From: Candidatus Eiseniibacteriota bacterium
GTDB lineage: Bacteria > Joyebacterota > Joyebacteria > Joyebacterales > Joyebacteraceae
DNA: 63,784 nt
Assembly (NCBI GenBank): GCA_030622115.1
Contig: JAUXGN010000014.1
Span: forward strand, 1 to 63,784
Direction: 5' to 3'
A program made the translations under genes and the position numbers. Positions 1 through 63,784 of this stretch are shown here, piece by piece (position 1 is the first letter of the stretch; every line of letters begins with the position of its first letter). Below the pieces are notes generated by a model. The model did no database searches, had not been told where the DNA came from, and saw only the letters and a list, made by a program, of their open reading frames with translations.

Positions 1-1
1 C

Positions 2-1444
2 GTCGGCGGGCTCGTTGACTTCGCAGGAAACGACCAGTACATCTCGTACCAGTATGCGCAGGGCGCCGCAACGCACATAACAGCAGCGGCCCTCGTCGAC
101 TGCGCCGGTGATGATAACTATGTATCCAAGGGCGTCTCCCAGGGATGCGGACACGACCTCGCGGTCGGAATCCTCCACGACCTGGCCGGGGATGACAACT
201 ACTCGTGCCACGATCTGTCGCAGGCAGCCGGCAACGCAAACGGGATCGGGATCCTGCTCGATGATGGCGGCAACGACACCTACTCGGTGCGGAACTCCGA
301 CAACACACACGGCTACGGTAACCTCAGACGGGACTATGCAAGCGTGGGGATACTGATAGACGGCGGAGGAACGGACTCGTACGGCGGTCGAGGACGTAAC
401 AACAGCTGGTGGACGCACAGCGACCGCGGCGTCGGCATTGATACAGAGATCCCCGTCCTTCCGCCGGAAGCTGGACCGACCGCTGATGACGATCAGGTTC
501 AGGACTCCGAAGTCGACACGCTTGCGCTCGCCGTCCTCTCCCCCAAGGAACTCTTCGACCGCGCATCATCGGCGGCGCTTCAGTTCGCCGCGATGATCCA
601 GCCCTCGCGCCGGCTCCTTATCAGGAACCACGAGGAATCCCTCCCCTATCTTGTCACGGAGCTTTCTACCGACGGGCCGAGGGAGCGCCACGCGCTTGAG
701 GATATCATCGTAAGAATCGGACAGCCGGCCGTGGGCCCCCTCATCGATGCGATCGCCGTTGAGCTTAAGCGTGTCGACACGACTCGCGGCGTGCGACTCG
801 CCTCAGGCATCCTGGGACGTCTGCAAGACCCGGAAGCCCTTGATGCTCTCACACTGGCGGCCGGTCACGATGAATGGAAGACGCGCTCCGCCGCCGCCAG
901 CGCCGTCGGGAGGATCGCGGCCCAGGGCGGAGTCCCGGTTCTCGTCCTGTTGCTCGACGATGAGAATGAGATGGTGCGAAAGAGCGCAGCGGTCGGGCTG
1001 AGAAGAACGGCTGTGAAGGGTGCGTCCGACAGCACGGTTTCCGACAGCACGGTCGCAGACAGCGCCATTGGCGACGAGGCCATCACTGCGCTTGTCCGTG
1101 CGCTCCATGATGCGCACTACGCGGTGAGACAGAGCGCCGGCGCCGCGCTGGCCGAGATCGGAACTCCGTCGATAGAAAGGCTCACGCATCTAGCGGCAGA
1201 GGGGGACTCTGTTTCCAGACTTGTGGCGATAGAAACGTTGGGGGTGATCGGAGCAGAATCATCGCTGGAGACGATGCTCAACCTTCTGGAAGACGATGAT
1301 TGGGCTGTACGCTCCTGTGCAACCGAGGCCATAAGGATGATCGGTCCGGACGGGAAGACACGCAAGGAGATGGCGAGGCTGCTCCGTGATGAAAAGCACC
1401 CGCTGGTGAGAGCCCGCGCCGACGAGGCAATAGCACCAATGTAG
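2..1444 (+). CDS. Secreted-type repeat protein with C-terminal HEAT repeats (5' truncated)
   Basis: The reading frame is open from base 2, so the start lies outside the window; the GTG at 287 is internal. The first 130 or so codons hold degenerate repeats of the form GIL-x-D-x2-G-D/N-D-x-Y (for example GILHDLAGDDNY and GILLDDGGNDTY), spaced about 30 residues apart, a pattern that looks like an Asp-rich, possibly calcium-binding beta structure. After an acidic linker come five or six HEAT-like helical repeats from about residue 190 to the end (PLIDAIAVELK, VPVLVLLLDDENEMVRKSAAVGLRRTA, and similar). HEAT repeats are protein-binding scaffolds; the substrate cannot be told. A short S-D-S-T-V repeat lies inside the HEAT region. 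The convergent glycosyltransferase gene ends 71 bases downstream. Function unknown. Confidence 0.75.
   Translation, partial: VGGLVDFAGNDQYISYQYAQGAATHITAAALVDCAGDDNYVSKGVSQGCGHDLAVGILHDLAGDDNYSCHDLSQAAGNANGIGILLDDGGNDTYSVRNSDNTHGYGNLRRDYASVGILIDGGGTDSYGGRGRNNSWWTHSDRGVGIDTEIPVLPPEAGPTADDDQVQDSEVDTLALAVLSPKELFDRASSAALQFAAMIQPSRRLLIRNHEESLPYLVTELSTDGPRERHALEDIIVRIGQPAVGPLIDAIAVELKRVDTTRGVRLASGILGRLQDPEALDALTLAAGHDEWKTRSAAASAVGRIAAQGGVPVLVLLLDDENEMVRKSAAVGLRRTAVKGASDSTVSDSTVADSAIGDEAITALVRALHDAHYAVRQSAGAALAEIGTPSIERLTHLAAEGDSVSRLVAIETLGVIGAESSLETMLNLLEDDDWAVRSCATEAIRMIGPDGKTRKEMARLLRDEKHPLVRARADEAIAPM
1025..1069 (+). repeat. 15-base in-frame tandem repeat
   Basis: Two exact-but-one copies of a 15-base unit (1025-1039, 1040-1054) and a third diverged copy (1055-1069) encode SDSTV-SDSTV-ADSAI inside the HEAT-repeat protein. 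The unit keeps the frame, so the copy number could vary without breaking the gene. Confidence 0.7.
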
Positions 1445-1515
1445 ACCGCTGCTCCCGCCCGCAGCTACCGGGTCCCCGCAGCGCCCACGACCACCGCCCG
1501 TCGTGTCGCGTCTGG

Positions 1516-3645
1516 CTACTGGCTATTGTCCCGCTGCCACTGAAGTTCCCGGATCTGCTCCATGTTTGCGATGATGTTCCGGTCCCCCGGCGCCAGGCGC
1601 AGCGCAATGCCAAGTTCCAGGAGAGCTTCCCTGTACTGTCCGGTCCTCGCAAGCAAAATGCCCAGGTTGTTTCTGGCTTCGGCGTACCCCGGGTCAATGA
1701 GAATGGCCCGATGGTAGGCGGCAATGGCCGGCCCGGGACGGTCGCTCTCTTCCAGAACGACTGCGAGATCGTTCCAGGCCTCCTTGAAGTCAGGGTTCGC
1801 ACGGATGGCGAAACGTAGCTGTTCCTCTGCCTCCGCAAGCTCACCGACCCTGGCGAGAACGGACCCAAGATTGTAGCGCGCCTCATGCATCCACGGGTCG
1901 CGCTCAATCGCCTCGCGGAACCACCCTGCCGCTTCCACGAGGTCGCCGCGACTCATGAAGAGCGTTCCAATGTTGTTCCGTGACGACGCCAATTGAGGAT
2001 CCAGCTCCGCCGCGTGCGCGTAGGCGGCGAGGGCCTCGTCGGTGCGCCCAAGCCGGCCAAGCGATATGCCCATGTTGTTGTAAGCCTTCGCATACCCGGG
2101 CGACAGCTCCACGGCTCTCCGGTACTCAGCAACAGCGTGGTCGTACCTGCCCGCCGATGCGTGTGCCAGACCGAGTGTGTTGTGGGTCTGCGCCCGATCC
2201 CCCACGTGCGTTCCGTAGAAATCGACATTGACGAAAACGGCCACTGCAGCCACGACGAGAAGCCCCGCCGCCAGAGACCTCCATCGTCGACCTCTCGCGC
2301 GGTCCCACAACCAGAGTGCGCCGGCCGATGAGAAGACGATGATGATCGGGATCACAGGAAGTCTGTATCGCGCGTTGATGAAGAAGAGAAGCACGCTGCC
2401 CATGTAGGAAAGGAGGAAGAGAACCAGAAGGGAGGCCCCCTTGCGACGCCTCACAACCCAAGCCCCCAGAAAAGCAAGGGGCGCTATGACGCCGAAATGG
2501 AGCCATGAGAGGGAGCGAAAGACCGGTGACATTCGGCCGAAGAAGTAGATGTCCTTGTTGTTCGCGAGTTCGAAGCTATCCCAGAAGAGCACGAATTTCT
2601 TGAGATAGAGCCGTGCCGCCGCGCCGGGTTGACTGCGCAGAAAGCGCCGGCCAAGACCGTACCAGTAGCCTGACACCTCGCTTGGCTTCAGATGCGCCCC
2701 GCACTCTCTCTCTGCGATTCGCTCACAGTCGCTGTACATCCACGCCTCTCCAAGGCCTGGAACGACCGCCGAGATCCCGTCAGCCCGCTCGTTGTTCCCT
2801 ATGTAGAAATTGACGCCACCCTGCGATGCAATGAGCACGAAGTCGCCATCAAGTGCTGCGTTCCTCATCGTCACAGGCGTGACGATGAGAGCAACGCCGA
2901 CCAGGAACAGCGCCGAGCGGCCGACGGCGGTGAGAAGAGGTGTCCTGCACCTCACCAGCGACAATCGTCCGTGAGCGCTTTCCATCTCTCCCGGTCCCTC
3001 CCCCGCTCGCCTTGCTTCAAGCCATATCCACAGGAGAAGCAAAGGGATGAAGATGAGGACATTCGGACGGGCGATCGCAGAGAACCCCATGACCACACCG
3101 GCGGTCAGCCAGCGTCCCCACGTTGGGATGCGGTCCGCCCTCAGAACCGCGAGCAGCATGAGCGCGTCCAGGAGAACGACGAGTGAGACGATAAGAAGCT
3201 CGTTGTCGAAATAGATCAGGAATGGGTAGATGCAGGCGATCACGCCGGCCACCAGACCGACACGTTCATTGAGAACGCGGCGCCCGATCAAATATGTGAG
3301 GACCGGCACGAGTGATCCATACATCGCCTGAACGTGACGCGCTACGATCAGGCTCCCGTCAGAGATTTTCAAGAGCATGCCGAGAATGTACGGGTAGAGG
3401 GGGGCACGGAAGAAGGCATCTGACCCGAACCAATCCCCGGAAGCGAGTGCCCGAGCCCACTCCACGTGGTAGAGCTCATCGAGCATCGGTGAGAGAGCGA
3501 GCGGACTCGTCTGGAGATGGCTCACATAGAGAGCCCGAAGCAGCCATGCAACACCGAAGAGTGCGAGAGCAGTGACGAGAATCCTCTTCGCACTCGCATC
3601 GTAACCCTGCTGCCCGCTGCACGGGATGCTGGTCATGTCTGCCAT
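1516..3645 (-). CDS. GT-C fold membrane glycosyltransferase (ArnT/PMT-like) with C-terminal TPRs
   Basis: This 709-residue protein has about ten hydrophobic membrane segments in residues 20-470 and roughly six TPR units in residues 480-709. The first extracytoplasmic loop has the acidic signature of GT-C enzymes (SPMLDELYHVEWARAL), followed by an RAPLYPYILG segment seen in the GT39/GT83 group. Such enzymes move a sugar from a polyprenyl-phosphate donor to protein or lipid on the outer face of the inner membrane; the acceptor here is unknown. The ATG at 3645 was chosen because GGAGG lies five bases before it; in-frame codons further upstream lack a ribosome site. The gene stands alone, convergent with the HEAT gene and divergent from the secreted pair at 4095. 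A second GT-C/TPR fusion occurs at 30919. Confidence 0.78.
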   Translation of the reverse strand: MADMTSIPCSGQQGYDASAKRILVTALALFGVAWLLRALYVSHLQTSPLALSPMLDELYHVEWARALASGDWFGSDAFFRAPLYPYILGMLLKISDGSLIVARHVQAMYGSLVPVLTYLIGRRVLNERVGLVAGVIACIYPFLIYFDNELLIVSLVVLLDALMLLAVLRADRIPTWGRWLTAGVVMGFSAIARPNVLIFIPLLLLWIWLEARRAGEGPGEMESAHGRLSLVRCRTPLLTAVGRSALFLVGVALIVTPVTMRNAALDGDFVLIASQGGVNFYIGNNERADGISAVVPGLGEAWMYSDCERIAERECGAHLKPSEVSGYWYGLGRRFLRSQPGAAARLYLKKFVLFWDSFELANNKDIYFFGRMSPVFRSLSWLHFGVIAPLAFLGAWVVRRRKGASLLVLFLLSYMGSVLLFFINARYRLPVIPIIIVFSSAGALWLWDRARGRRWRSLAAGLLVVAAVAVFVNVDFYGTHVGDRAQTHNTLGLAHASAGRYDHAVAEYRRAVELSPGYAKAYNNMGISLGRLGRTDEALAAYAHAAELDPQLASSRNNIGTLFMSRGDLVEAAGWFREAIERDPWMHEARYNLGSVLARVGELAEAEEQLRFAIRANPDFKEAWNDLAVVLEESDRPGPAIAAYHRAILIDPGYAEARNNLGILLARTGQYREALLELGIALRLAPGDRNIIANMEQIRELQWQRDNSQ

Positions 3646-4094
3646 CCGTTCCTCCGCCTTCGTGTGTAGGCTCTCCGTGGATCTCAAGGAACATGATTGT
3701 AGACGAACGGGACCTGCCGCGTCCATACTTCCGGCCGCCAGGCCATGGCGCAGCAACAGGAGACACCCATACTTTGCATCGATATACCATCCCGCGCATC
3801 CACACCCACCCAAGAAGGCTCTGAGTGTGCCGACTATCTGGAAAGATGCTTGACCTGTGAAACAAAAGGTTGTAAAATGTGACTTGGGAATTGTGGAGGC
3901 TTGTCCTAGCGCACTCGAACAAGAGTACCGTAGCCAACCTCAGTTTCGACGGCGTATTATGAACGCTGTCTGTGATCTGAAGGGATGGTTGTTGTGCTGC
4001 GAAGCTCTGGCGTTCGTGCGGGAGCTATGGAACAGGCAATGAAATCGCTCGCGAACACCGTGACGGGCAACATGCTGGAGAGGAGCGTGTTTCT
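3646..4094. other. Divergent intergenic region
   Basis: 449 bases between the minus-strand glycosyltransferase and the plus-strand secreted pair. It is locally less GC-rich than its neighbours and holds the plus-strand promoter at 3850-3878, giving a leader of about 210 bases before the ATG at 4095. A 61-codon plus frame (3857-4042) begins inside the promoter and has no ribosome site, so it is not called. No stable RNA fold or known riboswitch was recognised in the leader. Confidence 0.5.
3850..3878 (+). promoter_or_regulatory. Sigma70-type promoter
   Basis: TTGACC (3850-3855) and TAAAAT (3873-3878) are separated by exactly 17 bases in an AT-rich spot of an otherwise GC-rich region; each hexamer matches 5 of 6 consensus bases. 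It would drive the two secreted paralogs at 4095 and 4823. Confidence 0.6.
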
Positions 4095-4757
4095 ATGAGG
4101 AAGCTCACCTTTGCCGCTGTTGTACTGGCCTTTGTTCTCTTCACGGTCGCTCCTGCGGCCGCCGATAGCTACACATTCGGCGCCTCGGGTCTCGGCAGTC
4201 TTATGAAGAGTCCGGTCGTGTACAGCGGCACGTTCATGTTCGGCGTCTCGGGCACTTGGGAGTTTGAGATCGACGACTCTCTCTGGCCCGACCCTGCGGA
4301 CAGCACCGCCAGATTCGACTACATCTGGAGCACATTCTTCGCCGACAACTACGACAACACACCGGGTGCTCAGTCGTGGTTCGGGTACTTCAACAGCTCG
4401 ACTCTGCCAACCCCTCCGACGTTCGCTTTCGATCTCGCACCCCCGGAGGAGGGATACCTGAGCGGAGATATCTCCTTCGTCATCATGATGCGCGACTGGT
4501 ACTCCGATGGTATCCTCGACCAGAGTGAGAAGCATCGCAACAACCAGATCTCGGGGACTTTCCTTCTTAGCCCCGACCTGGGTACCGGCTTCTTCGAAGA
4601 TCACTGCGGTAACGGTTCGATGAGCGCGGGCAATTTCAACTTTGTCAACCCACCTCTTGATGATTCGGTGATGTTCATGGGTCAGTTCTCATCGGAGTTC
4701 TGTGGCAACCCCGTCGAGGATTCATCCTGGGGAATCATCAAGGCTCTGTACAAGTAG
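4095..4757 (+). CDS. Secreted protein of unknown function, paralog A
   Basis: 220 residues with a clear Sec signal peptide: MRK, a hydrophobic core to about residue 20, and an APAAA-D cleavage site. The mature part is rich in Trp, Tyr, Phe, Gly and Asp, which suggests an all-beta fold. It is a paralog of the next gene: both have an FG(A/T)G...MxSPPxxxSG(T/S)- like beginning, a W-P-x-D-P ... R-(F/Y)-x-(Y/H)-IW-(S/D)-T-F-(F/Y)-A-(D/G)-NY core, and the same ending, P-V-E-x2-SWG-x-IKALY. A GAGGAG ribosome site precedes the ATG by about 8 bases. No family was recognised. It is transcribed from the promoter at 3850 and probably cotranscribed with the paralog 65 bases downstream. Confidence 0.8.
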   Translation: MRKLTFAAVVLAFVLFTVAPAAADSYTFGASGLGSLMKSPVVYSGTFMFGVSGTWEFEIDDSLWPDPADSTARFDYIWSTFFADNYDNTPGAQSWFGYFNSSTLPTPPTFAFDLAPPEEGYLSGDISFVIMMRDWYSDGILDQSEKHRNNQISGTFLLSPDLGTGFFEDHCGNGSMSAGNFNFVNPPLDDSVMFMGQFSSEFCGNPVEDSSWGIIKALYK

Positions 4758-4789
4758 GAAGCCGAACGGACGATTTGAGACCCAAAGGA

Positions 4790-4803
4790 GCCCCTTGAGG
4801 GGC
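4790..4803 (+). other. Small intergenic hairpin
   Basis: GCCCC-TTGA-GGGGC, a 5-base-pair stem with a tetraloop between the two secreted paralogs. There is no T run after it, so it is more likely an mRNA-stabilising or weak attenuating hairpin than a terminator. Confidence 0.3.
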
Positions 4804-4822
4804 AAAGCCAAAGGAGAGTAAG

Positions 4823-5470
4823 ATGCGCGCACTGGTGGTAGTTATCGCAGTTCTCGCGCTGGCAACCGTTGCATGCGCACAGGGGGAGTGGTACTGGTTC
4901 TACGGTACCGGCAATGGTGATTTCATGGACAGCCCCCCGACGTTCACGGGCAGCATGGACCCGGGCGGGGACATTGTTGACGGTTCCTGGACAATCGTCG
5001 TTCCTGATGACGGCTGGCCGACGGATCCGGTCCTCAGGTACCAGCACATCTGGGACACCTTCTACGCCGGCAACTACACGGCAGGTACCCCCGGGTACTG
5101 GAAGGGTTACTTCGATACGAGCCACGGTCTGCCGGAGATGAGTTCTATCGACATCATCGACGACACCAACGGTGGAACGATGACGGGCGTCCTGACGCTT
5201 GAGATCCAGGTCGAGGACACGGACAATAACGGCGAGCTCGACGAGGGTGAGTTCTGCGCCGGCAGTCTGTCCGGTCTCGTCATTATCATCCGTGAAGGCA
5301 CGGGCTTCTACGACGGCATGTGTGGGACAGGCAATTTCTTCGGCACATACACGAAGGCTTGCCCGAGCACGTACGAGACGTGGAACTTCGGAATGTACCT
5401 CTGGCTCGACGACTGCTCGACTCCTGTCGAGAACATCAGTTGGGGAGCTATCAAGGCTCTGTACCAGTAG
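4823..5470 (+). CDS. Secreted protein of unknown function, paralog B
   Basis: 215 residues with a signal peptide (MRALVVVIAVLALATVACAQ, cleavage probably after the Ala before Gln). The mature region resembles paralog A along its whole length and keeps the C-terminal SWG-x-IKALY block. It has an acidic D-T-D-N-N-G-E-L-D-E-G-E stretch like a calcium-binding loop (dockerin/EF-hand type spacing), also present in weaker form in paralog A (D-W-Y-S-D-G-I-L-D). Six Cys in the mature part could form disulfides. An AAAGGAGAG ribosome site lies 6 bases before the ATG. A strong hairpin follows the gene. Function unknown. Confidence 0.8.
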   Translation: MRALVVVIAVLALATVACAQGEWYWFYGTGNGDFMDSPPTFTGSMDPGGDIVDGSWTIVVPDDGWPTDPVLRYQHIWDTFYAGNYTAGTPGYWKGYFDTSHGLPEMSSIDIIDDTNGGTMTGVLTLEIQVEDTDNNGELDEGEFCAGSLSGLVIIIREGTGFYDGMCGTGNFFGTYTKACPSTYETWNFGMYLWLDDCSTPVENISWGAIKALYQ

Positions 5471-5497
5471 GAGTACACGAGTTGGTTTGGGGAACAT

Positions 5498-5540
5498 GAA
5501 CCCGCCGGTCCTTCACCGGTATGAAGGCATCGGCGGGTTC
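5498..5540 (+). terminator. Bipartite hairpin, probable terminator of the secreted pair
   Basis: Outer arms GAACCCGCCG (5498-5507) and CGGCGGGTTC (5531-5540) pair over 10 bases; inside, CCTTCA (5510-5515) pairs with TGAAGG (5522-5527). The tail TACT is short of T, so efficiency is uncertain. An ATG at 5521 lies in the hairpin and is therefore an unlikely start for the next gene. Confidence 0.55.
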
Positions 5541-5577
5541 TACTGACCCCGATAGCGAACCACTGCACCGCATCCAG

Positions 5578-5605
5578 GCAGGAGCAACAAGGCAGGAGCA
5601 ACAAG
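5578..5605 (+). repeat. 14-base direct repeat upstream of the C25 gene
   Basis: Two copies of GGCAGGAGCAACAA in tandem, plus the beginning of a third, sit just before the ATG at 5611. They duplicate an AGGAG ribosome-site-like element, so the copy number could affect translation of the C25 protein. Confidence 0.55.
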
Positions 5606-5610
5606 GCAGA

Positions 5611-8600
5611 ATGATTCCTGAGAGTCGGAGTTGTGCGTGCGGCCGGGCGGTCGCGGTGCTTCTTCGCACACCGCTGGTCAGCGCACTGACGGCAACCCTG
5701 ATAGTTTCAGCAGCACTCGCAGGAGGAACGGCAGGATCGGAGACCCCGGAGCCAAGCTCATTCCCACTACGGCCTTCGGTCGCCCCCTTGCAGCACAATG
5801 ATAGTACTTCCAGCAAAACTACGCTAAAACTCACTCTCACTGAGAACCCAGAATCAGACCGCGTCATAACGCGTCAATCTCTGACTTCTCTCGCACCTGT
5901 TGGCACTGAGAGGATCCAGTCTGCAGTTCGTCTGCTCGCCCTCCCGGACTGCGATGGCGCCAACGTCGCCTCAGTCAGCCTGACTATCGACGCTGTCGCG
6001 ACCGTGCTGCCAAACGAGGATGCGACCCGCATCGCGAGCGTTCTTGAGATCGCCCGCATACGAAACCAGACGGTTGCCGTGGTCTCGATCGACCTCGCGG
6101 CAATCGAGACGCCCAAGCCGGGCGAGCGAGTAACCGCGGTCGAGATCGATGTCGTCCCAATCGCTCCTCGCGGGGCAGTGACTCGCAACGTTGGACCTTT
6201 CACCAACGTCTGCGAACGCACAATACTCAACTACACCCCCCCCTCGGATGCCGCTCCTCCGTGGCGCCCTATCCCGGAAGCGCGCGCAAGAGGCACCGTG
6301 ACGTTCTGCTCATCCATCGCAGAGTGCGAGCAGAGTGAGATAGATTTTCTCTTCCTCGTCGCCGACGAGTTCCAGTCGTCAGCGGCGATCCACGTACTTG
6401 CGATGCACAGAGCCGCGTACCTGGGGCTTAACGTCGGTATCGTCTCAATGTCGGGCATCGGCGACGTCAGCGCGGAAAGCATCCACGACTTCATCCAGAG
6501 CGTCTACGAGACCGAATCGGCCGCCCATTTTGGCGACGGCCATCTCGGCTTCGTGCTCCTCGTAGGCGACGCCTACGCCGACGACAATGAGACACTCATG
6601 ATCCCCGCCTACGATGGGTACGGTGGGCAGGAGGTCGCCTCAGATCACTACTATTCCTGTGTGAGCGGAGATGATGATTTCGAGGACTTGATGCTCGGTC
6701 GTCTCTCTGTGGGCAACACCGGGGAGCTTTTCGCAATAGTCAACAAGATCGGCAACTACATGCCGCTTTCCGGCGCGTCCGAGTGGCGCGACCGGACGAT
6801 GCTCATCGGCGGTCTTTTCTACAATGACAAGAGTGAGTACGTCGCGTTGTTCGATGAGTACGAGGAGATCCTCCCCTCAAATCACACGGTAGATCGCATC
6901 TACCGACACGACTTCGATTCCGATTTCAACTGTGCCATGGCGGTGGCTGACGCTTTCAACCACGGCTACCTGTTCCTGAACTTCGCCGGGGACGGCTGGA
7001 TCTCGGAGTGGTATCACACATTCAGAACGACCCACCTCTCTGCTCTCAGTAACGTCGACCGGCTCCCCATCGTTCTCTCGATGGCATGTCTCACCGGCTG
7101 GCTTGACAACATCACAGAGCCGGACATCCTCGGATCATACGATTGTCTGGCCGAGCAGCTCGTCAACCTACCGGACGCCGGGGCCATTGCGTGCCTGGCC
7201 GCGCCACGGTACAGCGATGGCGGATCGTTCCGCACTCTCACAGAGAAGATCTACGAAGCGGCCTTCAACGAGAACAGCCTCTTCCTCGGGGAGACCTCTG
7301 TGGTCGCGAAGCTGCTGCATCTCCAGTCCGGCGGAAGCGTGTCATACGTCAGGCATTTCAATCTGTTCGGAGACCCCTCGCTCATCTACAGCGGCGGCGA
7401 ATCACCCGATGACCTGACCGATCTGACGGTCAAGCCCTATCAAGCCACGTGGTTCCCTGAAAATCTGTCGGCGGGAGACGATCTTTCCGTCTCGATCGTG
7501 GTTACGAACCAGAGCGCGATCCCGGCATCATCAATCATGGTGCGGCTCACCGACGATTCGGCCACAGGTTCCAACATCTACGATGTAACGATTCCCTTCA
7601 TCGACAACTGGTCATCAGTTGAGGTTGAGATCGTCGTGCCGGGAGTCGCTGGAGGAACACACAGCATATCAGTTGAAGTGGATCCCGACGATGAAATCGT
7701 TGAAACAAACAATCAGAACAACTCCTTCACCGAAATCCTCTACGCCTATCCTGTCCTTCCTGGATTCCCTGCTGACGTCGACGCTCTTCTTCTTGGAGCT
7801 ACGATCGTGTCGACAGATCTCGGTGCTCCTTTGATAGCCGTTCTTGATGAACAGGGACGCGTATCGGGCATCGCGGCGGATGGAAGCACATCGTGGACAT
7901 CCAGCCCGGCTCTTGGCCCTCTCGACTTCGGGATCGAAGTCGCCCCCGCTGCTGCGGATCTGGATGGGGATGGTGTGGACGAGATCATCTCCACCCGCAG
8001 AATGGGACTCAAGTGCCTGAGCCCGGACGGCGAAGAATTGTGGAGCATCAACATAGATGAACCGATCGGCTCGCCGCTGCTCGCTGATGCCGATGCCGAT
8101 GCCGATCTCGATGTCGTGATTGCCATCAGTGGCTTATGGGGCGCGCCTTCATCTCTGGTCGCGTTCGACGAGAACGGTTTGACCATTTGGACACACGAGT
8201 TCCCGTCGGGTATCCTTGTCGAGTCTCAGCTCGCCGCAGGCGATATGGACATGGACGGCCGCGTCGATTTCGTATTCGTCTCATCGATCGGCGATCTCTC
8301 CGCTCTGACAATCATAGATAACGAACCATGTGACCTCTGGCAGCCGGTGCACATCGATGCCTCACTCCCCGCAGTGCTGGCATTGGGCGACACCGACAAC
8401 GATGGCCTGCTGGAGATCATCTGTGGCGGGTCGGAACTCTACTGCATCAATTCAGAGGATGGTTCTGTCGCCTGGAGCCTGCCGCTGGACGACGAAGTCG
8501 TCTCGCTCGCTCTTGCGGACACGGACGCTGACGGCGCCCCCGAGATACTCGCGGGCACGGCATCCGGATGCCTTCACCTGATAGATGCCGGTGTCACGTT

Positions 8601-10269
8601 GTGGTCGACGACTCTCAGTGATGCAATAAGCAGCTCTGCTGTCGTAGCCGATGTCAACGGCGACGGGGATCTGGAGATAGTTCTCGGCTCCGTGTCGGGC
8701 TACGTTCATGTGCTCGATCTGTCGGGCGATGAGATCCTTCCCTCGATCCCGATCCCCGATGGATGCAGCACTCCGATGGTCAAGGACCTGGATGGAGAAG
8801 GTTCTCTCGATGTCGTCGCGGCTTCACTGGGCGGAAGCATCTATGCCTTGTCGTTCGCGTCGGAGACGCGGACCGCGCCCGAGGCGCGGGATGCGGAAGC
8901 GGCGCCCGAGTGGAACGGTATCGGCGGCACGCCTGCACACGGCGGCATCTACGCCCAGCCCCTGAGCGGCGACATCACGTCCGATCTCCTTCTTACGGGA
9001 CGCTGTGTCCTGACCGGCGACGTCACGGTCACACCTGGATCCACGCTTGTGATCGCTCCCGGGACGACTATCGACATCCAGTCTGCGCTGCCGCCGACGG
9101 TCAGGATAGACGGAACTCTGACCGCCATCGGCACTGCTCTGGACGGGATCACCTTCTCCTCGTCTCAAAGCGGAGAGCCGGGCGACTGGGTAGGTCTCGT
9201 TTTTGTGCCTGCGACGAGCAGTTCACTCACGCACTGCACGATCAACGACGCCGACGTGGCTCTGGACGGTAATCACGCGACCCTCGTCATATCTGACTGT
9301 CGATTCGACGGAAACGGCTTCGGCGCCTATCTCGACACCTGCACGGTAGCCATCGTCCGCTCCAGCTTCTCCGGCTGTGATTCCCTGGGTGCGTACTTCA
9401 GTGGAGGAAGCGGCACGATCATCGATTGCTCATTTGACCAGAATCATCTCGCGGGTGCGGAGCTGAGGCTATCGGCCGACCACACATTCAGCGGATGCTC
9501 CTTCTCGGAGACTGCTTCCGGCAGCGGAGTCGGAGTCTCCAAGTTTGCGACCGCCTTCTTTGACTCGTGCAGCATGTCGAACAACACCGAAAACGGTGTC
9601 TCTGTCAGCAACGCATCTCCTGTGTTCACAGGATGCACGATCGCCGACAATGGTGTTGAGGGAGTGGCTTGCAGGAAGACCGCCTACCCTACGTTCACGC
9701 GAAACACCATTACCGGCAACCACATCGGCGTCAGGTCCGAGACGGGATCCCACCCGAATCTCGGTGACGACTTGTACCCTGACACCGGTTACAACACCAT
9801 CACCGACAACCAGATGGCAGCCGTTGCGAACTACGACGGAGCGAATAACCCAATCTACGCTCGGCGCAACTGGTGGGGCTCGGCTCCACCAAGCGGCAGG
9901 ATCTTCATCGGCTACGTGTTCTATGGACCCTTCCTCACAGCGCCACCCGACCAGAACCCGAGACTTGATGACGACGGGATGCTCCCCTCGGTCTTCGGGC
10001 TTCTGCAGAACTCTCCCAACCCCTTCAACCCCGTTACCACGCTCTCCTATGACGTTCCACCCATGGGTGGCGAGGTCAATATCACCATCTACAACACGCT
10101 TGGCAGGTGTGTGGCCACTCTCGTCTCCGGTCACCACGACGCCGGCACATACCTCATCACCTGGAACGGGCGCGACGACGCGGACCGGAAGCTTGCAAGC
10201 GGCCTCTACTTCGTTAAAATGGTAGCGCCGGGCTTCGCCTCGACCAGGAAGATGCTCCTCCTCAAATAG
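5611..10269 (+). CDS. C25 (gingipain-like) peptidase-family secreted protein with CARDB, FG-GAP, beta-helix and FlgD-like sorting modules
   Basis: 1552 residues. Order: signal peptide (1-45), C25 caspase-like domain (about 220-595), CARDB Ig-like domain (about 603-710), FG-GAP/PQQ-like propeller with D-x-D-x-D-G calcium loops (about 710-1080), right-handed beta-helix (about 1120-1435), and a FlgD-like C-terminal module with NSPNPFNPVTTLSYDVP and SGLYFVKM that in FCB bacteria directs export and cell-surface attachment. In the C25 domain the nucleophile block is kept (LPIVLSMAC, Cys493), but the usual N-Y-x-G-H-G carrying the catalytic His reads NFAGDG (Asp461). It may thus be inactive or use another His (His466 region, WYH). 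The ATG at 5611 starts the signal peptide; an upstream in-frame ATG at 5521 lies in a hairpin. It follows the secreted pair but is separated by a hairpin. Confidence 0.85.
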   Translation: MIPESRSCACGRAVAVLLRTPLVSALTATLIVSAALAGGTAGSETPEPSSFPLRPSVAPLQHNDSTSSKTTLKLTLTENPESDRVITRQSLTSLAPVGTERIQSAVRLLALPDCDGANVASVSLTIDAVATVLPNEDATRIASVLEIARIRNQTVAVVSIDLAAIETPKPGERVTAVEIDVVPIAPRGAVTRNVGPFTNVCERTILNYTPPSDAAPPWRPIPEARARGTVTFCSSIAECEQSEIDFLFLVADEFQSSAAIHVLAMHRAAYLGLNVGIVSMSGIGDVSAESIHDFIQSVYETESAAHFGDGHLGFVLLVGDAYADDNETLMIPAYDGYGGQEVASDHYYSCVSGDDDFEDLMLGRLSVGNTGELFAIVNKIGNYMPLSGASEWRDRTMLIGGLFYNDKSEYVALFDEYEEILPSNHTVDRIYRHDFDSDFNCAMAVADAFNHGYLFLNFAGDGWISEWYHTFRTTHLSALSNVDRLPIVLSMACLTGWLDNITEPDILGSYDCLAEQLVNLPDAGAIACLAAPRYSDGGSFRTLTEKIYEAAFNENSLFLGETSVVAKLLHLQSGGSVSYVRHFNLFGDPSLIYSGGESPDDLTDLTVKPYQATWFPENLSAGDDLSVSIVVTNQSAIPASSIMVRLTDDSATGSNIYDVTIPFIDNWSSVEVEIVVPGVAGGTHSISVEVDPDDEIVETNNQNNSFTEILYAYPVLPGFPADVDALLLGATIVSTDLGAPLIAVLDEQGRVSGIAADGSTSWTSSPALGPLDFGIEVAPAAADLDGDGVDEIISTRRMGLKCLSPDGEELWSINIDEPIGSPLLADADADADLDVVIAISGLWGAPSSLVAFDENGLTIWTHEFPSGILVESQLAAGDMDMDGRVDFVFVSSIGDLSALTIIDNEPCDLWQPVHIDASLPAVLALGDTDNDGLLEIICGGSELYCINSEDGSVAWSLPLDDEVVSLALADTDADGAPEILAGTASGCLHLIDAGVTLWSTTLSDAISSSAVVADVNGDGDLEIVLGSVSGYVHVLDLSGDEILPSIPIPDGCSTPMVKDLDGEGSLDVVAASLGGSIYALSFASETRTAPEARDAEAAPEWNGIGGTPAHGGIYAQPLSGDITSDLLLTGRCVLTGDVTVTPGSTLVIAPGTTIDIQSALPPTVRIDGTLTAIGTALDGITFSSSQSGEPGDWVGLVFVPATSSSLTHCTINDADVALDGNHATLVISDCRFDGNGFGAYLDTCTVAIVRSSFSGCDSLGAYFSGGSGTIIDCSFDQNHLAGAELRLSADHTFSGCSFSETASGSGVGVSKFATAFFDSCSMSNNTENGVSVSNASPVFTGCTIADNGVEGVACRKTAYPTFTRNTITGNHIGVRSETGSHPNLGDDLYPDTGYNTITDNQMAAVANYDGANNPIYARRNWWGSAPPSGRIFIGYVFYGPFLTAPPDQNPRLDDDGMLPSVFGLLQNSPNPFNPVTTLSYDVPPMGGEVNITIYNTLGRCVATLVSGHHDAGTYLITWNGRDDADRKLASGLYFVKMVAPGFASTRKMLLLK

Positions 10270-10378
10270 CAATACCGAGGAACAGCAGCAGCGAACCCAG
10301 CCGACTTGGACCGAGCGTGCGAGCAGCATGCTGCAGGCACGAAGCATTGGGTGAACGGCGCTCTGAAAGGGAAGACAC

Positions 10379-11356
10379 ATGTCACAGGTGAATCGCATTG
10401 GCCTCCTCACAAGCGGTGGGGATTCCCCGGGAATGAACGCGGCCATAAGAGCCGTCGTGCGAACGGCTCTCGCCGGAGGAGTCACTGTCACTGGGATCAT
10501 GCGCGGTTTCTCCGGACTCCTGGACAGTGAGTTCATGGAGATGACGCCGAGGTCCGTCTCGAACATCATCCAGCTCGGTGGGACGATCCTCAAAACCAGC
10601 CGCTGTCTCGATTTCTACGAGGTCGAGGGACGCTCCCGTGCCGCGGAAATCCTGAGGAAGAAGGGCATAGACAGCATCGTCGGGATCGGCGGGGACGGGA
10701 CCTTCCAAGGACTCAGTCTTCTTGGAAAGGAACATGGTGTCCGCGTGGTAGGCGTGCCGGGCACGATCGACAATGACATTCCCGGCACTGACATCACGAT
10801 AGGATTCAGCACCGCCGCCAACACCGCGCTCGAGTCGATTGACAAGATCCGCGACACCGCCGCATCCCACGATCGTCTCTTCTTCATAGAGGTAATGGGG
10901 CGGCACTGCGGCGCGCTGGCGCTCGAAGTCGGACTTGCAGGTGGCGCGGAGGCGATCCTGATTCCTGAGATCGATGTCGACCTGGACCGAGTCGGCCAAA
11001 TAGTGCGCGACGGTAGACAACGCGGAAAGAAGAGCTTCATTATCGTTGTGGCGGAAGGAGCTCTGAAGGACGGCGCAATGGCTGCCGCAAAAGGCGTCAA
11101 AGAGCGCACGGGCGCTGACGTTCGTGTGAGCGTGCTCGGACATGTCCAGCGTGGGGGGTCCCCGACCTCCTACGACCGGGCCCTCGCCAGCCGCATGGGC
11201 CGTGAGGCCGTCACTGCTCTCGCGTCTGGACAGACCGACTGCATGGTGGCCGTGGTCTGCAATGAGATGAAGCTTATACCCCTCTCCGTCACTTGGGAGG
11301 AGAAGAAGAGCACAGACCTGGATCTCCTGGATGTTGCCGAGATCACGGCGAGCTAG
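10379..11356 (+). CDS. pfkA: ATP-dependent 6-phosphofructokinase
   Basis: 325 residues, the standard length for the bacterial enzyme that phosphorylates fructose 6-phosphate to the 1,6-bisphosphate in glycolysis (cytoplasmic). Visible motifs: SGGDSPGMNAAIR near the N-terminus, GIGGDGTFQG (ATP site), PGTIDNDIPGTD with the catalytic Asp, MGRHCGALAL and LGHVQRGGSPTSYDR. The Gly in GGDGT and the Gly in PGTIDND are the residues of ATP-users; PPi-users have Asp and Lys there, so ATP is the likely donor. The ribosome site is weak (GAAAGGGAAG). It stands alone, 109 bases after the C25 gene and convergent with clpB, from which it is separated by 9 bases. Confidence 0.93.
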   Translation: MSQVNRIGLLTSGGDSPGMNAAIRAVVRTALAGGVTVTGIMRGFSGLLDSEFMEMTPRSVSNIIQLGGTILKTSRCLDFYEVEGRSRAAEILRKKGIDSIVGIGGDGTFQGLSLLGKEHGVRVVGVPGTIDNDIPGTDITIGFSTAANTALESIDKIRDTAASHDRLFFIEVMGRHCGALALEVGLAGGAEAILIPEIDVDLDRVGQIVRDGRQRGKKSFIIVVAEGALKDGAMAAAKGVKERTGADVRVSVLGHVQRGGSPTSYDRALASRMGREAVTALASGQTDCMVAVVCNEMKLIPLSVTWEEKKSTDLDLLDVAEITAS

Positions 11357-11374
11357 AGAAAACGGCTACGCCGT
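11356..11374 (-). terminator. Minimal hairpin terminator at the end of clpB
   Basis: Read on the minus strand, ACGGC-GTA-GCCGT (11374-11362) is followed by TTTTCTC. The clpB stop codon lies in the loop. The stem has only 5 base pairs, so this is tentative. Confidence 0.35.
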
Positions 11375-13951
11375 CCGGAAGACGACACGTTCTCCGTCCA
11401 CGTCGACGATCACCGTGTCACCGTTTCTGAACTCGCCCTCCAGTATCTTTACCGCGAGCGGGTTCTGTATCTCGCGCTGCAAGGCACGTTTGAGTGGCCT
11501 CGCCCCGTAGAGCGGATCGAATCCCTCACGAGCTATCATCTCCTTCGCCGCATCGGTGAGCTCAACTCCCATCTTCCGCTCGGCAAGGAGAGCCTGCAGC
11601 CGCCCGAGCTGAATATCAACGATGGCTTTGATCTCATCAAGCGTAAGCGCATTGAAGATGATCACCTCATCCACGCGATTCAGGAACTCCGGACGGAATT
11701 GAGCTCGGAGGGCTTCCTTCACCTGTCTGCTCATCTCCTCGTGATCACCTCCGCCGAACTCCTGAATCAACTGGCTTCCGACGTTGGATGTCATGATAAT
11801 GATCGTGTTGGTGAAGTCCACCGTCCTCCCCTGTCCGTCCGTCAACCGCCCATCATCCATGATCTGGAGTAGCACGTTGAAGACATCGGGGTGCGCCTTC
11901 TCTATCTCATCCATCAGAACAACCGCGTACGGCCTGCGGCGGACGGCTTCGGTGAGGTATCCGCCCTCTTCATAGCCAACATAGCCGGGAGGAGCGCCGA
12001 TGAGACGCGCCACCGAGTGCTTCTCCATGAACTCCGACATGTCTATCCGGACCATGGCGTCCTCATCGTCGAACAGAAACTCTGCAAGCGCTCGACCGAG
12101 TTCCGTCTTTCCTACACCGGTCGGCCCCATGAAGATGAAGGAACCTATCGGCCGGCGTGGATCCTGGAGCCCCGCGCGGGCGCGCCTGACGGAATCCGAG
12201 ACGACGCGGATGGCCTCCTCCTGACCGATGACGCGCAGCCTCAATCGGTCCTCCATCTTGAGAAGCTTCTCCCTCTCGCCCTCGAGCATTCTCGCTACAG
12301 GGATACCAGTCCATATCGAGACGACGGCCGCGATGTCGTCCTCGTCAACCTCCTCCTTGAGCATCTGCCGATCCTTTTGGAGTTCGGCCAGTCGCGCGTT
12401 CTCCTCGGCCAGCTTCTTCTCAAGTTCCGCCAGCGTGCCGTAACGAAGCTCCGCGGCCCTGTTCAAATCACCCTGCCGCTCCACGCGCTCGTACTCCGCC
12501 TTGGCGCTCTCGATCTCCGCCTTCGTCTCACGGATCGACCCTATCGCACCCTTCTCGTTCTCCCAGTGGACCTTCATCTCAGAAGAACGCTCCTTGAGAT
12601 CGGCCAGCTCCTGCTCTATCTTCGCGAGCCGCTCCTTCGACGTCTCGTCCTTCTCCTTCATCATCGCCTGACGCTCGATCTCGAGCTGCATGATCCTGCG
12701 CTCGACCTGGTCGAGCTCTTCCGGCATCGAGTCTATCTCCACTCTCAACCGCGATGCCGCCTCGTCCATCAGGTCGACGGCCTTGTCCGGAAGAAACCGG
12801 TCTGCTATGTAGCGGTGAGACAGCGTCGCGGCCGCGACGAGGGCCGTGTCCTTGATACGAACGCCGTGGTGGACCTCATACCTCTCCTTGAGGCCTCTCA
12901 GAATCGCGATTGTGTCATCCACAGTCGGCTCGCGGACAAGGACCGGTTGGAATCGCCGTTCAAGCGCCGCGTCCTTTTCAATGTGCTTTCTGTACTCGTC
13001 AAGCGTGGTCGCGCCCACCGCGTGAAGCTCGCCCCGTGCGAGCGCCGGCTTGAGCATATTGGAGGCATCCATCGCACCCTCGGCCGCCCCCGCCCCGACG
13101 AGCGTGTGCATCTCATCTATGAACAGGATCACCTCTCCATTTGACTGCTCAATCTCCCGAAGCACCGCTTTGAGACGGTCCTCGAACTCTCCTCTGTACT
13201 TCGCTCCAGCCACAAGCGCGCCCATATCCAGCGCGTTGACACGCTTGTTCTTGAGTCCCTCCGGAACGTCCCCTGCCACGATGCGTTGCGCGAGTCCCTC
13301 GACGATGGCGGTCTTGCCGACTCCAGGCTCCCCGATCAGGACCGGATTGTTCTTGGTCCTTCGCGACAGCACCTGGATGATACGGCGTATCTCCTCATCT
13401 CTCCCGATGACGGGATCGAGCTTGCCGGCGCGCGCACGATCGGTAAGATCCTGGCTGTAGCGCGCGAGGGCCTGGTACTTCTCTTCGGGACTGGCATCAG
13501 TCACGCGCTGCCCACCCCGAATGTCCTTCAAGACCTTGAAAATGTTCTCCCTCGTGGCGCCGGACTCCCTGAGGATCGCACCGGACGAGGACTCCTTCTC
13601 ATCGGAGAGAGCGACCAGAAGGTGCTCCGTGCTGACATATTCATCTTTAAGTTGCTGCGCCTCGTTCCAGGCAGTTCCGAGCACGGACTTGAATGCTGCT
13701 GAGGCATACGTATCAATGCCGCTTCCGTGAACCTGAGGCGCCTTGTCCAGTTCCACGTCCACCCTTCCACGGATACCCGAGATGTCCGCGCCCAAACCCT
13801 GCAGAACTGGAATAACAACGCCCTCGTGCTGATCCAGAAGTGCGTAGAGCAAATGCTCCGTCGTAGTCTCCTGGTGACTTCGAGCCATCGCGAGATTCTG
13901 GGCGGCTTCGATGGCTTCCTGCGCTTTGAGGGTGAAGCGGTCTAGTCTCAT
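11366..13951 (-). CDS. clpB: ATP-dependent disaggregase ClpB
   Basis: 861 residues, the normal length of ClpB, the hexameric AAA+ chaperone that threads aggregated proteins with DnaK. Order: double Clp N domain (1-145, [18 protein letters not shown]), NBD1 with Walker A GEPGVGKT near residue 205 and Walker [11 protein letters not shown], a long coiled-coil middle domain (about 400-530) that separates ClpB from ClpA/C, and NBD2 with [19 protein letters not shown] near 607 and [14 protein letters not shown], ending in the D2-small domain. The ATG at 13951 was chosen because AGGAGGAGG precedes it and the N domain begins there; an in-frame extension to 14032 has no homology. No CIRCE element was found upstream; a different inverted repeat lies at 14202. 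Confidence 0.96.
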
Positions 13952-14328
13952 TCGTCCTCCTCCTATGTACCGAAATCCCGCTTCGTCCAGGGTGGGATCC
14001 GGCGAATCCGGTGGTACCGACCGCTGACTCATGCGTCGGCCACGACCGGCCCACCTGGGCGCCGCCGAACCTCCTGCGACACCCCCACAGCCTGGGATTA
14101 TGCGGGCTAAGCCTCAATAGATTAGATGCTGAAGGCCATATTCGGGTGCTGTGATTCGCACTCCCGAATCGTGGTGCGTGGGTGTGTCGCACCCGGACGC
14201 GCGAATCCCCAGGGCATGGCGCCCCAGGGATTCGTCCGGAAAGGTCGGGTGCCTCTCTATCGCCAGTGCGCATTTGTTTGACACCGACCCGTCCCGCTCA
14301 CCTTTTCGAAATCTCTGTTGCGGTGATG
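13952..14328. other. Intergenic region upstream of clpB
   Basis: 377 bases between clpB (minus) and the end of the FlgD-tagged gene (minus). It must hold the clpB promoter, but no convincing sigma70 or sigma32 pair was found by eye. The notable element is an inverted repeat, CGAATCCC (14202-14209) with GGGATTCG (14227-14234), enclosing a second GGGC/GCCC pairing. This could be a heat-shock operator or the terminator of the upstream gene. A further CGAATC occurs at 14165. Confidence 0.45.
14202..14234. promoter_or_regulatory. Inverted repeat upstream of clpB
   Basis: Arms CGAATCCC and GGGATTCG around a 17-base spacer that itself contains complementary GGGC and GCCC. It lies about 250 bases before the clpB start. 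It is not the HrcA operator CIRCE (TTAGCACTC-N9-GAGTGCTAA). Confidence 0.35.
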
Positions 14329-16050
14329 CTACTTCAGAAGGACCATTCTCCTGACATCGGTATGCTCACCTGCCTGGAGCCGGCAGAAGTAGACGCCCGA
14401 GGCCACGCTACTGCCGGCGGCGTCGGTCCCATCCCACGCAACTTCGTGATCCCCCGGCGCCAGTTCGCCGGCCCTGAGAATCGTCCTGACAACGCGGCCG
14501 GCGGCATCGTAGACAACGATGTCCACAGGTGTGGTTTGCCCAAGCCGGAACGCCACCATAGTCCTCGGGTTGAATGGGTTCGGGGAGATGCCAAGGATGC
14601 TGCCACCACGCAGCGGCACGTCGGAATCAACCCCGGTTGCGTCCGGGTCGTAGTCAGTGTTCTGCGGGTCGAAGTTCGTCCAGTTCCCCGCCCACTGGCT
14701 CTCCATGCCGCGCGACGGATCAAAGGCTCCGCGGTACGTCACCTGCTGAAAATGGTCAGCCACGTCCGGGTGCACCCAGTTGGCCGGCGTGGTGACAAGT
14801 TCCGATGTCGGCAGAGGAATGGGATTTGGATTGTTGAGGTCGCTCATGTCCGTGAGGCCGACTGAACCCGGCATGCGCGGCTGCGACTGGGTCGGATCAT
14901 TCCCGGACTCCGCGTCAAACCAAGCTGTCACCTCGGCCCAACGTCCCTCGTCATGAATGCTCGAGGAGCCGATCGGCATGGTGCTCGCCTGGACACTCGT
15001 GTAGTGCACATTCATCGTGTCGGTCGAAGCGAAGCCCTGTGTGCAAGCGTCGCGAACGCTGAAACCCCACGGAAAACCCATGATGACCGAGTTGTGGAGC
15101 TTATGTTTCGTGCAGCGACGCAGCACGGCGCTGTACTCAAAGGCGTGTCCCGGCGGGAGGTTGCCTACGAGGGCGTCGGTTCGCTCTGGCCCAACGATGG
15201 TGCAGTTGGCGAATGTCGTCGATGTGATCGGTGGAGTCAGTCCAGCGGGCTTGTAGCTGTCGGATTCGAAGCCGTTGCTCTGGCCTTCGGCATCCGACCA
15301 GTCGGGATCGCGCAGGCAGAAGCAGAACTGGTGCCTACCCGAATGACCGAAGTCGGTGTCGAACACGTCATCGAGACCCCCCAGCACACACAGGTAGTCG
15401 CTGTCGCAGTTGCCGCCGAACCACTCAAAGCTGTCGTCGTTTGAGTAGCTCACCTGGACGTGATGGATCTCAGTGTTGCGTCCGACGCCCCCCATCGTGA
15501 GCCCGTTGACCTCGTTGCCTTCCTCTATGCGATGGCCGGGGAACTCGATCCGACAGTAGTAAAACTCACCGGAGTCATCATCGGGATCGTTCCCACCGAA
15601 GTGTCCTTCTATGAGACCTCCCTCGATGACAGGGTTGACGCGGTTCACCGGAGCGTTGCCAAGAATGATAACGCCGCCCCAATCGCCCGGGTTCCGTTCG
15701 GCCGGCTCCTTCATGCTCGTGAAAACGATGGGCCGTTCCTCGCTGCCGGTGGCGTGGATCTCACCGCCCCGCGCAACGACGAGGGTCGCGGTCGTGTCGC
15801 CCATGACGACGGTACCTTCCGGAATCGTGAGGGTGTAGAGAGAATCAACGTAGTAGAACCCGGTCAAAATGTAGAGCGTGTCGGCGGACAGAGTGCGGTG
15901 CCAACTCTGATGATATGATTCCTCCGCGTGTTCCGGACCGGTTCCGGGACCGAGCACTACTGGGGGTTTCCAGCCTGCTAGAGCCTGCGCACCCAGCACA
16001 GTACTCAGGATCAGGAGCAGTACGATCCCTGTTCTGATGCACGACTTCAT
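14329..16050 (-). CDS. Secreted beta-helix-like protein with FlgD-like C-terminal sorting module
   Basis: 573 residues. A signal peptide (MKSCIRTGIVLLLILSTVLGAQA-LA) is followed by a parallel beta-helix-like body with an initial capping segment (YILTGFYYVDSLYTLTIPEGTVVMGD) and the block DSFEWFGGNCDSDYLCVLGGLDDVFDTDFGHSG that recurs in a secreted family common in Bacteroidota and related phyla. The last 90 residues are a FlgD-like Ig module with SPNPFNPRTMVAFRL and SGVYFCRL. Proteins of this type often sit next to TonB-dependent receptors, as here (the receptor ends 218 bases upstream), so a surface binding or substrate-presenting role is inferred. A GAGGAG site lies 7 bases before the ATG. 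The ligand is unknown. Confidence 0.78.
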   Translation of the reverse strand: MKSCIRTGIVLLLILSTVLGAQALAGWKPPVVLGPGTGPEHAEESYHQSWHRTLSADTLYILTGFYYVDSLYTLTIPEGTVVMGDTTATLVVARGGEIHATGSEERPIVFTSMKEPAERNPGDWGGVIILGNAPVNRVNPVIEGGLIEGHFGGNDPDDDSGEFYYCRIEFPGHRIEEGNEVNGLTMGGVGRNTEIHHVQVSYSNDDSFEWFGGNCDSDYLCVLGGLDDVFDTDFGHSGRHQFCFCLRDPDWSDAEGQSNGFESDSYKPAGLTPPITSTTFANCTIVGPERTDALVGNLPPGHAFEYSAVLRRCTKHKLHNSVIMGFPWGFSVRDACTQGFASTDTMNVHYTSVQASTMPIGSSSIHDEGRWAEVTAWFDAESGNDPTQSQPRMPGSVGLTDMSDLNNPNPIPLPTSELVTTPANWVHPDVADHFQQVTYRGAFDPSRGMESQWAGNWTNFDPQNTDYDPDATGVDSDVPLRGGSILGISPNPFNPRTMVAFRLGQTTPVDIVVYDAAGRVVRTILRAGELAPGDHEVAWDGTDAAGSSVASGVYFCRLQAGEHTDVRRMVLLK

Positions 16051-16268
16051 GGAAGCACTCCTCTCTATGGAACAGCAAGGTGTTCTAGCGACTGTGGTAC
16101 CGCGAACATTGAGACCTGCTAAAGCCTTCTACCAGTAGGCGCACCTCCTCCCGCACGCAGCCTTCTCCACGGTCTGAGCCTCCTGCCACTATCTCGGCAT
16201 CGCGGGCTATTTTACCAAGACTCCATGTCCCCCGTGTGGGAGCAGTGTCAGGAAATCGTGTGCGCCGC

Positions 16269-19055
16269 TCAGAGTCCGAAGCCGATTGAGAGGGAGTATG
16301 TCGCACCTCGCGATTCCAAGGTGTGGACGGCCCTCTCCGGACCCATCGTCTTCACGTCGTCCGATCCCATGAGGTTCTTCGCACATAGCTTGAGTTCCCA
16401 GCTGTCAAACAGCCTCTGCGTCACCACGAGATCCAGTACCTCGCGCGACTCCTGCCAGAGATCCCCGTCCCGCTCACCGGATACGGAGTAGAGGCGTCTT
16501 GCGATCTTGTTGTAGAGGACGGTTATGGACGTGCCGAGCCGGGGGTGCTCGTAAAGGAGCGCGACGTTCACAGTCCACGGCGATTGCCCCTGGAGCGGAC
16601 GGGTTCTGATCTCACGTCCGGTGTGCCAGTCGCCGTCATCGTCTTGCCAACGCCACTCGTAGAGATACTCGACCGATGAGTAGACCCGTGCGTAGTTGCC
16701 CGCAATCGTGAAATCCTCAAGGAACCCGCGGAGGAACCCGAGCCGCTTTCTCGCCTCGATCTCGAACCCGTAGTTATGGCCCCTCGGCGAGTTGAACCAC
16801 GTCCTGATGTACTTGTAGTCCGACGAAGGAATCATCTTGAGTTCGATCGCATCGTACAGGTCTTTGTAGAAGCAGCTGACCGCAAGCACCTCGTCGCCGC
16901 CCGGGAAGACCTCAACACGCACGTCATAGTTCTTGATGACCGCGCGCGTGAGATCAGGGTTGCCTTGGACGTTCGCGCCCTCATTGAAGTCGAAATACTT
17001 GACATCGGCCATTTCGCGAAGCTCTGGTCGATTGACCGAATGGAAGGCACTGAGACGCACGTTTGCCCGCTCGGTCAGCATGTATGTGAGGTTGATGGAG
17101 GGCAGCACGTCCGTCTTGTCGATGCGCGAGTTGACGGGCTCCTCGGAGCCTTCCATCTTCAGCGCCGCGACATCTTGTAGAGAGTGCTCGACGCGCGCGC
17201 CCCCGGAGAATCGGAGGCGATGCGGACCCAGAGAGAACGGATGGTCAAACATGATGTAGTACGCGTCGAGTCGATGCGTGGCATCGTACTCCCCCGTGTG
17301 GGCGTTCTTGACCCGTAGGGTCAGCTTCTTCACATCGTAGTTGTCGGCCACGAAGATCGTGTCGATTCCGCAGACCCGAATCCAGTAGTTGGGAGGTCGA
17401 ATGGTCCCTGTATCTGTGAAGAACGAATCGGTCCTGTATTCCCTGCCGCGATGTTCGACATACAGGCCTGCCTTCACCTTCGACCGGCCAAGGGGAAGCG
17501 TGAAGTCAGCCCTCGCCCCGCCCGAGCGCTGGTAGAGATCCGACCACGTGCGGCTGTTCTCGCTCAGACTGTGTGTTCCATCGGCGCGTAGTTGGAAGTC
17601 GGCCTGTTTGCGGTCGGGTTCGTTCGCCGTCGAGTCCGAAAGAAACAGCTTCCACTGAAGCTCCGGGCCGCAGCGCCGGCCAAGCTCGTGCCTGCCGCCG
17701 AGCTGCAGACCACAGCTGGAGCGCTCGTCCCATTCGATTGTGTAGGTCTTCCCTCCGGGGCCACTGTTCTCGTTTACGCTTCCCTCCGAGTAGCTTACCT
17801 GGTCGCGGGCGTCCCGCATGTAGAGGCCCCTCAGGGTGTACTGATGCCCCTCGCAGGGTGCGTACGCAAGGTTCAGGAGCGCGGACCACATGACCTTGTA
17901 TCGATCCCGCGTTCCCTCCTTGTGATACAGCTCGTAGCCCCCGGTGTCGTGAGGTGATTCGACGAACTCGACCCTCTCGTATGAACTGGCGTACTTGAAC
18001 CCGGCGACCAGTCCGAGCACATGACAGCCATCCTCAGCGCCGAAGTCGATGCGATCACCGTACGACAGATTGCACGAACCGTTGAGCGGCGCGGTCTCCG
18101 TCCGTGTTGACCACGTGTTGGGAAGTCTCTTCGCAAGTTCATTGTAGTTGTTGCCCCCGCTTGGCGCGTACGAGGGCAGTTTTCGGATGCCGTCGTCCGC
18201 GCCGCGCCAGTCGGTACTGCTCCCTTCCGATCTGAGGATGCCCCTCGTAGACGTGTTCTCGTCGTAGGCGGAGGAGAACGACGCCGAGAGCTGTCGGCCG
18301 TCCGGGATGTCGCATGTGTTCAGCTGCACGAGGCCACCGGCGAAGTCGCCTGGAAGATCCGGTGTAGCAGTCTTCACAATGACGACACTTGCGAGAAGCG
18401 ACGCAGGCAGGATGTCGAACGCGAAGCTCCGGCGATCGACATCCGTGTCGGCGCTGCTCGTTGCCACACCATCGAGCCAAGTTGTGCTGTACCGGTCGCT
18501 GGTTCCCCTGACGTACACGAATTTGTTATCCACGACCGAGAGTCCCGTCACTCGCTTGAGCACATCGCTGCTCGTGCCGTCTGGTGACTTGGAAATCCGC
18601 TCGGCGCTGATCGCGTCACCGATGGTGATTGCCTTCATCCGTTCCGTGATGAGCCCGATCTCCGTCGAGAGAACGCGGTCCGCAGTAACGACGAGATCGT
18701 CGATCGTGTAGTCGGCTGCGACCGTGTCCTGGCGCAGAAGTTCGACATTGAGCTTCTCGGATTCTCCCGCTTCGACTTGGACGTTCGGTACGACCTTCGT
18801 CTCGTAGCCGACGAACGAGAACCTTATGTCGTAGGCGCCCGGTGGGATCTCCTCGATGTGGTACTTGCCATCGAGATCGGTCGAAGCGCCGATTGTCGTA
18901 CCGAGAAGAAGCAGACTTGCGCCCGACAGTCTCTCTCCGGACTTCTCATCGCGAACGGCGCCGTGCAGCGAGGCGCTCTCGGCGAATGCGCCGGCAGGAA
19001 GGATCAACGCAACAACGAGGACCACGATCCTAACACCCTTCATGTAGTCGATCAC
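16269..19055 (-). CDS. TonB-dependent outer-membrane receptor
   Basis: 928 residues. Order: signal peptide (1-25, ending AGAFA), a carboxypeptidase-regulatory-like domain (about 28-110: LHGAVRDEKSGERLSGASLLLLGTT), a plug domain (about 120-230) with DVLKRVTGLSVVDNKFVYVRG, and a 22-strand barrel to the end. Such receptors import chelated metals, cofactors or glycans using energy passed on by TonB; the N-terminal extension is the SusC-like arrangement. No TonB box was recognised with certainty (candidate around TIDDLVVTAD). The GTG at 19055 is chosen because AAGGAG lies 6 bases upstream; the ATG four codons on is too far from that site. It diverges from the DUF3450-TonB operon, the likely energiser, and precedes the FlgD-tagged gene. 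Confidence 0.9.
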   Translation of the reverse strand: MIDYMKGVRIVVLVVALILPAGAFAESASLHGAVRDEKSGERLSGASLLLLGTTIGASTDLDGKYHIEEIPPGAYDIRFSFVGYETKVVPNVQVEAGESEKLNVELLRQDTVAADYTIDDLVVTADRVLSTEIGLITERMKAITIGDAISAERISKSPDGTSSDVLKRVTGLSVVDNKFVYVRGTSDRYSTTWLDGVATSSADTDVDRRSFAFDILPASLLASVVIVKTATPDLPGDFAGGLVQLNTCDIPDGRQLSASFSSAYDENTSTRGILRSEGSSTDWRGADDGIRKLPSYAPSGGNNYNELAKRLPNTWSTRTETAPLNGSCNLSYGDRIDFGAEDGCHVLGLVAGFKYASSYERVEFVESPHDTGGYELYHKEGTRDRYKVMWSALLNLAYAPCEGHQYTLRGLYMRDARDQVSYSEGSVNENSGPGGKTYTIEWDERSSCGLQLGGRHELGRRCGPELQWKLFLSDSTANEPDRKQADFQLRADGTHSLSENSRTWSDLYQRSGGARADFTLPLGRSKVKAGLYVEHRGREYRTDSFFTDTGTIRPPNYWIRVCGIDTIFVADNYDVKKLTLRVKNAHTGEYDATHRLDAYYIMFDHPFSLGPHRLRFSGGARVEHSLQDVAALKMEGSEEPVNSRIDKTDVLPSINLTYMLTERANVRLSAFHSVNRPELREMADVKYFDFNEGANVQGNPDLTRAVIKNYDVRVEVFPGGDEVLAVSCFYKDLYDAIELKMIPSSDYKYIRTWFNSPRGHNYGFEIEARKRLGFLRGFLEDFTIAGNYARVYSSVEYLYEWRWQDDDGDWHTGREIRTRPLQGQSPWTVNVALLYEHPRLGTSITVLYNKIARRLYSVSGERDGDLWQESREVLDLVVTQRLFDSWELKLCAKNLMGSDDVKTMGPERAVHTLESRGATYSLSIGFGL

Positions 19056-19370
19056 GTCGGCTCCTTATTGGTGGCGGTCATCTTCCAGGATGAAGATGGG
19101 TCGTCTGCGCAAGAGTGAGCGTGGATAGTCTAGTGCCGTCGTGTTCAGGAATTCCTAGCGCCGCGTAAGGAATTCATCTCGGGTGGCCGGCAAACCCTAA
19201 TCGAGAACCAGCACGGCTTTCACAGAACACTAACTTGAGTGCGCTATCCTTATAGCTGTGGTCTTGATCACTCCGGTTGAGACGAACCGCGACGCGACGG
19301 CAGGCGCGAGACACCCGCCGACCGCGAGTCCTTCCGGCGGCAGGCGCGGATCCAAGTAGAAGGAGGATGC
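19056..19370. other. Shared promoter region of TonB receptor and TonB operon
   Basis: 315 bases between the divergent receptor and energiser genes. It contains a pair of AGGAATTC direct repeats (19147 and 19168) and an AT-richer patch around 19230-19260 (TATCCTTATAG) that could be a plus-strand -10 region, although no well-spaced -35 was found. The DUF3450 gene has an AGAAGGAGG ribosome site at its end. Confidence 0.45.
19147..19175. promoter_or_regulatory. AGGAATTC direct-repeat pair, candidate operator
   Basis: AGGAATTC at 19147-19154 and again at 19168-19175, 21 bases apart, which is two helical turns and so the same DNA face. The first copy extends to the palindrome AGGAATTCCT. It lies about 92 bases before the receptor start, a fitting place for a regulator of both divergent units. 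No match to a Fur box was seen. Confidence 0.4.
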
Positions 19371-20126
19371 ATGAGCAGACTGGTAGGTATCGCGCTGCTC
19401 CTGGTCGTGGCGGCAAGCCAGGTACAGGCACAATCCGCTTCCGCCGACCTACGAGACACGGTGCAGGGAACAGTCGACATCCAGAAGCAGACACAGGAGG
19501 AACAGGATGCGTGGGCGACCGAGCAGGCGGAACTCGAGGCCCGGTACCGCGCGGCGAAGGCGAGTGTGACGTACCTGGCCGAGCACATCAGCGTTCGAGA
19601 GAGGGAAATTGTGGGACTTGAGGAGAGCACGGCCGAGCTCGAGCGGCGCATGCACGAAGCGAAACTCCTCCAGACGAGCCTTCAGGACACGCTCAATGTC
19701 ATCATGGCGCGGCTGGAGGGTTCCGTCGCGAGCGACCTCCCCTTTCTTCGGGATGAACGCGAGCACCGTCTCGCCTCGCTTGGCGAGGAGTTCGCACACC
19801 CCGAGGTCACGGGTGCTGAGAAGCTGCGTCGACTCCTCGAAGCGATGCAGGTCGAAATGGAGTACGGCAAGACCGTGGATGTGAACCAGGACGAGATCCT
19901 GCTTGACGGTGAGCCGATCTTTGTCGACGTGCTGCGCGTGGGCCGCCTCGCGCTCTTCTGGCGCACACCTGATGGTGCGAAGACCGGCACCTTCGATCGT
20001 GCGACGTGGACATGGGTAGAGCTTCCCGACAAGTACGGCCACACCATCGCCCGGGCGATCGAGATGGCCTCGCGGATACGCCCTGTGCAGCTCATCGCTC
20101 TCCCACTCGGGAGGATCCGACCATGA
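19371..20126 (+). CDS. DUF3450 family periplasmic protein of a TonB2-type system
   Basis: 251 residues. A signal peptide (MSRLVGIALLLVVAASQVQA-Q) is followed by a long coiled coil (about 25-110, rich in Glu, Gln and Arg) and a C-terminal globular part with DGEPIFVDVLRVGRLALFWRTPDG, the core of DUF3450. In Vibrio the family is encoded with ttpC-exbB2-exbD2-tonB2, and the same order follows here. Its precise job is unsettled; a periplasmic partner of the TtpC-like protein is inferred. An AAGGAGG site lies about 5 bases upstream. Its stop codon overlaps the next start (ATGA), implying translational coupling. Confidence 0.85.
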   Translation: MSRLVGIALLLVVAASQVQAQSASADLRDTVQGTVDIQKQTQEEQDAWATEQAELEARYRAAKASVTYLAEHISVREREIVGLEESTAELERRMHEAKLLQTSLQDTLNVIMARLEGSVASDLPFLRDEREHRLASLGEEFAHPEVTGAEKLRRLLEAMQVEMEYGKTVDVNQDEILLDGEPIFVDVLRVGRLALFWRTPDGAKTGTFDRATWTWVELPDKYGHTIARAIEMASRIRPVQLIALPLGRIRP

Positions 20127-21598
20127 AGAAACCTCTCGTGATCGTGTGCGCGATCATCACATTCGCATCCGTGAGTGTGGATGCACAAGATGTCCGGGAA
20201 GCGGCGCGAAGATCCGAGATCGACCGTGTGGCGGCGGTCGATCGCGCAAGGCTGATTGAAGAAGCCGTCCTTGCTGACCGCGCAACCCTGTTGCCCGAAG
20301 TTGAGAGGCTCGAAGCCGAGGAACGGCGGCTGGAGAACCGGCTTGGGGAACTCGGAACACGAGCTCTAGCGCTCGAGAAGCGACGGGAGAGACTTGCCGC
20401 TCGATGGGCGGGGGAAGAACTCCAGTACAAGGAGATCTCCGGCAACGTGCGTCTCGCGGCGCGAGATCTTTCGGCCTTGCTTGAGCAATCGCCCCTGACA
20501 TCGCTCCGACCGGAACGATTGGCGCCCCTACGGCAGATCCTCAGGAAGGGCTACTTCCCGGACATCGACGACATCTCAGACATGGCCGCGGCCCTTCTCA
20601 AAGAGATGGAACTCGGGGGACAGGTCGGCTTCGCGGAGGGAACCTTCGTCGGGCGAAACGGTGAAGAGCAGATCGGCGACATCATGACCCTCGGTACCTT
20701 CACCACTCTCTATCGCACGGGTGATGGCCGTGAGGTTGGCTTCCTTACGCACTCGCAGAGCGAACAGAAGCTGTTTGCCCTGTCGGCTCTTCCATCTCGG
20801 AAGATGCAGCGGGTGCTCAAGCGGTACATGAACGGAAGTAATGAGTCGATTCTCATCGACATCTCCGGCGGCGCGGCGCTCAGGCAGATTACGCAGGACA
20901 TGGGGTTGCGGGATCACATCCTTCTCGGTGGTCCGATCGTCTACCCGATCCTCGCGCTCGGCTTGGCGGCGCTCCTCATCATCGTGCACAAGTTCGCCTT
21001 CCTCAGAAGGGTACACGGGAACACCGACAGGATCATGGGAGAGGTGTCCTCGCTCGCATCGAGTGGCGACTGGGACGGCTGCGAGTCAATCGTCCGAAGG
21101 CACGCATCCAGGAAGATGCCTGTCATCGAGGTCATCGCGGATGGTCTCTCGGCGAGGGAAGAGGATCGAGCGACGCTCGAAAGCGTCATGCAGGAAGCCA
21201 TACTCCGCGAACTCCCGCGCGTGGAACGGGGTATCCCCGTCCTCGGCGTGTTCGGAGCCGTCGCGCCGCTCCTCGGACTTCTGGGAACGGTCACGGGCAT
21301 GATCGAAACCTTCCGCGTGATAACGCTCTACGGGACCGGCGACCCCCGCCTCATGTCGGGCGGGATCAGCGAAGCTCTCATCACGACGGAAATCGGCCTC
21401 GCTGTCGCGATCCCGATCATGCTTTTTCACACCTTCCTCTCCCGTCGTGCTGATGCCATCATTGGCGAGATGGAGGAAAAGGCGGTGCATCTGGCAAACA
21501 TTATTCTGAAGGGAAAAGGTCCAAGTGGCGTCGATCGGGTGGAACAGATCACTGATCGAGTGATACTGAGTGAAACACGCGAAAGGACGGATGGCTGA
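20123..21598 (+). CDS. TtpC-like MotA/TolQ/ExbB proton-channel family protein
   Basis: 491 residues: signal peptide (MKKPLVIVCAIITFASVSVDA), a periplasmic coiled coil (about 30-110), a DUF3450-like middle segment (VGFAEGTFVGRNGEEQ), one membrane segment near 270-295 (GGPIVYPILALGLAALLIIV), and a MotA/TolQ/ExbB domain at about 390-465 (GVFGAVAPLLGLLGTVTGM and GGISEALITTEIGLAVAIP). In Vibrio, TtpC is an extra inner-membrane component required by TonB2 besides ExbB2 and ExbD2, and it has this architecture. The ATG at 20123 overlaps the preceding stop and has GGGAGGA before it. It overlaps exbB by one base. Confidence 0.85.
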   Translation: MKKPLVIVCAIITFASVSVDAQDVREAARRSEIDRVAAVDRARLIEEAVLADRATLLPEVERLEAEERRLENRLGELGTRALALEKRRERLAARWAGEELQYKEISGNVRLAARDLSALLEQSPLTSLRPERLAPLRQILRKGYFPDIDDISDMAAALLKEMELGGQVGFAEGTFVGRNGEEQIGDIMTLGTFTTLYRTGDGREVGFLTHSQSEQKLFALSALPSRKMQRVLKRYMNGSNESILIDISGGAALRQITQDMGLRDHILLGGPIVYPILALGLAALLIIVHKFAFLRRVHGNTDRIMGEVSSLASSGDWDGCESIVRRHASRKMPVIEVIADGLSAREEDRATLESVMQEAILRELPRVERGIPVLGVFGAVAPLLGLLGTVTGMIETFRVITLYGTGDPRLMSGGISEALITTEIGLAVAIPIMLFHTFLSRRADAIIGEMEEKAVHLANIILKGKGPSGVDRVEQITDRVILSETRERTDG

Positions 21599-22314
21599 TG
21601 GAGGTGCTTCGCAGAACCATCGAGTACCTGCAGCAGGGCGGCTGGATCATGGTTCCGCTTGCGGCCGCGTCGCTTGTTCTCTGGACGCTCATATTGGAGC
21701 GCTTGAGCTTCCTCCGGGGGCTCAGGTGCGGCGACATCACCATCGATGAAGTGATCGCCCTGCTCCGACGCGGCGCCGTGTGCGTGGAAGGTGACGGACT
21801 CCGCGCCCGCCTCATCAGGAACTTCCTCGCCCGGCGATCGGGCTTCCCACAGCTGGACCTCGACATTCTTCGTCAGTGCGCGATGCGCGAACGGTCCGAA
21901 CTTGGCAGATCCCTCGCCGTAATCGGTATCCTCGTCTCGGTCGCGCCGCTCCTTGGACTCCTTGGAACCGTGCTCGGCATGATCGAGACGTTCCAGGTCA
22001 TCTCGCTGTTCGGAACAGGGAATGCCAACGCGATGGCCGGCGGGATCTCGGTCGCTCTCATCACGACGGAGGCGGGCCTCCTCGTAGCTGTCCCGGGTCT
22101 CCTGTTGAGCGGCGTGCTACTGCAGCGGTCCTCGCGACTTACGACACAGCTCGAGGAGGACGTGATGATTATCTCTCGCGTCGTACGGCGCTCGCCATCC
22201 ACGCCGACCGACCGGCGGCGTTCCCGGAACGCCTGCGTCGACGAGCGTGAGGAGGGGCTCCTTATCGGCGAGATCACTCCTGTCGGAGTCTACATAGAGA
22301 GTGAGGCCTCATGA
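21598..22314 (+). CDS. exbB: ExbB-type proton channel subunit
   Basis: 238 residues with three membrane segments: about 18-38 (GGWIMVPLAAASLVLWTLIL), 105-130 (SLAVIGILVSVAPLLGLLGT) and 155-185 (GISVALITTEAGLLVAVPGLLLSG). With ExbD it forms the proton-driven motor that energises TonB. The sequence LLGTVLGMIETFQVISLFGTG is the family core. The start codon shares its A with the TGA of the TtpC-like gene. A hydrophilic tail of about 35 residues follows the last segment. Confidence 0.9.
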   Translation: MEVLRRTIEYLQQGGWIMVPLAAASLVLWTLILERLSFLRGLRCGDITIDEVIALLRRGAVCVEGDGLRARLIRNFLARRSGFPQLDLDILRQCAMRERSELGRSLAVIGILVSVAPLLGLLGTVLGMIETFQVISLFGTGNANAMAGGISVALITTEAGLLVAVPGLLLSGVLLQRSSRLTTQLEEDVMIISRVVRRSPSTPTDRRRSRNACVDEREEGLLIGEITPVGVYIESEAS

Positions 22315-22730
22315 TAAGCGTGCGTGGAACGTTGCGCGGCAAGAACGACCGTGTCGACATCCCCCTCGGACCGCTGATCGACATGGTCTTCCTCCTTCTG
22401 ATCTTCTTCGCCGTCACAACGAGCTTCGTGAAGGAGTCCGGCATCGACGTACAGAAAGCCACCGCGTCGACGGCAGAGATCAAGGAGCACGCCGGCATCT
22501 TGATCGGGGTGACGGCGGATGGCGATGCCTACTTCGAAGGCAATCGGATCGACATACGAAGCGTCCGTGCTCACGTCGAGCGTGCTCTCGTGGAGGACCC
22601 CGAGAGCGGCGTCGTGATCGTCGCCGACAAACGGAGCGAAACAGGCGCCATCGTCACCGTCATGGATCAGTGTCGGCTGGCCGGCGCCAAGACCGTGAGC
22701 CTCGCAGCAAAGCGGGAGGAAGAATCCTGA
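22311..22730 (+). CDS. exbD: ExbD/TolR-type motor subunit
   Basis: 139 residues, one N-terminal membrane segment with the proton-carrying Asp24 (PLGPLIDMVFLLLIFF), then a periplasmic ExbD domain (IGVTADGDAYFEGNRIDI; VVIVADKRSETGAIVTVMDQCRLAGAKTVSLA). It partners ExbB. Both ends overlap neighbours as ATGA, so translation is coupled along the operon. Confidence 0.92.
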   Translation: MISVRGTLRGKNDRVDIPLGPLIDMVFLLLIFFAVTTSFVKESGIDVQKATASTAEIKEHAGILIGVTADGDAYFEGNRIDIRSVRAHVERALVEDPESGVVIVADKRSETGAIVTVMDQCRLAGAKTVSLAAKREEES

Positions 22731-23347
22731 TGCGCATTGGTCGTTTCCCCGTGTGGATCCTGCCAACGGCTCTCAGCATCAATCTCGTTCTGTTCGGATT
22801 GGCGGCGCTTCTGCTACGGGAGCGGAAGGTTCCCCAGGATATGACCAACCCGATTGCGGTGAACCTCGTGAGGCTCGAGATCCCCTCGCTCCCAGAGGAG
22901 GAGAGAACCAAGCAACCCGAGAGGCCGAAGCCCCAACAGAAGCTCGATTTCATGCCGGAAGTCCTCCGCCCTGACCTGAGCTCTGCGGGGCCGATGGATC
23001 TCGGGGTTGCGATCGACCTCGGGGGCGTGGGTGGCATCAGTGGCGCCCAAGAGTTCGTGTTCGAGGCGTATGAGCTCGACCAGCCACCCCAGCCAATCGT
23101 GCGCGTGCCGCCCCCTTATCCGTATGCGGCTCGCGAACGCGGTATCGAGGGAGCGGTCCAAGTAAGGATGCTGGTCACAACAGAGGGAACGGTCGGGGAC
23201 GTGCAGATCCTCGATGCTCGTCCCAGCGGTACGTTTGAGGATGCCGTGCGGCGAACCGTGCCGCAGTGGAAGTTCGCGCCTGGGAAGATCCGGGGAGAAG
23301 CAGTCACGGCTTGGATCGTGATGACAATCCACTTCAACCTGAGCTAG
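22730..23347 (+). CDS. tonB: Short TonB energy transducer (TonB2-like)
   Basis: 205 residues: cytoplasmic start, one membrane anchor (WILPTALSINLVLFGLAALLL), a brief Pro/Glu/Lys spacer (EEERTKQPERPKPQQK) and a C-terminal TonB domain (VRVPPPYPYAARERGIEGAV ... FEDAVRRTVPQWKFAPGKIRG). It contacts the TonB box of outer-membrane receptors. The spacer is much shorter than in E. coli TonB, similar to Vibrio TonB2, which fits the presence of the TtpC-like and DUF3450 proteins that may bridge the periplasm. Starts at the ATG overlapping the exbD stop. Confidence 0.9.
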   Translation: MRIGRFPVWILPTALSINLVLFGLAALLLRERKVPQDMTNPIAVNLVRLEIPSLPEEERTKQPERPKPQQKLDFMPEVLRPDLSSAGPMDLGVAIDLGGVGGISGAQEFVFEAYELDQPPQPIVRVPPPYPYAARERGIEGAVQVRMLVTTEGTVGDVQILDARPSGTFEDAVRRTVPQWKFAPGKIRGEAVTAWIVMTIHFNLS

Positions 23348-23349
23348 GC

Positions 23350-24579
23350 ATGAGAAACACGTCCCAGAACAGTATGGCCCGCGTTCAGCTCATTGTGTGG
23401 CTTGCGCTCGCCCTGTGCCTCCCCGCGGCGTTCCTGTGGGCCGCGGACGGCGGTGGCATCGAGCGGAGGATCGACGACGTGGCCGACGTCCCCGCCGAGG
23501 CGCGCCTCGTGCTCTTCGAGGCCCAGAAGGAACGCGAGCAAGGCAATACCGAGGCCGCTGTAGACATCATCTCGGAGTTTCTCCTCGGACGCCCCGATCA
23601 GGATCACTTCCTGGTGCGGTTCCACTTGGCCCTGAGCTGGGCCAGACGCGGCGATCTGGAGGAGGCTCTCGCAGCCTACCAGGCCTCCGTAGCGATGGAG
23701 CCTCTGTTTGCCCAGGGGTGGCTCAACCTGGGAGAGCTCGCGTACAACATGGGACAATTCGACCTCGCGGCGTCGGCCCTCGCAAAAGGGTACGAGGTAA
23801 GCGAATGGAAGGAACCCAGCGTGCTCTTCTTCGCTGCCGCGGCATTGGTTATGGATGGAAGATCTCTCGAGGCCGTCCCTATGCTGGAGAAGCTCATATC
23901 GAGTGCGCACGGCAAGTCTGTGATGGAGTGGCACCGTGCTCTCATCATGGCGTATCTCGATCTCGGAAACAACGAGAAGGGATGCGAGGCACTCAGTGCG
24001 ATGCTGTCGCAACACGGCGACGACCCCGAGGCATGGCGACTTGGATTCCGCTACTTCGCGAGCACAGGTGACTACGATCAAGCCGCGATCATGCTGACAA
24101 TTGCCGGCTACACACGCCCGCTCTCCCAAGAGGAGGAGATGACGCTGGGAGATCTCTTCCTGACCGTGGGGGTGCCGGCCCAGGCGAGCACTCACTATGC
24201 GAGTGCTCTCGCCGGCGGCGGCTCCGCGCAGGACTTCGAACGCCTCGCCTCTGCGTATCTCGCTTCGTACAACTTCGATGCCGCCCTCGCCGCCCTCGAC
24301 CACGCCCTTGAGCTGGACCCGACCTCGCGGCTCTGGTCGCTTCTTGGAGATCTGCACTTCATGAGAAAGGGCTACGATGAGTCCTACAAAGCCTACAGCA
24401 ACTGCGTCGAAGCGGACAGCACGGTCGCGAGGGCCCATCTCATGATGGGCTACTGCGCCATCCAGCTCGAGCGCACGGAATCCGCCGTGCGGGCTCTCGA
24501 GCGCGCCGCCCGATTCCCGGAGCAGAGCGGGAAGGCGAACCGGCTCCTCGCCACAGCCCGGTCACTTGCGCCGCAGTAG
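23350..24579 (+). CDS. TPR protein of the TonB2-type operon
   Basis: 409 residues. A signal peptide or anchor (about 1-36, ARVQLIVWLALALCLPAAFLWA) is followed by about nine TPR-like units (for example QGWLNLGELAYNMGQFDLAASALAKGYE and ARAHLMMGYCAIQLERTESAVRALERA). A TPR protein ends the TonB2 cluster in Vibrio too. It is probably a periplasmic scaffold of the energising complex. It begins two bases after the tonB stop; ATG codons at 23350 and 23374 are both possible starts. Confidence 0.85.
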   Translation: MRNTSQNSMARVQLIVWLALALCLPAAFLWAADGGGIERRIDDVADVPAEARLVLFEAQKEREQGNTEAAVDIISEFLLGRPDQDHFLVRFHLALSWARRGDLEEALAAYQASVAMEPLFAQGWLNLGELAYNMGQFDLAASALAKGYEVSEWKEPSVLFFAAAALVMDGRSLEAVPMLEKLISSAHGKSVMEWHRALIMAYLDLGNNEKGCEALSAMLSQHGDDPEAWRLGFRYFASTGDYDQAAIMLTIAGYTRPLSQEEEMTLGDLFLTVGVPAQASTHYASALAGGGSAQDFERLASAYLASYNFDAALAALDHALELDPTSRLWSLLGDLHFMRKGYDESYKAYSNCVEADSTVARAHLMMGYCAIQLERTESAVRALERAARFPEQSGKANRLLATARSLAPQ

Positions 24580-24678
24580 ATTCCGTCTCCGAGTCCCGAA
24601 CAGCCCCGGCCTCCGGGCCTCCTTGTGGCTTAAGGATGATCGTCCCTCCCCTCCGTGCCCTACGTAGAACCATTGAGG

Positions 24679-24707
24679 TTGACCGGACGCCCTGACTTGA
24701 CTATCAT
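24679..24707 (+). promoter_or_regulatory. Sigma70-type promoter of the tRNA gene
   Basis: TTGACC (24679-24684), a 17-base spacer and TATCAT (24702-24707), each 5 of 6 to consensus. Transcription would begin near 24714, about 45 bases before the tRNA. Confidence 0.6.
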
Positions 24708-24758
24708 TTCTGTGTGCCATGAATCCGAGGTGGCAACGTTCACCCGGCGAAGGACTAC

Positions 24759-24835
24759 GGCGGTGTAGCTCAGTCGGTTAGAGCAGCGGAATCATAATCC
24801 GCGTGTCCGGGGTTCGAATCCCTGCACCGCTACCA
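24759..24835 (+). tRNA. tRNA with anticodon CAU (elongator Met, or Ile2 if lysidine-modified)
   Basis: 77 bases including an encoded CCA. Acceptor arms GGCGGTG and CACCGCT pair (the first pair is G-T), the D arm is GCTC/GAGC, the anticodon stem is GCGGA/TCCGC with loop ATCATAA (anticodon 24793-24795), and the T arm is CGGGG-TTCGAAT-CCCTG. It lacks the three G-C pairs at the base of the anticodon stem that mark the initiator. The neighbour tilS encodes the enzyme that turns CAU into an Ile anticodon, so an Ile2 identity is possible, though the overall sequence is close to common elongator tRNA-Met genes. Confidence 0.93.
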
Positions 24836-24838
24836 GAT

Positions 24839-24874
24839 TCGGCCCTCCAGACGCTGAGATGCGCGGAGGGCCGA
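24839..24874 (+). terminator. Intrinsic terminator after the tRNA
   Basis: A perfect 10-base-pair stem, TCGGCCCTCC (24839-24848) with GGAGGGCCGA (24865-24874), followed by CTTCTT. It begins three bases after the CCA end and stops 30 bases before the tilS start, so tilS needs read-through or its own promoter. Confidence 0.7.
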
Positions 24875-24904
24875 CTTCTTAGGCATCATACAGAAAGAGA
24901 CCCC

Positions 24905-26323
24905 ATGCCCAATGTCACAGAGCGGATACGCAATTCCATACGTCGCCACAGGATGATCTCTGTTCGTGACGCCGTTCTTGCGGCTGTGTCCGGTGGACCG
25001 GACTCCGTCTTCATGCTCCACGTCCTCGCCGGCCTGCAGAAAGAGTTCGGTTTTGAACTCAAGGTCGCCCATCTTGATCACCAGTTCCGCGGCGATGAGT
25101 CTGCCGCTGATGCGGAGTTCGTCGAGGACCTTGCCGCGAGACTGGGCCTCCCCTGCTTCACGGATCGCGAGGACGTGCCACAGTTTCTTCTCTCGAACGC
25201 AATGTCGAAGCAGGAGGCGGCGCGCATGCTCCGCTACCGCTTTCTCGTAAAGACATCCAAGCTTGAGTACTGCCAGCGGATAGCTTTCGGACACCACGCC
25301 GACGATCAGTCCGAGACGGTTCTGATGCGAATACTGAGAGGCGCAGGTCCTGATGGTCTGGCAGGCATACCTCCCAAGAGAGACGGGATCATCATCCGTC
25401 CGATCCTGGACATCCGGCGCTCTGAGATTATGACGTATCTTGATGAGCGAGACCTCGACTACCGTACCGACAGCAGCAATCTCGGGACGGACTATACACG
25501 CAACCGCGTCCGGCACGAGCTTCTGCCGGTCCTTGAGACCTACAACCCCAACATCAGTCGCTCCCTGGTGAATCTGGGGACCATGATGAGCAGTGTTGCC
25601 GCCCACTACGACCACCTGACGGATGATGCGCTTCTTAGAGTTGTCAAGAACACGACGATTGGCCAGATCGCCCTTGATTCGGGCACGTTCGGCGGCTACG
25701 ATGAGAGTTTGAGGCGGAGTATCGTGAGGCGCGTCGTCGCAGATCTGCGACCGGACCTGACGGCTCTCCCCTTTCTGCACGTTGAAAACGTCCTTAACCT
25801 CGCCCTCCGCGGAGAGATCGGGACAGGAGTGGAGCTTCCGGGGAGAATACAGGTCCGCCTCGACCACAGCGGGATCATCTTCCAGGAGGGTGACGGGCTG
25901 CCGAAGCTCCCCACTGCCGAGCTTCCAGTACCGGGCTCGGTTGTCTTCCAGGATGCGCGTCTCGAGATTCTCTCGAGGATCACACCTTGGGAAGAGCTGG
26001 GTGCGACGGTTTCCTCGACGGACCACGATACCGCATACTTCGACCTCGATCAGCTTTCGTTGCCGCTCACGGTGCGAGCCCGCCGCAAGGGCGACAGATT
26101 TCATCCGTTCGGAATGGAAGGAACAAAAACGCTCAAGGAGTTCTTCATCGACGAGAAGATCGCCTGGAGCTTTCGCGACGAAGTTCCTCTCATCTGCGAT
26201 GATTCCGGGATTCTCTGGGTCGTCGGAATGAGACGCGCACGTGCGGCGCCGGTTACGGAAAAGACCAAACGGGTTCTCACGATAAGTGTCCACTCTACGG
26301 AGGCCGAAGCTGAAGATAGGTAA
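24905..26323 (+). CDS. tilS: tRNA(Ile)-lysidine synthase
   Basis: 472 residues. The P-loop SGGPDS at 29-34 is the ATP-pyrophosphatase signature; HLDHQFRGDESAADAEFVEDLA and FGHHADDQSETVLMRILRGAG are the other active-site blocks. The C-terminal TilS domain ends near GDRFHPFGMEGTKTLKEFFID. The enzyme attaches lysine to C34 of the tRNA-Ile with anticodon CAU so that it reads AUA. The ATG at 24905 fits family length. Its end overlaps the start of hpt. The order tilS-hpt-ftsH is widespread in bacteria. Confidence 0.95.
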   Translation: MPNVTERIRNSIRRHRMISVRDAVLAAVSGGPDSVFMLHVLAGLQKEFGFELKVAHLDHQFRGDESAADAEFVEDLAARLGLPCFTDREDVPQFLLSNAMSKQEAARMLRYRFLVKTSKLEYCQRIAFGHHADDQSETVLMRILRGAGPDGLAGIPPKRDGIIIRPILDIRRSEIMTYLDERDLDYRTDSSNLGTDYTRNRVRHELLPVLETYNPNISRSLVNLGTMMSSVAAHYDHLTDDALLRVVKNTTIGQIALDSGTFGGYDESLRRSIVRRVVADLRPDLTALPFLHVENVLNLALRGEIGTGVELPGRIQVRLDHSGIIFQEGDGLPKLPTAELPVPGSVVFQDARLEILSRITPWEELGATVSSTDHDTAYFDLDQLSLPLTVRARRKGDRFHPFGMEGTKTLKEFFIDEKIAWSFRDEVPLICDDSGILWVVGMRRARAAPVTEKTKRVLTISVHSTEAEAEDR

Positions 26324-26840
26324 GGTACTGCTCACGAAGGAGCAGATCGCGGAGAGAATCGAGGAGCTGGGAATCCGCATCTCCAAGGACTACGCGGATA
26401 ATCCACCTATCATGGTGAGCGTTCTCAAGGGCGGGTTCATCTTCCTTGCCGATCTTGTGAGGGCCATCGACATCCCGATCGAAATCGATTTCATGGAGGT
26501 TTCAAGCTACGGTAATGGAACCGTGTCGAGCGGTGTCGTGAGAATCCTGGAGGATCTCTCGCTCAACATCGAAGAGAGACACATCCTGATCGTCGAGGAC
26601 ATCATAGACACGGGACACACGCTTCGCTACATCATCGACAATCTTGAGACCCGCCACCCGAAGAGCGTCAAGATATGCACGCTCCTTGACCGCCGCGGGC
26701 GCAGAGAGGTGGAGATCCCACTGGACTACGTTGGGTTCGTGGTTCCTGACAAGTTCGTTATCGGATACGGGCTCGATCTCGCCCAGAAATACAGGAACCT
26801 CCCCTACATCGGCATCATTGAGGAAGAAGAGATACCCTGA
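26286..26840 (+). CDS. hpt: Hypoxanthine phosphoribosyltransferase
   Basis: 184 residues from GTG 26286. The PRPP-binding loop ILIVEDIIDTGHTL and the LKGGFIFLADL segment identify the purine-salvage enzyme making IMP or GMP from hypoxanthine or guanine. The start is uncertain: homology begins around KIGKVLLTKEQI, and the only strong ribosome site, ACGGAGG at 26297-26303, lies after the GTG and 6 bases before an in-frame CTG at 26310. A CTG start is thus possible; no ATG lies between. The frame overlaps tilS by 38 bases (or 14 from the CTG). Confidence 0.92.
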   Translation: MSTLRRPKLKIGKVLLTKEQIAERIEELGIRISKDYADNPPIMVSVLKGGFIFLADLVRAIDIPIEIDFMEVSSYGNGTVSSGVVRILEDLSLNIEERHILIVEDIIDTGHTLRYIIDNLETRHPKSVKICTLLDRRGRREVEIPLDYVGFVVPDKFVIGYGLDLAQKYRNLPYIGIIEEEEIP

Positions 26841-26853
26841 GAGCAGGTACAAT

Positions 26854-28908
26854 ATGCCATCTGATGACAAGAAGCACCCGGGCGACAGATCCAATCCGAG
26901 CGGCGGTAATCGCCGAAGCCGCGGCGAGGAGCTTCAAAAGAAACTGAAGGCTGCGCCGAGACCGCCCCGCAGCCCATTCTTGATGTGGATACTCCTCATC
27001 TTTGTGGGCATTGTCGGCTGGCAGATGTATGTCCAGAATCAGCCAACTGATACCGAGATCAACTACTCCAGACTGATGGAGGAGGTGTTGAGCAACAATG
27101 TCGCCTCCATTACTGTCGATGGACGTCTCGTTGTCGGCGAGCTGTCCATTCCTGCTGTGCTCTATGAGAACGGTCAGGAGGTGCAGTTTACGTTCTTCCG
27201 CACGTGGCTGCTGTTCGAGGATCCGGATTTCATCCACATCGTCGAGGAGAAGTGCCCCGGCGCCGTGCTGGCCGGAGAAGCTCCTGCCACGAACTGGGGC
27301 GGCATCCTCTTTTCGGTCCTCCCCATCGCCGTCATCATCGCCTTCTGGATCTTCATCATGAAGTCGATGCGAGGAGGATCTGGTCCCGGGAAGGCCTTCA
27401 GTTTCGGGAAGAGCAACGCCCGACTTCTGACAGAAGACAGACCGAACGTTACATTCGATGATGTGGCGGGATTACCGGAGGCGAAACAGGAACTCCAGGA
27501 GATCGTTGAGTTCCTGAAGGAGCCCCAGAAGTTCCAGCGCCTCGGGGGCAAAATCCCCAAGGGCGCCCTTCTCATCGGACCTCCCGGCACGGGCAAGACA
27601 CTGCTGGCGAAGGCCGTTGCGGGAGAAGCCTCTGTGCCTTTCCTCTCCATCAGCGGATCGGACTTCGTTGAGATGTTCGTCGGTGTCGGAGCCTCCCGGG
27701 TGCGCGACCTCTTTGAGCAGGGCAAGGCAAATGCGCCTTGTATCATATTCATCGACGAGATGGATGCCGTTGGGCGCACAAGAGGCGCCGGACTCGGCGG
27801 TGGGCACGATGAGCGCGAGCAGACTCTGAACCAGCTTCTGGTAGAAATGGACGGCTTCGAGTCCAACGAGGGCGTCATTCTTCTGGCCGCCACCAATCGT
27901 CCGGACGTACTCGACCCGGCGCTTCTGAGACCGGGGCGCTTCGATCGTCAAATAGTCATAGATCGTCCGGACTTTCGGGGCAGAGAGGGAATCCTGAAGG
28001 TAAGCGCGAAGAACGTGACTGTCGGCGATGATGTCGACTACGGGGTTCTCGCTCGGGGCACACCCGGGCTCTCCGGCGCCGACCTGGCAAACCTCGTGAA
28101 TGAGGCCGCACTTCTCGCGGCGCGTGGGGGTCACGACGCCGTGATGATGAGAAATTTCGAGGAGGCGAAGGACAAGGTGATGCTCGGTACCGAACGGAGG
28201 AGTGTCATCCTGACCAAGGAAGAGATAAGGAACACCGCTTATCACGAGGCGGGTCATGCCCTGGTCAGCTGGCTCATTCCGGGATCCGATCCCATTCACA
28301 AGGTCACTATCATCCCACGCGGCCGCACGCTTGGTGTAACCCACTTCCTGCCGGTTGATGAACGCCACAGCTGGCCAAGGAACTACTGCCTCGACACCCT
28401 GGCCAACGCTCTCGGTGGGCGCGCTGCTGAGGAGATCGCCTTCGATGAGGTCACGACAGGAGCTTCACAGGATCTCCATGTCGCAACAGATCTCGCCCGT
28501 CAGATGGTGTGCGAGTGGGGCATGAGCGACGCGCTGGGTCCGGTCACATTCGGCCGGGAGGAACATCAGATATTCCTGGGTCGTGAGATAGCACGGTCGA
28601 AAGAGATCAGTGAGGCCACGGCCGTTGTCATTGATGAGGAGATCAAGCGTCTCGTGAGCGAGGCTCTGGTGCGGGCCCGCAGGCTTCTTGTAGAAAACAG
28701 GGACAAACTCGACCTTCTCGCCGACGCCTTGCTGGAGCGTGAGACCCTCACGGGCGCGGACGTCGATCTGCTCTTCGGTAGAACGGTGAGCAAGGACGAC
28801 TCCGTGGACACGGGGGACGCTCCCGGCGAGGCCGGGAACTCCGACGGAGCCGGGAGCCCCGGCGCAGTCGGCGGAGACGACTCCGAGCAGAGCGAAGCTC
28901 AAGGGTAG
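26854..28908 (+). CDS. ftsH: ATP-dependent zinc metalloprotease FtsH
   Basis: 684 residues. Order: a basic/Pro-rich cytoplasmic leader (1-42), membrane segment (about 44-62), extracytoplasmic domain, second membrane segment (about 150-172), AAA domain with Walker A GPPGTGKT at 242-249 and [12 protein letters not shown], and the zinc protease domain with HEAGH at 464-468 and a third-ligand Asp region ([16 protein letters not shown]). FtsH degrades misfolded membrane proteins and some regulators. The tail after about 640 is an acidic, Gly-rich low-complexity stretch. It starts 13 bases after hpt; an AGCAGG site precedes the ATG. Confidence 0.96.
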
Positions 28909-28910
28909 CC

Positions 28911-30137
28911 ATGGCCGACGTTCTCTCCCCACGCGTAATCCTGATTCGGTCGCGCGAAGACGCAACCCGCGAGATGCGGGCCATTGGCGTCTGCGACGGC
29001 GGGATAGACGCAATGAGGGACAAGGCTGAGACCCTTGTCATTAAGGTCTCGGGCGTTGCGGTCCCGGTTGCGCACATCCTCAAGCAACAGATGCTCTCAC
29101 TGGGCGGCGAAGCTGCGGTGCATCAGCACGTGCTGACGCACGCGATCGAGTCGAGCGACGTGCTCATCATGGGAACGCCTCTTCAGATCAACCGACTGGT
29201 CGAGCGGCTCTCCTTTCAGCCGTTTGACGCCCCATCCCTCGGTGAGCGGATTGCTGAGATCACGAAAGCCATGCGCTCGCCCGGAACACCCACTCTGCGC
29301 GCCGGGGACTTCGCACTGGACATCGGCAAGCGCGTCCACGTGGTGGGTATCGTCAATGTAACTCCTGATTCATTCTCAGATGGCGGCCTCTACCTGAATC
29401 CGACCGAGGCGACGGCCCGTTCTCTGGCTCTCGTCAAGGAGGGCGCTGACGTGATCGACATCGGCGGACAATCATCGAGGCCGGGCTCTGAACCCGTCTC
29501 TGAGGATGAGGAACTCAAACGTGTGATCCCGGCGATCCAGGCTCTCAGTGAGGAATGGCCGGGGCCAATCTCGATAGATACGTACCGCTCTCGTGTCGCC
29601 GCCGAGGCGCTTGAGGCGGGCGCCGCGATTGTGAACGACATCTCGGCCTTTTCCTTCGATCCCGAGATCGCCGGAGTCGTCGCGGGGTTTGGGGCTGCCT
29701 GCGTTCTCATGCACATCCAAGGCTCTCCTCTCAACATGCAGGAAGCGCCTCAATACGACGATCTCATGGGCGAGATAGCCGGCGTACTGAGTGATGCGAT
29801 CAAGCGGGCTCGTGCGGCCGGCATAGGTGACGACCAGATTGTCGTTGACCCCGGGATTGGATTCGGGAAGACTACGGAGCACAACCTCACCATCTTGAGG
29901 CGGCTCCCCGAACTCAAGGTGCTTGGAGCGCCCATTCTTGTTGGGCCATCGAGGAAGAGCTTCATCGGCAATGTCCTGGATCTGGCCGTCGATGAGAGGC
30001 TTGAGGGAACGCTTGCCGCGACGGCGTACGCTGTCGTACAGGGTGCAAGGCTGGTCAGGGTACACGACGTGAAGCCTGTAGTGCGAGCCGTGAGAATGGT
30101 CGAGGCTTGCATCGCGTCTCACATCGATCGGAGCTGA
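28911..30137 (+). CDS. folP: Dihydropteroate synthase with N-terminal extension
   Basis: 408 residues; typical enzymes have 270-290. The catalytic TIM barrel starts near residue 143 (VVGIVNVTPDSFSDGG) and keeps VIDIGGQSSRPGSEPVS, PISIDTYRS, VNDISAF, VDPGIGFGKTTEHN and LVGPSRKSFIG. It joins p-aminobenzoate to a pterin pyrophosphate in folate synthesis. The first 130 residues form a separate domain (RVILIRSREDATREMRAIGVCDGGIDAMRDKAETLVIKV in part) known in long-form DHPS proteins but of uncertain role. It starts two bases after ftsH stop, consistent with one operon. Confidence 0.92.
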   Translation: MADVLSPRVILIRSREDATREMRAIGVCDGGIDAMRDKAETLVIKVSGVAVPVAHILKQQMLSLGGEAAVHQHVLTHAIESSDVLIMGTPLQINRLVERLSFQPFDAPSLGERIAEITKAMRSPGTPTLRAGDFALDIGKRVHVVGIVNVTPDSFSDGGLYLNPTEATARSLALVKEGADVIDIGGQSSRPGSEPVSEDEELKRVIPAIQALSEEWPGPISIDTYRSRVAAEALEAGAAIVNDISAFSFDPEIAGVVAGFGAACVLMHIQGSPLNMQEAPQYDDLMGEIAGVLSDAIKRARAAGIGDDQIVVDPGIGFGKTTEHNLTILRRLPELKVLGAPILVGPSRKSFIGNVLDLAVDERLEGTLAATAYAVVQGARLVRVHDVKPVVRAVRMVEACIASHIDRS

Positions 30138-30142
30138 TCGGA

Positions 30143-30907
30143 GTGACCGGTTCGAGAATCATAATTGATGTCATCGACATCGCGATCGTCGCATTCGTGA
30201 TCTACCAGCTTCTCATGCTGCTGCGCGGCAGACGAGCCATGCAGATGTTCGTCGGCCTCTTTGTCATAGTCATGGTGGGCTTCATAGCCAGGTGGATCGA
30301 GTTCGACGCTCTGAATTGGCTCATGTCCGGGCTCAAGGGACTGTGGGCCATCATCTTCGTTATTCTGTTCCAGGAAGAACTCCGGAGAATGCTTGCCCAG
30401 ATGGGACACAGTCGATTCCTGAGACCGTTCGTGAAACTCAAGGTTCATGAATCGATAGACGCTGTCGTATCCGCCGTGAAGGCAATGGCTGCAAAGAAGA
30501 CTGGAGCACTCATAGTCATCGAGCGCGAAGCTCGGCTCATGAACTACTACCAAACGGGTGTGATGCTCAACGCCCCCGTCGTCTCAAGTCTGCTCGTATC
30601 GATCTTCACACCTCTCACACCGCTTCATGACGGCGCCGTTATCGTGAGCGGCGACCAGATCGTGGCGGCGAGATGCACGCTGCCCCTCTCTCAGAATCCA
30701 TACTACGTGCACACGCTCGGCACGAGACACCGAGCCGGGGTCGGCCTGACTGAGGAGACCGACGCGCTGGTCGTTGTCGTGTCTGAGGAGACGGGTGAGA
30801 TATCGTTTGCTCTCGGAGGGCAGATATCGAGAGATATTTCCCTGAGCGCTCTCAGAGAGCGCCTGTCGCTGCTCCTGAAGCCGCAACCTGAGGCCACCGG
30901 AAGCTAG
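30143..30907 (+). CDS. cdaA: Diadenylate cyclase CdaA
   Basis: 254 residues: three membrane segments in 1-75, a short linker and the DAC catalytic domain with D-G-A (PLHDGAVIV, Asp163) and R-H-R (TRHRAG, about 195-197), which mark active di-adenylate cyclases. The product c-di-AMP governs potassium and osmotic balance. The GTG at 30143 is taken because GGAG precedes it and the membrane segment starts soon after; it follows folP by 5 bases. The usual Firmicutes partners cdaR and glmM are not adjacent; folP-cdaA pairing is common in Bacteroidota. Confidence 0.92.
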   Translation: MTGSRIIIDVIDIAIVAFVIYQLLMLLRGRRAMQMFVGLFVIVMVGFIARWIEFDALNWLMSGLKGLWAIIFVILFQEELRRMLAQMGHSRFLRPFVKLKVHESIDAVVSAVKAMAAKKTGALIVIEREARLMNYYQTGVMLNAPVVSSLLVSIFTPLTPLHDGAVIVSGDQIVAARCTLPLSQNPYYVHTLGTRHRAGVGLTEETDALVVVVSEETGEISFALGGQISRDISLSALRERLSLLLKPQPEATGS

Positions 30908-30918
30908 AGGAGAACTGG

Positions 30919-33579
30919 ATGTACCAGCATCGACGGACAAATTGCATAATCGGCTGGACCATGGGGGCGCTGTCCTTCGTCGCCTATCTTCTGACAACCG
31001 CACCCGTCGTTGCTTTCTGGGACAACGGTGAGTTCATCGCTGTAGGCTACACGCTGGGCATTGGGCACCCACCCGGATCACCCGTATACACGCTCTTGAG
31101 TCGCCTCTTCGGACTTCTGCCTTTTCCGAATGTTGCGGTCGCCATCAACTTCATGTCCGTCATAACCGCGGCGCTGGCAATCTCGTTCTTCTACTTTGCA
31201 CTAGCCAAGATGGCACGCCGTTGGGAGGGCGAGATTCGGTCGTTCGCTGACGGACTCCCCACGTATGTCATGGGTATCACGGCAAGCTGCTTCATCGCCT
31301 TCTCATTCAGCTTCTGGGAGAACGCCCTTGAGGCTGAAGTCTATGCACTCAATGTTCTGATAATGGCGGCCACGCTCTGGCTGGTTCTTCGCTGGTCGGA
31401 GCTCAAGAGCACCCCGCGCACTCGTAAGCACCTCTATCTGATCTTTTATCTCCTGGCGCTTGGCATCGGCGTCCATATGGGAAGCTTGCTGTGGGCGCCG
31501 GCCTTCCTGGTGTTCATGATCCTGTTCGAGAGAAACTACATCGGCTCGGTGCTCCTGGCAGTCCCTCTGTTGATGGGCTTCGTCCTCATGTCGAAGAACA
31601 TCGAGTGGTGGCGCGGACCCCTGGCCATGTGGCTGATCGGACTCGGCTTCGCAATCTTCTACGCGCTTCCGGCACTGTGGCCGGAGCCGGTCAAACAGCC
31701 GCGAAAGTCCAGGGTGAAGGTGTTTACGCCCGCCCTTCCAACGTGGCTGTGGGGAAGCCTCGTAGTCATAGAGGTGATCCTGCTGTTTGCCACGCTGTCC
31801 CGGCACGGCGGCAGCGGGGCAGGACTCTTCGTTCTTGGGATCGCGGTCTCCGGTGCAGCCGTCTACTGCTTTATGCATCTGACGAAGACCGGTGCGATAG
31901 ACCGACCCCAGGTTCCAGCCCGCGCGCTTCTTGCCGCCCTTGCACTCACTATTGCTGCGCTCTCCGTCCACGCGTACCTTCTGATACGCGCCAGGCTCAA
32001 TCCAGCGATCAATGAGTCGGACCCGAAGACCTGGAAGATCGTTTTCGAGGTCATGCGACGGGCTCAGTACGAACCCATGCGGTTCTTCCCGCGAAGGACG
32101 CCGCTATCAAATCAGTTCAGCATCGTGTGGGGCTACCACAAGATGCAGTTCTCGTCGTCGTCTAACCCAATCGCCGTTGTCGCACCATACCTGCTTGCGC
32201 TCTGGGGATTCATTGCTCACGCGCGGAAGGACAGGCGGACTTTCACCATGATGGTTATCGCGTTTGCGATGGCGTCTGTTGGGCTCCTGATGTACTTGAA
32301 CATCTCAGATCACGAGGTCCGGAGCAGGGAGTATTTCTGGGTGCCGTCGTACGTCGGTCTTGCCTTATGGATGGGCATCGGCTCTGGTGCGATCGTCGAA
32401 TGGGCAAAGGGGCTCGGAAAGCACTGGAGGAATCTGCTCGCGGTTGCCGTTGTCGTCTTCGCTCTCATGCCGTTCATAGGCAATTTTCAGAAGAACGACC
32501 GTAGCGACAACTACGTTGCCTACTACTACGGCTGGAACATGCTGAGCTTCCTGGATGAGAACGCCATCCTCATCACCAACGGCGACAACGATACGTTCCC
32601 TCTCTGGTACCTGCAGCAGGTCGAGGGCCTGAGGCCTGATGTCGACGTCGTCAATCTCTCACTCAGTCAGATCAACTGGTACCTGAAGCAGCTCAAGGAC
32701 CGCGGTGTACCACTCAGCTTCACGTATGAGCAGATCGAGGAGATGCACCCCTACTGGGTTCGCGATCCGCAGACCCACGAACTCAGTCTTGTTACGCTCC
32801 GCGATTTATCCATTCATGACATCATCGCGACCAACGAGTTCAAGCGCCCCGTCTATTTCGCTGTGACCGTCGATGACTTTATGGGCTACTACGACAACCT
32901 CGAACTCGAGGGCATGGTCTTCAAGCTTACGAAGAAGACGGGCCGCCACATGGTGAATGTCGAGAAGACCTGGGAGAATATCTTCGACAACTACCGCTAC
33001 GACAGCATCGTCGACGTCGACGATGACTGGCGCACGGTGGATACGGTGAAGAAATCGCCGTCGACGGCGCGACTCATCACGAACTACGCGGCAGGATTCT
33101 CGCGGCTGGGCTTCGGAGCGATGCAGGATCCGGACAGAACAGATGAAGCCATCATGCTCTACACCACTGCGCTCAAGTTCGCGCCCGACTACGGCCCCGC
33201 TTTGAACGGACTCGTTGCCATCTACGCGGCCAGATTCCTCCAGCCGGACAAGGCTCTCCCGTTTGCCGAGAGACTCGTTGCCGCTCAGCCTACCCTTCCA
33301 GAGGCATGGGTACGCTACGGCGGCGTCCACCTGATGCTGGCCGAAGGGTTCCAACGACAGGGCCAGACTCAAGAAGCGGCGCCACACTACGAGATAGCCA
33401 TGGAGGCGTACGAGTACGTACTCAACATCGATCCGCAGCGGTACGATCTCTACGCTCCGCTGCTCACGATCTACCAGACCTTGGGAAAGGCAGACAAGCT
33501 CAACAGTCTGATGGAGATGTGGAGAATGTACGCCCCAGCCGACGAACCGAAGCCGGTCGGCACACGCCCCGACCAATAG
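30919..33579 (+). CDS. DUF2723 (TMEM260/PMT-like) membrane glycosyltransferase with C-terminal TPRs
   Basis: 886 residues with about 12 membrane segments in the first 530 residues. The first loop has the DUF2723 signature VAFWDNGEFIAVGYTLGIGHPPG-SP. After the membrane part comes a soluble domain (WYLQQVEGLRPDVDVVNLSL ... RPVYFAVTV) and then TPR-like helices (about 710-886). The family is related to GT-C protein O-mannosyltransferases; human TMEM260 has such an activity. Attaching sugars to exported proteins is inferred. AGAGGAG lies 6 bases before the ATG; it follows cdaA by 11 bases. The 3' end is part of a 34-base tandem repeat. Confidence 0.85.
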   Translation: MYQHRRTNCIIGWTMGALSFVAYLLTTAPVVAFWDNGEFIAVGYTLGIGHPPGSPVYTLLSRLFGLLPFPNVAVAINFMSVITAALAISFFYFALAKMARRWEGEIRSFADGLPTYVMGITASCFIAFSFSFWENALEAEVYALNVLIMAATLWLVLRWSELKSTPRTRKHLYLIFYLLALGIGVHMGSLLWAPAFLVFMILFERNYIGSVLLAVPLLMGFVLMSKNIEWWRGPLAMWLIGLGFAIFYALPALWPEPVKQPRKSRVKVFTPALPTWLWGSLVVIEVILLFATLSRHGGSGAGLFVLGIAVSGAAVYCFMHLTKTGAIDRPQVPARALLAALALTIAALSVHAYLLIRARLNPAINESDPKTWKIVFEVMRRAQYEPMRFFPRRTPLSNQFSIVWGYHKMQFSSSSNPIAVVAPYLLALWGFIAHARKDRRTFTMMVIAFAMASVGLLMYLNISDHEVRSREYFWVPSYVGLALWMGIGSGAIVEWAKGLGKHWRNLLAVAVVVFALMPFIGNFQKNDRSDNYVAYYYGWNMLSFLDENAILITNGDNDTFPLWYLQQVEGLRPDVDVVNLSLSQINWYLKQLKDRGVPLSFTYEQIEEMHPYWVRDPQTHELSLVTLRDLSIHDIIATNEFKRPVYFAVTVDDFMGYYDNLELEGMVFKLTKKTGRHMVNVEKTWENIFDNYRYDSIVDVDDDWRTVDTVKKSPSTARLITNYAAGFSRLGFGAMQDPDRTDEAIMLYTTALKFAPDYGPALNGLVAIYAARFLQPDKALPFAERLVAAQPTLPEAWVRYGGVHLMLAEGFQRQGQTQEAAPHYEIAMEAYEYVLNIDPQRYDLYAPLLTIYQTLGKADKLNSLMEMWRMYAPADEPKPVGTRPDQ

Positions 33580-33628
33580 ACCGAAGCCGGTCGGCGTACG
33601 CCCCGGCCAGTAGACCGAAGTCGGTTGT
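33547..33628. repeat. 34-base tandem repeat across the DUF2723 stop codon
   Basis: Units begin at 33547, 33581 and 33615 with CCGAAGCCGG (third copy CCGAAGTCGG); the first two are full length with three mismatches, the third is cut to about 14 bases. The first encodes the last residues and stop of the DUF2723 protein. Since 34 is not a multiple of three, the extra copies lie outside the frame. Each unit contains CCGA...TCGG and can form a small hairpin, so the array may also serve as the convergent 3' end. Confidence 0.75.
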
Positions 33629-33635
33629 CGAGGAG

Positions 33636-36302
33636 CTAGGCGCTTTCGTCTCCTCGCAGCGTCACGACGGAGAGACCGAACTCCGGATCAAGATAACGCC
33701 TCGCAACGCGAACGATATCGCCGTTGGTGATGCCGCGAACAAGCTCAGGCGCCTTCTCCACGCCTTCAAAACCAATGCCCAAGAGTTCCGCCATGACATA
33801 CGTGGCTGCCCGCGTCGACTCGCGCTCCATTGTGATCTCGATCATCCCCGCCACGTGCCGCTGGGCGCGCATGAGTTCATCCGCTCCAAGTCCATTCTCT
33901 CTCAACCGCCCAAACTCAACTGTGACTGACTCTATGGCCTCGCGTTCCGTCCCGGGTTGCGCCGTAACGAATGTCGCGAAGGATCCACCGGCGGCGAATG
34001 AGAGATGAGTAGCGTACACTGAGTACGCATGTGGAGGATTCTCCCGAAGGGCGACCCAGAGCCGCCCTCCCATCATCCCAAGTGCCCGTGCCAGAAAGCG
34101 CAGGACTAGTCCGTCCTCGGATCCCGCGGGAGCTCCCTTGAGACCCACTGCTATGTTCGATTGGCGGACGCCCGCGACCGCCATATCGCGCCGGTCCGTG
34201 GCCACGGAATCCGCTCTGTCTATCTCAGGTGAGCCTCCGCCACCCGGCAGGCGCTCGGCAAGCCCCTCTACGGCATCGCGCGCTTCTCCCCGTGAGACAC
34301 GTCCGCCTATGCAGGCGACCAGATTCGAGGCGGAGTAATTCAGGGCGTGCCAGTCCCGCACATCCGAAGCACTGATTCCCCGAATGCTCTCGCGCGTTCC
34401 TCTGAGAGGGCGCCCATATGGGTGGCCGCTGAAAATCATGGGCAGAAGCAGGAGGGCCGCCCGCCGCTGTGGATCGTCCTCGATCGCGCCAATCTCACTA
34501 TCCACCTCTCCGCGCACGAGATCAAGCTGCTCATTCTCAAAGGCAGGCTTTGTCAGTACGTCCGACAGAATGTCCAGCGCACTGCCGTAGAATCTGGAGA
34601 GCACCGTCGAGCCGACCCCAAACCCGTCTCGGTCCACTGCAATCGCCAGACCGGTTCCGAGCCCCTCGATAGCCTCGGCCACCTCGCTGCCTGTTCGCTC
34701 GCCGGTTCCTCTCTCAAGAAGCTGTTGTGTGATGTAGGTGATCCCCGCCTTGTCCGCAGGCTCAGCGACGTGCCCTCCTCTGAACGCGAGAGCGATAGAT
34801 GCGAGCGGCAAGCCATCCGACTCGCACGTGATGAGTGTTGCTCCGGACGACAACGTCTCCCTCACACATCTTCTCTCTGCCCTCTCAGCGACTATCATGG
34901 GTCGCGTGAAGCCGCCGGTCGTCCATCTCGCAGGCTCTTCGCCAATCCGTCCTCCGGCGCTCTCTTCACTACTTGATGATCTACCCGGTGACACTGCCTC
35001 CTCGAACAGGGCCGCCACTTCCTCCGATCCGTCCCCCTCAGCCACCCGGCCGCCGGAGGGAGCATACTTGATCAGATTGAGCCTCTCCGTCGTCAGGTAG
35101 GTTCTCGCTACCCGCAGGATGTCCTCGGGCGTCACGGCGCCCAGGGAGTCGATATACTCATCCGCTCTCCGGTAGTCCCCAAGCGTTTCGAAGAAACCAA
35201 GTGTCCCGCCGATCGACTCGGCAGTCTCATGTTCGAGAACATACCCTGCCTCGAGTCGCCTCAGACCCTTCTCCATCTCCGTGGCAGCCACCATCTCCCG
35301 ACGCAACAACCCGATCTCACGAAAGATCGGAATGATCACCGCATCGATATCATCGGTCGCCAAGGCGGAACCTATGACCAGAAGCCCCGCATCACGGAAC
35401 GCCGCGATCGAAACGCCTATGTCACTCACAAGTCCGAGGGAAAGCTGTAGCGTTCGTGTCAGCCTCGAACTGCTCCCCTGCCCAAGAACACCGGCAATAG
35501 CATCGAGCACGGGCATGTCCTCATGAAGCGCGTGTGGAATGCGAAACGCGATCGAGAGGTATGGTTGCACTATCGACCCATTGAGCGCGATCGCTCGCGC
35601 TTCGGTCTGCTCCGGCTCGCCGACGAGCCCCGTATGGGGACGCTCACCAGCCTGCAGCCTCCCCAGATGATTGTGGGCGAACTCCACGACTTCCTCTGTC
35701 CTTACATCGCCGACTACGACCTGCGTCAGGTTCGAGCCCCGGTAGTGCGTTCTCATGTGCCCGCCGAGCGTAGCAGCCGTGATGCGGTCGATGCTCTTCT
35801 CGGTACCAACGATCGGGCGCCTGCATGGATGTTCCCTGAACGCCGTCTGCATCAGGCGCCGCCAAACGAAGCCGTCGGGTCGGCTCTCCGCGCTCCGCGC
35901 TTCCTCCGTAATGACGGCGCGCTCGACACGCACGTCTTCCGACCTGAACGCCGGCGTCGCGACCACAGCAGCTTGTGCTGCGAAGACCTCACGCCAGTGG
36001 CCGGACGGCACGAGCTGGTGGAAGGTCGTGTGGTCGCAACCCGTCATTGCATTGACGTGTCCGCCCGCTCCGTAAACAACGGCAGCGAGGTCGGGACCTG
36101 GTCCATCTCCCTTCTTGAAGAGCATGTGCTCAATGAAGTGAGCCAGACCGGCCTGCTTCTCGGGATCGTTCACCGAACCGGTCCCAACCCAGAGACCCAT
36201 GGCAACAACTGGAGCCGTCCGAAGCTCGCGAACGAGCAGGCGAACGCCATTGGGAAGCACTTCCCGGTGGACAGAGGGAGACGGCCCGTCACATGATTTC
36301 AT
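33636..36302 (-). CDS. M16 family zinc peptidase, two-domain fusion
   Basis: 888 residues made of two M16 halves. The first has the inverted zinc motif H55-F-I-E58-H59 and the downstream acidic ligand region (VITEEARSAESRPDG), so it should be active; the second half (from about 440, RCVRETLSSGATLITCESDG) lacks the motif and is the usual inactive partner. No signal peptide is seen, so a cytoplasmic, clam-shell peptide-degrading enzyme is likely. GGAG lies 6 bases before the ATG at 36302. The gene overlaps the end of the DUF885 gene by 14 bases, implying a shared mRNA. Confidence 0.9.
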   Translation of the reverse strand: MKSCDGPSPSVHREVLPNGVRLLVRELRTAPVVAMGLWVGTGSVNDPEKQAGLAHFIEHMLFKKGDGPGPDLAAVVYGAGGHVNAMTGCDHTTFHQLVPSGHWREVFAAQAAVVATPAFRSEDVRVERAVITEEARSAESRPDGFVWRRLMQTAFREHPCRRPIVGTEKSIDRITAATLGGHMRTHYRGSNLTQVVVGDVRTEEVVEFAHNHLGRLQAGERPHTGLVGEPEQTEARAIALNGSIVQPYLSIAFRIPHALHEDMPVLDAIAGVLGQGSSSRLTRTLQLSLGLVSDIGVSIAAFRDAGLLVIGSALATDDIDAVIIPIFREIGLLRREMVAATEMEKGLRRLEAGYVLEHETAESIGGTLGFFETLGDYRRADEYIDSLGAVTPEDILRVARTYLTTERLNLIKYAPSGGRVAEGDGSEEVAALFEEAVSPGRSSSSEESAGGRIGEEPARWTTGGFTRPMIVAERAERRCVRETLSSGATLITCESDGLPLASIALAFRGGHVAEPADKAGITYITQQLLERGTGERTGSEVAEAIEGLGTGLAIAVDRDGFGVGSTVLSRFYGSALDILSDVLTKPAFENEQLDLVRGEVDSEIGAIEDDPQRRAALLLLPMIFSGHPYGRPLRGTRESIRGISASDVRDWHALNYSASNLVACIGGRVSRGEARDAVEGLAERLPGGGGSPEIDRADSVATDRRDMAVAGVRQSNIAVGLKGAPAGSEDGLVLRFLARALGMMGGRLWVALRENPPHAYSVYATHLSFAAGGSFATFVTAQPGTEREAIESVTVEFGRLRENGLGADELMRAQRHVAGMIEITMERESTRAATYVMAELLGIGFEGVEKAPELVRGITNGDIVRVARRYLDPEFGLSVVTLRGDESA

Positions 36303-37929
36303 TGACGCTCCTCATGCCGAGCGCGATCTCCACGAGTTTCGGCTGGAGGCTTCCGAGATCGAGAAGCGTATCGTGGAACTCCCTGAGGTTGAAGGAGCTG
36401 CCGGCGGAGGACTCATACCTCTCCCGGATACTCGTGATGGCGCGCTTGCCTATCATGTAACTCGATGGCTGGGTGGGATAGCTCGCGTAGCGCTTCACCT
36501 CGGCTGTCGCGTTGACACGCTCAAGCGCAACCTCCGCCATCATGAACTCGATCCCCTCATCGATCGACATCTTCCCTGCTTGCATCCCCGTATCAACAAT
36601 GATGCGTGCCGCCCGCCAGAGCGTCTCCTTGAGCTGCCCCAGTCTTGTCCTCTTGTCCGGACAGAACCCGACGTCCTTCATCATCTCTTCGCAGTAGAGC
36701 GCCCAGCCCTCAACGAAGACCGTGTTCCAGGTAAGCCTCCTGATCTTGCGCTCGCACCCATTCGCCCGGACAAGCTGAAGATGATGTCCGGGATAGCCCT
36801 CGTGGAGCGCCACTATCGGGATCGTGTGGACGCTGTGTCCTCGAAGCTGCCGCTCCTGCTCATCGAGCGACAAGGACTCATCCACCGGGGTCACGTAGAA
36901 GAGCCCCTGCTGCCGCTCCTCAAACGGACCCGGTGGCATGTACGCTGCATATGGGATGATCGCTCTGATGAAGACAGGGGTGTCGATGACCTCCAGTTCC
37001 TCATCCTCAGGAAGGGTCACGAGACCCTTCTCGACAACGAAGTCCCGCGCTCGCATCATCTCGGACAGGTAGCGTTCCTTGAGTCCCTCCTTGGAGGGAT
37101 GGTCCGCCTTGAGCTCTTCCATGACCTCGTGCCAGGATGCCTCCGGCTCTATCTCTCGTGCGAGGTCTTCGATTCTTTGCTTCGTGTCGGCCATCATCCC
37201 CCGGCCCATCTCCAGAAGCTCCCGCCCATCGAAGTCCAGGAGATGTGACTCGCGCAGAAGCCAATCGTAGCTCTGCTGCCCTATCGAGAGCGGTGCAGTC
37301 GCTTTCTCCGCCATCGCGGCAAGGGCCAAGGCCGTCTCATCGAAAGCAGCAGCAGCCGCCTCCGCCGCTGCCAGCAACTCCGCCTTCATCTCCGGCACCG
37401 ATTCAGCAACGGCCGGAACAACGCTCTTCATGAATGCTACGCCGCCTCGGGCCATCTGAGAACCGACGGTCGCGAACACCTCCGGAACGTCGCAGCAGTT
37501 CTGATCGATCGCGGAGAGAACGCCCGGCACGTTCCGCATCCGCCCAAGAAGGCTCGCGGCCCGCTCCTGGATCGGTGCGAACTCCTTGATAACAAGGCTG
37601 TTGCAGCCTTCGAGAGCTGCGCCAATGTAGGTGCTTGGCATACGCTCGTGTGTTCTCAGGACCTCATATTCGAAAATCCCTCTCTTCAGAGCCGCTCCGA
37701 GCACGGCTCTGTCTATCGCCTCATCGATTCCGTCATTCGCAGACGCTACCCCGTCAAGCTCATTCAGAAGCTCCTGCTGTCTTCGGTGCTTCCCCTCCAT
37801 CGCGTCCGGAGTGAACTCACCAAGTTCGGCGTCATGCTCGTGTATTCCTAGAAACGTCGCTAGCTCCGGGTAGTCTTCGACCATCAAGGTGAGATAACGA
37901 TCAACCAGTCGATCGAGGGCTTCGCTCAT
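36289..37929 (-). CDS. DUF885 family metallopeptidase-like protein
   Basis: 546 residues, mostly helical. The family signature HEGYPGHHLQLV (His376) resembles a zinc-peptidase helix; a second conserved block, VFVEGWALYCEEMM, supplies the likely third ligand. DUF885 members are thought to be carboxypeptidase-like metalloenzymes, but activity is poorly documented. No signal peptide. The ATG at 37929 has a strong GGAGGTGGT site immediately before it. It forms a two-gene unit with the M16 peptidase, suggesting joint oligopeptide breakdown. Confidence 0.88.
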   Translation of the reverse strand: MSEALDRLVDRYLTLMVEDYPELATFLGIHEHDAELGEFTPDAMEGKHRRQQELLNELDGVASANDGIDEAIDRAVLGAALKRGIFEYEVLRTHERMPSTYIGAALEGCNSLVIKEFAPIQERAASLLGRMRNVPGVLSAIDQNCCDVPEVFATVGSQMARGGVAFMKSVVPAVAESVPEMKAELLAAAEAAAAAFDETALALAAMAEKATAPLSIGQQSYDWLLRESHLLDFDGRELLEMGRGMMADTKQRIEDLAREIEPEASWHEVMEELKADHPSKEGLKERYLSEMMRARDFVVEKGLVTLPEDEELEVIDTPVFIRAIIPYAAYMPPGPFEERQQGLFYVTPVDESLSLDEQERQLRGHSVHTIPIVALHEGYPGHHLQLVRANGCERKIRRLTWNTVFVEGWALYCEEMMKDVGFCPDKRTRLGQLKETLWRAARIIVDTGMQAGKMSIDEGIEFMMAEVALERVNATAEVKRYASYPTQPSSYMIGKRAITSIRERYESSAGSSFNLREFHDTLLDLGSLQPKLVEIALGMRSVNEIM

Positions 37930-37970
37930 ACCACCTCCCTGTAAGGAGCGGCCTTGGGTCGCCACGCCCT

Positions 37971-37999
37971 ATTGTTCCATGGGTGTTCATGCCGTTCAA
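37971..37999 (-). promoter_or_regulatory. Candidate promoter of the DUF885-M16 unit
   Basis: On the minus strand TTGAAC (37999-37994), 17 bases, then AACAAT (37976-37971); each matches 4 of 6 consensus bases. It lies about 42 bases before the start codon. Confidence 0.4.
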
Positions 38000-38071
38000 C
38001 GTCAATCACTTCGCTGAGCTGACGGCCAGAGACATGAACCGCACCGGAAGAGTAGAATGAATCGAGGGTGT

Positions 38072-38560
38072 TCAGAAAACGCTGGTACCAAGACCGAGGG
38101 CCATGGCGCAGTCCGCCAGACACCTCGCCAGGATGAGTCGACGGTCACGACCTGTCTCCGCTGTGATCAGGAGTGTGACCGCACTGGCCGGCCGCCCGAT
38201 CGTCGACTCCGAGTAGAGGGCGCCGATCAGGAACTCAAGCCCGTCACCAGAGCTGGATGCGAGTCTGGGTGGGGGGCGCCGGATTTCGAATCGCAGCCCG
38301 CGCCGAAGCATATGGTTGAGACGCTCAACATCCTCGCTGAGCTGTGAGGACTTCTCCAAAGCACCTCCAGTCCCGCCGCGACCTTTCAGGATCACCCCGT
38401 CGAGGGGCCGGGAAGACACCACCCACTTCACATCCTCATCCCAGAACGCCGACCCAGCCGCATTCGCGCCGGCGCCGCCTACCGACCCCCAAATCAGAGT
38501 ATCCTGCCAACGATCTAGCTTAGAGCATGGCGCGTGCCATCGCGGGCCGGCACACCCCAT
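38072..38560 (-). CDS. Hypothetical protein, weakly supported
   Basis: A frame of up to 162 codons from ATG 38560. Codon choice in the second half is like that of neighbouring genes (frequent G or C in third positions), and residues about 65-160 (EDVERLNHMLRRGLRFEIRR; EFLIGALYSESTIG; AVTLLITAETGRDRRLILAR) look like a folded domain rather than chance translation. However, there is no convincing ribosome site, the N-terminal 50 residues are rich in Trp and Gly and look non-coding, and no family was recognised. It could be the remnant of a longer gene or start internally. Confidence 0.3.
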   Translation of the reverse strand: MGCAGPRWHAPCSKLDRWQDTLIWGSVGGAGANAAGSAFWDEDVKWVVSSRPLDGVILKGRGGTGGALEKSSQLSEDVERLNHMLRRGLRFEIRRPPPRLASSSGDGLEFLIGALYSESTIGRPASAVTLLITAETGRDRRLILARCLADCAMALGLGTSVF

Positions 38561-38634
38561 GATGATCGAGAGGAAGGGTAATCCATGGCGCGCATTGGTC
38601 TTACGTGATCAGACGGCCGCCCTGACATGGAAGA

Positions 38635-38652
38635 CGCACCCCTTGGGGTGCG
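38635..38652. promoter_or_regulatory. Inverted repeat CGCACCCC-TT-GGGGTGCG
   Basis: Eight-base arms around TT; could be a hairpin or operator. It lies 37 bases from a second, perfect palindrome. Confidence 0.4.
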
Positions 38653-38688
38653 CCGCGGCGTCAACTGTGTTCACATTTGCTCCCGTGC

Positions 38689-38710
38689 GGTGTAAACGCG
38701 CGTTTACACC
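38689..38710. promoter_or_regulatory. Perfect 22-base palindrome
   Basis: Half-site GGTGTAAACGC followed directly by its reverse complement, six bases beyond the stop codon of the HAMP-type gene. As RNA it would lack a loop, so a dimeric protein binding site is more likely than a terminator, though TTTCC follows it on the plus strand. Confidence 0.45.
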
Positions 38711-38716
38711 TTTCCG

Positions 38717-39706
38717 TCAGCGCCTACGGGCTCGCCTCTGCTCCATCCTCCGCTGCTGTGCGTGCGCCTCGAGCACCACACCGAGCCTCCGAAGTGAAGA
38801 CGCCAGCCTCGTTGCCGCGCTGATACCACTCGATGCGCTCTTCTGCATGAGCTCCGCTACCCTAGTCGCATCGATCCGCTCTTCATCCACGATGGCCACC
38901 TGATCCGTAGCCTTGGCCGCGGACTGGACGTCGGCGTCGCGTCTCTCAAGCGGAGCCACGGCCTGTCCGGCGACATCCGCAAGAATCCTGGACGCATCTC
39001 TGAGGCCGTTCACGGCTCTCGCAAGCTCAGTTGTATCTATCTCAGGCCGGGCCACCTCATCCATCACGCGGTCGGACAGCGCCTCAATCTCCCTTCTCAG
39101 TCCCCCGATCGACTGAAGCCTGCCGGCGACATCCTGAACGCGCGCCGCTCCCTCACGTCCCGAGGACACCTGCCCCATCAAACCGCGCACGTCGGAGAGC
39201 CTGAGAGCCGTCCGTCGGAGGATCGACATCTCTGCCCCCGCCCCTTCCTTAAGCTCCTTCATCGACACGAGAATTTCCTGAGAAGCCCTGAGCAGGTCAG
39301 GAGCCGCATCCGACAGAGCGTCGGCCACATCCTCCGACAGCTCGAGACCAGCGCCTGCCTCCCCCATATCCCGTAGCCGGACGATGAGCTCGTTGAGTTC
39401 GTCATTCAGGACACCGAGTTCATCTGACCGGGGGAGCTTGGTCAGAAGGTTCGTGTCGCCCTTCTGGGCGGCCTTGCACGCCCAAGTCAGACGCTGGATC
39501 GCGCGCCCCACGGAGTTGCCCCAGACGGCTGCCACGATGAGAGCTATGAGGAGCACGCCTCCCAGCGCGATCTGTATCGCGCCCGGCGCCACACCGGAGA
39601 AGTACATCGCAAGAAGAACGAGGTCGTGCACAACGAGCACGGCCGCCACCAGTGTGACTATCTTCATTTCTATGCTGGGACCTGAACGTTCCATGACACC
39701 TGGCAT
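38717..39706 (-). CDS. Membrane protein with HAMP-like domain and coiled coil
   Basis: 329 residues. Two hydrophobic segments (about 14-36 and 42-64) are followed by a HAMP-like helix pair (GRAIQRLTWACKAAQKGDTNLLTKLPRSDELGVLNDELNELI in part) and a long, polar, helical region to a basic C-terminus (QQRRMEQRRARRR). No kinase, cyclase or chemoreceptor hairpin motif is present, so it is a HAMP/coiled-coil protein without a known output domain. The start may instead be the ATG at 39694; neither has a clear ribosome site. It stands alone. Confidence 0.7.
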   Translation of the reverse strand: MPGVMERSGPSIEMKIVTLVAAVLVVHDLVLLAMYFSGVAPGAIQIALGGVLLIALIVAAVWGNSVGRAIQRLTWACKAAQKGDTNLLTKLPRSDELGVLNDELNELIVRLRDMGEAGAGLELSEDVADALSDAAPDLLRASQEILVSMKELKEGAGAEMSILRRTALRLSDVRGLMGQVSSGREGAARVQDVAGRLQSIGGLRREIEALSDRVMDEVARPEIDTTELARAVNGLRDASRILADVAGQAVAPLERRDADVQSAAKATDQVAIVDEERIDATRVAELMQKSASSGISAATRLASSLRRLGVVLEAHAQQRRMEQRRARRR

Positions 39707-39879
39707 TCCCTGCGAGCCAACAACGTGCCGCGTGCGCCTCTCCCTCTGGACAGACGTCCGTGACTACATTGACTATTTGTGCGGAGTGTGCAGACCCCCG
39801 CCTTCACCCTCAATCGAGCAACTAGCGAGCAACTAGCATGCCAGCACCACGCTCATCCGGCCCGCCGGCCCGTGCTGAC

Positions 39880-40668
39880 TCAACTGAGGCGGTACATGTC
39901 CGGCCGCCTGTCGTTCAGAATGTCGTTGTTCGGAGTCACGGCCTTGTCCCTGGCCGCTTCCGGGGCGATGTCGACCACAACGACTTCCTCCGTGTCGGTA
40001 CCGGCACGCGCGAGGATCTCCCCCCTGGGTGACACTATCTCGCTCATTCCTATGAAGGTGAGATCCTCACCGGCTCTTTTCTCAGAACCGATGCGGTTCG
40101 CGGTCATGGAAAACACGCGGTTCTCAATGGACCGCGTCACCATGGCATCTGGACAGTATGGAAGAACGAGATTTGAGCAGTGGCACAGGATGTCGGCGCC
40201 GGCGAGCGCCAGCGAGCGTGCCACCTCAGGGTATATCCAATCGAAACAGATCATCATTCCAAGACGTACTCCGGCCACATCGTGCACGCTCGGTGGCATG
40301 TTGCCGGGCAGGAAGATCTCCTTCTCTCTGTAGAACAGCTGGATCTTGCGATAGACCTCACGCCGTCCGTCCGGAGTCAGCATGAGCGACGAATTGTAGA
40401 GCCCCTCACTCGCCCTCTCCGCAAATCCCAGCACGATCGTGGCGCCCTTCTCGCGAGCCAGCAGAGCCGGCGCATCGAACTCCGGTCCATCGGCTCTCTG
40501 AGCAAGGGCAAGGGCCTCCGCCCGGGACTCGAACACATATCCGGAGAGCGCCAGCTCCGGAAGCACAAAAAGATCGGCGTCCTCACGCTCGATCAGCGCA
40601 AGTATCCGCGTCATATTCCCAGTTACATCGCCGAACTCCGGCGCGAACTGAATCACGCCTACCTTCAT
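39880..40668 (-). CDS. Carbon-nitrogen hydrolase (nitrilase superfamily)
   Basis: 262 residues, with the catalytic triad Glu38 (LPELALSGY), Lys108 (REVYRKIQLF) and Cys141 (GMMICFDWIYPE). Members hydrolyse amides, N-carbamoyl compounds or omega-amides such as alpha-ketoglutaramate; the substrate cannot be fixed from the sequence. Cytoplasmic. The ATG at 40668 has AGGAGGAG before it. The gene is isolated: 173 bases from the HAMP-type gene and divergent from the helical orphan. Confidence 0.9.
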   Translation of the reverse strand: MKVGVIQFAPEFGDVTGNMTRILALIEREDADLFVLPELALSGYVFESRAEALALAQRADGPEFDAPALLAREKGATIVLGFAERASEGLYNSSLMLTPDGRREVYRKIQLFYREKEIFLPGNMPPSVHDVAGVRLGMMICFDWIYPEVARSLALAGADILCHCSNLVLPYCPDAMVTRSIENRVFSMTANRIGSEKRAGEDLTFIGMSEIVSPRGEILARAGTDTEEVVVVDIAPEAARDKAVTPNNDILNDRRPDMYRLS

Positions 40669-40946
40669 TGAACTCCTCCTCTTGGACGGAAGTCGTAACG
40701 CCGCCTCACACAACGTACACACATTGGCAGGAAGTAACTAGCACTCCCATGTCTCACGCCGCCTGAGCCCTCAACGTGGCGTGCATCCTGCATGAACCGC
40801 CTACTGCCAAGGGCTGAACCGGACAATCCCGGAGGACGCGGACGTGCGCTCAGCACCGGACCCTGACCCCGCGCTCACAATTATTTTCAGTGGCACGAGG
40901 CTTGCAACCCGAAGTCAGACACGGTTGTTCGATGGCGGAGGACCGA

Positions 40947-41756
40947 ATGGCGAAACAGAGGCAGCCCTTGAAGAATGCACCGACTCGCGCTACCAGGCGG
41001 CGGTCCGTACGTCGCAGGCTTGAGATAGGAACCGACGTTCAGACCTCGTACTTCTTCATGCTGAACTGTCTCCTCCACTCGAGGATCCACACCGGCATCG
41101 AGTCGAACTCCGACGTGTACGATGAGGACGTGAACGTCTATCTTGCTCACCTTCTGAATTCCCACATGGACGCATCACAGATCGCGGTCCACTCGGAGTA
41201 CATCGCCGGCAGCGACGCCGATCTGTTCCGGATGATCGAGAAGACGGAAAGCGATCGGCAGCGCTACACGATCTACAAAGCGAACGCGGACTTCTTGCTC
41301 ATGTCGATCGCCGTGTTCGACACCATTGACAGACCCACACCCAACCGCCCTGCCATCTTCCACACTCCCCGGAACGTCTACATCGCCCGCGCTGCGTCGT
41401 ACTACGCTCACGCTGCTTCGCATGCAACGAAGCTCTCGTGCGGCACGAGCAGGGTCGGGACGACCCTGCAGAGGTTGTCTGACGGATTCGAGGACTATGT
41501 GCAGATCCTCATGTACATGAGAGGCCGGTATCTCAATCTGCTCAAGAGGTACTCACAAGGCGAACTCTTCCATCTGGATCGTCAGATCGAAGAGGTAGAA
41601 CGCGGAGAGGCCATCGAGCTGATGCGAGACGCCTTCCTCGACACATACCATGCGTGGATGAAGACACACGAGGATGGACTCCAGGAGAAGCTTCTCGAAC
41701 AGGCGGAGCTTCTGAAGGAGCTCGATCCTGCTTTCGACTTCCAGCTCCCCGCGTAG
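40947..41756 (+). CDS. Conserved-looking helical protein of unknown function
   Basis: 269 residues, soluble, no signal peptide. After a basic leader (NAPTRATRRRSVRRRLEIGT) the protein is predicted almost all-helical with many aromatic and His residues (TSYFFMLNCLLHSRIHTGIES; VYLAHLLNSHMD; FEDYVQILMYMRGRYLNLLKRY) and ends in a Leu/Glu-rich helix. GGAGG lies 5 bases before ATG 40947. The codon use matches neighbours, so it is a real gene. No family was recognised. It is convergent with the LysM lipoprotein gene (9-base gap) and has no operon partner, so context gives no function. Confidence 0.75.
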   Translation: MAKQRQPLKNAPTRATRRRSVRRRLEIGTDVQTSYFFMLNCLLHSRIHTGIESNSDVYDEDVNVYLAHLLNSHMDASQIAVHSEYIAGSDADLFRMIEKTESDRQRYTIYKANADFLLMSIAVFDTIDRPTPNRPAIFHTPRNVYIARAASYYAHAASHATKLSCGTSRVGTTLQRLSDGFEDYVQILMYMRGRYLNLLKRYSQGELFHLDRQIEEVERGEAIELMRDAFLDTYHAWMKTHEDGLQEKLLEQAELLKELDPAFDFQLPA

Positions 41757-41765
41757 GAAGCCTCC

Positions 41766-42416
41766 CTACTGAGGAATGAAGAGCTTCTGGCCGACGGAGA
41801 TTCTGTCAGGATTGGCCAGATTGTTCGCCGTCACGATCGCTTCAACCGTCGTTCCGTACTGTGATGCGATCTTAGCGATCGAGTCGCCTGGGCGCACGGT
41901 GTGTTCCACGCCTACGTTGAGCGAACTCTTGATGGCCTCAATCTCCTCGCGGAGCAGGCTGTTCTCGCGAGTGACCTCTTCGAGAACGATGCCCATCCTC
42001 CCGATAAGATCAACCCTGTCGCTTTCCCTCCCAGTGTCCACCGCCCTGATCCGGTTCTCGAGTTCTATACCTATCTGCTGCTGCCCGTCGCGGACAGCCT
42101 CCAGTCCCCTGCCAAACTCGCTCTCCAACCCACCCAGTCTCTGCGAGAGACCCTCAAGCTGGTGCGAGACGACTTGTCTCTCCTCTTCGAGCGCGGTCAG
42201 CCGCCCGTCGATCTTGAGGACCTTCTCCGAGAGCCCGGCCTGCCTCTGTTCAAAGCCGTCCTGAGCATCCCAGATGTCCTTCTTTACGGCCAGGCCGCCG
42301 GTTCCGCATCCGGTCAGCGTGATGCCGATCAAGAACATCATGAGCGCCGCGGCGCCGACTCGACCCACGGAACGAAAGCGCGGAGTGCTCGCTGGTGATC
42401 CATATATTCCAGTCAT
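41766..42416 (-). CDS. LysM lipoprotein with coiled coil, last gene of the tol-pal operon
   Basis: 216 residues. The signal peptide ends in a lipobox (ITLTGC, Cys37), then a coiled coil of about 110 residues and a C-terminal LysM peptidoglycan-binding domain (HTVRPGDSIAKIASQYGTTVEAIV ... GQKLFIPQ in part). It occupies the place of cpoB/ybgF in proteobacterial tol-pal clusters and, like CpoB, begins with a coiled coil, but has LysM in place of TPRs. A role linking the envelope to the wall at division is inferred. AGGAG lies 6 bases before the ATG; it follows pal by 12 bases. Confidence 0.85.
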   Translation of the reverse strand: MTGIYGSPASTPRFRSVGRVGAAALMMFLIGITLTGCGTGGLAVKKDIWDAQDGFEQRQAGLSEKVLKIDGRLTALEEERQVVSHQLEGLSQRLGGLESEFGRGLEAVRDGQQQIGIELENRIRAVDTGRESDRVDLIGRMGIVLEEVTRENSLLREEIEAIKSSLNVGVEHTVRPGDSIAKIASQYGTTVEAIVTANNLANPDRISVGQKLFIPQ

Positions 42417-42428
42417 AGCCGGCTCCTG

Positions 42429-42965
42429 CTATTCGGAGATGACGAAGTGGGCGCGCCTGTTCTTGGACCACGCGTCCTCGGTGCTTCTTGGGTCAAGCGC
42501 ACGCTCCTCGCCGTAGCTGATCGTCCCCAAGCGGCTTGCGCCTACGCCAAGACCGACAAGGTAGCGCCGCGCAGCCAGAGCCCTCTGCTCACCGAGCGCC
42601 ATGTTGTACTCGCTTGTGCCGCGTTCGTCACAATGTCCCTCTATCATGACGCGGACTTCCTCGTGCTCGGCAAGCCAGCTCGAGACTTCCTGGAGCGTTC
42701 CGACGTTGATACTCAGGATGTCGTAGCTGTCGTAGTCGAAGTGGATATCATCGAAGATGGACGAGCCGGGCTCTATGTATACGATGTCTTCCGGCTGCTC
42801 GTAGAGCACGATATCATCACCGGCAAGCGCGTCGGCTTCCTCGGTCACGCCAGGATCTATGATCGGCTCCTCCACCACGTCCTCTCTCGAACCACACCCC
42901 GACAGAACAGATATCGCTCCTGCAAACAGAACAACTGCCATAAGAAGCACTGCGAACTTCCGCAT
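42429..42965 (-). CDS. pal: Peptidoglycan-associated lipoprotein Pal
   Basis: 178 residues: lipoprotein signal with lipobox (VLSGC), an acidic linker, and an OmpA-like domain (DIHFDYDSYDI; VMIEGHCDERGTSEYNMALGEQRA) that binds peptidoglycan. Pal is held at constriction sites by the TolQRA motor and bound by TolB. GGAGGAG precedes ATG 42965. It follows tolB by 29 bases. Confidence 0.94.
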   Translation of the reverse strand: MRKFAVLLMAVVLFAGAISVLSGCGSREDVVEEPIIDPGVTEEADALAGDDIVLYEQPEDIVYIEPGSSIFDDIHFDYDSYDILSINVGTLQEVSSWLAEHEEVRVMIEGHCDERGTSEYNMALGEQRALAARRYLVGLGVGASRLGTISYGEERALDPRSTEDAWSKNRRAHFVISE

Positions 42966-42994
42966 TCTCTCTCCTCCTCGCAAGCCCCGGGGCC

Positions 42995-44299
42995 TCAATC
43001 GGACCACGTCGGGCTCAGGTAGTCACCAGCACCGCTGGTGAGCCTCACCGGTTCCAGTTCATAGATGTCGAGCATGTACAGATCTGACTTTCCTCCGGAG
43101 GTCACGCTGTATGTAATGTGCCGCCCATCCCTCGCCCAGGAAGGGTCCTCCTTGTCTCCGGGCCCCGCGGTCAAGCGCACGATCTCCTTGCTCCCAACGT
43201 CAACCGTACATATCTGGAACACTCCATCTATCTTCGCAGTAAAAGCCACGAGATTTCCCTTGGGAGACCAATCGGGTGATGTATTGTAGCGTCCCTCATA
43301 CGTAAGCCTCTGAGGGCTTCCCCCTGTAGCACTCATTGTGTATATCTGCGGCGCGCCCGAACGATCGGACACGTAGGCCATCCTGCGTCCGTCCGGGGAC
43401 CAACAGGGCGAAGACTCTGTGTTTCTTCCGAACGTCAGCCGCCGGGGTTCGCTGCCGTCCGCTCGCAGTCTGTAGATCTCAGGGTTGCCGTCCCTGGAAA
43501 GAGTCATCACGACTTCCCCGCCCCTTGGCGACGGCGCCGCAAATGCATTGAGGCCGGGGAAGGACGTTACTCGCGAGCTTGTCCCTGCGGCGATGCGCGT
43601 GCGCCTCGTCTCCTGACGACTCCCTCGTATCATCGTGTAGATGAGTTCCTCACCACCGGGGAACCAGTCGGGGTAGATGGCGATGGCGTTGTCGCGGGTC
43701 ACTCTGCGCCGATTCTCGCCATCGTAATCCATCACGTAGATCTCCTTGGACCCGGTCACGTTCGAGACAAAAGCGATTCTGGTCTGCGCTATGCCGTCCT
43801 CTCCCGTGAGTTCCTTCACGATGTCATCGGATATGTGGTGGACGGCCGCCCGCCAGTCACTGTGCCGCCCGGAGTAGCGTCTGCCGAAGATCGGCTTGCC
43901 TTGCGCCAGATCATACACGGTGACTTCAATGGACATCTCTGAGAGCGTTCCCTCGATCTTGCCTTTCACCAGAACTTCCGCGCCGAGCGCCGCCCATTCC
44001 TGGAAGTTGATCCGGCCAGAGACGCGGTCATCGGTCTCGGTCTCATCCACGAACTCGGTGTTCGCAACAAGGCTGAAGTGGCCGGAGTTGGCAAGGTCAA
44101 ACACCAAGACGTCGCGAACGTCTTCCGCCGCTACTATGGTGCCGCCTTCCACGTCGAAGAGCGGAACAGTAATGATCACCTTCTCCCCGAACGCCTTCGA
44201 CACGCTGATATGAACCTGCGCGCGGGCGATCGGAGTAATGCCCAATTGAAAAAGGAGAAGAAGGAACGCTGTGATGCTCGTGCTGAAGCGTCGTGTCAT
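42995..44299 (-). CDS. tolB: Tol-Pal system protein TolB
   Basis: 434 residues: signal peptide (to about 27, PIARA-Q), TolB N-terminal domain (GRINFQEWAALGAEVLVKGKI) and a six-bladed beta-propeller with PD40 repeats (CWSPDGRRMAYVSDRSGAPQ; DWSPKGNLVAFTAKIDG; SWARDGRHITYSV). Periplasmic. The ATG at 44299 begins the signal peptide. The frame is open to 44407 upstream, but that part is a 42-base tandem repeat without a ribosome site. It lies 113 bases after tolA. Confidence 0.94.
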   Translation of the reverse strand: MTRRFSTSITAFLLLLFQLGITPIARAQVHISVSKAFGEKVIITVPLFDVEGGTIVAAEDVRDVLVFDLANSGHFSLVANTEFVDETETDDRVSGRINFQEWAALGAEVLVKGKIEGTLSEMSIEVTVYDLAQGKPIFGRRYSGRHSDWRAAVHHISDDIVKELTGEDGIAQTRIAFVSNVTGSKEIYVMDYDGENRRRVTRDNAIAIYPDWFPGGEELIYTMIRGSRQETRRTRIAAGTSSRVTSFPGLNAFAAPSPRGGEVVMTLSRDGNPEIYRLRADGSEPRRLTFGRNTESSPCWSPDGRRMAYVSDRSGAPQIYTMSATGGSPQRLTYEGRYNTSPDWSPKGNLVAFTAKIDGVFQICTVDVGSKEIVRLTAGPGDKEDPSWARDGRHITYSVTSGGKSDLYMLDIYELEPVRLTSGAGDYLSPTWSD

Positions 44300-44331
44300 T
44301 GGATACGCCTGCCTTTCATCCGGTCGCGATC

Positions 44332-44415
44332 GTTCACCTTCAGTCCGGCGCTGGAGATTTCCCGCTCGATATTGTTCACCTTCCGTCCGGCGCTGATGAT
44401 TTACCAATCGAGCTA
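44332..44415. repeat. 42-base tandem repeat between tolA and tolB
   Basis: Two units, 44332-44373 and 44374-44415, begin with GTTCACCTTC(A/C)GTCCGGCGCTG and diverge towards their ends; a worn third copy may lie at 44308-44330. The second unit ends exactly with the tolA stop codon. The unit length is a multiple of three but the array is outside genes if tolB starts at 44299. Confidence 0.65.
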
Positions 44416-45120
44416 GTTCCTCGCGACCGTGAAATCTATCGTTACGTCGAGATGATCCTCCATGTAGTCAGCGGGAAGCGGGGGAAAGGGAGTCGACTCC
44501 CGTACCGCCTTCACCGCCGACTGGTCGACATTCTGGAGCCCCGAAGATCGGCGCACCGTGACAACCTCGATCTCTCCCCTCCGCCCGATCCGGAATGAGA
44601 TCTGTGTGGAAAGCTTCTCGTCGCTTACCAGCCTGGAACTAGGCTGCTTCCAGTTCAATCTCACCTTGCCTTGGATAATAGACAGGTACCAGCTGTAGGG
44701 GAAGCGAGAAGCGGTAACGACCGCGCTTGCAGCCGCGGGCTCTTCTACGACCGGCTCAGGCTCCCTCTCTTCTTCACGCGCTTCGTCCTGTGCTCTCAGG
44801 CGTTCCGCCAGGCGTTCTTCGAGGGTCTTCTCATTGCGTGGCGGGGGCGTCACGCGCTTCACCTGTCTGCGCGGCGGGTCAATCGGGATCTGCTCCTCGA
44901 CAACCGGCTCTTCCACAACCGGCTCAGGCTCTGAGATCTCTTCCTGCACTACCGGCTCGGGCTCGGGCGCCGCTGCCCGCGGGGGTGGACTCAGTTCAAC
45001 GAGTTCCACACTGTAGCTCTCGATCCCCATCATCTCCTCCTCGAGAAGTCCCGGAATGAACGGTACCAGGATGAGGAGCAACAGGTGGATGATCGCCGAT
45101 ATGACAAGGAATCGAGACAT
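44413..45120 (-). CDS. tolA: TolA-like protein with TonB C-terminal domain
   Basis: 235 residues: membrane anchor (MSRFLVISAIIHLLLLILV), a Pro/Glu-rich periplasmic stretch with repeated EPEPVVEE, a charged helix (KTLEERLAERLRAQDEAREEE) and a TonB/TolA C-terminal domain (WYLSIIQGKVRLNWKQPSS ... VKAVRESTPFPPLP). Its place after tolQ-tolR and before tolB-pal identifies it as the TolA equivalent, although the helical domain is short and the C-terminal domain resembles TonB, as is usual outside Proteobacteria. The ATG is one base after the tolR stop, so translation is coupled. Confidence 0.88.
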   Translation of the reverse strand: MSRFLVISAIIHLLLLILVPFIPGLLEEEMMGIESYSVELVELSPPPRAAAPEPEPVVQEEISEPEPVVEEPVVEEQIPIDPPRRQVKRVTPPPRNEKTLEERLAERLRAQDEAREEEREPEPVVEEPAAASAVVTASRFPYSWYLSIIQGKVRLNWKQPSSRLVSDEKLSTQISFRIGRRGEIEVVTVRRSSGLQNVDQSAVKAVRESTPFPPLPADYMEDHLDVTIDFTVARN

Positions 45121-45121
45121 G

Positions 45122-45532
45122 CTATTCAGCCGGTTTCGTGGCCATTGCCAGTCTTGAAATGCCTGCACTCCTTGCGGCATCGAGCACCTGAACGACACGG
45201 CCGTACTGGATTTCCTCGTCGGCCTTTATGAGAACGGCCGCCGCGGAGTCGGATGCGTGGATGCTCTCAAGCCGCTGCTTCAGATCCTCAATCGTCACGC
45301 GCTGGTTCTCGAAGTAGATCCTCTCGTTGCTCGATATCGCTATCATAACAACGTTCGAGACGTCGATCTTCTGCGGCTCCGCCGTCGGCAGGGTTACATC
45401 TATGCCTTGCTCGATCATCGGCGCCACGATGATGAAGATAATGAGGAGCGCCATCATGATATCGACCAGCGATGTCACGTTGATATCACCGATCGGACCC
45501 ATGTCGTCTTCGCGCTTCCGTCTTCTCCGCAC
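45122..45532 (-). CDS. tolR: TolR/ExbD motor subunit
   Basis: 136 residues: basic start, one membrane segment with the proton-carrying Asp24 (NVTSLVDIMMALLIIFII), and a periplasmic ExbD domain (LIKADEEIQYGRVVQVLDAARSAGI). A GTG at 45532 preceded by a G-rich site is taken as start; an ATG at 45502 is possible. Distinct from the ExbD at 22311; it belongs to the Tol motor by position. Confidence 0.93.
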   Translation of the reverse strand: MRRRRKREDDMGPIGDINVTSLVDIMMALLIIFIIVAPMIEQGIDVTLPTAEPQKIDVSNVVMIAISSNERIYFENQRVTIEDLKQRLESIHASDSAAAVLIKADEEIQYGRVVQVLDAARSAGISRLAMATKPAE

Positions 45533-45557
45533 GTCGCCCCCTTCACTACCGGACTCG

Positions 45558-46235
45558 CTATCTCGCTCCCATGTTCCGCTCGACAGTGGACATGAACTCG
45601 GACGAGAAGTTCTCCATCCGGACTGTCGCGGTCCGTACGCGATTCATCAGGTAGTTGTATCCAGCGAGCGCCGGGATCGCCACTGCCAGTCCGGCCACAG
45701 TCGTTGTCAGCGCAGCCGAGATGCCGGGTGCGACACTGCTGATGCTGGCGCTTCCCGTCACGTACATGGAGGTGAAGGCTATCATGATGCCCCACACCGT
45801 TCCGAAGAGCCCAACGAACGGAGCGCCGCCCACAACGGTCGCAAGAGTGACCAGGTATTTCTTGAGGTCGATAGTCTCCTCAGCCACGGCCCTCTCCATG
45901 CTGCGCTCCAGACCGTCGATCTGGACGATCGAGAGGCCGCGCCCAAGCGAACTGCCTGCCATGATGAGCGCCAACTCCGCGAGGCCGGCCTCAAACACTG
46001 TCGTGAGTGGAGACGGGTCGAACTTTTGCCTGTTGGCGTAGTGGCTCACCATCCCGTCCGGATCCTCCCGAAATCGCTTGAGGAATCTCTTGGACGCGGA
46101 CTCGGTCTTCCTGAAAGTCAGATACTTGTGGAGAATGATGGCCCACGAGTAGATTGAGACAACGAAGAGAAAGATGACGATCATCTTCCCCAGAGCTCCC
46201 GACTGTCCTACTGTGGCTATGAAACCAGTACCCAC
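45558..46235 (-). CDS. tolQ: TolQ/ExbB proton channel subunit
   Basis: 225 residues with three membrane segments (about 18-38, 125-150, 165-190). The family core reads APFVGLFGTVWGIMIAFTSM followed by PGISAALTTTVAGLAVAIPAL. The start is GTG 46235, since GGAGG lies 5 bases before it; the frame is open upstream into the preceding gene. With TolR it powers TolA. It begins 13 bases after the YIP1-type gene. Confidence 0.93.
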   Translation of the reverse strand: MGTGFIATVGQSGALGKMIVIFLFVVSIYSWAIILHKYLTFRKTESASKRFLKRFREDPDGMVSHYANRQKFDPSPLTTVFEAGLAELALIMAGSSLGRGLSIVQIDGLERSMERAVAEETIDLKKYLVTLATVVGGAPFVGLFGTVWGIMIAFTSMYVTGSASISSVAPGISAALTTTVAGLAVAIPALAGYNYLMNRVRTATVRMENFSSEFMSTVERNMGAR

Positions 46236-46248
46236 CCGTGCCTCCTGT

Positions 46249-47700
46249 CTATTCGATTGCACCGCCGGTCGTCCGAGGCCGATCTTCCACCCCGCCGCTC
46301 ACTTGCGTGCGACCGCCGGTCGCGCGAAGGTAGTCTCTCCATTCCCGATCGAGCGAATCCAGGGGTTCGCCAAGCTCGAGTTCCATCATCGCATCGACTG
46401 GACCGGGTAGACCGACAGCTGCCAAGTACAGATCCAGCGCTGTTCTTTCTCCACGGGTCGCTGCGAGGAATCCGAAGAAGGAACCCGCCGCCGGCTCCGA
46501 TCTCTGCCTGCTGAGACGATGGTATGAGGCCGGGTCCGTCAGCTCCGCAAGTGGAGGCAGATCGCCCCGGTCAAGAAGGCCGATAGCCGCCTCTGCCAGC
46601 GTCATGCCGCCCCATTCGCCGCCTGCATAGAGGGCGAAACCGGTACGGATCAGCGGACTATGCACTCCGCCCAGAGCCCCCGCAACCAGAACCTTCGCGG
46701 TCTCCCGCTTGAGTGCCAGCTCGGAGCCATCCGTCCATGCCAGATGAACGGCATTCGCCCATTCGACACCGTGCGCGACCTCCCCATTGTCGGTCACGTG
46801 TTTCTTCGAATCAAGGGACGCATAAAGATAGACGTCTATTCGCGACGGCGTAACAAGATCCTCCATGACTTGGCCAAGAACTTCGTCCGCCCTTGCGACG
46901 GCGACGGAGGCCGCATCGCCGGCAGACACGAGGATATCCACCCCGATATCCTGCTCGTGGTGGAGAACTCCCACAGCGATCTCGGTCTCGACCCAGTCCT
47001 CATAGGGATTGTCGAGTGCGTCGGCGCTTCCCGTCCCCCCTATGCTCATTATGAGAACATAGATAATTGCGAAGAGTACGCCAGTCTTTGTTGCCTGACG
47101 TCTGTCGAGTTCGAACACCGGCCCGGCCGCGATGCCGAGAAGTACGAAGAACCAGAGCGAGAAGAGGTCGATCTGTCTTGCGAGACTCCAGACGAACGCG
47201 TTCGCTCCCGAGTCAAGCAGGACGGCAAGATTGGCGCCGACCGTGGGTGATCCCGTGATCCTCATGAGGCCGGCCATGGCGAGCGCGCCTACGCCGCTGA
47301 CGACCGACGCGTGAGCAACAGCGCTCAACACCTGCCCGAAACGCGCCCTCCCTCCCATCAACCGCCCCGCGAGCCTGAAGAAGAGCGTCTCTATGAGGAT
47401 TATCAGTGGTACGCCCAGGACAGCCATGAGCACGCTGCCCCCGACGAACCCGGACTTGATGATCTCCGAGGGGTGTCCACTGCGGAGGGCCATGCTGTGT
47501 ATGAAGGGGTCCATATACCCACCCCTCACGGCATAGATGGCGCTCACCAGGGCGCATGCTATGCCGAAGATGACAGGTAGGACCCATCGCGGGCGCTCGC
47601 GCAGTCGCTCGAATGTGCGCGCGGGAAACACGAGAACGAGCGTCAGGGCCGCAATGGCATTGATGGGACGGGATGCAGGTGTCTCGCGTTCATCGTTCAT
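46249..47700 (-). CDS. YIP1-like membrane protein fused to a degenerate MA-type peptidase domain
   Basis: 483 residues. The first 240 form a YIP1-like domain with five or six membrane segments (PARTFERLRERPRWVLPVIFG; ARFGQVLSAVAHASVV; FSLWFFVLLGIAAG). The C-terminal half follows the plan of MA-type gluzincins (VYLYASLDSKKHV ... WANAVHLAW ... ALYAGGEW ... FFGFLAATRGERTALDLYLAA), but the expected HExxH reads RETAKV and the second Glu site reads RTGFALY, so catalysis is unlikely. The ATG at 47700 gives a sensible cytoplasmic leader. It directly precedes tolQ with 13 bases between, so it is probably cotranscribed with the Tol genes. Confidence 0.7.
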   Translation of the reverse strand: MNDERETPASRPINAIAALTLVLVFPARTFERLRERPRWVLPVIFGIACALVSAIYAVRGGYMDPFIHSMALRSGHPSEIIKSGFVGGSVLMAVLGVPLIILIETLFFRLAGRLMGGRARFGQVLSAVAHASVVSGVGALAMAGLMRITGSPTVGANLAVLLDSGANAFVWSLARQIDLFSLWFFVLLGIAAGPVFELDRRQATKTGVLFAIIYVLIMSIGGTGSADALDNPYEDWVETEIAVGVLHHEQDIGVDILVSAGDAASVAVARADEVLGQVMEDLVTPSRIDVYLYASLDSKKHVTDNGEVAHGVEWANAVHLAWTDGSELALKRETAKVLVAGALGGVHSPLIRTGFALYAGGEWGGMTLAEAAIGLLDRGDLPPLAELTDPASYHRLSRQRSEPAAGSFFGFLAATRGERTALDLYLAAVGLPGPVDAMMELELGEPLDSLDREWRDYLRATGGRTQVSGGVEDRPRTTGGAIE

Positions 47701-47859
47701 TGGTTCATCTCGCCTCAACCGATAGGGCGAACGTCTGCGTGAGTGAATCGGGATTACCGCCCGCGGCCGGAAATGCGCCGCAGCCGTGGCGGTCACCACG
47801 GGCAGTCTGTTTGGGCAGAAACGGTCGGAGACCGACCGGACACGGTAGCGTAGACACTA

Positions 47860-48804
47860 CTACCGGGATTTGCGCGATGTCAAGAGCGGCCTCATACTGC
47901 GCTTTCTTCCCTGGAAGGTGGCAATCTCGGTGACACCCGCTCGCTTCAGGTGCTTCACGACCAGATCGAAGTCCATTCCGACCTGCTTTGGTGCGTGAGC
48001 GTCCGAGCCGAGCGTCACAGCCACGCCCTCTTTGGCACAGGCCTTGAGGAAACCGAGCGCCGGGTAGAGTTCCTGCGCCTTCTTGCGAAGGCCGGAACTG
48101 TTGACCTCAATGGCAACGTCATGCTCTGCCAGCGCTTCTGCAGCCTCGCGGTACATCTCATCGACAGGGAGCGTGGTCCAGACACCGTGCTTCTTCACAA
48201 GATCCGGATGCGCCATGATGTCGAAGCCACCCTTCTCCACGGCTTCACAGAAGAGCTCGAAGTACCGGACGTACATGTCGTCGGGGTTCTTCCCCGCGTA
48301 GCTCGATAGCCTCCGACTGTCGCCGAAGTCCCACCCGTCGAGGTAGTGTATCGCGCCGTAGACGTAATCGAACTCGTAGGGGGAAGCAGCCTCCCACACC
48401 TCATCCATCTGGCCGGAGATGTAGTCCATCTCTATCCCGAAGCGTATCGCGATCGACTCGACCGATTGCTGAACGTCGCGAACGAGTTCAGCATAGAGTG
48501 GGAGTTCATCGGGAGCCATGGTGAGGCCTTCATCCCTGATGTGCAGGAGCGGCATGTGGTCCGAGAAGCCTATCTCGGAGAGTCCTTTTCGGATCGCCTC
48601 CCGGACATAGTCCTCCGGCTCACCGACGGCATGCCCACACAGCCTCGTGTGGATGTGGTAGTCGACAAGGTGCGCATAGGAATCCGGATCAAGTTCACGA
48701 CTCGACCGTGTCCAATCAAGGGTCCTGCGCTTCGCCGCACGTTTCAACCTGCCGGAATCCAACTGGCCTCCGCTCTTCGGACTACTCGCCGGCTGCCTTC
48801 TCAT
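47860..48804 (-). CDS. PHP-domain phosphoesterase, histidinol-phosphatase (HisJ/HisK) type
   Basis: 314 residues. Metal-binding blocks of the PHP fold are complete: DYHIHTRLCGHA, GFSDHMPL, GIEMDYI, GAIHYLDGWDFGD, DIMAHPDLVKKHG, NSSGLRKKAQELYP and TLGSDAHAPKQVG. These match HisJ-type histidinol-phosphate phosphatases, but no other his gene is near, so the substrate is open. The ATG at 48804 has GGAGCGG in front and overlaps the preceding gene by 23 bases; the first 45 residues (basic, low complexity) precede the PHP fold. Confidence 0.88.
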   Translation of the reverse strand: MRRQPASSPKSGGQLDSGRLKRAAKRRTLDWTRSSRELDPDSYAHLVDYHIHTRLCGHAVGEPEDYVREAIRKGLSEIGFSDHMPLLHIRDEGLTMAPDELPLYAELVRDVQQSVESIAIRFGIEMDYISGQMDEVWEAASPYEFDYVYGAIHYLDGWDFGDSRRLSSYAGKNPDDMYVRYFELFCEAVEKGGFDIMAHPDLVKKHGVWTTLPVDEMYREAAEALAEHDVAIEVNSSGLRKKAQELYPALGFLKACAKEGVAVTLGSDAHAPKQVGMDFDLVVKHLKRAGVTEIATFQGRKRSMRPLLTSRKSR

Positions 48805-49375
48805 CCGCTCCAGCGGGATCCTCAGGCGTTCCTCGTGCAGCCGCAGCATCGTACCCCATCAACGTCGCCATCTCGCGCCCGGCGTCTGTCATCCTGCGAT
48901 AGAGGAAACTCGATGGCACCTCATAGTCGACCGTGGCCATAGGCCGTCGCGTAGCTGAGTGGATCATCTCGCCGTGAACGAGGAGTTTATCATCTGACCC
49001 CGTTAGCTCGAAGTAGACGAGCCCGTCGAAGTCCGTCCCCTCGGCCGCTACCTCCGGTACCCTCTCGCGTGACGCCACGACCTCAACGTAGACACCGGAT
49101 TCTCTCGCAAATGACCGCGCGAACCAGCGGGCCGTGGCGATAGCCACCGAATCCGCCGAAACCGGGAAGAAGCCCTCTCTTGCATCTACCACAATAGGCA
49201 TCACTGCCACTCGGTCCACGGCTTGGGCGACCGGCGCGGTCGACTCAAAGGAGCAACGCACGACGCCGACCACGATAAGTCCCAGACTCAGAACCAAAAC
49301 TACCTTGAGCCAGAGCGACTGTGACAACCACCCGCCCTTGCGCACGCCCTGTGCTTCCGTCTTCTCGCTCATCAT
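48782..49375 (-). CDS. Membrane-anchored extracytoplasmic protein of unknown function
   Basis: 197 residues. One N-terminal membrane segment (LKVVLVLSLGLIVVGVV) ends in RCS, so it is an anchor rather than a classical lipobox. The outer part has an alpha/beta pattern (VDRVAVMPIVVDAREGFFPV; YVEVVASRERVPEVA; GLVYFELTG) reminiscent of the small outer-membrane-associated proteins that contain a CsgG- or LptE-like fold, but no family was recognised. It begins immediately after the symporter stop, with GAGGTG just before, and overlaps the PHP gene; the three are one transcription unit. Confidence 0.6.
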   Translation of the reverse strand: MMSEKTEAQGVRKGGWLSQSLWLKVVLVLSLGLIVVGVVRCSFESTAPVAQAVDRVAVMPIVVDAREGFFPVSADSVAIATARWFARSFARESGVYVEVVASRERVPEVAAEGTDFDGLVYFELTGSDDKLLVHGEMIHSATRRPMATVDYEVPSSFLYRRMTDAGREMATLMGYDAAAARGTPEDPAGADEKAAGE

Positions 49376-50839
49376 CTACACCTCGCCTTTGCCCCACGCC
49401 CGGCTGATGAGAGCCGGGTCGGGCGGGGAAGTTATGAGACTGACTACTATCAGCACGATAAGGGAAACAGCAACGCCCGGGATGAACCCGTGGATACCGA
49501 ACGGCTTCCCTGCGATCATCCATCCAAGCGCGACGACCGTACCCGCTATCATGGAAGACAATACACCCGCGCCGTTAGCCCGCTTCCAGTAGACGCCCAG
49601 CACGACCGGCCACAGGCAGGCCGATGCGATCACGGCCCAGGCAAACGCGGTGATAACGAGTACAAGTCCGGGCGGACGATAGGCTATGACGAGCGAGATA
49701 AGGCCGGCCGCGAGACTTGCCACCCTCCCTATCATGACATCACGCCTGTCACTCTGCGGTCCGCGCTTTCTGCCTTTCCTCTCCTCCTGATTCCCGCGGA
49801 GGTCCCTTGTAATGGCTCCGGATACGATGATGAGAACCGATGCAAACGTAGACATGCCCGCTGCCATGACTCCCGCCATGAAGATCGCGCCTCCCCATGG
49901 ATTCAGAACGAGTTGGGCGAGCTTGGGAATCGCCAGATCCGGATTCTCAAGCGTCGGGAGAAGAATGCGGCTGATCGCGCCGGTCATGTACGGGAGTATG
50001 GCCATGGCGCCACCGAGGGTCGCAAGAACCACCCCCAGCCTCAACACGCGCGTGCTCTTCATGGAGTAGAAGCGCACCAGAAGCTGCGGCATGCCCCAGA
50101 CACCCAGACTCACGATGAGGGCATACGACGTGAGGCCGCTCCACCCCCACACTCCGGGTGTGGTGACAAGACCCGGATCGATAGCCGCGAGCTGGATATT
50201 GGCCGCCGTCAGCCCTCCCACTCTGGCGAGCGCGGCAAATGTAAGGAGGAAGAGTCCAAACAGCATGATCCACGCCTGAACGAAACTCGTCCAGACAACG
50301 GCGAGGTAGCCGCCTATCGACACGTAGATGAGAATAATGAGACCCGCAACGATGACGGCCGTCGTGTACGGAATCCCCATCAGCCCTTCCATGACGCGTC
50401 CCATACCTACAAGGACACTCACGTTGTATACGATCATGAAGACGAAGATGATGACGGCCGAGAAGACCTCAGCTTCACGCGAGCCGTAACGCTTCCCGAT
50501 GAAACCAGGGATGGTCATCGTGTCAAGGCGCTTGGTGAACTCCCACAGACGCCGACCGAGCACGATCCAGGCAAGCGTGCATCCGATGAGTACGTTCGAC
50601 GCGGCTACCCAGAGCGTGGACATCCCGAAGCGGTAACCGAAGGCGCCCCCGCCGACGATAACCACCGAGCTGAAGTAGGCTGCAACGAAGGAGAAGGCGG
50701 TTACCCATGGGCCGATCTGCCGCCCTCCAATGTAGAAATCCGCCGCGTTTCGCGTGCGCCGCCCCATCCAGATTCCCATCGCGACCAGAACGACGATGTA
50801 GACAGCCAGTACGGTCGAATAGACGGCCATGCTACTCAT
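49376..50839 (-). CDS. Sodium:solute symporter (SSF family)
   Basis: 487 residues with 13 membrane segments. The SSF hallmarks are present: NAADFYIGGRQIGPWVTAFS near the N-terminus, GGGAFGYRFG in segment 2-3, IPGFIGKRYGS and the sodium-site region AAGMSTFASVLIIVSGAITRD. It resembles the pantothenate/proline branch; the solute is unknown. The ATG at 50839 is preceded by GGGGGAGGTGGCG, a strong site that lies inside the overlapping small gene. Downstream genes follow without a gap. Confidence 0.92.
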   Translation of the reverse strand: MSSMAVYSTVLAVYIVVLVAMGIWMGRRTRNAADFYIGGRQIGPWVTAFSFVAAYFSSVVIVGGGAFGYRFGMSTLWVAASNVLIGCTLAWIVLGRRLWEFTKRLDTMTIPGFIGKRYGSREAEVFSAVIIFVFMIVYNVSVLVGMGRVMEGLMGIPYTTAVIVAGLIILIYVSIGGYLAVVWTSFVQAWIMLFGLFLLTFAALARVGGLTAANIQLAAIDPGLVTTPGVWGWSGLTSYALIVSLGVWGMPQLLVRFYSMKSTRVLRLGVVLATLGGAMAILPYMTGAISRILLPTLENPDLAIPKLAQLVLNPWGGAIFMAGVMAAGMSTFASVLIIVSGAITRDLRGNQEERKGRKRGPQSDRRDVMIGRVASLAAGLISLVIAYRPPGLVLVITAFAWAVIASACLWPVVLGVYWKRANGAGVLSSMIAGTVVALGWMIAGKPFGIHGFIPGVAVSLIVLIVVSLITSPPDPALISRAWGKGEV

Positions 50840-50963
50840 CGCCACCTCCCCCATCGTCCCTTCTTGCAGTGACGATGGCCCAGACTATGGCCAGAAGAAT
50901 GGTCCCGGCAACAACCAGGAGTGCTAAGAAGGTGCCCCATGAGAATCCGAAAGGTCCCCCCAT
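50832..50963 (-). CDS. 43-residue single-pass membrane peptide overlapping the symporter gene
   Basis: ATG 50963 is preceded by GGGAGGATAGA, a near-ideal ribosome site. The 43 codons encode MGGPFGFSWG, one membrane helix (FLALLVVAGTILLAIVWAIV) and a basic then acidic tail (TARRDDGGGGDE). The stop lies at 50832-50834, and the symporter ATG at 50839 sits inside its last codons, an 8-base overlap that couples the two. Small membrane peptides encoded with SSF symporters are known as accessory proteins (for example the YhdT-type partner of PanF); this one is shorter. Probably a symporter subunit or stabiliser, by inference. Confidence 0.75.
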   Translation of the reverse strand: MGGPFGFSWGTFLALLVVAGTILLAIVWAIVTARRDDGGGGDE

Positions 50964-50993
50964 TCTATCCTCCCTCGCGGCCTTAGCCGGCTT

Positions 50994-51854
50994 CTAGAAG
51001 AACCTGTAGTAGGCCTTGATGTACGGAGCCCATTCGAAATCGACCCAGCTCACGCCCCCACCACCTTTCGAGACAACGGAGATGAATGTGCTCGCACCGA
51101 TCGTGAGATGCTCTCCGTTGTCCCACGAGAGTCCCGGACAAGCGTAGAGACGGTAGTACTCATCCGGCGTCTCTCCGACGTAACCCTTAGCTTCCCATAG
51201 AAGGCGCCAGTTTTCGTTGATCGGATTCTCAAAACTGATGCTCGCGACCCAAAGGTCTTTCACGTCGTAGCCTGTATCCGTCTCACCATTCAGCCAGTAA
51301 GTGACACTGACGTGGCCATCGATCCTCCCCATTCTGTGCGTGACCGCTAGACCACCGACGAAATCGGTAGTGCCGTCTGAGATCGCCGGATCACAACTAT
51401 CATTCCCTGTCGGAAGACGTACACCGGCGAGAAGCGCGACGCGCGGATATCCTTCGTCGCCCCGATAGATCTGAATCTTGGGGTCGATCACGATGTCACC
51501 GAATCCTATCGAGGACACCTCGCCGTTCTCCGACTCGAAGCTGCGGAACCTGTATTCGAGCGGAAATCCGGCTCGTATCGTAAGCCAATCGGTCGCGCCG
51601 TAGTAGATCCTGGGAACGAAACACGCCGCCGTAAGCGATGAGCTGTTGGGAAGATCCTCCCAACCACCGCCGTCTTCATCCAAGTTGTCATTGTAGGCTC
51701 GCGTGTAGTCCCGATAGAAGTACCAGGTGTCCAGCATGAACCTCCCCTGCGGCAGCGTGTTCGCGCTCACGCCCACAACTGGGGTTGCGATGGCTGTCTG
51801 GGCCAGCATCAGTGCAGCGATTGCTATCACGACCGCCAATGCAGTCCGCCTCAT
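50994..51854 (-). CDS. Outer-membrane beta-barrel protein (MetA-pathway/phenol-degradation-like family)
   Basis: 286 residues. Signal peptide (MRRTALAVVIAIAALMLAQTAIA-T), then amphipathic strands with Tyr/Trp-rich turns (RFMLDTWYFYRDYT; DWLTIRAGFPLEYRF; ALLAGVRLPTGND; GRIDGHVSVTYWLNG) and a C-terminal Phe (KAYYRFF) typical of barrel insertion signals. It resembles the transporter family annotated as MetA-pathway of phenol degradation, whose members are generic barrels. GGAGG lies before ATG 51854. It lies upstream of the symporter peptide by 30 bases and may share its mRNA. Confidence 0.72.
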   Translation of the reverse strand: MRRTALAVVIAIAALMLAQTAIATPVVGVSANTLPQGRFMLDTWYFYRDYTRAYNDNLDEDGGGWEDLPNSSSLTAACFVPRIYYGATDWLTIRAGFPLEYRFRSFESENGEVSSIGFGDIVIDPKIQIYRGDEGYPRVALLAGVRLPTGNDSCDPAISDGTTDFVGGLAVTHRMGRIDGHVSVTYWLNGETDTGYDVKDLWVASISFENPINENWRLLWEAKGYVGETPDEYYRLYACPGLSWDNGEHLTIGASTFISVVSKGGGGVSWVDFEWAPYIKAYYRFF

Positions 51855-51886
51855 CCTGCCTCCTGCGCCTGGGTGTGAGACTCTGA

Positions 51887-51915
51887 AATACACAGGCTCG
51901 TATCGTACCTGATAA
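51887..51915 (-). promoter_or_regulatory. Candidate promoter of the barrel-symporter unit
   Basis: On the minus strand TTATCA (51915-51910), 17 bases, TGTATT (51892-51887); each 4 of 6 to consensus. The start codon is about 33 bases further on. Confidence 0.35.
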
Positions 51916-52139
51916 GGCGGGGCGGGGCCAGACCTTCCACGCTATCATTGCAGCCTTCAGGAGCCCGCCAAAGCTGCGCTCGGAAATCTCTTTACGGTAT
52001 TCCTGATTCGTTATACACTTGCTTTGGCAGATGGGTGAGCCTCTCTCACTCTAGCAACTCAGCACCATCCGCCTGTCCCGGCGTCCAGCCCCTGGAGGAA
52101 CCGGTCGCGGCTTGGACCGGACAACCTGGAGGGCAATAC

Positions 52140-54749
52140 GTGATCGGCCGCACAGTTTCTCACTACACGATCACCGGCAAGCTCGGCGAGGGCGGCATGG
52201 GCGTCGTCTACCGGGCCGACGACGCGAAGCTGGGCAGGACGGTCGCCCTCAAATTCCTCTCCCCTGAACTCACACGCGACCCCGATGCGAAGAAGCGTTT
52301 CATCGCCGAAGCACAGGCGGCGTCCCAGCTCGACCATCCTAACATCTGCACCATCTACGAGATCGACGAGACCGACGACGGGCGTCTCTTCATATCCATG
52401 GCGTGCTACGACGGTAGATCGCTCGCGCACCGCCTCACCAAGGGTCGCTTTCAGCCGGCCGAGGCGACGGCGGTGATGCGCGACGTCGCGTCCGGACTCA
52501 CGGCCGCGCACAGGAACGGCATCCTTCACAGGGACATCAAGCCGGGCAATATTCTCGTGACAGGAAGCGGCCGCACAAAAATCCTCGACTTCGGATTGGC
52601 CAAGCTCAGCACGCCATCGAGCCAGACCGGGGCCGGCGTTCGCCTCGGAACCGCAGCCTACATGTCGCCGGAGCAGGCTCGCGGCAAGAAAGCGGATGCT
52701 CGTTCCGACATATGGGCCATCGGTGTCGTCCCCTTCGAGCTTCTCACGGGCTCGCGGCCGTTCGAGGGGGAACGATCCGAGTCGCTCCTCTATGCCATCT
52801 GTAACGAGCCCGCGCGGCGCCCTTCAGAGATCGCACCCGACATCCCCCAAGAGCTTGACGAAGTCGTCATGCGCTGCCTGGAGAAGTCGCCGGCTCGACG
52901 ATACCAGAGCGCCGATGAGCTCCACTCCACCCTCAAGCGCGTGTGTGCACACTTCCCGGAGCACGGGAGCCCGAGCCAACTTGCGACGACACCGATCCCG
53001 CGCACAGGGGTACGACGACGCCGATCGCGTGCTCTCATTGGGGCAGCCGTCGCGGTCCTGGTACTGGCTGCCGCATTCGTGGGTCTTCACCCTGCCGGAC
53101 GACAACTCCTCCCCAGCCTGGGAGGACCGCCACCACTCCCGGACCGAGCAGTTCTCGCAGTGCTTGGGTTTGAGGGACCGGACGAGGAATACGCCCGGGG
53201 GTTCCGCGAGTACTTCACCGAACGACTTCATGAGATCGAGCAGTTCCAGCCGTCTCTTCGCATCATTCCCGTCTTCTACAGCGACTACTTCGAGATCACA
53301 TCTCCACATGATGCGAGGACGGTCCTCGGAGCCAATCTCACCGTTTCCGGCGGCATCGAGGCGACCAAGGACAGCATCCGCATCCGATTCGATATCCATG
53401 AGACCGAGACCGGTCGATTGGTACGCTCATGGAGCGTCGCCGAGCAACCTGCGAATGTGGCCGCGCTCCAGGGTATCCCCGTGCGCTTCGCCGCTGACGT
53501 GTTCGCCCTCGACTTGCCTGCTCGAGTCCGGCGAGGCTTTGCCACTGGAGGAACGACCCTCCCCTTTGCCTTCTCCGAATTCCTGCGCGCCACAGGTACG
53601 CTGGCTGCCACCAATGCCCCCGACTTGCCCGACAGCACCGCCGCCCGCGCAGCCGCAGCCGCCGCGACACTCTTTAGGGAGGCGGCCGAGATCGATCCTG
53701 CCTTCGCTCTAGCGCACGCGGGACGCGCACAAGCTCGTTGGGAATACTGCGATCGGATGAAGATGCCCATTTCCGAATCCGCCGCCGAGGCAAGTTGCCG
53801 ACGCGCGATTGAACTTGATGATCGTTGTGAACTCGCCCATATCGTACTCTCCCGGATCCTCCGTCAGGTGCGCCGCTACGATGAGGCTGCCGCCACCCTG
53901 CGGCGTGCCATCGAGCACGACCCCATGAGTCTGCCGGCGCGGCGGGCTCTGGCGGTGGTTCACACGCTGGCAGGTCAGTTCGTGCTCGCCGAAACTGCAC
54001 ATCGGGAATCGGCCGAGCTCCGTCCGCACTACTGGGCCGCGCACCACGACCTCGGTGTCTTCCTTCTCTCGCAGGGACGCTACGAAGATGCGGCGCGTGA
54101 GTTCACAATGGCCACGGAGCTCGCACCGGGGAATGTCCTTGGGTTCCGGGACCTGGCGGCGACGTATTACTGCCTCGACCGGCTGGACGACGCCCGCGAG
54201 ATGTTCGAGCGCGCGCTCGAACTCGACCCGCAGTACTTGACCTACGCCAATCTCGCGACCCTCCATTTCGGTGAGGCAAGGTATGCCGATGCGGCAGCGA
54301 TGTATGAAGCGGCGCTCGAACTCGACGATTCAGACTATCGAGTCTGGGGCAACCTCGCGGCATCTTATCTGTGGGTCCCCGGCAGCGAAGCGCAAGCCGC
54401 AGAGGCTTACCAAGAGGCGGCGAGGCGCGGAGAGCGGGATCTGTCGCTGACGCCTGACGACACGAAGCTTCTCACCTGCCTCGCGGCCTACTACGCAGAG
54501 CTGAACGAGCCGGAACGGGCGCGCGAACTCATGGCAGATGCGTTGCGCCACGCCCCGGATGATATCGAGGTCATGTTTCAGGTGGGTCACACGCACGAGG
54601 TGCTGAACGACAGGATGCTGGCGCTTGAGTGGATAGGAAGGGCTCTCGAAGGTGGCTATTCAAGAGCACAGGTTGAGAACACACCGCGACTTCGTGGGTT
54701 GTGCGCCGATGAGCAGTATCTGGAGCTTGCCGCGCGCACCGCTGAATAG
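52140..54749 (+). CDS. Transmembrane Ser/Thr protein kinase with C-terminal TPRs
   Basis: 869 residues. Kinase domain 8-270: glycine loop GEGGMGVVY, Lys38 in VALKFL, catalytic loop HRDIKPGNIL (Asp132), DFGLAKL, and MSPEQARG; all key residues are kept, so it should be active. A membrane segment follows at about 300-320 (LIGAAVAVLVLAAAFVGL). The outer part has a domain like the integral-membrane adenylate-cyclase accessory region (AVLAVLGFEG ... DARTVLGANLTVSGGIE ... ETGRLVRSW) and about nine TPRs (520-869). GTG 52140 is chosen because GGAGG lies 7 bases before it and the kinase fold begins at once. It is followed by a small beta protein 31 bases downstream, a possible partner or target. Confidence 0.92.
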   Translation: MIGRTVSHYTITGKLGEGGMGVVYRADDAKLGRTVALKFLSPELTRDPDAKKRFIAEAQAASQLDHPNICTIYEIDETDDGRLFISMACYDGRSLAHRLTKGRFQPAEATAVMRDVASGLTAAHRNGILHRDIKPGNILVTGSGRTKILDFGLAKLSTPSSQTGAGVRLGTAAYMSPEQARGKKADARSDIWAIGVVPFELLTGSRPFEGERSESLLYAICNEPARRPSEIAPDIPQELDEVVMRCLEKSPARRYQSADELHSTLKRVCAHFPEHGSPSQLATTPIPRTGVRRRRSRALIGAAVAVLVLAAAFVGLHPAGRQLLPSLGGPPPLPDRAVLAVLGFEGPDEEYARGFREYFTERLHEIEQFQPSLRIIPVFYSDYFEITSPHDARTVLGANLTVSGGIEATKDSIRIRFDIHETETGRLVRSWSVAEQPANVAALQGIPVRFAADVFALDLPARVRRGFATGGTTLPFAFSEFLRATGTLAATNAPDLPDSTAARAAAAAATLFREAAEIDPAFALAHAGRAQARWEYCDRMKMPISESAAEASCRRAIELDDRCELAHIVLSRILRQVRRYDEAAATLRRAIEHDPMSLPARRALAVVHTLAGQFVLAETAHRESAELRPHYWAAHHDLGVFLLSQGRYEDAAREFTMATELAPGNVLGFRDLAATYYCLDRLDDAREMFERALELDPQYLTYANLATLHFGEARYADAAAMYEAALELDDSDYRVWGNLAASYLWVPGSEAQAAEAYQEAARRGERDLSLTPDDTKLLTCLAAYYAELNEPERARELMADALRHAPDDIEVMFQVGHTHEVLNDRMLALEWIGRALEGGYSRAQVENTPRLRGLCADEQYLELAARTAE

Positions 54750-54780
54750 GGGTGGTTAAGAAGGAACGGAGGGAGTGAAG

Positions 54781-55146
54781 ATGTCGATGCCCGTTGAGGT
54801 AGAAAGCACACCGACAACGCAGAAGCTGCACAGAGTGGAAGTACCCATTGTCATCGGCGCCGACGATGTGCCGCAGGTCCCAAAGGTCAGGGTGCGCCCT
54901 GCCACTATCGTGGTCTTCCTCGCCGGCGACGAGACCGTGAGCATCTCGTTCCCGAAGCCGGGCGTCTTCCCGACAACCGAGATCGCCACCATGCAGACGG
55001 AGAACATCGAGGTGTGGATCCCGTCCAGCGCCCGCCGCGGCCCATATGAATACGTTATCTTCGTCCATGGCGTCGGTAAACACGGCAAGTACGCCGAGTG
55101 TAACTCGCATCCCGTGATGATCGTCGAGAGTCCCAGGAAGCCGTAG
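54781..55146 (+). CDS. Small beta-sandwich-like protein with Cys-x2-His-x2-Met motif
   Basis: 121 residues, no signal peptide. Alternating hydrophobic strands (HRVEVPIVIG; ATIVVFLAGDETVSISFP; NIEVWIPSS; GPYEYVIFV) suggest a beta sandwich. Near the end C-N-S-H-P-V-M followed by a strand IVE recalls the copper loop of amicyanin-type cupredoxins (C-T-P-H-P-F-M), and three other His lie at 105-114 and near residue 19. Cupredoxins are normally exported, which this is not, so the metal idea is weak. ATG 54781 has GGAGG 8 bases upstream. It is the only gene after the kinase before a hairpin, so a role in that signalling unit is possible. No family assigned. Confidence 0.65.
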   Translation: MSMPVEVESTPTTQKLHRVEVPIVIGADDVPQVPKVRVRPATIVVFLAGDETVSISFPKPGVFPTTEIATMQTENIEVWIPSSARRGPYEYVIFVHGVGKHGKYAECNSHPVMIVESPRKP

Positions 55147-55193
55147 GCGGTCTCTCGATCCGGCTGACCCCGGATGGAACGAGCGCTCAAGAT

Positions 55194-55213
55194 CAGCTGG
55201 TCTGATCCAGCTG
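55194..55213. terminator. Hairpin between convergent genes
   Basis: CAGCTGG-TCTGAT-CCAGCTG, a perfect 7-base-pair stem touching the stop codon of the minus-strand exonuclease gene. It lacks a long T run on either side, so it may end transcription only weakly or protect the 3' end. Confidence 0.4.
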
Positions 55214-56149
55214 CTATGTCGGATTCACGTCGGATGGCACGAGCGCGAGCGCTATCTCGACGAGCGTGATGAGATCGAGGGCGTTGTGGTGGAATACGCT
55301 GAGTATGTCCTCGATCTCACCCGTACGGACGTAGTGGTGATAGACAGCAGGAATCTCGTCTCCGGGGATGTCTCCGACGCGACGCCTCCCGCACACGTGC
55401 CACTCAAGGGTCTGCAGGCGGCAGTCCGGGAACTCTCCCTTCCAGCGACGCCGGGAGTGATGCAGAAGATCAAGGTGTGGAGGCTCCGGAGGAGACTCGA
55501 TCCTGTGGAGACTCATCCTGTCTCGTAGCACGGGGACGTCGAACGACTTGCCGTTGAAAGAGACGAGCATCTCGGAGCGGCCGAGCATCTCACCCCAGAG
55601 CGCCGCCAGCTCTCTCTCCTCCGCGTAGTCCCGCGCGAGCACCTGCACGAGGCGGATATCATCGCCCGTGATCCGCATCGCCCCAAGCAGAAAGACCATG
55701 CTTCCGGCAAGCCCCGTTGTCTCGGTATCGATGAAGAGGGCTTTCTTAGGATTTCCTAAGAAAGCTCTGAGTTCGACACCGGAATCGTCACGCATCTTGA
55801 CGATTCCAGCTGCAGCTTCAAGCTCCCTCAGTACACGCTCGACATCCCGTCTCGATGTGAGATCCGACACGCTTCTGTCGATCACGAGGATCCCGTCGTC
55901 CCGGACTACGCCGCCGAGGTCCTCGATACTGCCGAGCCTCCCCCGCTTGCCGGGTGTCTCGATGTCACCGATCCTCTCAATGCTGCCGCCTCCCAACTGC
56001 GACGCACCTCCCCGCCCAGGCTCACCCGCCTGTCCCCGCGAGGGCCGTCCCCCTGCATGCCCGCCCCGGCTCCGGCCGATCGAGCGCTCTTCTCCCTCAC
56101 GCGATTCAAGACCCAGTTCCGAGAGCCGTTGTCTGAGCTTGTCGTCCAC
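55214..56149 (-). CDS. RNase H-fold exonuclease, YprB/MrfB-like
   Basis: 311 residues. The N-terminal 130 are charged and Gly/Arg-rich; the exonuclease fold follows with Asp141 and Glu143 (LFIDTETTGLAG), a second block SFNGKSFDVPVLRDR, and the C-terminal HHNALDLITL carrying further acidic ligands, the DnaQ-like DEDD pattern. Bacillus subtilis MrfB (YprB) is such a nuclease and acts with helicase MrfA in mitomycin-lesion repair; an MrfA-like gene lies upstream at 58041. The usual TPR tail of YprB is not seen. GTG 56149 has AGGGA 5 bases before it. A long inverted repeat lies inside the gene at 55737. Confidence 0.8.
   Translation of the reverse strand: MDDKLRQRLSELGLESREGEERSIGRSRGGHAGGRPSRGQAGEPGRGGASQLGGGSIERIGDIETPGKRGRLGSIEDLGGVVRDDGILVIDRSVSDLTSRRDVERVLRELEAAAGIVKMRDDSGVELRAFLGNPKKALFIDTETTGLAGSMVFLLGAMRITGDDIRLVQVLARDYAEERELAALWGEMLGRSEMLVSFNGKSFDVPVLRDRMSLHRIESPPEPPHLDLLHHSRRRWKGEFPDCRLQTLEWHVCGRRRVGDIPGDEIPAVYHHYVRTGEIEDILSVFHHNALDLITLVEIALALVPSDVNPT
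55737..55768. repeat. Inverted repeat inside the exonuclease gene
   Basis: Arms GCTTTCTTAGGA (55740-55751) and TCCTAAGAAAGC (55754-55765) are perfectly complementary around TT; two of three further flanking pairs also match, one being G-T. It encodes the joint before the catalytic motif (LGNPKKALF), and its AT content is above that of the gene. Confidence 0.75.
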
Positions 56150-56219
56150 GATTGTCCCTGGTCGTCTGTTTTGAGGGTGGGGCTTCCGGTGGCTTTGGTA
56201 GCTTTGCAGTCTTGGTGAT

Positions 56220-57236
56220 CTACGGGGCTGCGGGATGCACCCCAAGCCCCGGCTCCTTCGGCAGGGTCATCTTTCCGCAATCGATATCCACTCCCACGAA
56301 CGGATCGTTCTTAAGCAGAAGCCCGGAATCGAGATCCGCATAGTCCATGAGGGGAGCAATATGTGCAGCAGCCGTTATCGCCAGCGAGCTTTCTATCATG
56401 CAGCCGATCATCGTCTTGAGACCACGCTTCCGCGCCATCTTCGCCATCTTCACTGCCTCGACGATACCGCCGCACTTCATAAGCTTGATCACGATGCCAT
56501 TAACCGCATCGGCCACGATCGGGATCTCGGCGCTCGTCGGACAACTTTCGTCAGCGAAGATCGGAACGGATGTGTGGTATCTGACAAGCCTCAACCCATC
56601 AATATCATCCGCCGCCACCGGCTGCTCTACGAGCTCCACTCCGATCCCCGCGAGCACGTTGATTCTCTCTATCGCTCCTGCCGGGCTCCAGGAGCAGTTT
56701 GCATCAACCGTGATTGCTGCGCCAGTTGCTTCCTTTATCACGCTCACGATCGACAGATCAGTGCTCGCATCCAGCTTGATCTTGAGCATCGGGAACCCGC
56801 TCGCCTCCATCGCCTTCCGGAGCATGACATCCGGCTCATCCAACCCGATGCTCATCATCGTCACGGGAGCCTCAGTCGGATTGAGGCCGAGGAACCGGTA
56901 GAGGGGCCTCCCGCACCTCTTCCCAATCATGTCATGGGCTGCGATTTCAAGCGCCGCCCGAGCCGCAGGATCATCGGTGCCGCCCCGGGAAGTAAGCTCG
57001 GCCATGAGCTCGGACTCGTGCTTGGCGTGCTCTATTCTGGGTCGCATCCGCTCCAGAAACGCCACAACCGTATCCGCTGTCTCACCATAGAAGCGGGACG
57101 GGTCGGCCTCACCGAGGCCTTCTATCTTGCCGTCCGAAAGGCGAACGATGACGCTCTCGCTCGTGGTGCTCGTGGTGCGAGCAGTACGGAAGACGTACTT
57201 CGGAATGAGTTCGATTCTCTCGTAGGACAGATTCAC
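56220..57236 (-). CDS. Enolase-superfamily dipeptide epimerase (L-Ala-D/L-Glu epimerase-like)
   Basis: 338 residues. The catalytic pattern of the muconate-lactonising subgroup is complete: K-x-K (MLKIKLD), metal ligands in ITVDANCSW, LVEQPV and FADESCPT, and the second Lys in IVIKLMKCGG. Members with this layout invert L-Ala-D-Glu from recycled peptidoglycan or other dipeptides. Muconate or succinylbenzoate chemistry is less likely given no related genes. GTG 57236 has GGGAG 7 bases upstream. It lies between the MBL hydrolase and the exonuclease in one direction. Confidence 0.87.
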   Translation of the reverse strand: MNLSYERIELIPKYVFRTARTTSTTSESVIVRLSDGKIEGLGEADPSRFYGETADTVVAFLERMRPRIEHAKHESELMAELTSRGGTDDPAARAALEIAAHDMIGKRCGRPLYRFLGLNPTEAPVTMMSIGLDEPDVMLRKAMEASGFPMLKIKLDASTDLSIVSVIKEATGAAITVDANCSWSPAGAIERINVLAGIGVELVEQPVAADDIDGLRLVRYHTSVPIFADESCPTSAEIPIVADAVNGIVIKLMKCGGIVEAVKMAKMARKRGLKTMIGCMIESSLAITAAAHIAPLMDYADLDSGLLLKNDPFVGVDIDCGKMTLPKEPGLGVHPAAP

Positions 57237-57289
57237 GGGGGGACTCCCGCACATGTGCGTGCGCGATGCGGCCAACATTGGACGACTGA

Positions 57290-57973
57290 CTACTTCACGT
57301 AGGGATTGTGGCTGCGCTCGTGACCTACCGTAGTGGAAGGCCCGTGCCCCGGAAGGAGAATCATCTCATCAGGCAGGACCATTATCTTCTCCCGGATCGC
57401 CTGCATAAGAACTTCCCACGCGACTTCACTCTCATCACAGCTACATGGGAGGTCAGTACGACCGACCGAGCCCAGGAAGATCGTGTCTCCGGTGAATGCG
57501 TAGCCGACCCCGACAAGCGCTATGGCGCCTGCGCTGTGCCCGGGGGTGTGCAGAACCTTCAGCACGATATCTCCTACCACCACCTCGTCGCCTTCTCTGA
57601 GAAGGCGATCTGCAGGAGCAACCTGAATATCAAAGCCGAACAGGCGGGAGGCATTGCGGTCCGGGTCTGTGAGCTTGAGACCATCGAGTTCGTGGATCGC
57701 GACGTTCGCTCCGAACTCGCGCTTCAGAATGTCGTTACCCTCCACATGATCGGGGTGCCCGTGAGTGTTGATGATCTGTTCCACCGTCGCTCCGAGCCGC
57801 TTCACCTCAGCCACGATCCCGGCTATCTGATCGCGGTCCGACGTCCCTGGATCGATAATGGCGGCCTTCTTCGAGGAATCAGAGACAAGGATGTAGCAGT
57901 TGGATTCAGCGTACCCAACTGCCGTGCTCCCGAGCGTGATGCCGTCTCCGACTTCGTGCATGGTCCAATTCAT
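57290..57973 (-). CDS. Metallo-beta-lactamase-fold hydrolase, glyoxalase II-like
   Basis: 227 residues. THGHPDHVEG gives the H-x-H-x-D-H zinc motif; HTPGHSAGAI, FTGDTIFLGSVGRTDLP and LPGHGPSTT give the remaining ligands. The arrangement matches hydroxyacylglutathione-hydrolase-like thioesterases. ATG 57973 was chosen since GGAG lies 9 bases before it; the frame extends upstream over the end of the helicase gene without a site. Cytoplasmic; substrate unknown. Confidence 0.9.
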   Translation of the reverse strand: MNWTMHEVGDGITLGSTAVGYAESNCYILVSDSSKKAAIIDPGTSDRDQIAGIVAEVKRLGATVEQIINTHGHPDHVEGNDILKREFGANVAIHELDGLKLTDPDRNASRLFGFDIQVAPADRLLREGDEVVVGDIVLKVLHTPGHSAGAIALVGVGYAFTGDTIFLGSVGRTDLPCSCDESEVAWEVLMQAIREKIMVLPDEMILLPGHGPSTTVGHERSHNPYVK

Positions 57974-58040
57974 CGTTTCCATCTCCAGAAATCCTCTGCC
58001 AATTACATGAGGGCAGGTGAGCCGGTCCAGTAGGCGCGGG

Positions 58041-60374
58041 TCAGTTCCCGTCCGGTCCGCTACAATCCAGAATGGCCGCAAGCAGGAGTCGCGCCGATTC
58101 CTTGTCGGGGATCGGCCAGGCTCCTCCTGTGTCCGGATCCTGGTGTATTGCGGGCCTCAGGACGGGGAGCCCGACACACGAGGGACAGCCATCTTCACAA
58201 CCGCACTCGTCGACGAGTTCCCGACACCCGCGCAGGAGCTCGTCTATCATGTGATAGCCGCGCTCCGAGAACCCCAGTCCTCCCTCATAGCGATCGTAGA
58301 TGAACATCGTGGGGAGGCCCGTGTTGCTACTGTCTACTATACCGCCTATGTCGCGGCGATCACACATCGAAAAGAGCGGCAGCACGGAGATCGCAAGATT
58401 CCTGATGCCTACAAGGCCCTCAACGGGGTTTCTTCCAGCCTTTCGGACCTCATCCATGATCCCCTTCTGCGGTATGAACCAGAGCGCACCCGTCTCCAGA
58501 TGCTGCGGTGGCAGATCGAGATTGCACCATCCCAGCGAGTCGAGCTGGTAGAACTTGATCTTCTTGAAAGCTGCGGTCACCCACGTGACCGTCGCATCCC
58601 CGAAGACGATCCGGTTCCCGTTCCAGTCCTTCTCTTTCTTCGCCTCACCGATCCTTATCGAAGACTCGAGCACGGGCTGCGTGTAGTAGTCCACGTCGCG
58701 CTTCTCCACGTAGGCGACCTTCTGCTCGAGATCGAGTTCCCCCACGAAGTACGTCTCGCCTTCGTGCAGATAGATGGCCTCAGGATAAACGAGTTCGGGC
58801 GCACTGATCGAATCCACTACACCGATGACGGTGTTCTCGTTGCCTGCATCCAGAATCGTGTATGTGTTGTCGGAGATCGTTCTGAGACTCACCTGGCGCG
58901 AAGGCATCTCTGTCGTCGCCCAGTAGCGACGCCCGTCGATCTTGTTGAACTCGCCGAGATCCTCGAGGATGTCCGCTATCGGTTCCATCATCTCACCGAA
59001 AAGCTCTCTGTCCTTATCGACGAGCGGCAGCTCGAACGCGGCGGCGCGGAGGTGCTTCGAGAGGATGTACTTGTTCTCCGGATCTATCACGGCGTTCTCG
59101 GGCGATTGCTTGAAGAAGTAGTCGCCGTGTCTCATGAGGTACTGGTCTATCGGATCGTTGTACGCGACCAGGAAGACCACGGAGTCGTCAGAGCCGCGGC
59201 CGGCGCGCCCGGCCTGCTGCCACGTGCTTGCTATCGTGCCCGGAAACCCGACTATCACGGTCGCATCAAGACTTCCCACGTCTATCCCGAGTTCGAGCGC
59301 GTTGGTGCTCGCCACACCCATAAGCTCGCCGGAGAAGAGCTGCCGCTCAATCTCACGCCGCTCCTCCGCCAGATAGCCGCCTCTGTATGGCTTGATCTTG
59401 TTCGCGTACTCCGGCCTCAACCTCCTCAGTGTATCCTTTGTGTAGCGGTAGACGAGTTCCGCAACCACTCGAGCGCGGCCGAACGTGATCGTCTGGAAGT
59501 CATCGGCGATGAGCTTCGCCATGAGAGTGTGGCCCTCGACGTTCGTGCTCCGCCGCTCCATTCTTCCCGCATCAAGGAACGGGGGGTTCCAGAGCACGAA
59601 GTACTTCTTCCCTCGGGGACTCCCGTCGTTGTCGACGACCCGGACCGGCTCGCCTATCATGCGCTCGGCCAGTTCCCCTGGATTGGCGATCGTCGCGCTC
59701 GAACAGATGAACTGCGGGGTCGCCCCATAGTGCGCGCAGATTCGTCTCAGTCTGCGGATCACGTTCGATGCATTGGAGCCGAAGATGCCGCGGTAGGAGT
59801 GAACCTCGTCTATGACAACGTACTTGAGGTCCTTGAAGAAGCGGTTCCATTTCGGGTGATAGGGCAGTATCCCCGCATGGAGCATGTCCGGGTTCGAGAG
59901 GATGATGTTCCCCTCGTCGCGGAGCTTGCGGCGCGTGTGCCGACTCGTGTCCCCGTCGTACGTGCCTGCCCGAATGAGTCCACCCAGCCGCTCGTCCAGC
60001 TCCGACAGGCGCAAGAGGCCCTTGAGCTGATCCTGAGCCAGCGCCTTCGTCGGAAAGAGATAGAGCGCCTTCGCCGATGGGTCGTCCATCAGGCGTTCGA
60101 TGACGGGGATGTTGTAGCAGAGCGTCTTGCCGGATGCGGTGCCGGTCACAACCACGACGTTCTTCCCGTCGCGGATGGCATCGATCGCATCGACCTGGTG
60201 TGCGTAGAGACGTTCCACACCAGTCTTGGCTAAGGCGTCCGCCAGGACGCCCGGCATCGGTTCGGCAAGCTCGCCGAACTCTGCCTCGCGCCCCGGAACG
60301 GTCTCAACGTGCGCTATCTGACCGGCGTAGTCGCGATCGAGCGTGAGCTTCTTGAGGAAGTCGGTGATGGTCAT
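58041..60374 (-). CDS. DEAD/DEAH-box helicase with MZB zinc domain, MrfA (YprA)-like
   Basis: 777 residues. Motifs in order: LYAHQVDAID (Q-like), Walker A VTGTASGKT, FPTKALAQDQ, DEVH box YVVIDEVHSYRGIFGSN, CSSATIANP, the helicase C part with ATNALELGIDVG-like SNA (STNALELGIDVGSLD) and QQAGRAGRG. The C-terminal DUF1998/MZB region ends in a Cys cluster (CRELVDECGCEDGCPSCVG) that binds zinc in MrfA. MrfA is a 3'-5' helicase of mitomycin C repair in B. subtilis. AGGAG lies 5 bases before ATG 60374, which overlaps the DUF72 stop (ATGA). Confidence 0.92.
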   Translation of the reverse strand: MTITDFLKKLTLDRDYAGQIAHVETVPGREAEFGELAEPMPGVLADALAKTGVERLYAHQVDAIDAIRDGKNVVVVTGTASGKTLCYNIPVIERLMDDPSAKALYLFPTKALAQDQLKGLLRLSELDERLGGLIRAGTYDGDTSRHTRRKLRDEGNIILSNPDMLHAGILPYHPKWNRFFKDLKYVVIDEVHSYRGIFGSNASNVIRRLRRICAHYGATPQFICSSATIANPGELAERMIGEPVRVVDNDGSPRGKKYFVLWNPPFLDAGRMERRSTNVEGHTLMAKLIADDFQTITFGRARVVAELVYRYTKDTLRRLRPEYANKIKPYRGGYLAEERREIERQLFSGELMGVASTNALELGIDVGSLDATVIVGFPGTIASTWQQAGRAGRGSDDSVVFLVAYNDPIDQYLMRHGDYFFKQSPENAVIDPENKYILSKHLRAAAFELPLVDKDRELFGEMMEPIADILEDLGEFNKIDGRRYWATTEMPSRQVSLRTISDNTYTILDAGNENTVIGVVDSISAPELVYPEAIYLHEGETYFVGELDLEQKVAYVEKRDVDYYTQPVLESSIRIGEAKKEKDWNGNRIVFGDATVTWVTAAFKKIKFYQLDSLGWCNLDLPPQHLETGALWFIPQKGIMDEVRKAGRNPVEGLVGIRNLAISVLPLFSMCDRRDIGGIVDSSNTGLPTMFIYDRYEGGLGFSERGYHMIDELLRGCRELVDECGCEDGCPSCVGLPVLRPAIHQDPDTGGAWPIPDKESARLLLAAILDCSGPDGN

Positions 60375-61240
60375 CCCAGCTCCTTCCCCAGAAGCTCGAT
60401 AATGAGCTCCGCATTTGTCGCTGCATGCCCCGCATGGCAGTTGTTGAAGAAAACGTAGACCTTGCTCGTGTTCTTCTCGAGTTTGAGTAGCTTCTCAGCC
60501 CACTCGGAGAGTTCCTCTCTGCTGTAGTCGTAGTCGTAGCGGTCGCCGCCACCCTTACCCCACCAGTTGCGCACATTTCGCCCGTGAAATCGCACATATG
60601 CGGTGTCTGTGGTGGCGACGGCCACGGGCGGCACGAGCCCCTTAAGGGCAGGCTCATCTACCGAGCAGTATCCAATCTTGTTCTCCTTCAGAAGGGCGAA
60701 GGTCGGCTGCTCTATCCACGAGTCATTTCTGAACTCCACGAACAGGGGTGCGTCGCCGAGTCGTTCTCTGAGTCGAAGGAGGTGACGCAGAGAATCATCA
60801 TTCTTCTTGAACCTCCACGGGAACTGCGCCAGATACCCGCTGAACTTGCCTGCTCGCTTCAGTGGTTCGGTCGCACCCACGAACCTCTCGTACATCGATG
60901 CGTCGTCCTCGATCTCGTGGGTCATCCCCTTGTAGAGCTTGACGATGAACTTGAACCCGGGCGCCGTCCTCTCCTCCATCCTTGCAAACGTATTGGCGCC
61001 TGGGATGCGGTAGTAGCTTGAGTTTATCTCGACCACACCGAAGTGCTTCACATACTGATCGAGCATCCTGTTTCGCGCTGTGCCCGGTGGATAGAACGGC
61101 CCGACCCAGTCAGCGAAGCTGTAGCCTGACGTGCCGACGTGGATGCGACCGCTCCTTCCGACGGGACCGAGTGCGTGCTCTGCCCTCGTCGGGGCTGGAC
61201 CGGTGAAGAGGTCACCCTGTCCGCTTGGTACGGCGTGCAT
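60371..61240 (-). CDS. DUF72 (YecE-like) TIM-barrel protein
   Basis: 289 residues. The family signature IHVGTSGYSFADWVGPFYP begins near residue 33, and FKFIVKLYKGMTHEI, FVEFRNDSWIE, YVRFHGRN and VYVFFNNCHAGHA-TNA follow in the usual order. DUF72 proteins are TIM barrels of unproven function, often found near DNA-repair genes. ATG 61240 has GGAGG 8 bases upstream and overlaps the dinB end by 29 bases; its stop overlaps the helicase start, so the group is translationally linked. Confidence 0.9.
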   Translation of the reverse strand: MHAVPSGQGDLFTGPAPTRAEHALGPVGRSGRIHVGTSGYSFADWVGPFYPPGTARNRMLDQYVKHFGVVEINSSYYRIPGANTFARMEERTAPGFKFIVKLYKGMTHEIEDDASMYERFVGATEPLKRAGKFSGYLAQFPWRFKKNDDSLRHLLRLRERLGDAPLFVEFRNDSWIEQPTFALLKENKIGYCSVDEPALKGLVPPVAVATTDTAYVRFHGRNVRNWWGKGGGDRYDYDYSREELSEWAEKLLKLEKNTSKVYVFFNNCHAGHAATNAELIIELLGKELG

Positions 61241-62597
61241 CGTCTATGCCTCCGCTCGCATCGTGCCATCCTGCCATGAGCGACTTGTGCCGGGACCCGT
61301 CTGTTCCGACCGACATCCTGAGGAACCGGGGTTCAGCCACCCTGCGCTTGTTCGTCCACAGCGCCGCATTATGGGTGATGAGTCGCGCCCGTGTGATCGC
61401 GTGCTCTCCGAACTTGTCGCGGATCGCGTCAACTGCAGATAGAAGCTTGCGGTGCCCATCTTCCTCCCGTTGCATGAAAAGATCTATCTGATGCCACTCG
61501 CGCACCTTGATAAGACTCGTGCAGTTGACCCCGACCAGGCGGATGGCCTGACCCGGCCTCCAGTACTGATGCAGAAGCCCGCGCGCCACCTTATAGAGCG
61601 TTCGCTCTTCATCCGTGTAGTACTTGATCTTCTTCTGGCGGGAGATCGAGTCGAAGTCCGCGAACCTGAGCCTCATGGTGATCACGTTCCCGAGATACTG
61701 TTTTTTTCTCATGCGACGCGCAACCTGGTCGCAGAGTCTCAGAAGCACCTTCTCCGCCTCCATGATATCCCACGTGTCCTCCGGAAGCGTGTGCTCGTGT
61801 CCCATCGATTTGACCGGCATTCCATCGAAGTAGGGCGTGACCGGGGTGTCGTCCTGGCCACACGCCATCAGGTGGAGAACCTCGCCCATGATGCCGAAGC
61901 GACGCCTGAGCATTGCTACCGGGTAGTTGGAGAGCTCTCCGATCGTGGCGACACCCATCAGGTTCAGGGCGATCTCGGTCTTTGCACCTATCCCCCACAT
62001 CTCAGAAACAGCCTGGCCATGAAAGACGCCGCTGAACTCCCCGGGTCTGATGACAGTAATCCCGTCCGGCTTGTTCATGCCGCCGCACATCTTCGCGATG
62101 AGCTTGTTCGGACCTACCCCTATCGATGCGGTGAGGTTGGGACCGAACCGCTCTTCAATCTTCGCCTTGATCTCTCGGGCCACATCTTCACAGTTCTCCC
62201 ACGTGCACTCTGTACCGGTCATGTCGACGAACGCTTCGTCGATACTGTACGGCTCGACGATCGTGCTGTGTTCTTTATAGATGCGCAGGAGTTCGAGCGA
62301 AACGTAGATGTACTGCCCGGGACTACCTGAGACCGCAATGACGTGCGGACAGCGGCGAAACGCTTCGACCGTCGACATGCCCGACCTGATCCCGTACTCC
62401 CTGGCGGCATACGACGCGGCCGAGACCACACTCCTTGTCGCAGGCTTGCCAGAGACAATGACGGGCTTCCCCTTAAGCTTCGGCCGGCACATTACCTCGA
62501 CCGACGCGAAGAAGGCATCCATGTCTATGTGGAAGATGAGCCTGTGGGCGCCGGTCTTTCCCGGGAATGCTCTGTGGTGTGCGCCTCTCGCAAGCAT
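61212..62597 (-). CDS. dinB: DNA polymerase IV (Y family)
   Basis: 461 residues. Catalytic blocks FHIDMDAFFASVEV and YSIDEAFVDMTG carry the metal-binding acids; SIGVGPNKLIAKM and WGIGAKTE mark the palm-thumb region, and a little-finger domain follows. The protein runs about 100 residues beyond E. coli DinB with a basic tail (RTKRTG end), and no beta-clamp motif was identified for certain. It performs translesion synthesis. GAGGG precedes ATG 62597; the gene starts 7 bases after mutM. Confidence 0.94.
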   Translation of the reverse strand: MLARGAHHRAFPGKTGAHRLIFHIDMDAFFASVEVMCRPKLKGKPVIVSGKPATRSVVSAASYAAREYGIRSGMSTVEAFRRCPHVIAVSGSPGQYIYVSLELLRIYKEHSTIVEPYSIDEAFVDMTGTECTWENCEDVAREIKAKIEERFGPNLTASIGVGPNKLIAKMCGGMNKPDGITVIRPGEFSGVFHGQAVSEMWGIGAKTEIALNLMGVATIGELSNYPVAMLRRRFGIMGEVLHLMACGQDDTPVTPYFDGMPVKSMGHEHTLPEDTWDIMEAEKVLLRLCDQVARRMRKKQYLGNVITMRLRFADFDSISRQKKIKYYTDEERTLYKVARGLLHQYWRPGQAIRLVGVNCTSLIKVREWHQIDLFMQREEDGHRKLLSAVDAIRDKFGEHAITRARLITHNAALWTNKRRVAEPRFLRMSVGTDGSRHKSLMAGWHDASGGIDDARRTKRTG

Positions 62598-62604
62598 GGT
62601 GCCC

Positions 62605-63450
62605 TCAACTCTTGGTGCTGCGCTTCTTCCACCCAACCGCGCGCTTCTTCGGCTGGCACTTAGGACAGATGTAACTATGCGTGCTGCCGGTCTTGAGCTT
62701 CACTATCTTGGTACCGCACTCCGGGCACGGCTGCCCTTCGCGGTAGCCGATCAGAATATCGTCAAACAAGAACCCGCCCGGCTTCCCGCTCAGACGTTTC
62801 TCGTAGTATGCGCCGCCCTTCTTCGCCGCAGGTTTGAGACCCTGTTGGATGGCTTCCCAGAGTCTCTCGACATCCCCGGTCTTCAGCGTATCGATCCCCC
62901 GAAGCGGATGGAGCCGCGCCAGAAACAGAATGTCGTGAACGTAGGCGTTCCCGATCCCGGCAATGCGTTCCTGGTTCAGGAGGAAGGTCTTTACCCCTCC
63001 ACGCCTTCCCTCAAGCATCCGGCGGAACTCAGCTAGCGTGACATCGAGCACGTTCGGCCCGAGCTTCGCTGTCATCTCGTGCTTATCGAGCTTCCCGTCC
63101 GCGACGTAGTGGACATAACCGAACCACCAGAAGCGCACGCTCATGCATTTCCCGTCATCAAAATCGAAGATGAACTGATACTTCTCCGGAAGCCTGCTTC
63201 TCTTTGTAAGAAGGAGGTCTCCCCCCATTCCGAGATTCAGAAGGAGATGTCCCTGGCTCGTGCGGATGAAGATCCATTTCCCGTGATGGGTAACATCCTG
63301 AACCTTCGCTCCTATGAGTCTTCTTTTGAATGTTCGAGGTGTTACGTTGAGGCATTTCGGCTGTACGATCTCGATATCGGTGATGGTTCTACCGACGAGC
63401 GCCCGCTTCATCTCGCGGGCGCGTGACATGATCTCGGGCAGCTCCGGCAT
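62605..63450 (-). CDS. mutM: Formamidopyrimidine-DNA glycosylase (Fpg/Nei family)
   Basis: 281 residues. The catalytic N-terminus MPELPEI with Pro2 and Glu3 fixes the start at 63450. Also seen: a Lys in the beta-hairpin region (GKWIFIRTSQGHLLLNLGM), the helix-two-turn-helix (FLLNQERIAGIGNAYVHDILF) and a C-terminal zinc finger (PCPECGTKIVKL ... YICPKCQ). It removes oxidised purines such as 8-oxoguanine. A lysine-rich tail follows the finger. AGGA lies 6 bases upstream. The Nei branch cannot be excluded, but the motifs favour Fpg. Confidence 0.93.
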   Translation of the reverse strand: MPELPEIMSRAREMKRALVGRTITDIEIVQPKCLNVTPRTFKRRLIGAKVQDVTHHGKWIFIRTSQGHLLLNLGMGGDLLLTKRSRLPEKYQFIFDFDDGKCMSVRFWWFGYVHYVADGKLDKHEMTAKLGPNVLDVTLAEFRRMLEGRRGGVKTFLLNQERIAGIGNAYVHDILFLARLHPLRGIDTLKTGDVERLWEAIQQGLKPAAKKGGAYYEKRLSGKPGGFLFDDILIGYREGQPCPECGTKIVKLKTGSTHSYICPKCQPKKRAVGWKKRSTKS

Positions 63451-63461
63451 ACGGTTTCCTT

Positions 63462-63752
63462 TCAGCCCTCGAGGTCGGTCTTTGAGAGCATCCAGTCCAT
63501 GGTCCGGGTGTTGTAGATGAGCTCGTAGTAATCCTCCTCCTTTGTAATAACAGCAAAATGATGAAGCTTGAAGTGCCCCTCGCGCTCCTCCCATTTTCCT
63601 GTCACCCGGTCCACATCAAATACCCGGCTCTTCCACTTGAACCTGAGTGGGTCAAGATGCCCACCGCTGAATCTGGTCAGAACGGTGATGTCCTCGTTGA
63701 TATCCTGAATCATCGCGTCGGCATCCGTCCCGTAGAAGTTATCTGCATGCAC
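63462..63752 (-). CDS. Small DUF6504-like protein linked to dinB/mutM
   Basis: 96 residues, soluble. Strand-rich core FRFKWKSRVFDVDRV-like (LDPLRFKWKSRVFDVDRV), then W-E-E-R-E-G and YYELIYNTRTMDWMLSKTD, the F-x-W-x2-R-x(4)-V...W pattern I associate with DUF6504, a small family usually encoded beside dinB. The function is unknown. GTG 63752 has GGAGG 8 bases upstream, so the gene is complete, and 32 bases of upstream sequence remain in the window. It is the first gene of the repair island and lies 11 bases before mutM. Confidence 0.65.
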   Translation of the reverse strand: MHADNFYGTDADAMIQDINEDITVLTRFSGGHLDPLRFKWKSRVFDVDRVTGKWEEREGHFKLHHFAVITKEEDYYELIYNTRTMDWMLSKTDLEG

Positions 63753-63784
63753 CCTCTAATCCTCCAGCGTTCCCGGCTTCAGAA

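Follow-up and report, generated by a model that had tools for sequence, protein, structure and literature searches.

Iron, vitamin B12, nickel and sugars are the established cargoes of TonB systems, and for phosphate the usual view is passive entry through porins of the outer membrane. Three described systems come closest to the locus considered here. According to one report (PMC6957404), the tonB2 operon of Vibrio vulnificus has the order ttpB2-ttpC2-exbB2-exbD2-tonB2-ttpD2, is regulated by iron, and encodes parts required for siderophore uptake. The same paper describes a third system, TonB3, in which a receptor gene opens an operon continuing ttpB3-ttpC3-exbB3-exbD3-tonB3-ttpD3; it is under Lrp and CRP control (according to a title cited there), its reported inducing conditions are serum and a glycerol minimal medium low in casamino acids rather than phosphate, and its role is described as unknown (PMC6957404). 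In Caulobacter crescentus, ElpS is produced under phosphate starvation and its gene adjoins those for the receptor CC0171 and a T2SS; ElpS reaches the surface even without the T2SS, and homologues are stated for Shewanella and Bacteroides (PMC2996285). ElpS was still made after deletion of cc0171, poor medium did not induce cc0171, and the move of cells to such medium brought no detected change in their phosphate (PMC2996285).

Results

The window, a stretch of 63,784 nucleotides of Candidatus Eisenbacteria DNA, contains a ttpB (DUF3450)-ttpC-exbB-exbD-tonB-ttpD operon divergent from two genes, one for a TonB-dependent receptor and one for a beta-helix protein with a T9SS/FlgD tag (Table 1). 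An earlier note on this DNA had listed these eight genes; we find all of them at those places and in that order, and the six operon genes do follow the tonB2 order of V. vulnificus (PMC6957404). Successive operon genes overlap by 4, 1, 4 and 1 bases, with a gap of 2 bases between tonB and ttpD (our family scans ran from starts 20120, 22727 and 23344, which lie 3 to 6 bases 5' of the ATG codons).

Table 1. Features of the locus, in window positions
Feature	Positions	Strand	Basis or remark
Secreted right-handed beta-helix protein, 573 aa	14329..16050	-	Family scans, structure model, counterparts elsewhere
FlgD_ig / T9SS type A sorting domain, C-terminal, residues 488-570	14341..14589	-	TIGR04183, FlgD_ig
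TonB-dependent receptor, 928 aa	16269..19055	-	Plug, barrel and CarboxypepD_reg domains
Divergent promoter region, common to receptor and operon	19056..19370	.	Partly conserved in 7 relatives
Second conserved promoter element, facing receptor	19142..19175	-	Half-sites 11 bp apart on minus strand (by eye)
Degenerate 11-bp direct repeat TTCAC-N6-CTAAC-TTG, Pho-box-like, facing ttpB	19219..19237	+	
ttpB (DUF3450), 251 aa	19371..20126	+	DUF3450, 218 bits
ttpC, MotA/TolQ/ExbB domain	20123..21598	+	N-terminal part marginally DUF3450-like, 32.8 bits (cut-off 32.6)
exbB	21598..22314	+	Family scan
exbD	22311..22730	+	Family scan
tonB, short form, 205 aa	22730..23347	+	TonB_C
ttpD, TPR protein, 409 aa	23350..24579	+	Family scan

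The plug, barrel and N-terminal CarboxypepD_reg domains of the receptor each exceed the Pfam cut-off, and ahead of the plug stands a stretch, TIDDLVVTADR, that we take to be TonB-box-like. The description of this receptor as SusC-like finds no support: it scores only 44.6 bits with the SusC/RagA model TIGR04056 (cut-off 368), and a SusD domain is absent from all eight locus proteins; on these grounds we reject SusC/SusD glycan uptake. Its nearest model is TIGR01782 (TonB-Xanth-Caul), at 229.4 bits and under the cut-off of 310, and among PDB sequences the receptor profile matches solely the RagA N-terminal domain and two scaffoldin fragments.

At its C-terminus the 573-residue protein matches FlgD_ig with 43 bits (cut-off 27) and the T9SS sorting domain TIGR04183 with 29.2 bits (cut-off 23), while the Pfam equivalent of the latter, Por_Secre_tail, stays under its cut-off at 20 bits vs 27; SprA is encoded in the same genome, so that both marks of a T9SS cargo, sorting domain and SprA translocon, are present. 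The N-terminus has a signal-peptide-like helix, in which we find no lipobox cysteine by eye; a Sphingomonas member of the family does have a lipobox (LSAC). The name beta-helix, used in the earlier note, gains no support from Pfam and is borne out by an AlphaFold2 model, whose predicted fold resembles tailspikes, alginate epimerase/lyases and pectate lyases (Z 16-21). This likeness emerged from a second look, the top Foldseek matches of the whole model being mainly to the C-terminal tag, and a PDB sequence search with the beta-helix profile matched nothing up to E 1.

Across the 20 genomes of the group, the full-length beta-helix protein and DUF3450 are jointly present in 9 and both missing from 11. 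In 7 of these holders (the window's genome and 6 others) the full set of eight runs uninterrupted, with order and orientation unchanged, a synteny that makes the gene order more than chance. The locus is cut by contig ends in the remaining two: one contig stops inside tonB with the other genes in order (G003), and in G011 the beta-helix gene and operon sit on separate contigs; wherever a contig spans the locus (8/9), the receptor lies between the two. Within the group, then, the suggestion of a self-contained unit stands, and neither outcome that the earlier note had held against it occurred: receptor and operon are not separated in most relatives (20 genomes surveyed), and the genome's other receptors are not left without a TonB, with another ExbB-ExbD-TonB set on contig C8 and 7 TonB_C matches vs 7 plug matches in all.

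Other statements of the earlier note lack support in the form given. Ttp-type sets are nothing exceptional beyond Gammaproteobacteria: DUF3450 is found in 22 of 366 sampled genomes from outside the group; we retrieved 19 DUF3450 loci from 17 of these 22, and 18 of the 19 show ExbB/ExbD/TonB-type genes (in L210, cut by a contig end, ttpB and ttpC alone are visible). A receptor joined to the six genes had already been reported as V. vulnificus TonB3 (PMC6957404). Nor is a surface partner a novelty for a receptor of this type: the two genes lie side by side in 67 of 80 retained loci, for the most part Bacteroidota to judge by record titles, and a 2010 paper already described ElpS/CC0171, a counterpart in Caulobacter (PMC2996285). 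The combined locus is not confined to bacteria outside Gammaproteobacteria, being present in Alteromonas and Pseudoalteromonas, and outside the group pair and operon are mostly apart and are neighbours in 4 of 34 genomes with the beta-helix protein.

A tree of TtpC, which the earlier note had proposed as a check, places the window with Eisenbacteria and Krumholzibacteriota (99/100) and not among the Vibrio rows; 14 gammaproteobacterial rows and four others form a separate set (100/100). The tree has a midpoint root and long branches, and 7 of 43 loci were dropped for a matched stretch under 200 residues. On these sequence comparisons, the receptor/beta-helix pair and the Ttp operon are separate modules across bacteria, joined in four places of the tree (Eisenbacteria/Krumholzibacteriota, Gammaproteobacteria and two further lineages), by gain or by loss; the pair by itself has a wide spread over bacterial groups.

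How does the locus compare with the described systems? Vibrio TonB2 is like it in gene content and order and unlike it in having its own TtpC clade, and the TonB2 records of Vibrio, Photobacterium, Salinivibrio and Aeromonas show this receptor type or the beta-helix protein in 0 of 6 stretches (for Salinivibrio, just 0.9 kb upstream is covered). TonB3, of the described arrangements the nearest, likewise has a receptor beside the six genes, a likeness of gene arrangement, but there the receptor opens the operon whereas in the window it is divergent, and the accessible part of the paper makes no mention of a beta-helix partner (PMC6957404). With ElpS-CC0171 the locus shares, by gene order, a secreted protein next to a TonB-dependent receptor, and on this analogy the beta-helix protein may be the counterpart of ElpS (CC0170); the ElpS-type order, T2SS included, recurs in Sphingomonas and Indioceanicola members found with the window's beta-helix protein. 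Unlike the T9SS-tagged window protein, ElpS is a lipoprotein, and a T2SS adjoins its pair where a Ttp-type motor adjoins the window's. In G191 and L236, an exbB-exbD-exbD-tonB-PstS-TPR cluster adjoins receptor and beta-helix protein, as in the window, but with two ExbD and without DUF3450 or TtpC.

We then consider the genes around the pair. Of the 34 outside genomes, 11 have a match to the PhoB model no more than 6 kb from the beta-helix gene (0.42 expected), 16 have one no more than 12 kb away (0.80 expected), and 3 have a PstS domain within 6 kb (about 0.18 expected); against this, 18 of the 34 lack any PhoB match in the 12-kb range and 31 lack a PstS match. The nearby PhoB matches are all under the TIGR02154 cut-off (best 260.8 vs 296.2), and in 13 of 16 genomes the neighbouring match is the genome's top-scoring one. 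An Alteromonas plasmid carries phoB-phoR-pstS-oxygenase-beta-helix-receptor-six genes on one strand. Inside the group, G007 has a phosphate-selective porin, pstS, a pstC-like permease and phoU on one strand, and the end of this run is separated by about 0.3 kb from the beta-helix gene, which is convergent to it; this is the one group genome in which the locus is contiguous with pst genes. The window's genus shows no pst/pho genes beside the locus in the stretches examined, and the window's genome has them on contig C51. An NCBIfam scan took in 209 of 248 neighbour ORFs in two alignments (106 and 103), the other 39 being Ttp genes and overlapping or short ORFs excluded by hand. We put no weight on its tallies, which cover the 25 commonest families, since two-component models overlap and the second alignment also included 14 group pho/pst genes (2 phoR and 2 phoB among them), inflating the tally (9 phoR matches).

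Promoters were ranked with what we take to be the gammaproteobacterial Pho consensus; L213, L274 and L275 are near-copies of one another. Out of about 40,000-54,000 positions, a PhoB-consensus site 5' of the beta-helix gene takes rank 1-4 at all eight joined loci of gammaproteobacteria; the site before ttpB ranks 1-4 in 6 of the 8, and 13 and 45 in the other two. At three receptor-less operons the ranks are 59, 359 and 202. For the group itself we enumerated all 1024 5-mers as 11-bp direct repeats, and CTAAC is the commonest, in 14 of 23 pho/pst/porin upstream regions (from 11 loci, hence not independent). When at most one mismatch in ten is allowed, this repeat recurs in 4 of the group's 9 divergent promoters, compared with 0 of 2000 random pieces of 315 nt from the window; at that stringency it is missing from the other 5, those of the window's genus included. 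The window's own repeat is degenerate, with two mismatches in one half, and clearer copies stand at the same place in genera g4 and g6 and ahead of group pst/pho genes. Searched with up to 3 mismatches, CTAAC-N6-CTAACTTG shows no enrichment in the window (7 matches vs 4.8 expected), and a pattern search of its own genome gives 7 matches vs 42 for the reversed control, so that the pattern is rare, not enriched. An E. coli-type Pho consensus by itself fails to single out the window, whose best site (19217) scores 13.0 vs a shuffled mean maximum of 13.6. Predicted Pho-box-like sites stand ahead of the locus genes in two Eisenbacteria genera other than the window's, as they do in gammaproteobacteria.

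Discussion

The earlier note names no ligand. Taken together, the ElpS/CC0171 gene order, the PhoB and pst neighbours and the Pho-box-like sites lead us to read the locus as, probably, a phosphate-starvation TonB system that takes up a phosphorus source at the outer membrane. Phosphate starvation would switch on this uptake, with PhoB the likely regulator of both divergent transcripts, judging by predicted sites that are clear in gammaproteobacteria and two Eisenbacteria genera and degenerate in the window's genus. The beta-helix protein, to judge by its tag, would be exported via Sec and then the type IX system, and at the cell surface it may capture or prepare the ligand. The receptor, as its family suggests, would carry the ligand across the outer membrane, powered by a dedicated TonB2/TonB3-like motor (TtpB, TtpC, ExbB, ExbD, short TonB and TtpD), a coupling suggested by linkage and joint presence; uptake of the product would then fall to the Pst system, whose genes lie elsewhere in the genome. 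Several findings weigh against this reading: the degenerate repeat and the lack of adjacent pst/pho genes in the window's genus, the single group genome with pst contiguity, the outside genomes without PhoB or PstS matches nearby, the PhoB scores under cut-off, the Caulobacter results on cc0171 and cell phosphate (PMC2996285) and the reported inducing conditions of TonB3 (PMC6957404). As to what is carried, we propose tentatively, and at somewhat less than even chances, TonB-dependent transport of phosphate itself, or of mineral or organic phosphate caught by the surface beta-helix protein, with a Ttp motor joined to the Pho-linked pair.

The alternative that survives best, which we nevertheless hold to be unlikely, is import of glycans or polymer fragments, in which the beta-helix protein would bind or cleave polysaccharides at the surface, as a binding protein or lyase, and phosphorylation of some polymers would be the sole reason for the pho neighbours. 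Carbohydrate transporters are found among TIGR01782-type receptors, and the modelled fold has the tailspike, epimerase and lyase likenesses given above. The tonB2 of T. turnerae acts in cellulose use (PMC10734418). Yet no catalytic Pfam domain is found in the window's beta-helix protein or six relatives, glycan enzymes do not appear among the 25 commonest families listed for the 209 neighbour proteins, and Pho boxes ahead of the genes are not something this alternative predicts. An iron system, for siderophore or haem, shares the six-gene order of V. vulnificus TonB2, whose parts are needed for siderophore uptake (PMC6957404), but we judge it very improbable: the window's TtpC lies outside the clade holding the vibrio operons, siderophore and haem receptor models fall far under cut-off on the window's receptor (24.3 vs 223.5 and 34.6 vs 316.9), and the pair is flanked by pho genes in other genomes, so that tree and neighbourhood lead us to set iron aside as the main explanation. 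Least credible of all is a motor that aids export or surface placement of the beta-helix protein by the secretion machinery, with the receptor as sensor, as one might think from the T2SS genes adjoining the pair in Sphingomonas and Indioceanicola and from the window protein's T9SS tag and the genome's SprA, because 73 of 80 beta-helix loci have no ttpB within the stretch examined (some stretches short), so that display cannot everywhere require a Ttp motor, and because Caulobacter ElpS is on the surface even without its T2SS (PMC2996285).

We return to uptake of a phosphorus source as the preferred reading. The parts of the locus are already known, and we did not find their combination described in the literature searched, nor any report there linking a Ttp operon with phosphate. 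If the reading is true, bacteria spend energy on drawing phosphorus across the outer membrane, through a Pho-tied receptor, a surface protein and a motor of their own, and phosphorus would be a major class of TonB substrate. It would also offer a proposed role for receptor-linked Ttp motors such as TonB3 of V. vulnificus. The same combination occurs in several distant bacterial groups, and culturable Alteromonas and Pseudoalteromonas allow it to be tested.

Layout and conservation of the locus

In the window, a TonB-dependent receptor and a secreted beta-helix protein (the pair) lie opposite a six-gene Ttp operon (the motor), with overlaps of 1-4 bases or a 2-base gap between neighbouring motor genes. 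The window is all of contig C24 in a 2.63 Mb genome of 98 contigs. The earlier note had read the six genes as being in Vibrio TonB2 order, and this order is indeed that of the V. vulnificus tonB2 operon as given in PMC6957404.

Features of the window
Feature	Position	Strand
Eight-gene locus	14329-24579	
Secreted protein with T9SS/FlgD tag, TonB-dependent receptor	within 14329-24579	minus
DUF3450 (ttpB), TtpC-like, ExbB, ExbD, TonB and TPR (ttpD) genes	within 14329-24579	plus
Degenerate repeat before ttpB, TTCAC-N6-CTAACTTG	19219-19237	
TtpC N-terminal part, weak DUF3450 match	20123-20760	
tRNA, anticodon CAT, between ttpD and a tilS-like ORF	24759-24835	
1582-aa protein: C25 (gingipain-like) peptidase domain, FG-GAP and beta-helix repeats, same FlgD tag	5521-10269	
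Extra MotA/TolQ/ExbB gene, possibly TolQ of a Tol-Pal set	45612-45998	

The co-occurrence survey that the earlier note had proposed was carried out in 20 Eisenbacteria genomes of this phylum-level group, all of one family. DUF3450 scores above cut-off in nine of them, the same nine that hold the full-length secreted protein, and neither occurs in the other 11; the 20 genomes are not independent, being related to one another and in five cases just 57-80% complete (G004, G014, G015 and G019, without the set, and G003, with it). All eight genes keep their order and orientation in seven of the nine, the window's genome included; a contig end falls inside tonB in G003, and the operon and the beta-helix protein lie on separate contigs in G011. 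A short G003 contig carries a second beta-helix gene (L047, G003:C352:3200-4627; 64% identical) and is perhaps a contaminant.

The earlier note also raised the case that other receptors of the genome lack any other TonB. We find 7 TonB_C, 7 plug and 4 MotA/ExbB matches in this genome and a second ExbB-ExbD-TonB set on its contig C8, and therefore the remaining receptors need not rely on the window's operon.

The weak DUF3450 match of TtpC scores 32.8 bits in the window and 21.9-45.1 bits across nine genomes, a possible sign of kinship between TtpB and the periplasmic portion of TtpC, unless the likeness reflects shared coiled-coil composition. The enzyme encoded by tilS modifies tRNA-Ile(CAT), and because a tilS-like ORF adjoins it we take the CAT tRNA to be perhaps tRNA-Ile(CAT) rather than tRNA-Met. 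Genus g4 has, between receptor and beta-helix gene, a gene for a small secreted protein whose repeats look dockerin-like by eye (L048:9773-10663, L260:8143-8796); the corresponding gap of the window, 218 bases, is too small for such a gene.

The secreted partner

An AlphaFold2 model from 41 aligned sequences (mean pLDDT 83, pTM 0.76) predicts that the partner folds as a right-handed parallel beta-helix and carries an Ig-like tag at its C-terminus. VIA-align places the model close to a phage tailspike (Z 21.3, 279 residues, rmsd 3.6) and to AlgG (Z 18.4, 252 residues, rmsd 3.0), a predicted common fold that does not show a common function. The T9SS translocon SprA has matches in 19 of the 20 group genomes, 17 of them above cut-off, the window's genome among these. 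FlgD-tagged ORFs are abundant in that genome (68 scored matches).

Pair and motor as separate modules

A search of GTDB species genomes with a tag-less beta-helix profile gave 231 loci, of which we used the best 80; by record title these are mostly from Bacteroidota. Of these best 80, 67 have a receptor of the same type no more than 2.5 kb from the beta-helix gene (same strand in 65); five of the other 13 begin less than 400 bases from a contig end and the rest show none. Seven of the best 80 have ttpB, namely six loci of the group and one Krumholzibacteriota locus.

In a sample of 386 genomes (20 of the group, 366 from other families), 43 match the beta-helix profile and 31 DUF3450, and outside the group the counts are 34 and 22 of 366, with both in five. 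They are neighbours in four of these five (G146, G282, G299, G301; G146 and G282 are one genus); besides the Ttp operon with the pair, G301 has a second one that lacks it in the fetched stretch. Pair and motor are therefore separate modules joined in some lineages.

The combined locus also occurs in Gammaproteobacteria. Of 13 Pseudoalteromonas and Alteromonas records in which DUF3450 matches, eight (7 Pseudoalteromonas, 1 Alteromonas; all annotated) have the six genes together with the receptor and the beta-helix protein, the last labelled 'hypothetical protein'. Six Vibrio, Photobacterium, Salinivibrio and Aeromonas records have the six genes without the pair in the fetched stretches.

A TtpC tree was built from 36 rows, 7 of the 43 having been left out for their short length; its root is the midpoint and several branches are long. 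In it, Eisenbacteria and Krumholzibacteriota form one set (99/100), and the 14 named gammaproteobacterial rows with four further rows form another (100/100), within which the eight joined gamma rows and G301 are a clade (100/99). The label 'joined' needs four changes, at least three of them forced by well-supported branches, with gain and loss indistinguishable.

Known systems

As a comparison for the whole locus, V. vulnificus TonB3 is better than TonB2, because it has a receptor, at the operon start, along with the same six genes (PMC6957404). In Caulobacter, according to PMC2996285, the surface lipoprotein ElpS (CC0170) is produced under phosphate starvation, adjoins receptor CC0171 and a T2SS, and has reported homologues in Shewanella and Bacteroides. 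The same order recurs for the window's beta-helix family in Sphingomonas and Indioceanicola; this gene order suggests that the two families may be one. Various TonB-dependent receptors are among the PhoB-dependent Caulobacter genes named in a 2024 study (PMC11208175). Motor, receptor-linked motor (TonB3) and ElpS/receptor pair are thus each already described; we found no description of motor and pair united in one locus in distant groups, with a tie to the phosphate regulon, in the literature searched, which lay largely outside subscription journals.

Phosphate genes and candidate Pho sites

Across the 34 genomes outside the group with a beta-helix gene, PhoB matches (E <=1e-42) fall within 6 kb of that gene in 11 and within 12 kb in 16, where copy number and genome size predict 0.42 and 0.80; there is none within 12 kb in 18. 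All nearby matches are under the curated cut-off, yet 13 of the 16 are the best of their genome. For PstS-domain matches the 6-kb count is 3 of 34 (about 0.18 expected, assuming a mean of 1.4 copies). On Alteromonas macleodii plasmid pBGP9, phoB, phoR, a PstS-domain protein and an oxygenase precede the locus on the same strand, and in group genome G007 a phosphate-selective porin, pstS, a pstC-like permease and phoU form a series that reaches the beta-helix gene at its 3' end. In G191 the pair adjoins exbB-exbD-exbD-tonB, a PstS-domain protein and a TPR protein. The gene order of locus L236 is exbB-exbD-exbD-tonB-PstS-domain-TPR-receptor-beta-helix; here another type of TonB motor accompanies the pair, and L226 and L233 also have exb genes close to it. 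In g4 a second, shorter PhoB-like receiver gene precedes phoB (L261:1221-2402, L264, L265).

Gamma loci were scored with an E. coli Pho-box consensus, and for each gene start we ranked the top-scoring co-directional site no more than 250 bases away. At the eight loci, of which L213, L274 and L275 are near-copies, candidate sites rank 4, 3, 1, 3, 3, 1, 1 and 3 before the beta-helix gene and 3, 4, 13, 2, 1, 45, 2 and 1 before ttpB; for the receptor, whose gene follows the beta-helix gene, the ranks are 31 to 941. For three receptor-less operons the ranks are 59, 359 and 202, with the gene start approximate for two (L279-L281 were unscored).

For the group, we counted each of the 1024 possible 5-mers as an 11-bp direct repeat in 23 regions upstream of phoB, pstS and porin genes; CTAAC was the most frequent, occurring in 14 of the 23 with no more than one mismatch in ten. 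It recurs in four of nine divergent promoters (L048, L049 and L050 in g4, L051 in genus g6) and, at the same stringency, in none of 2000 random 315-base window pieces. The window and its genus have a degenerate repeat alone, at the same place before ttpB; its pattern, with up to two mismatches, has seven matches genome-wide, one before pstS on C51. Taken alone, this is weak evidence. For the Krumholzibacteriota locus L082, which did not enter matrix building, the three best sites fall in its two promoters.

A possible uptake route

From the linkage, joint presence, neighbourhood and predicted sites of the locus, we infer its regulation, interactions, ligand and direction of transport as follows. 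In cells starved of phosphate, PhoB would switch on both transcripts, and the beta-helix protein would be exported and displayed. The receptor, presumably driven by the Ttp motor, would import whatever the beta-helix protein presents, with phosphate, a phosphoester or a phosphorylated polymer as candidates, and the step at the inner membrane would fall to Pst.
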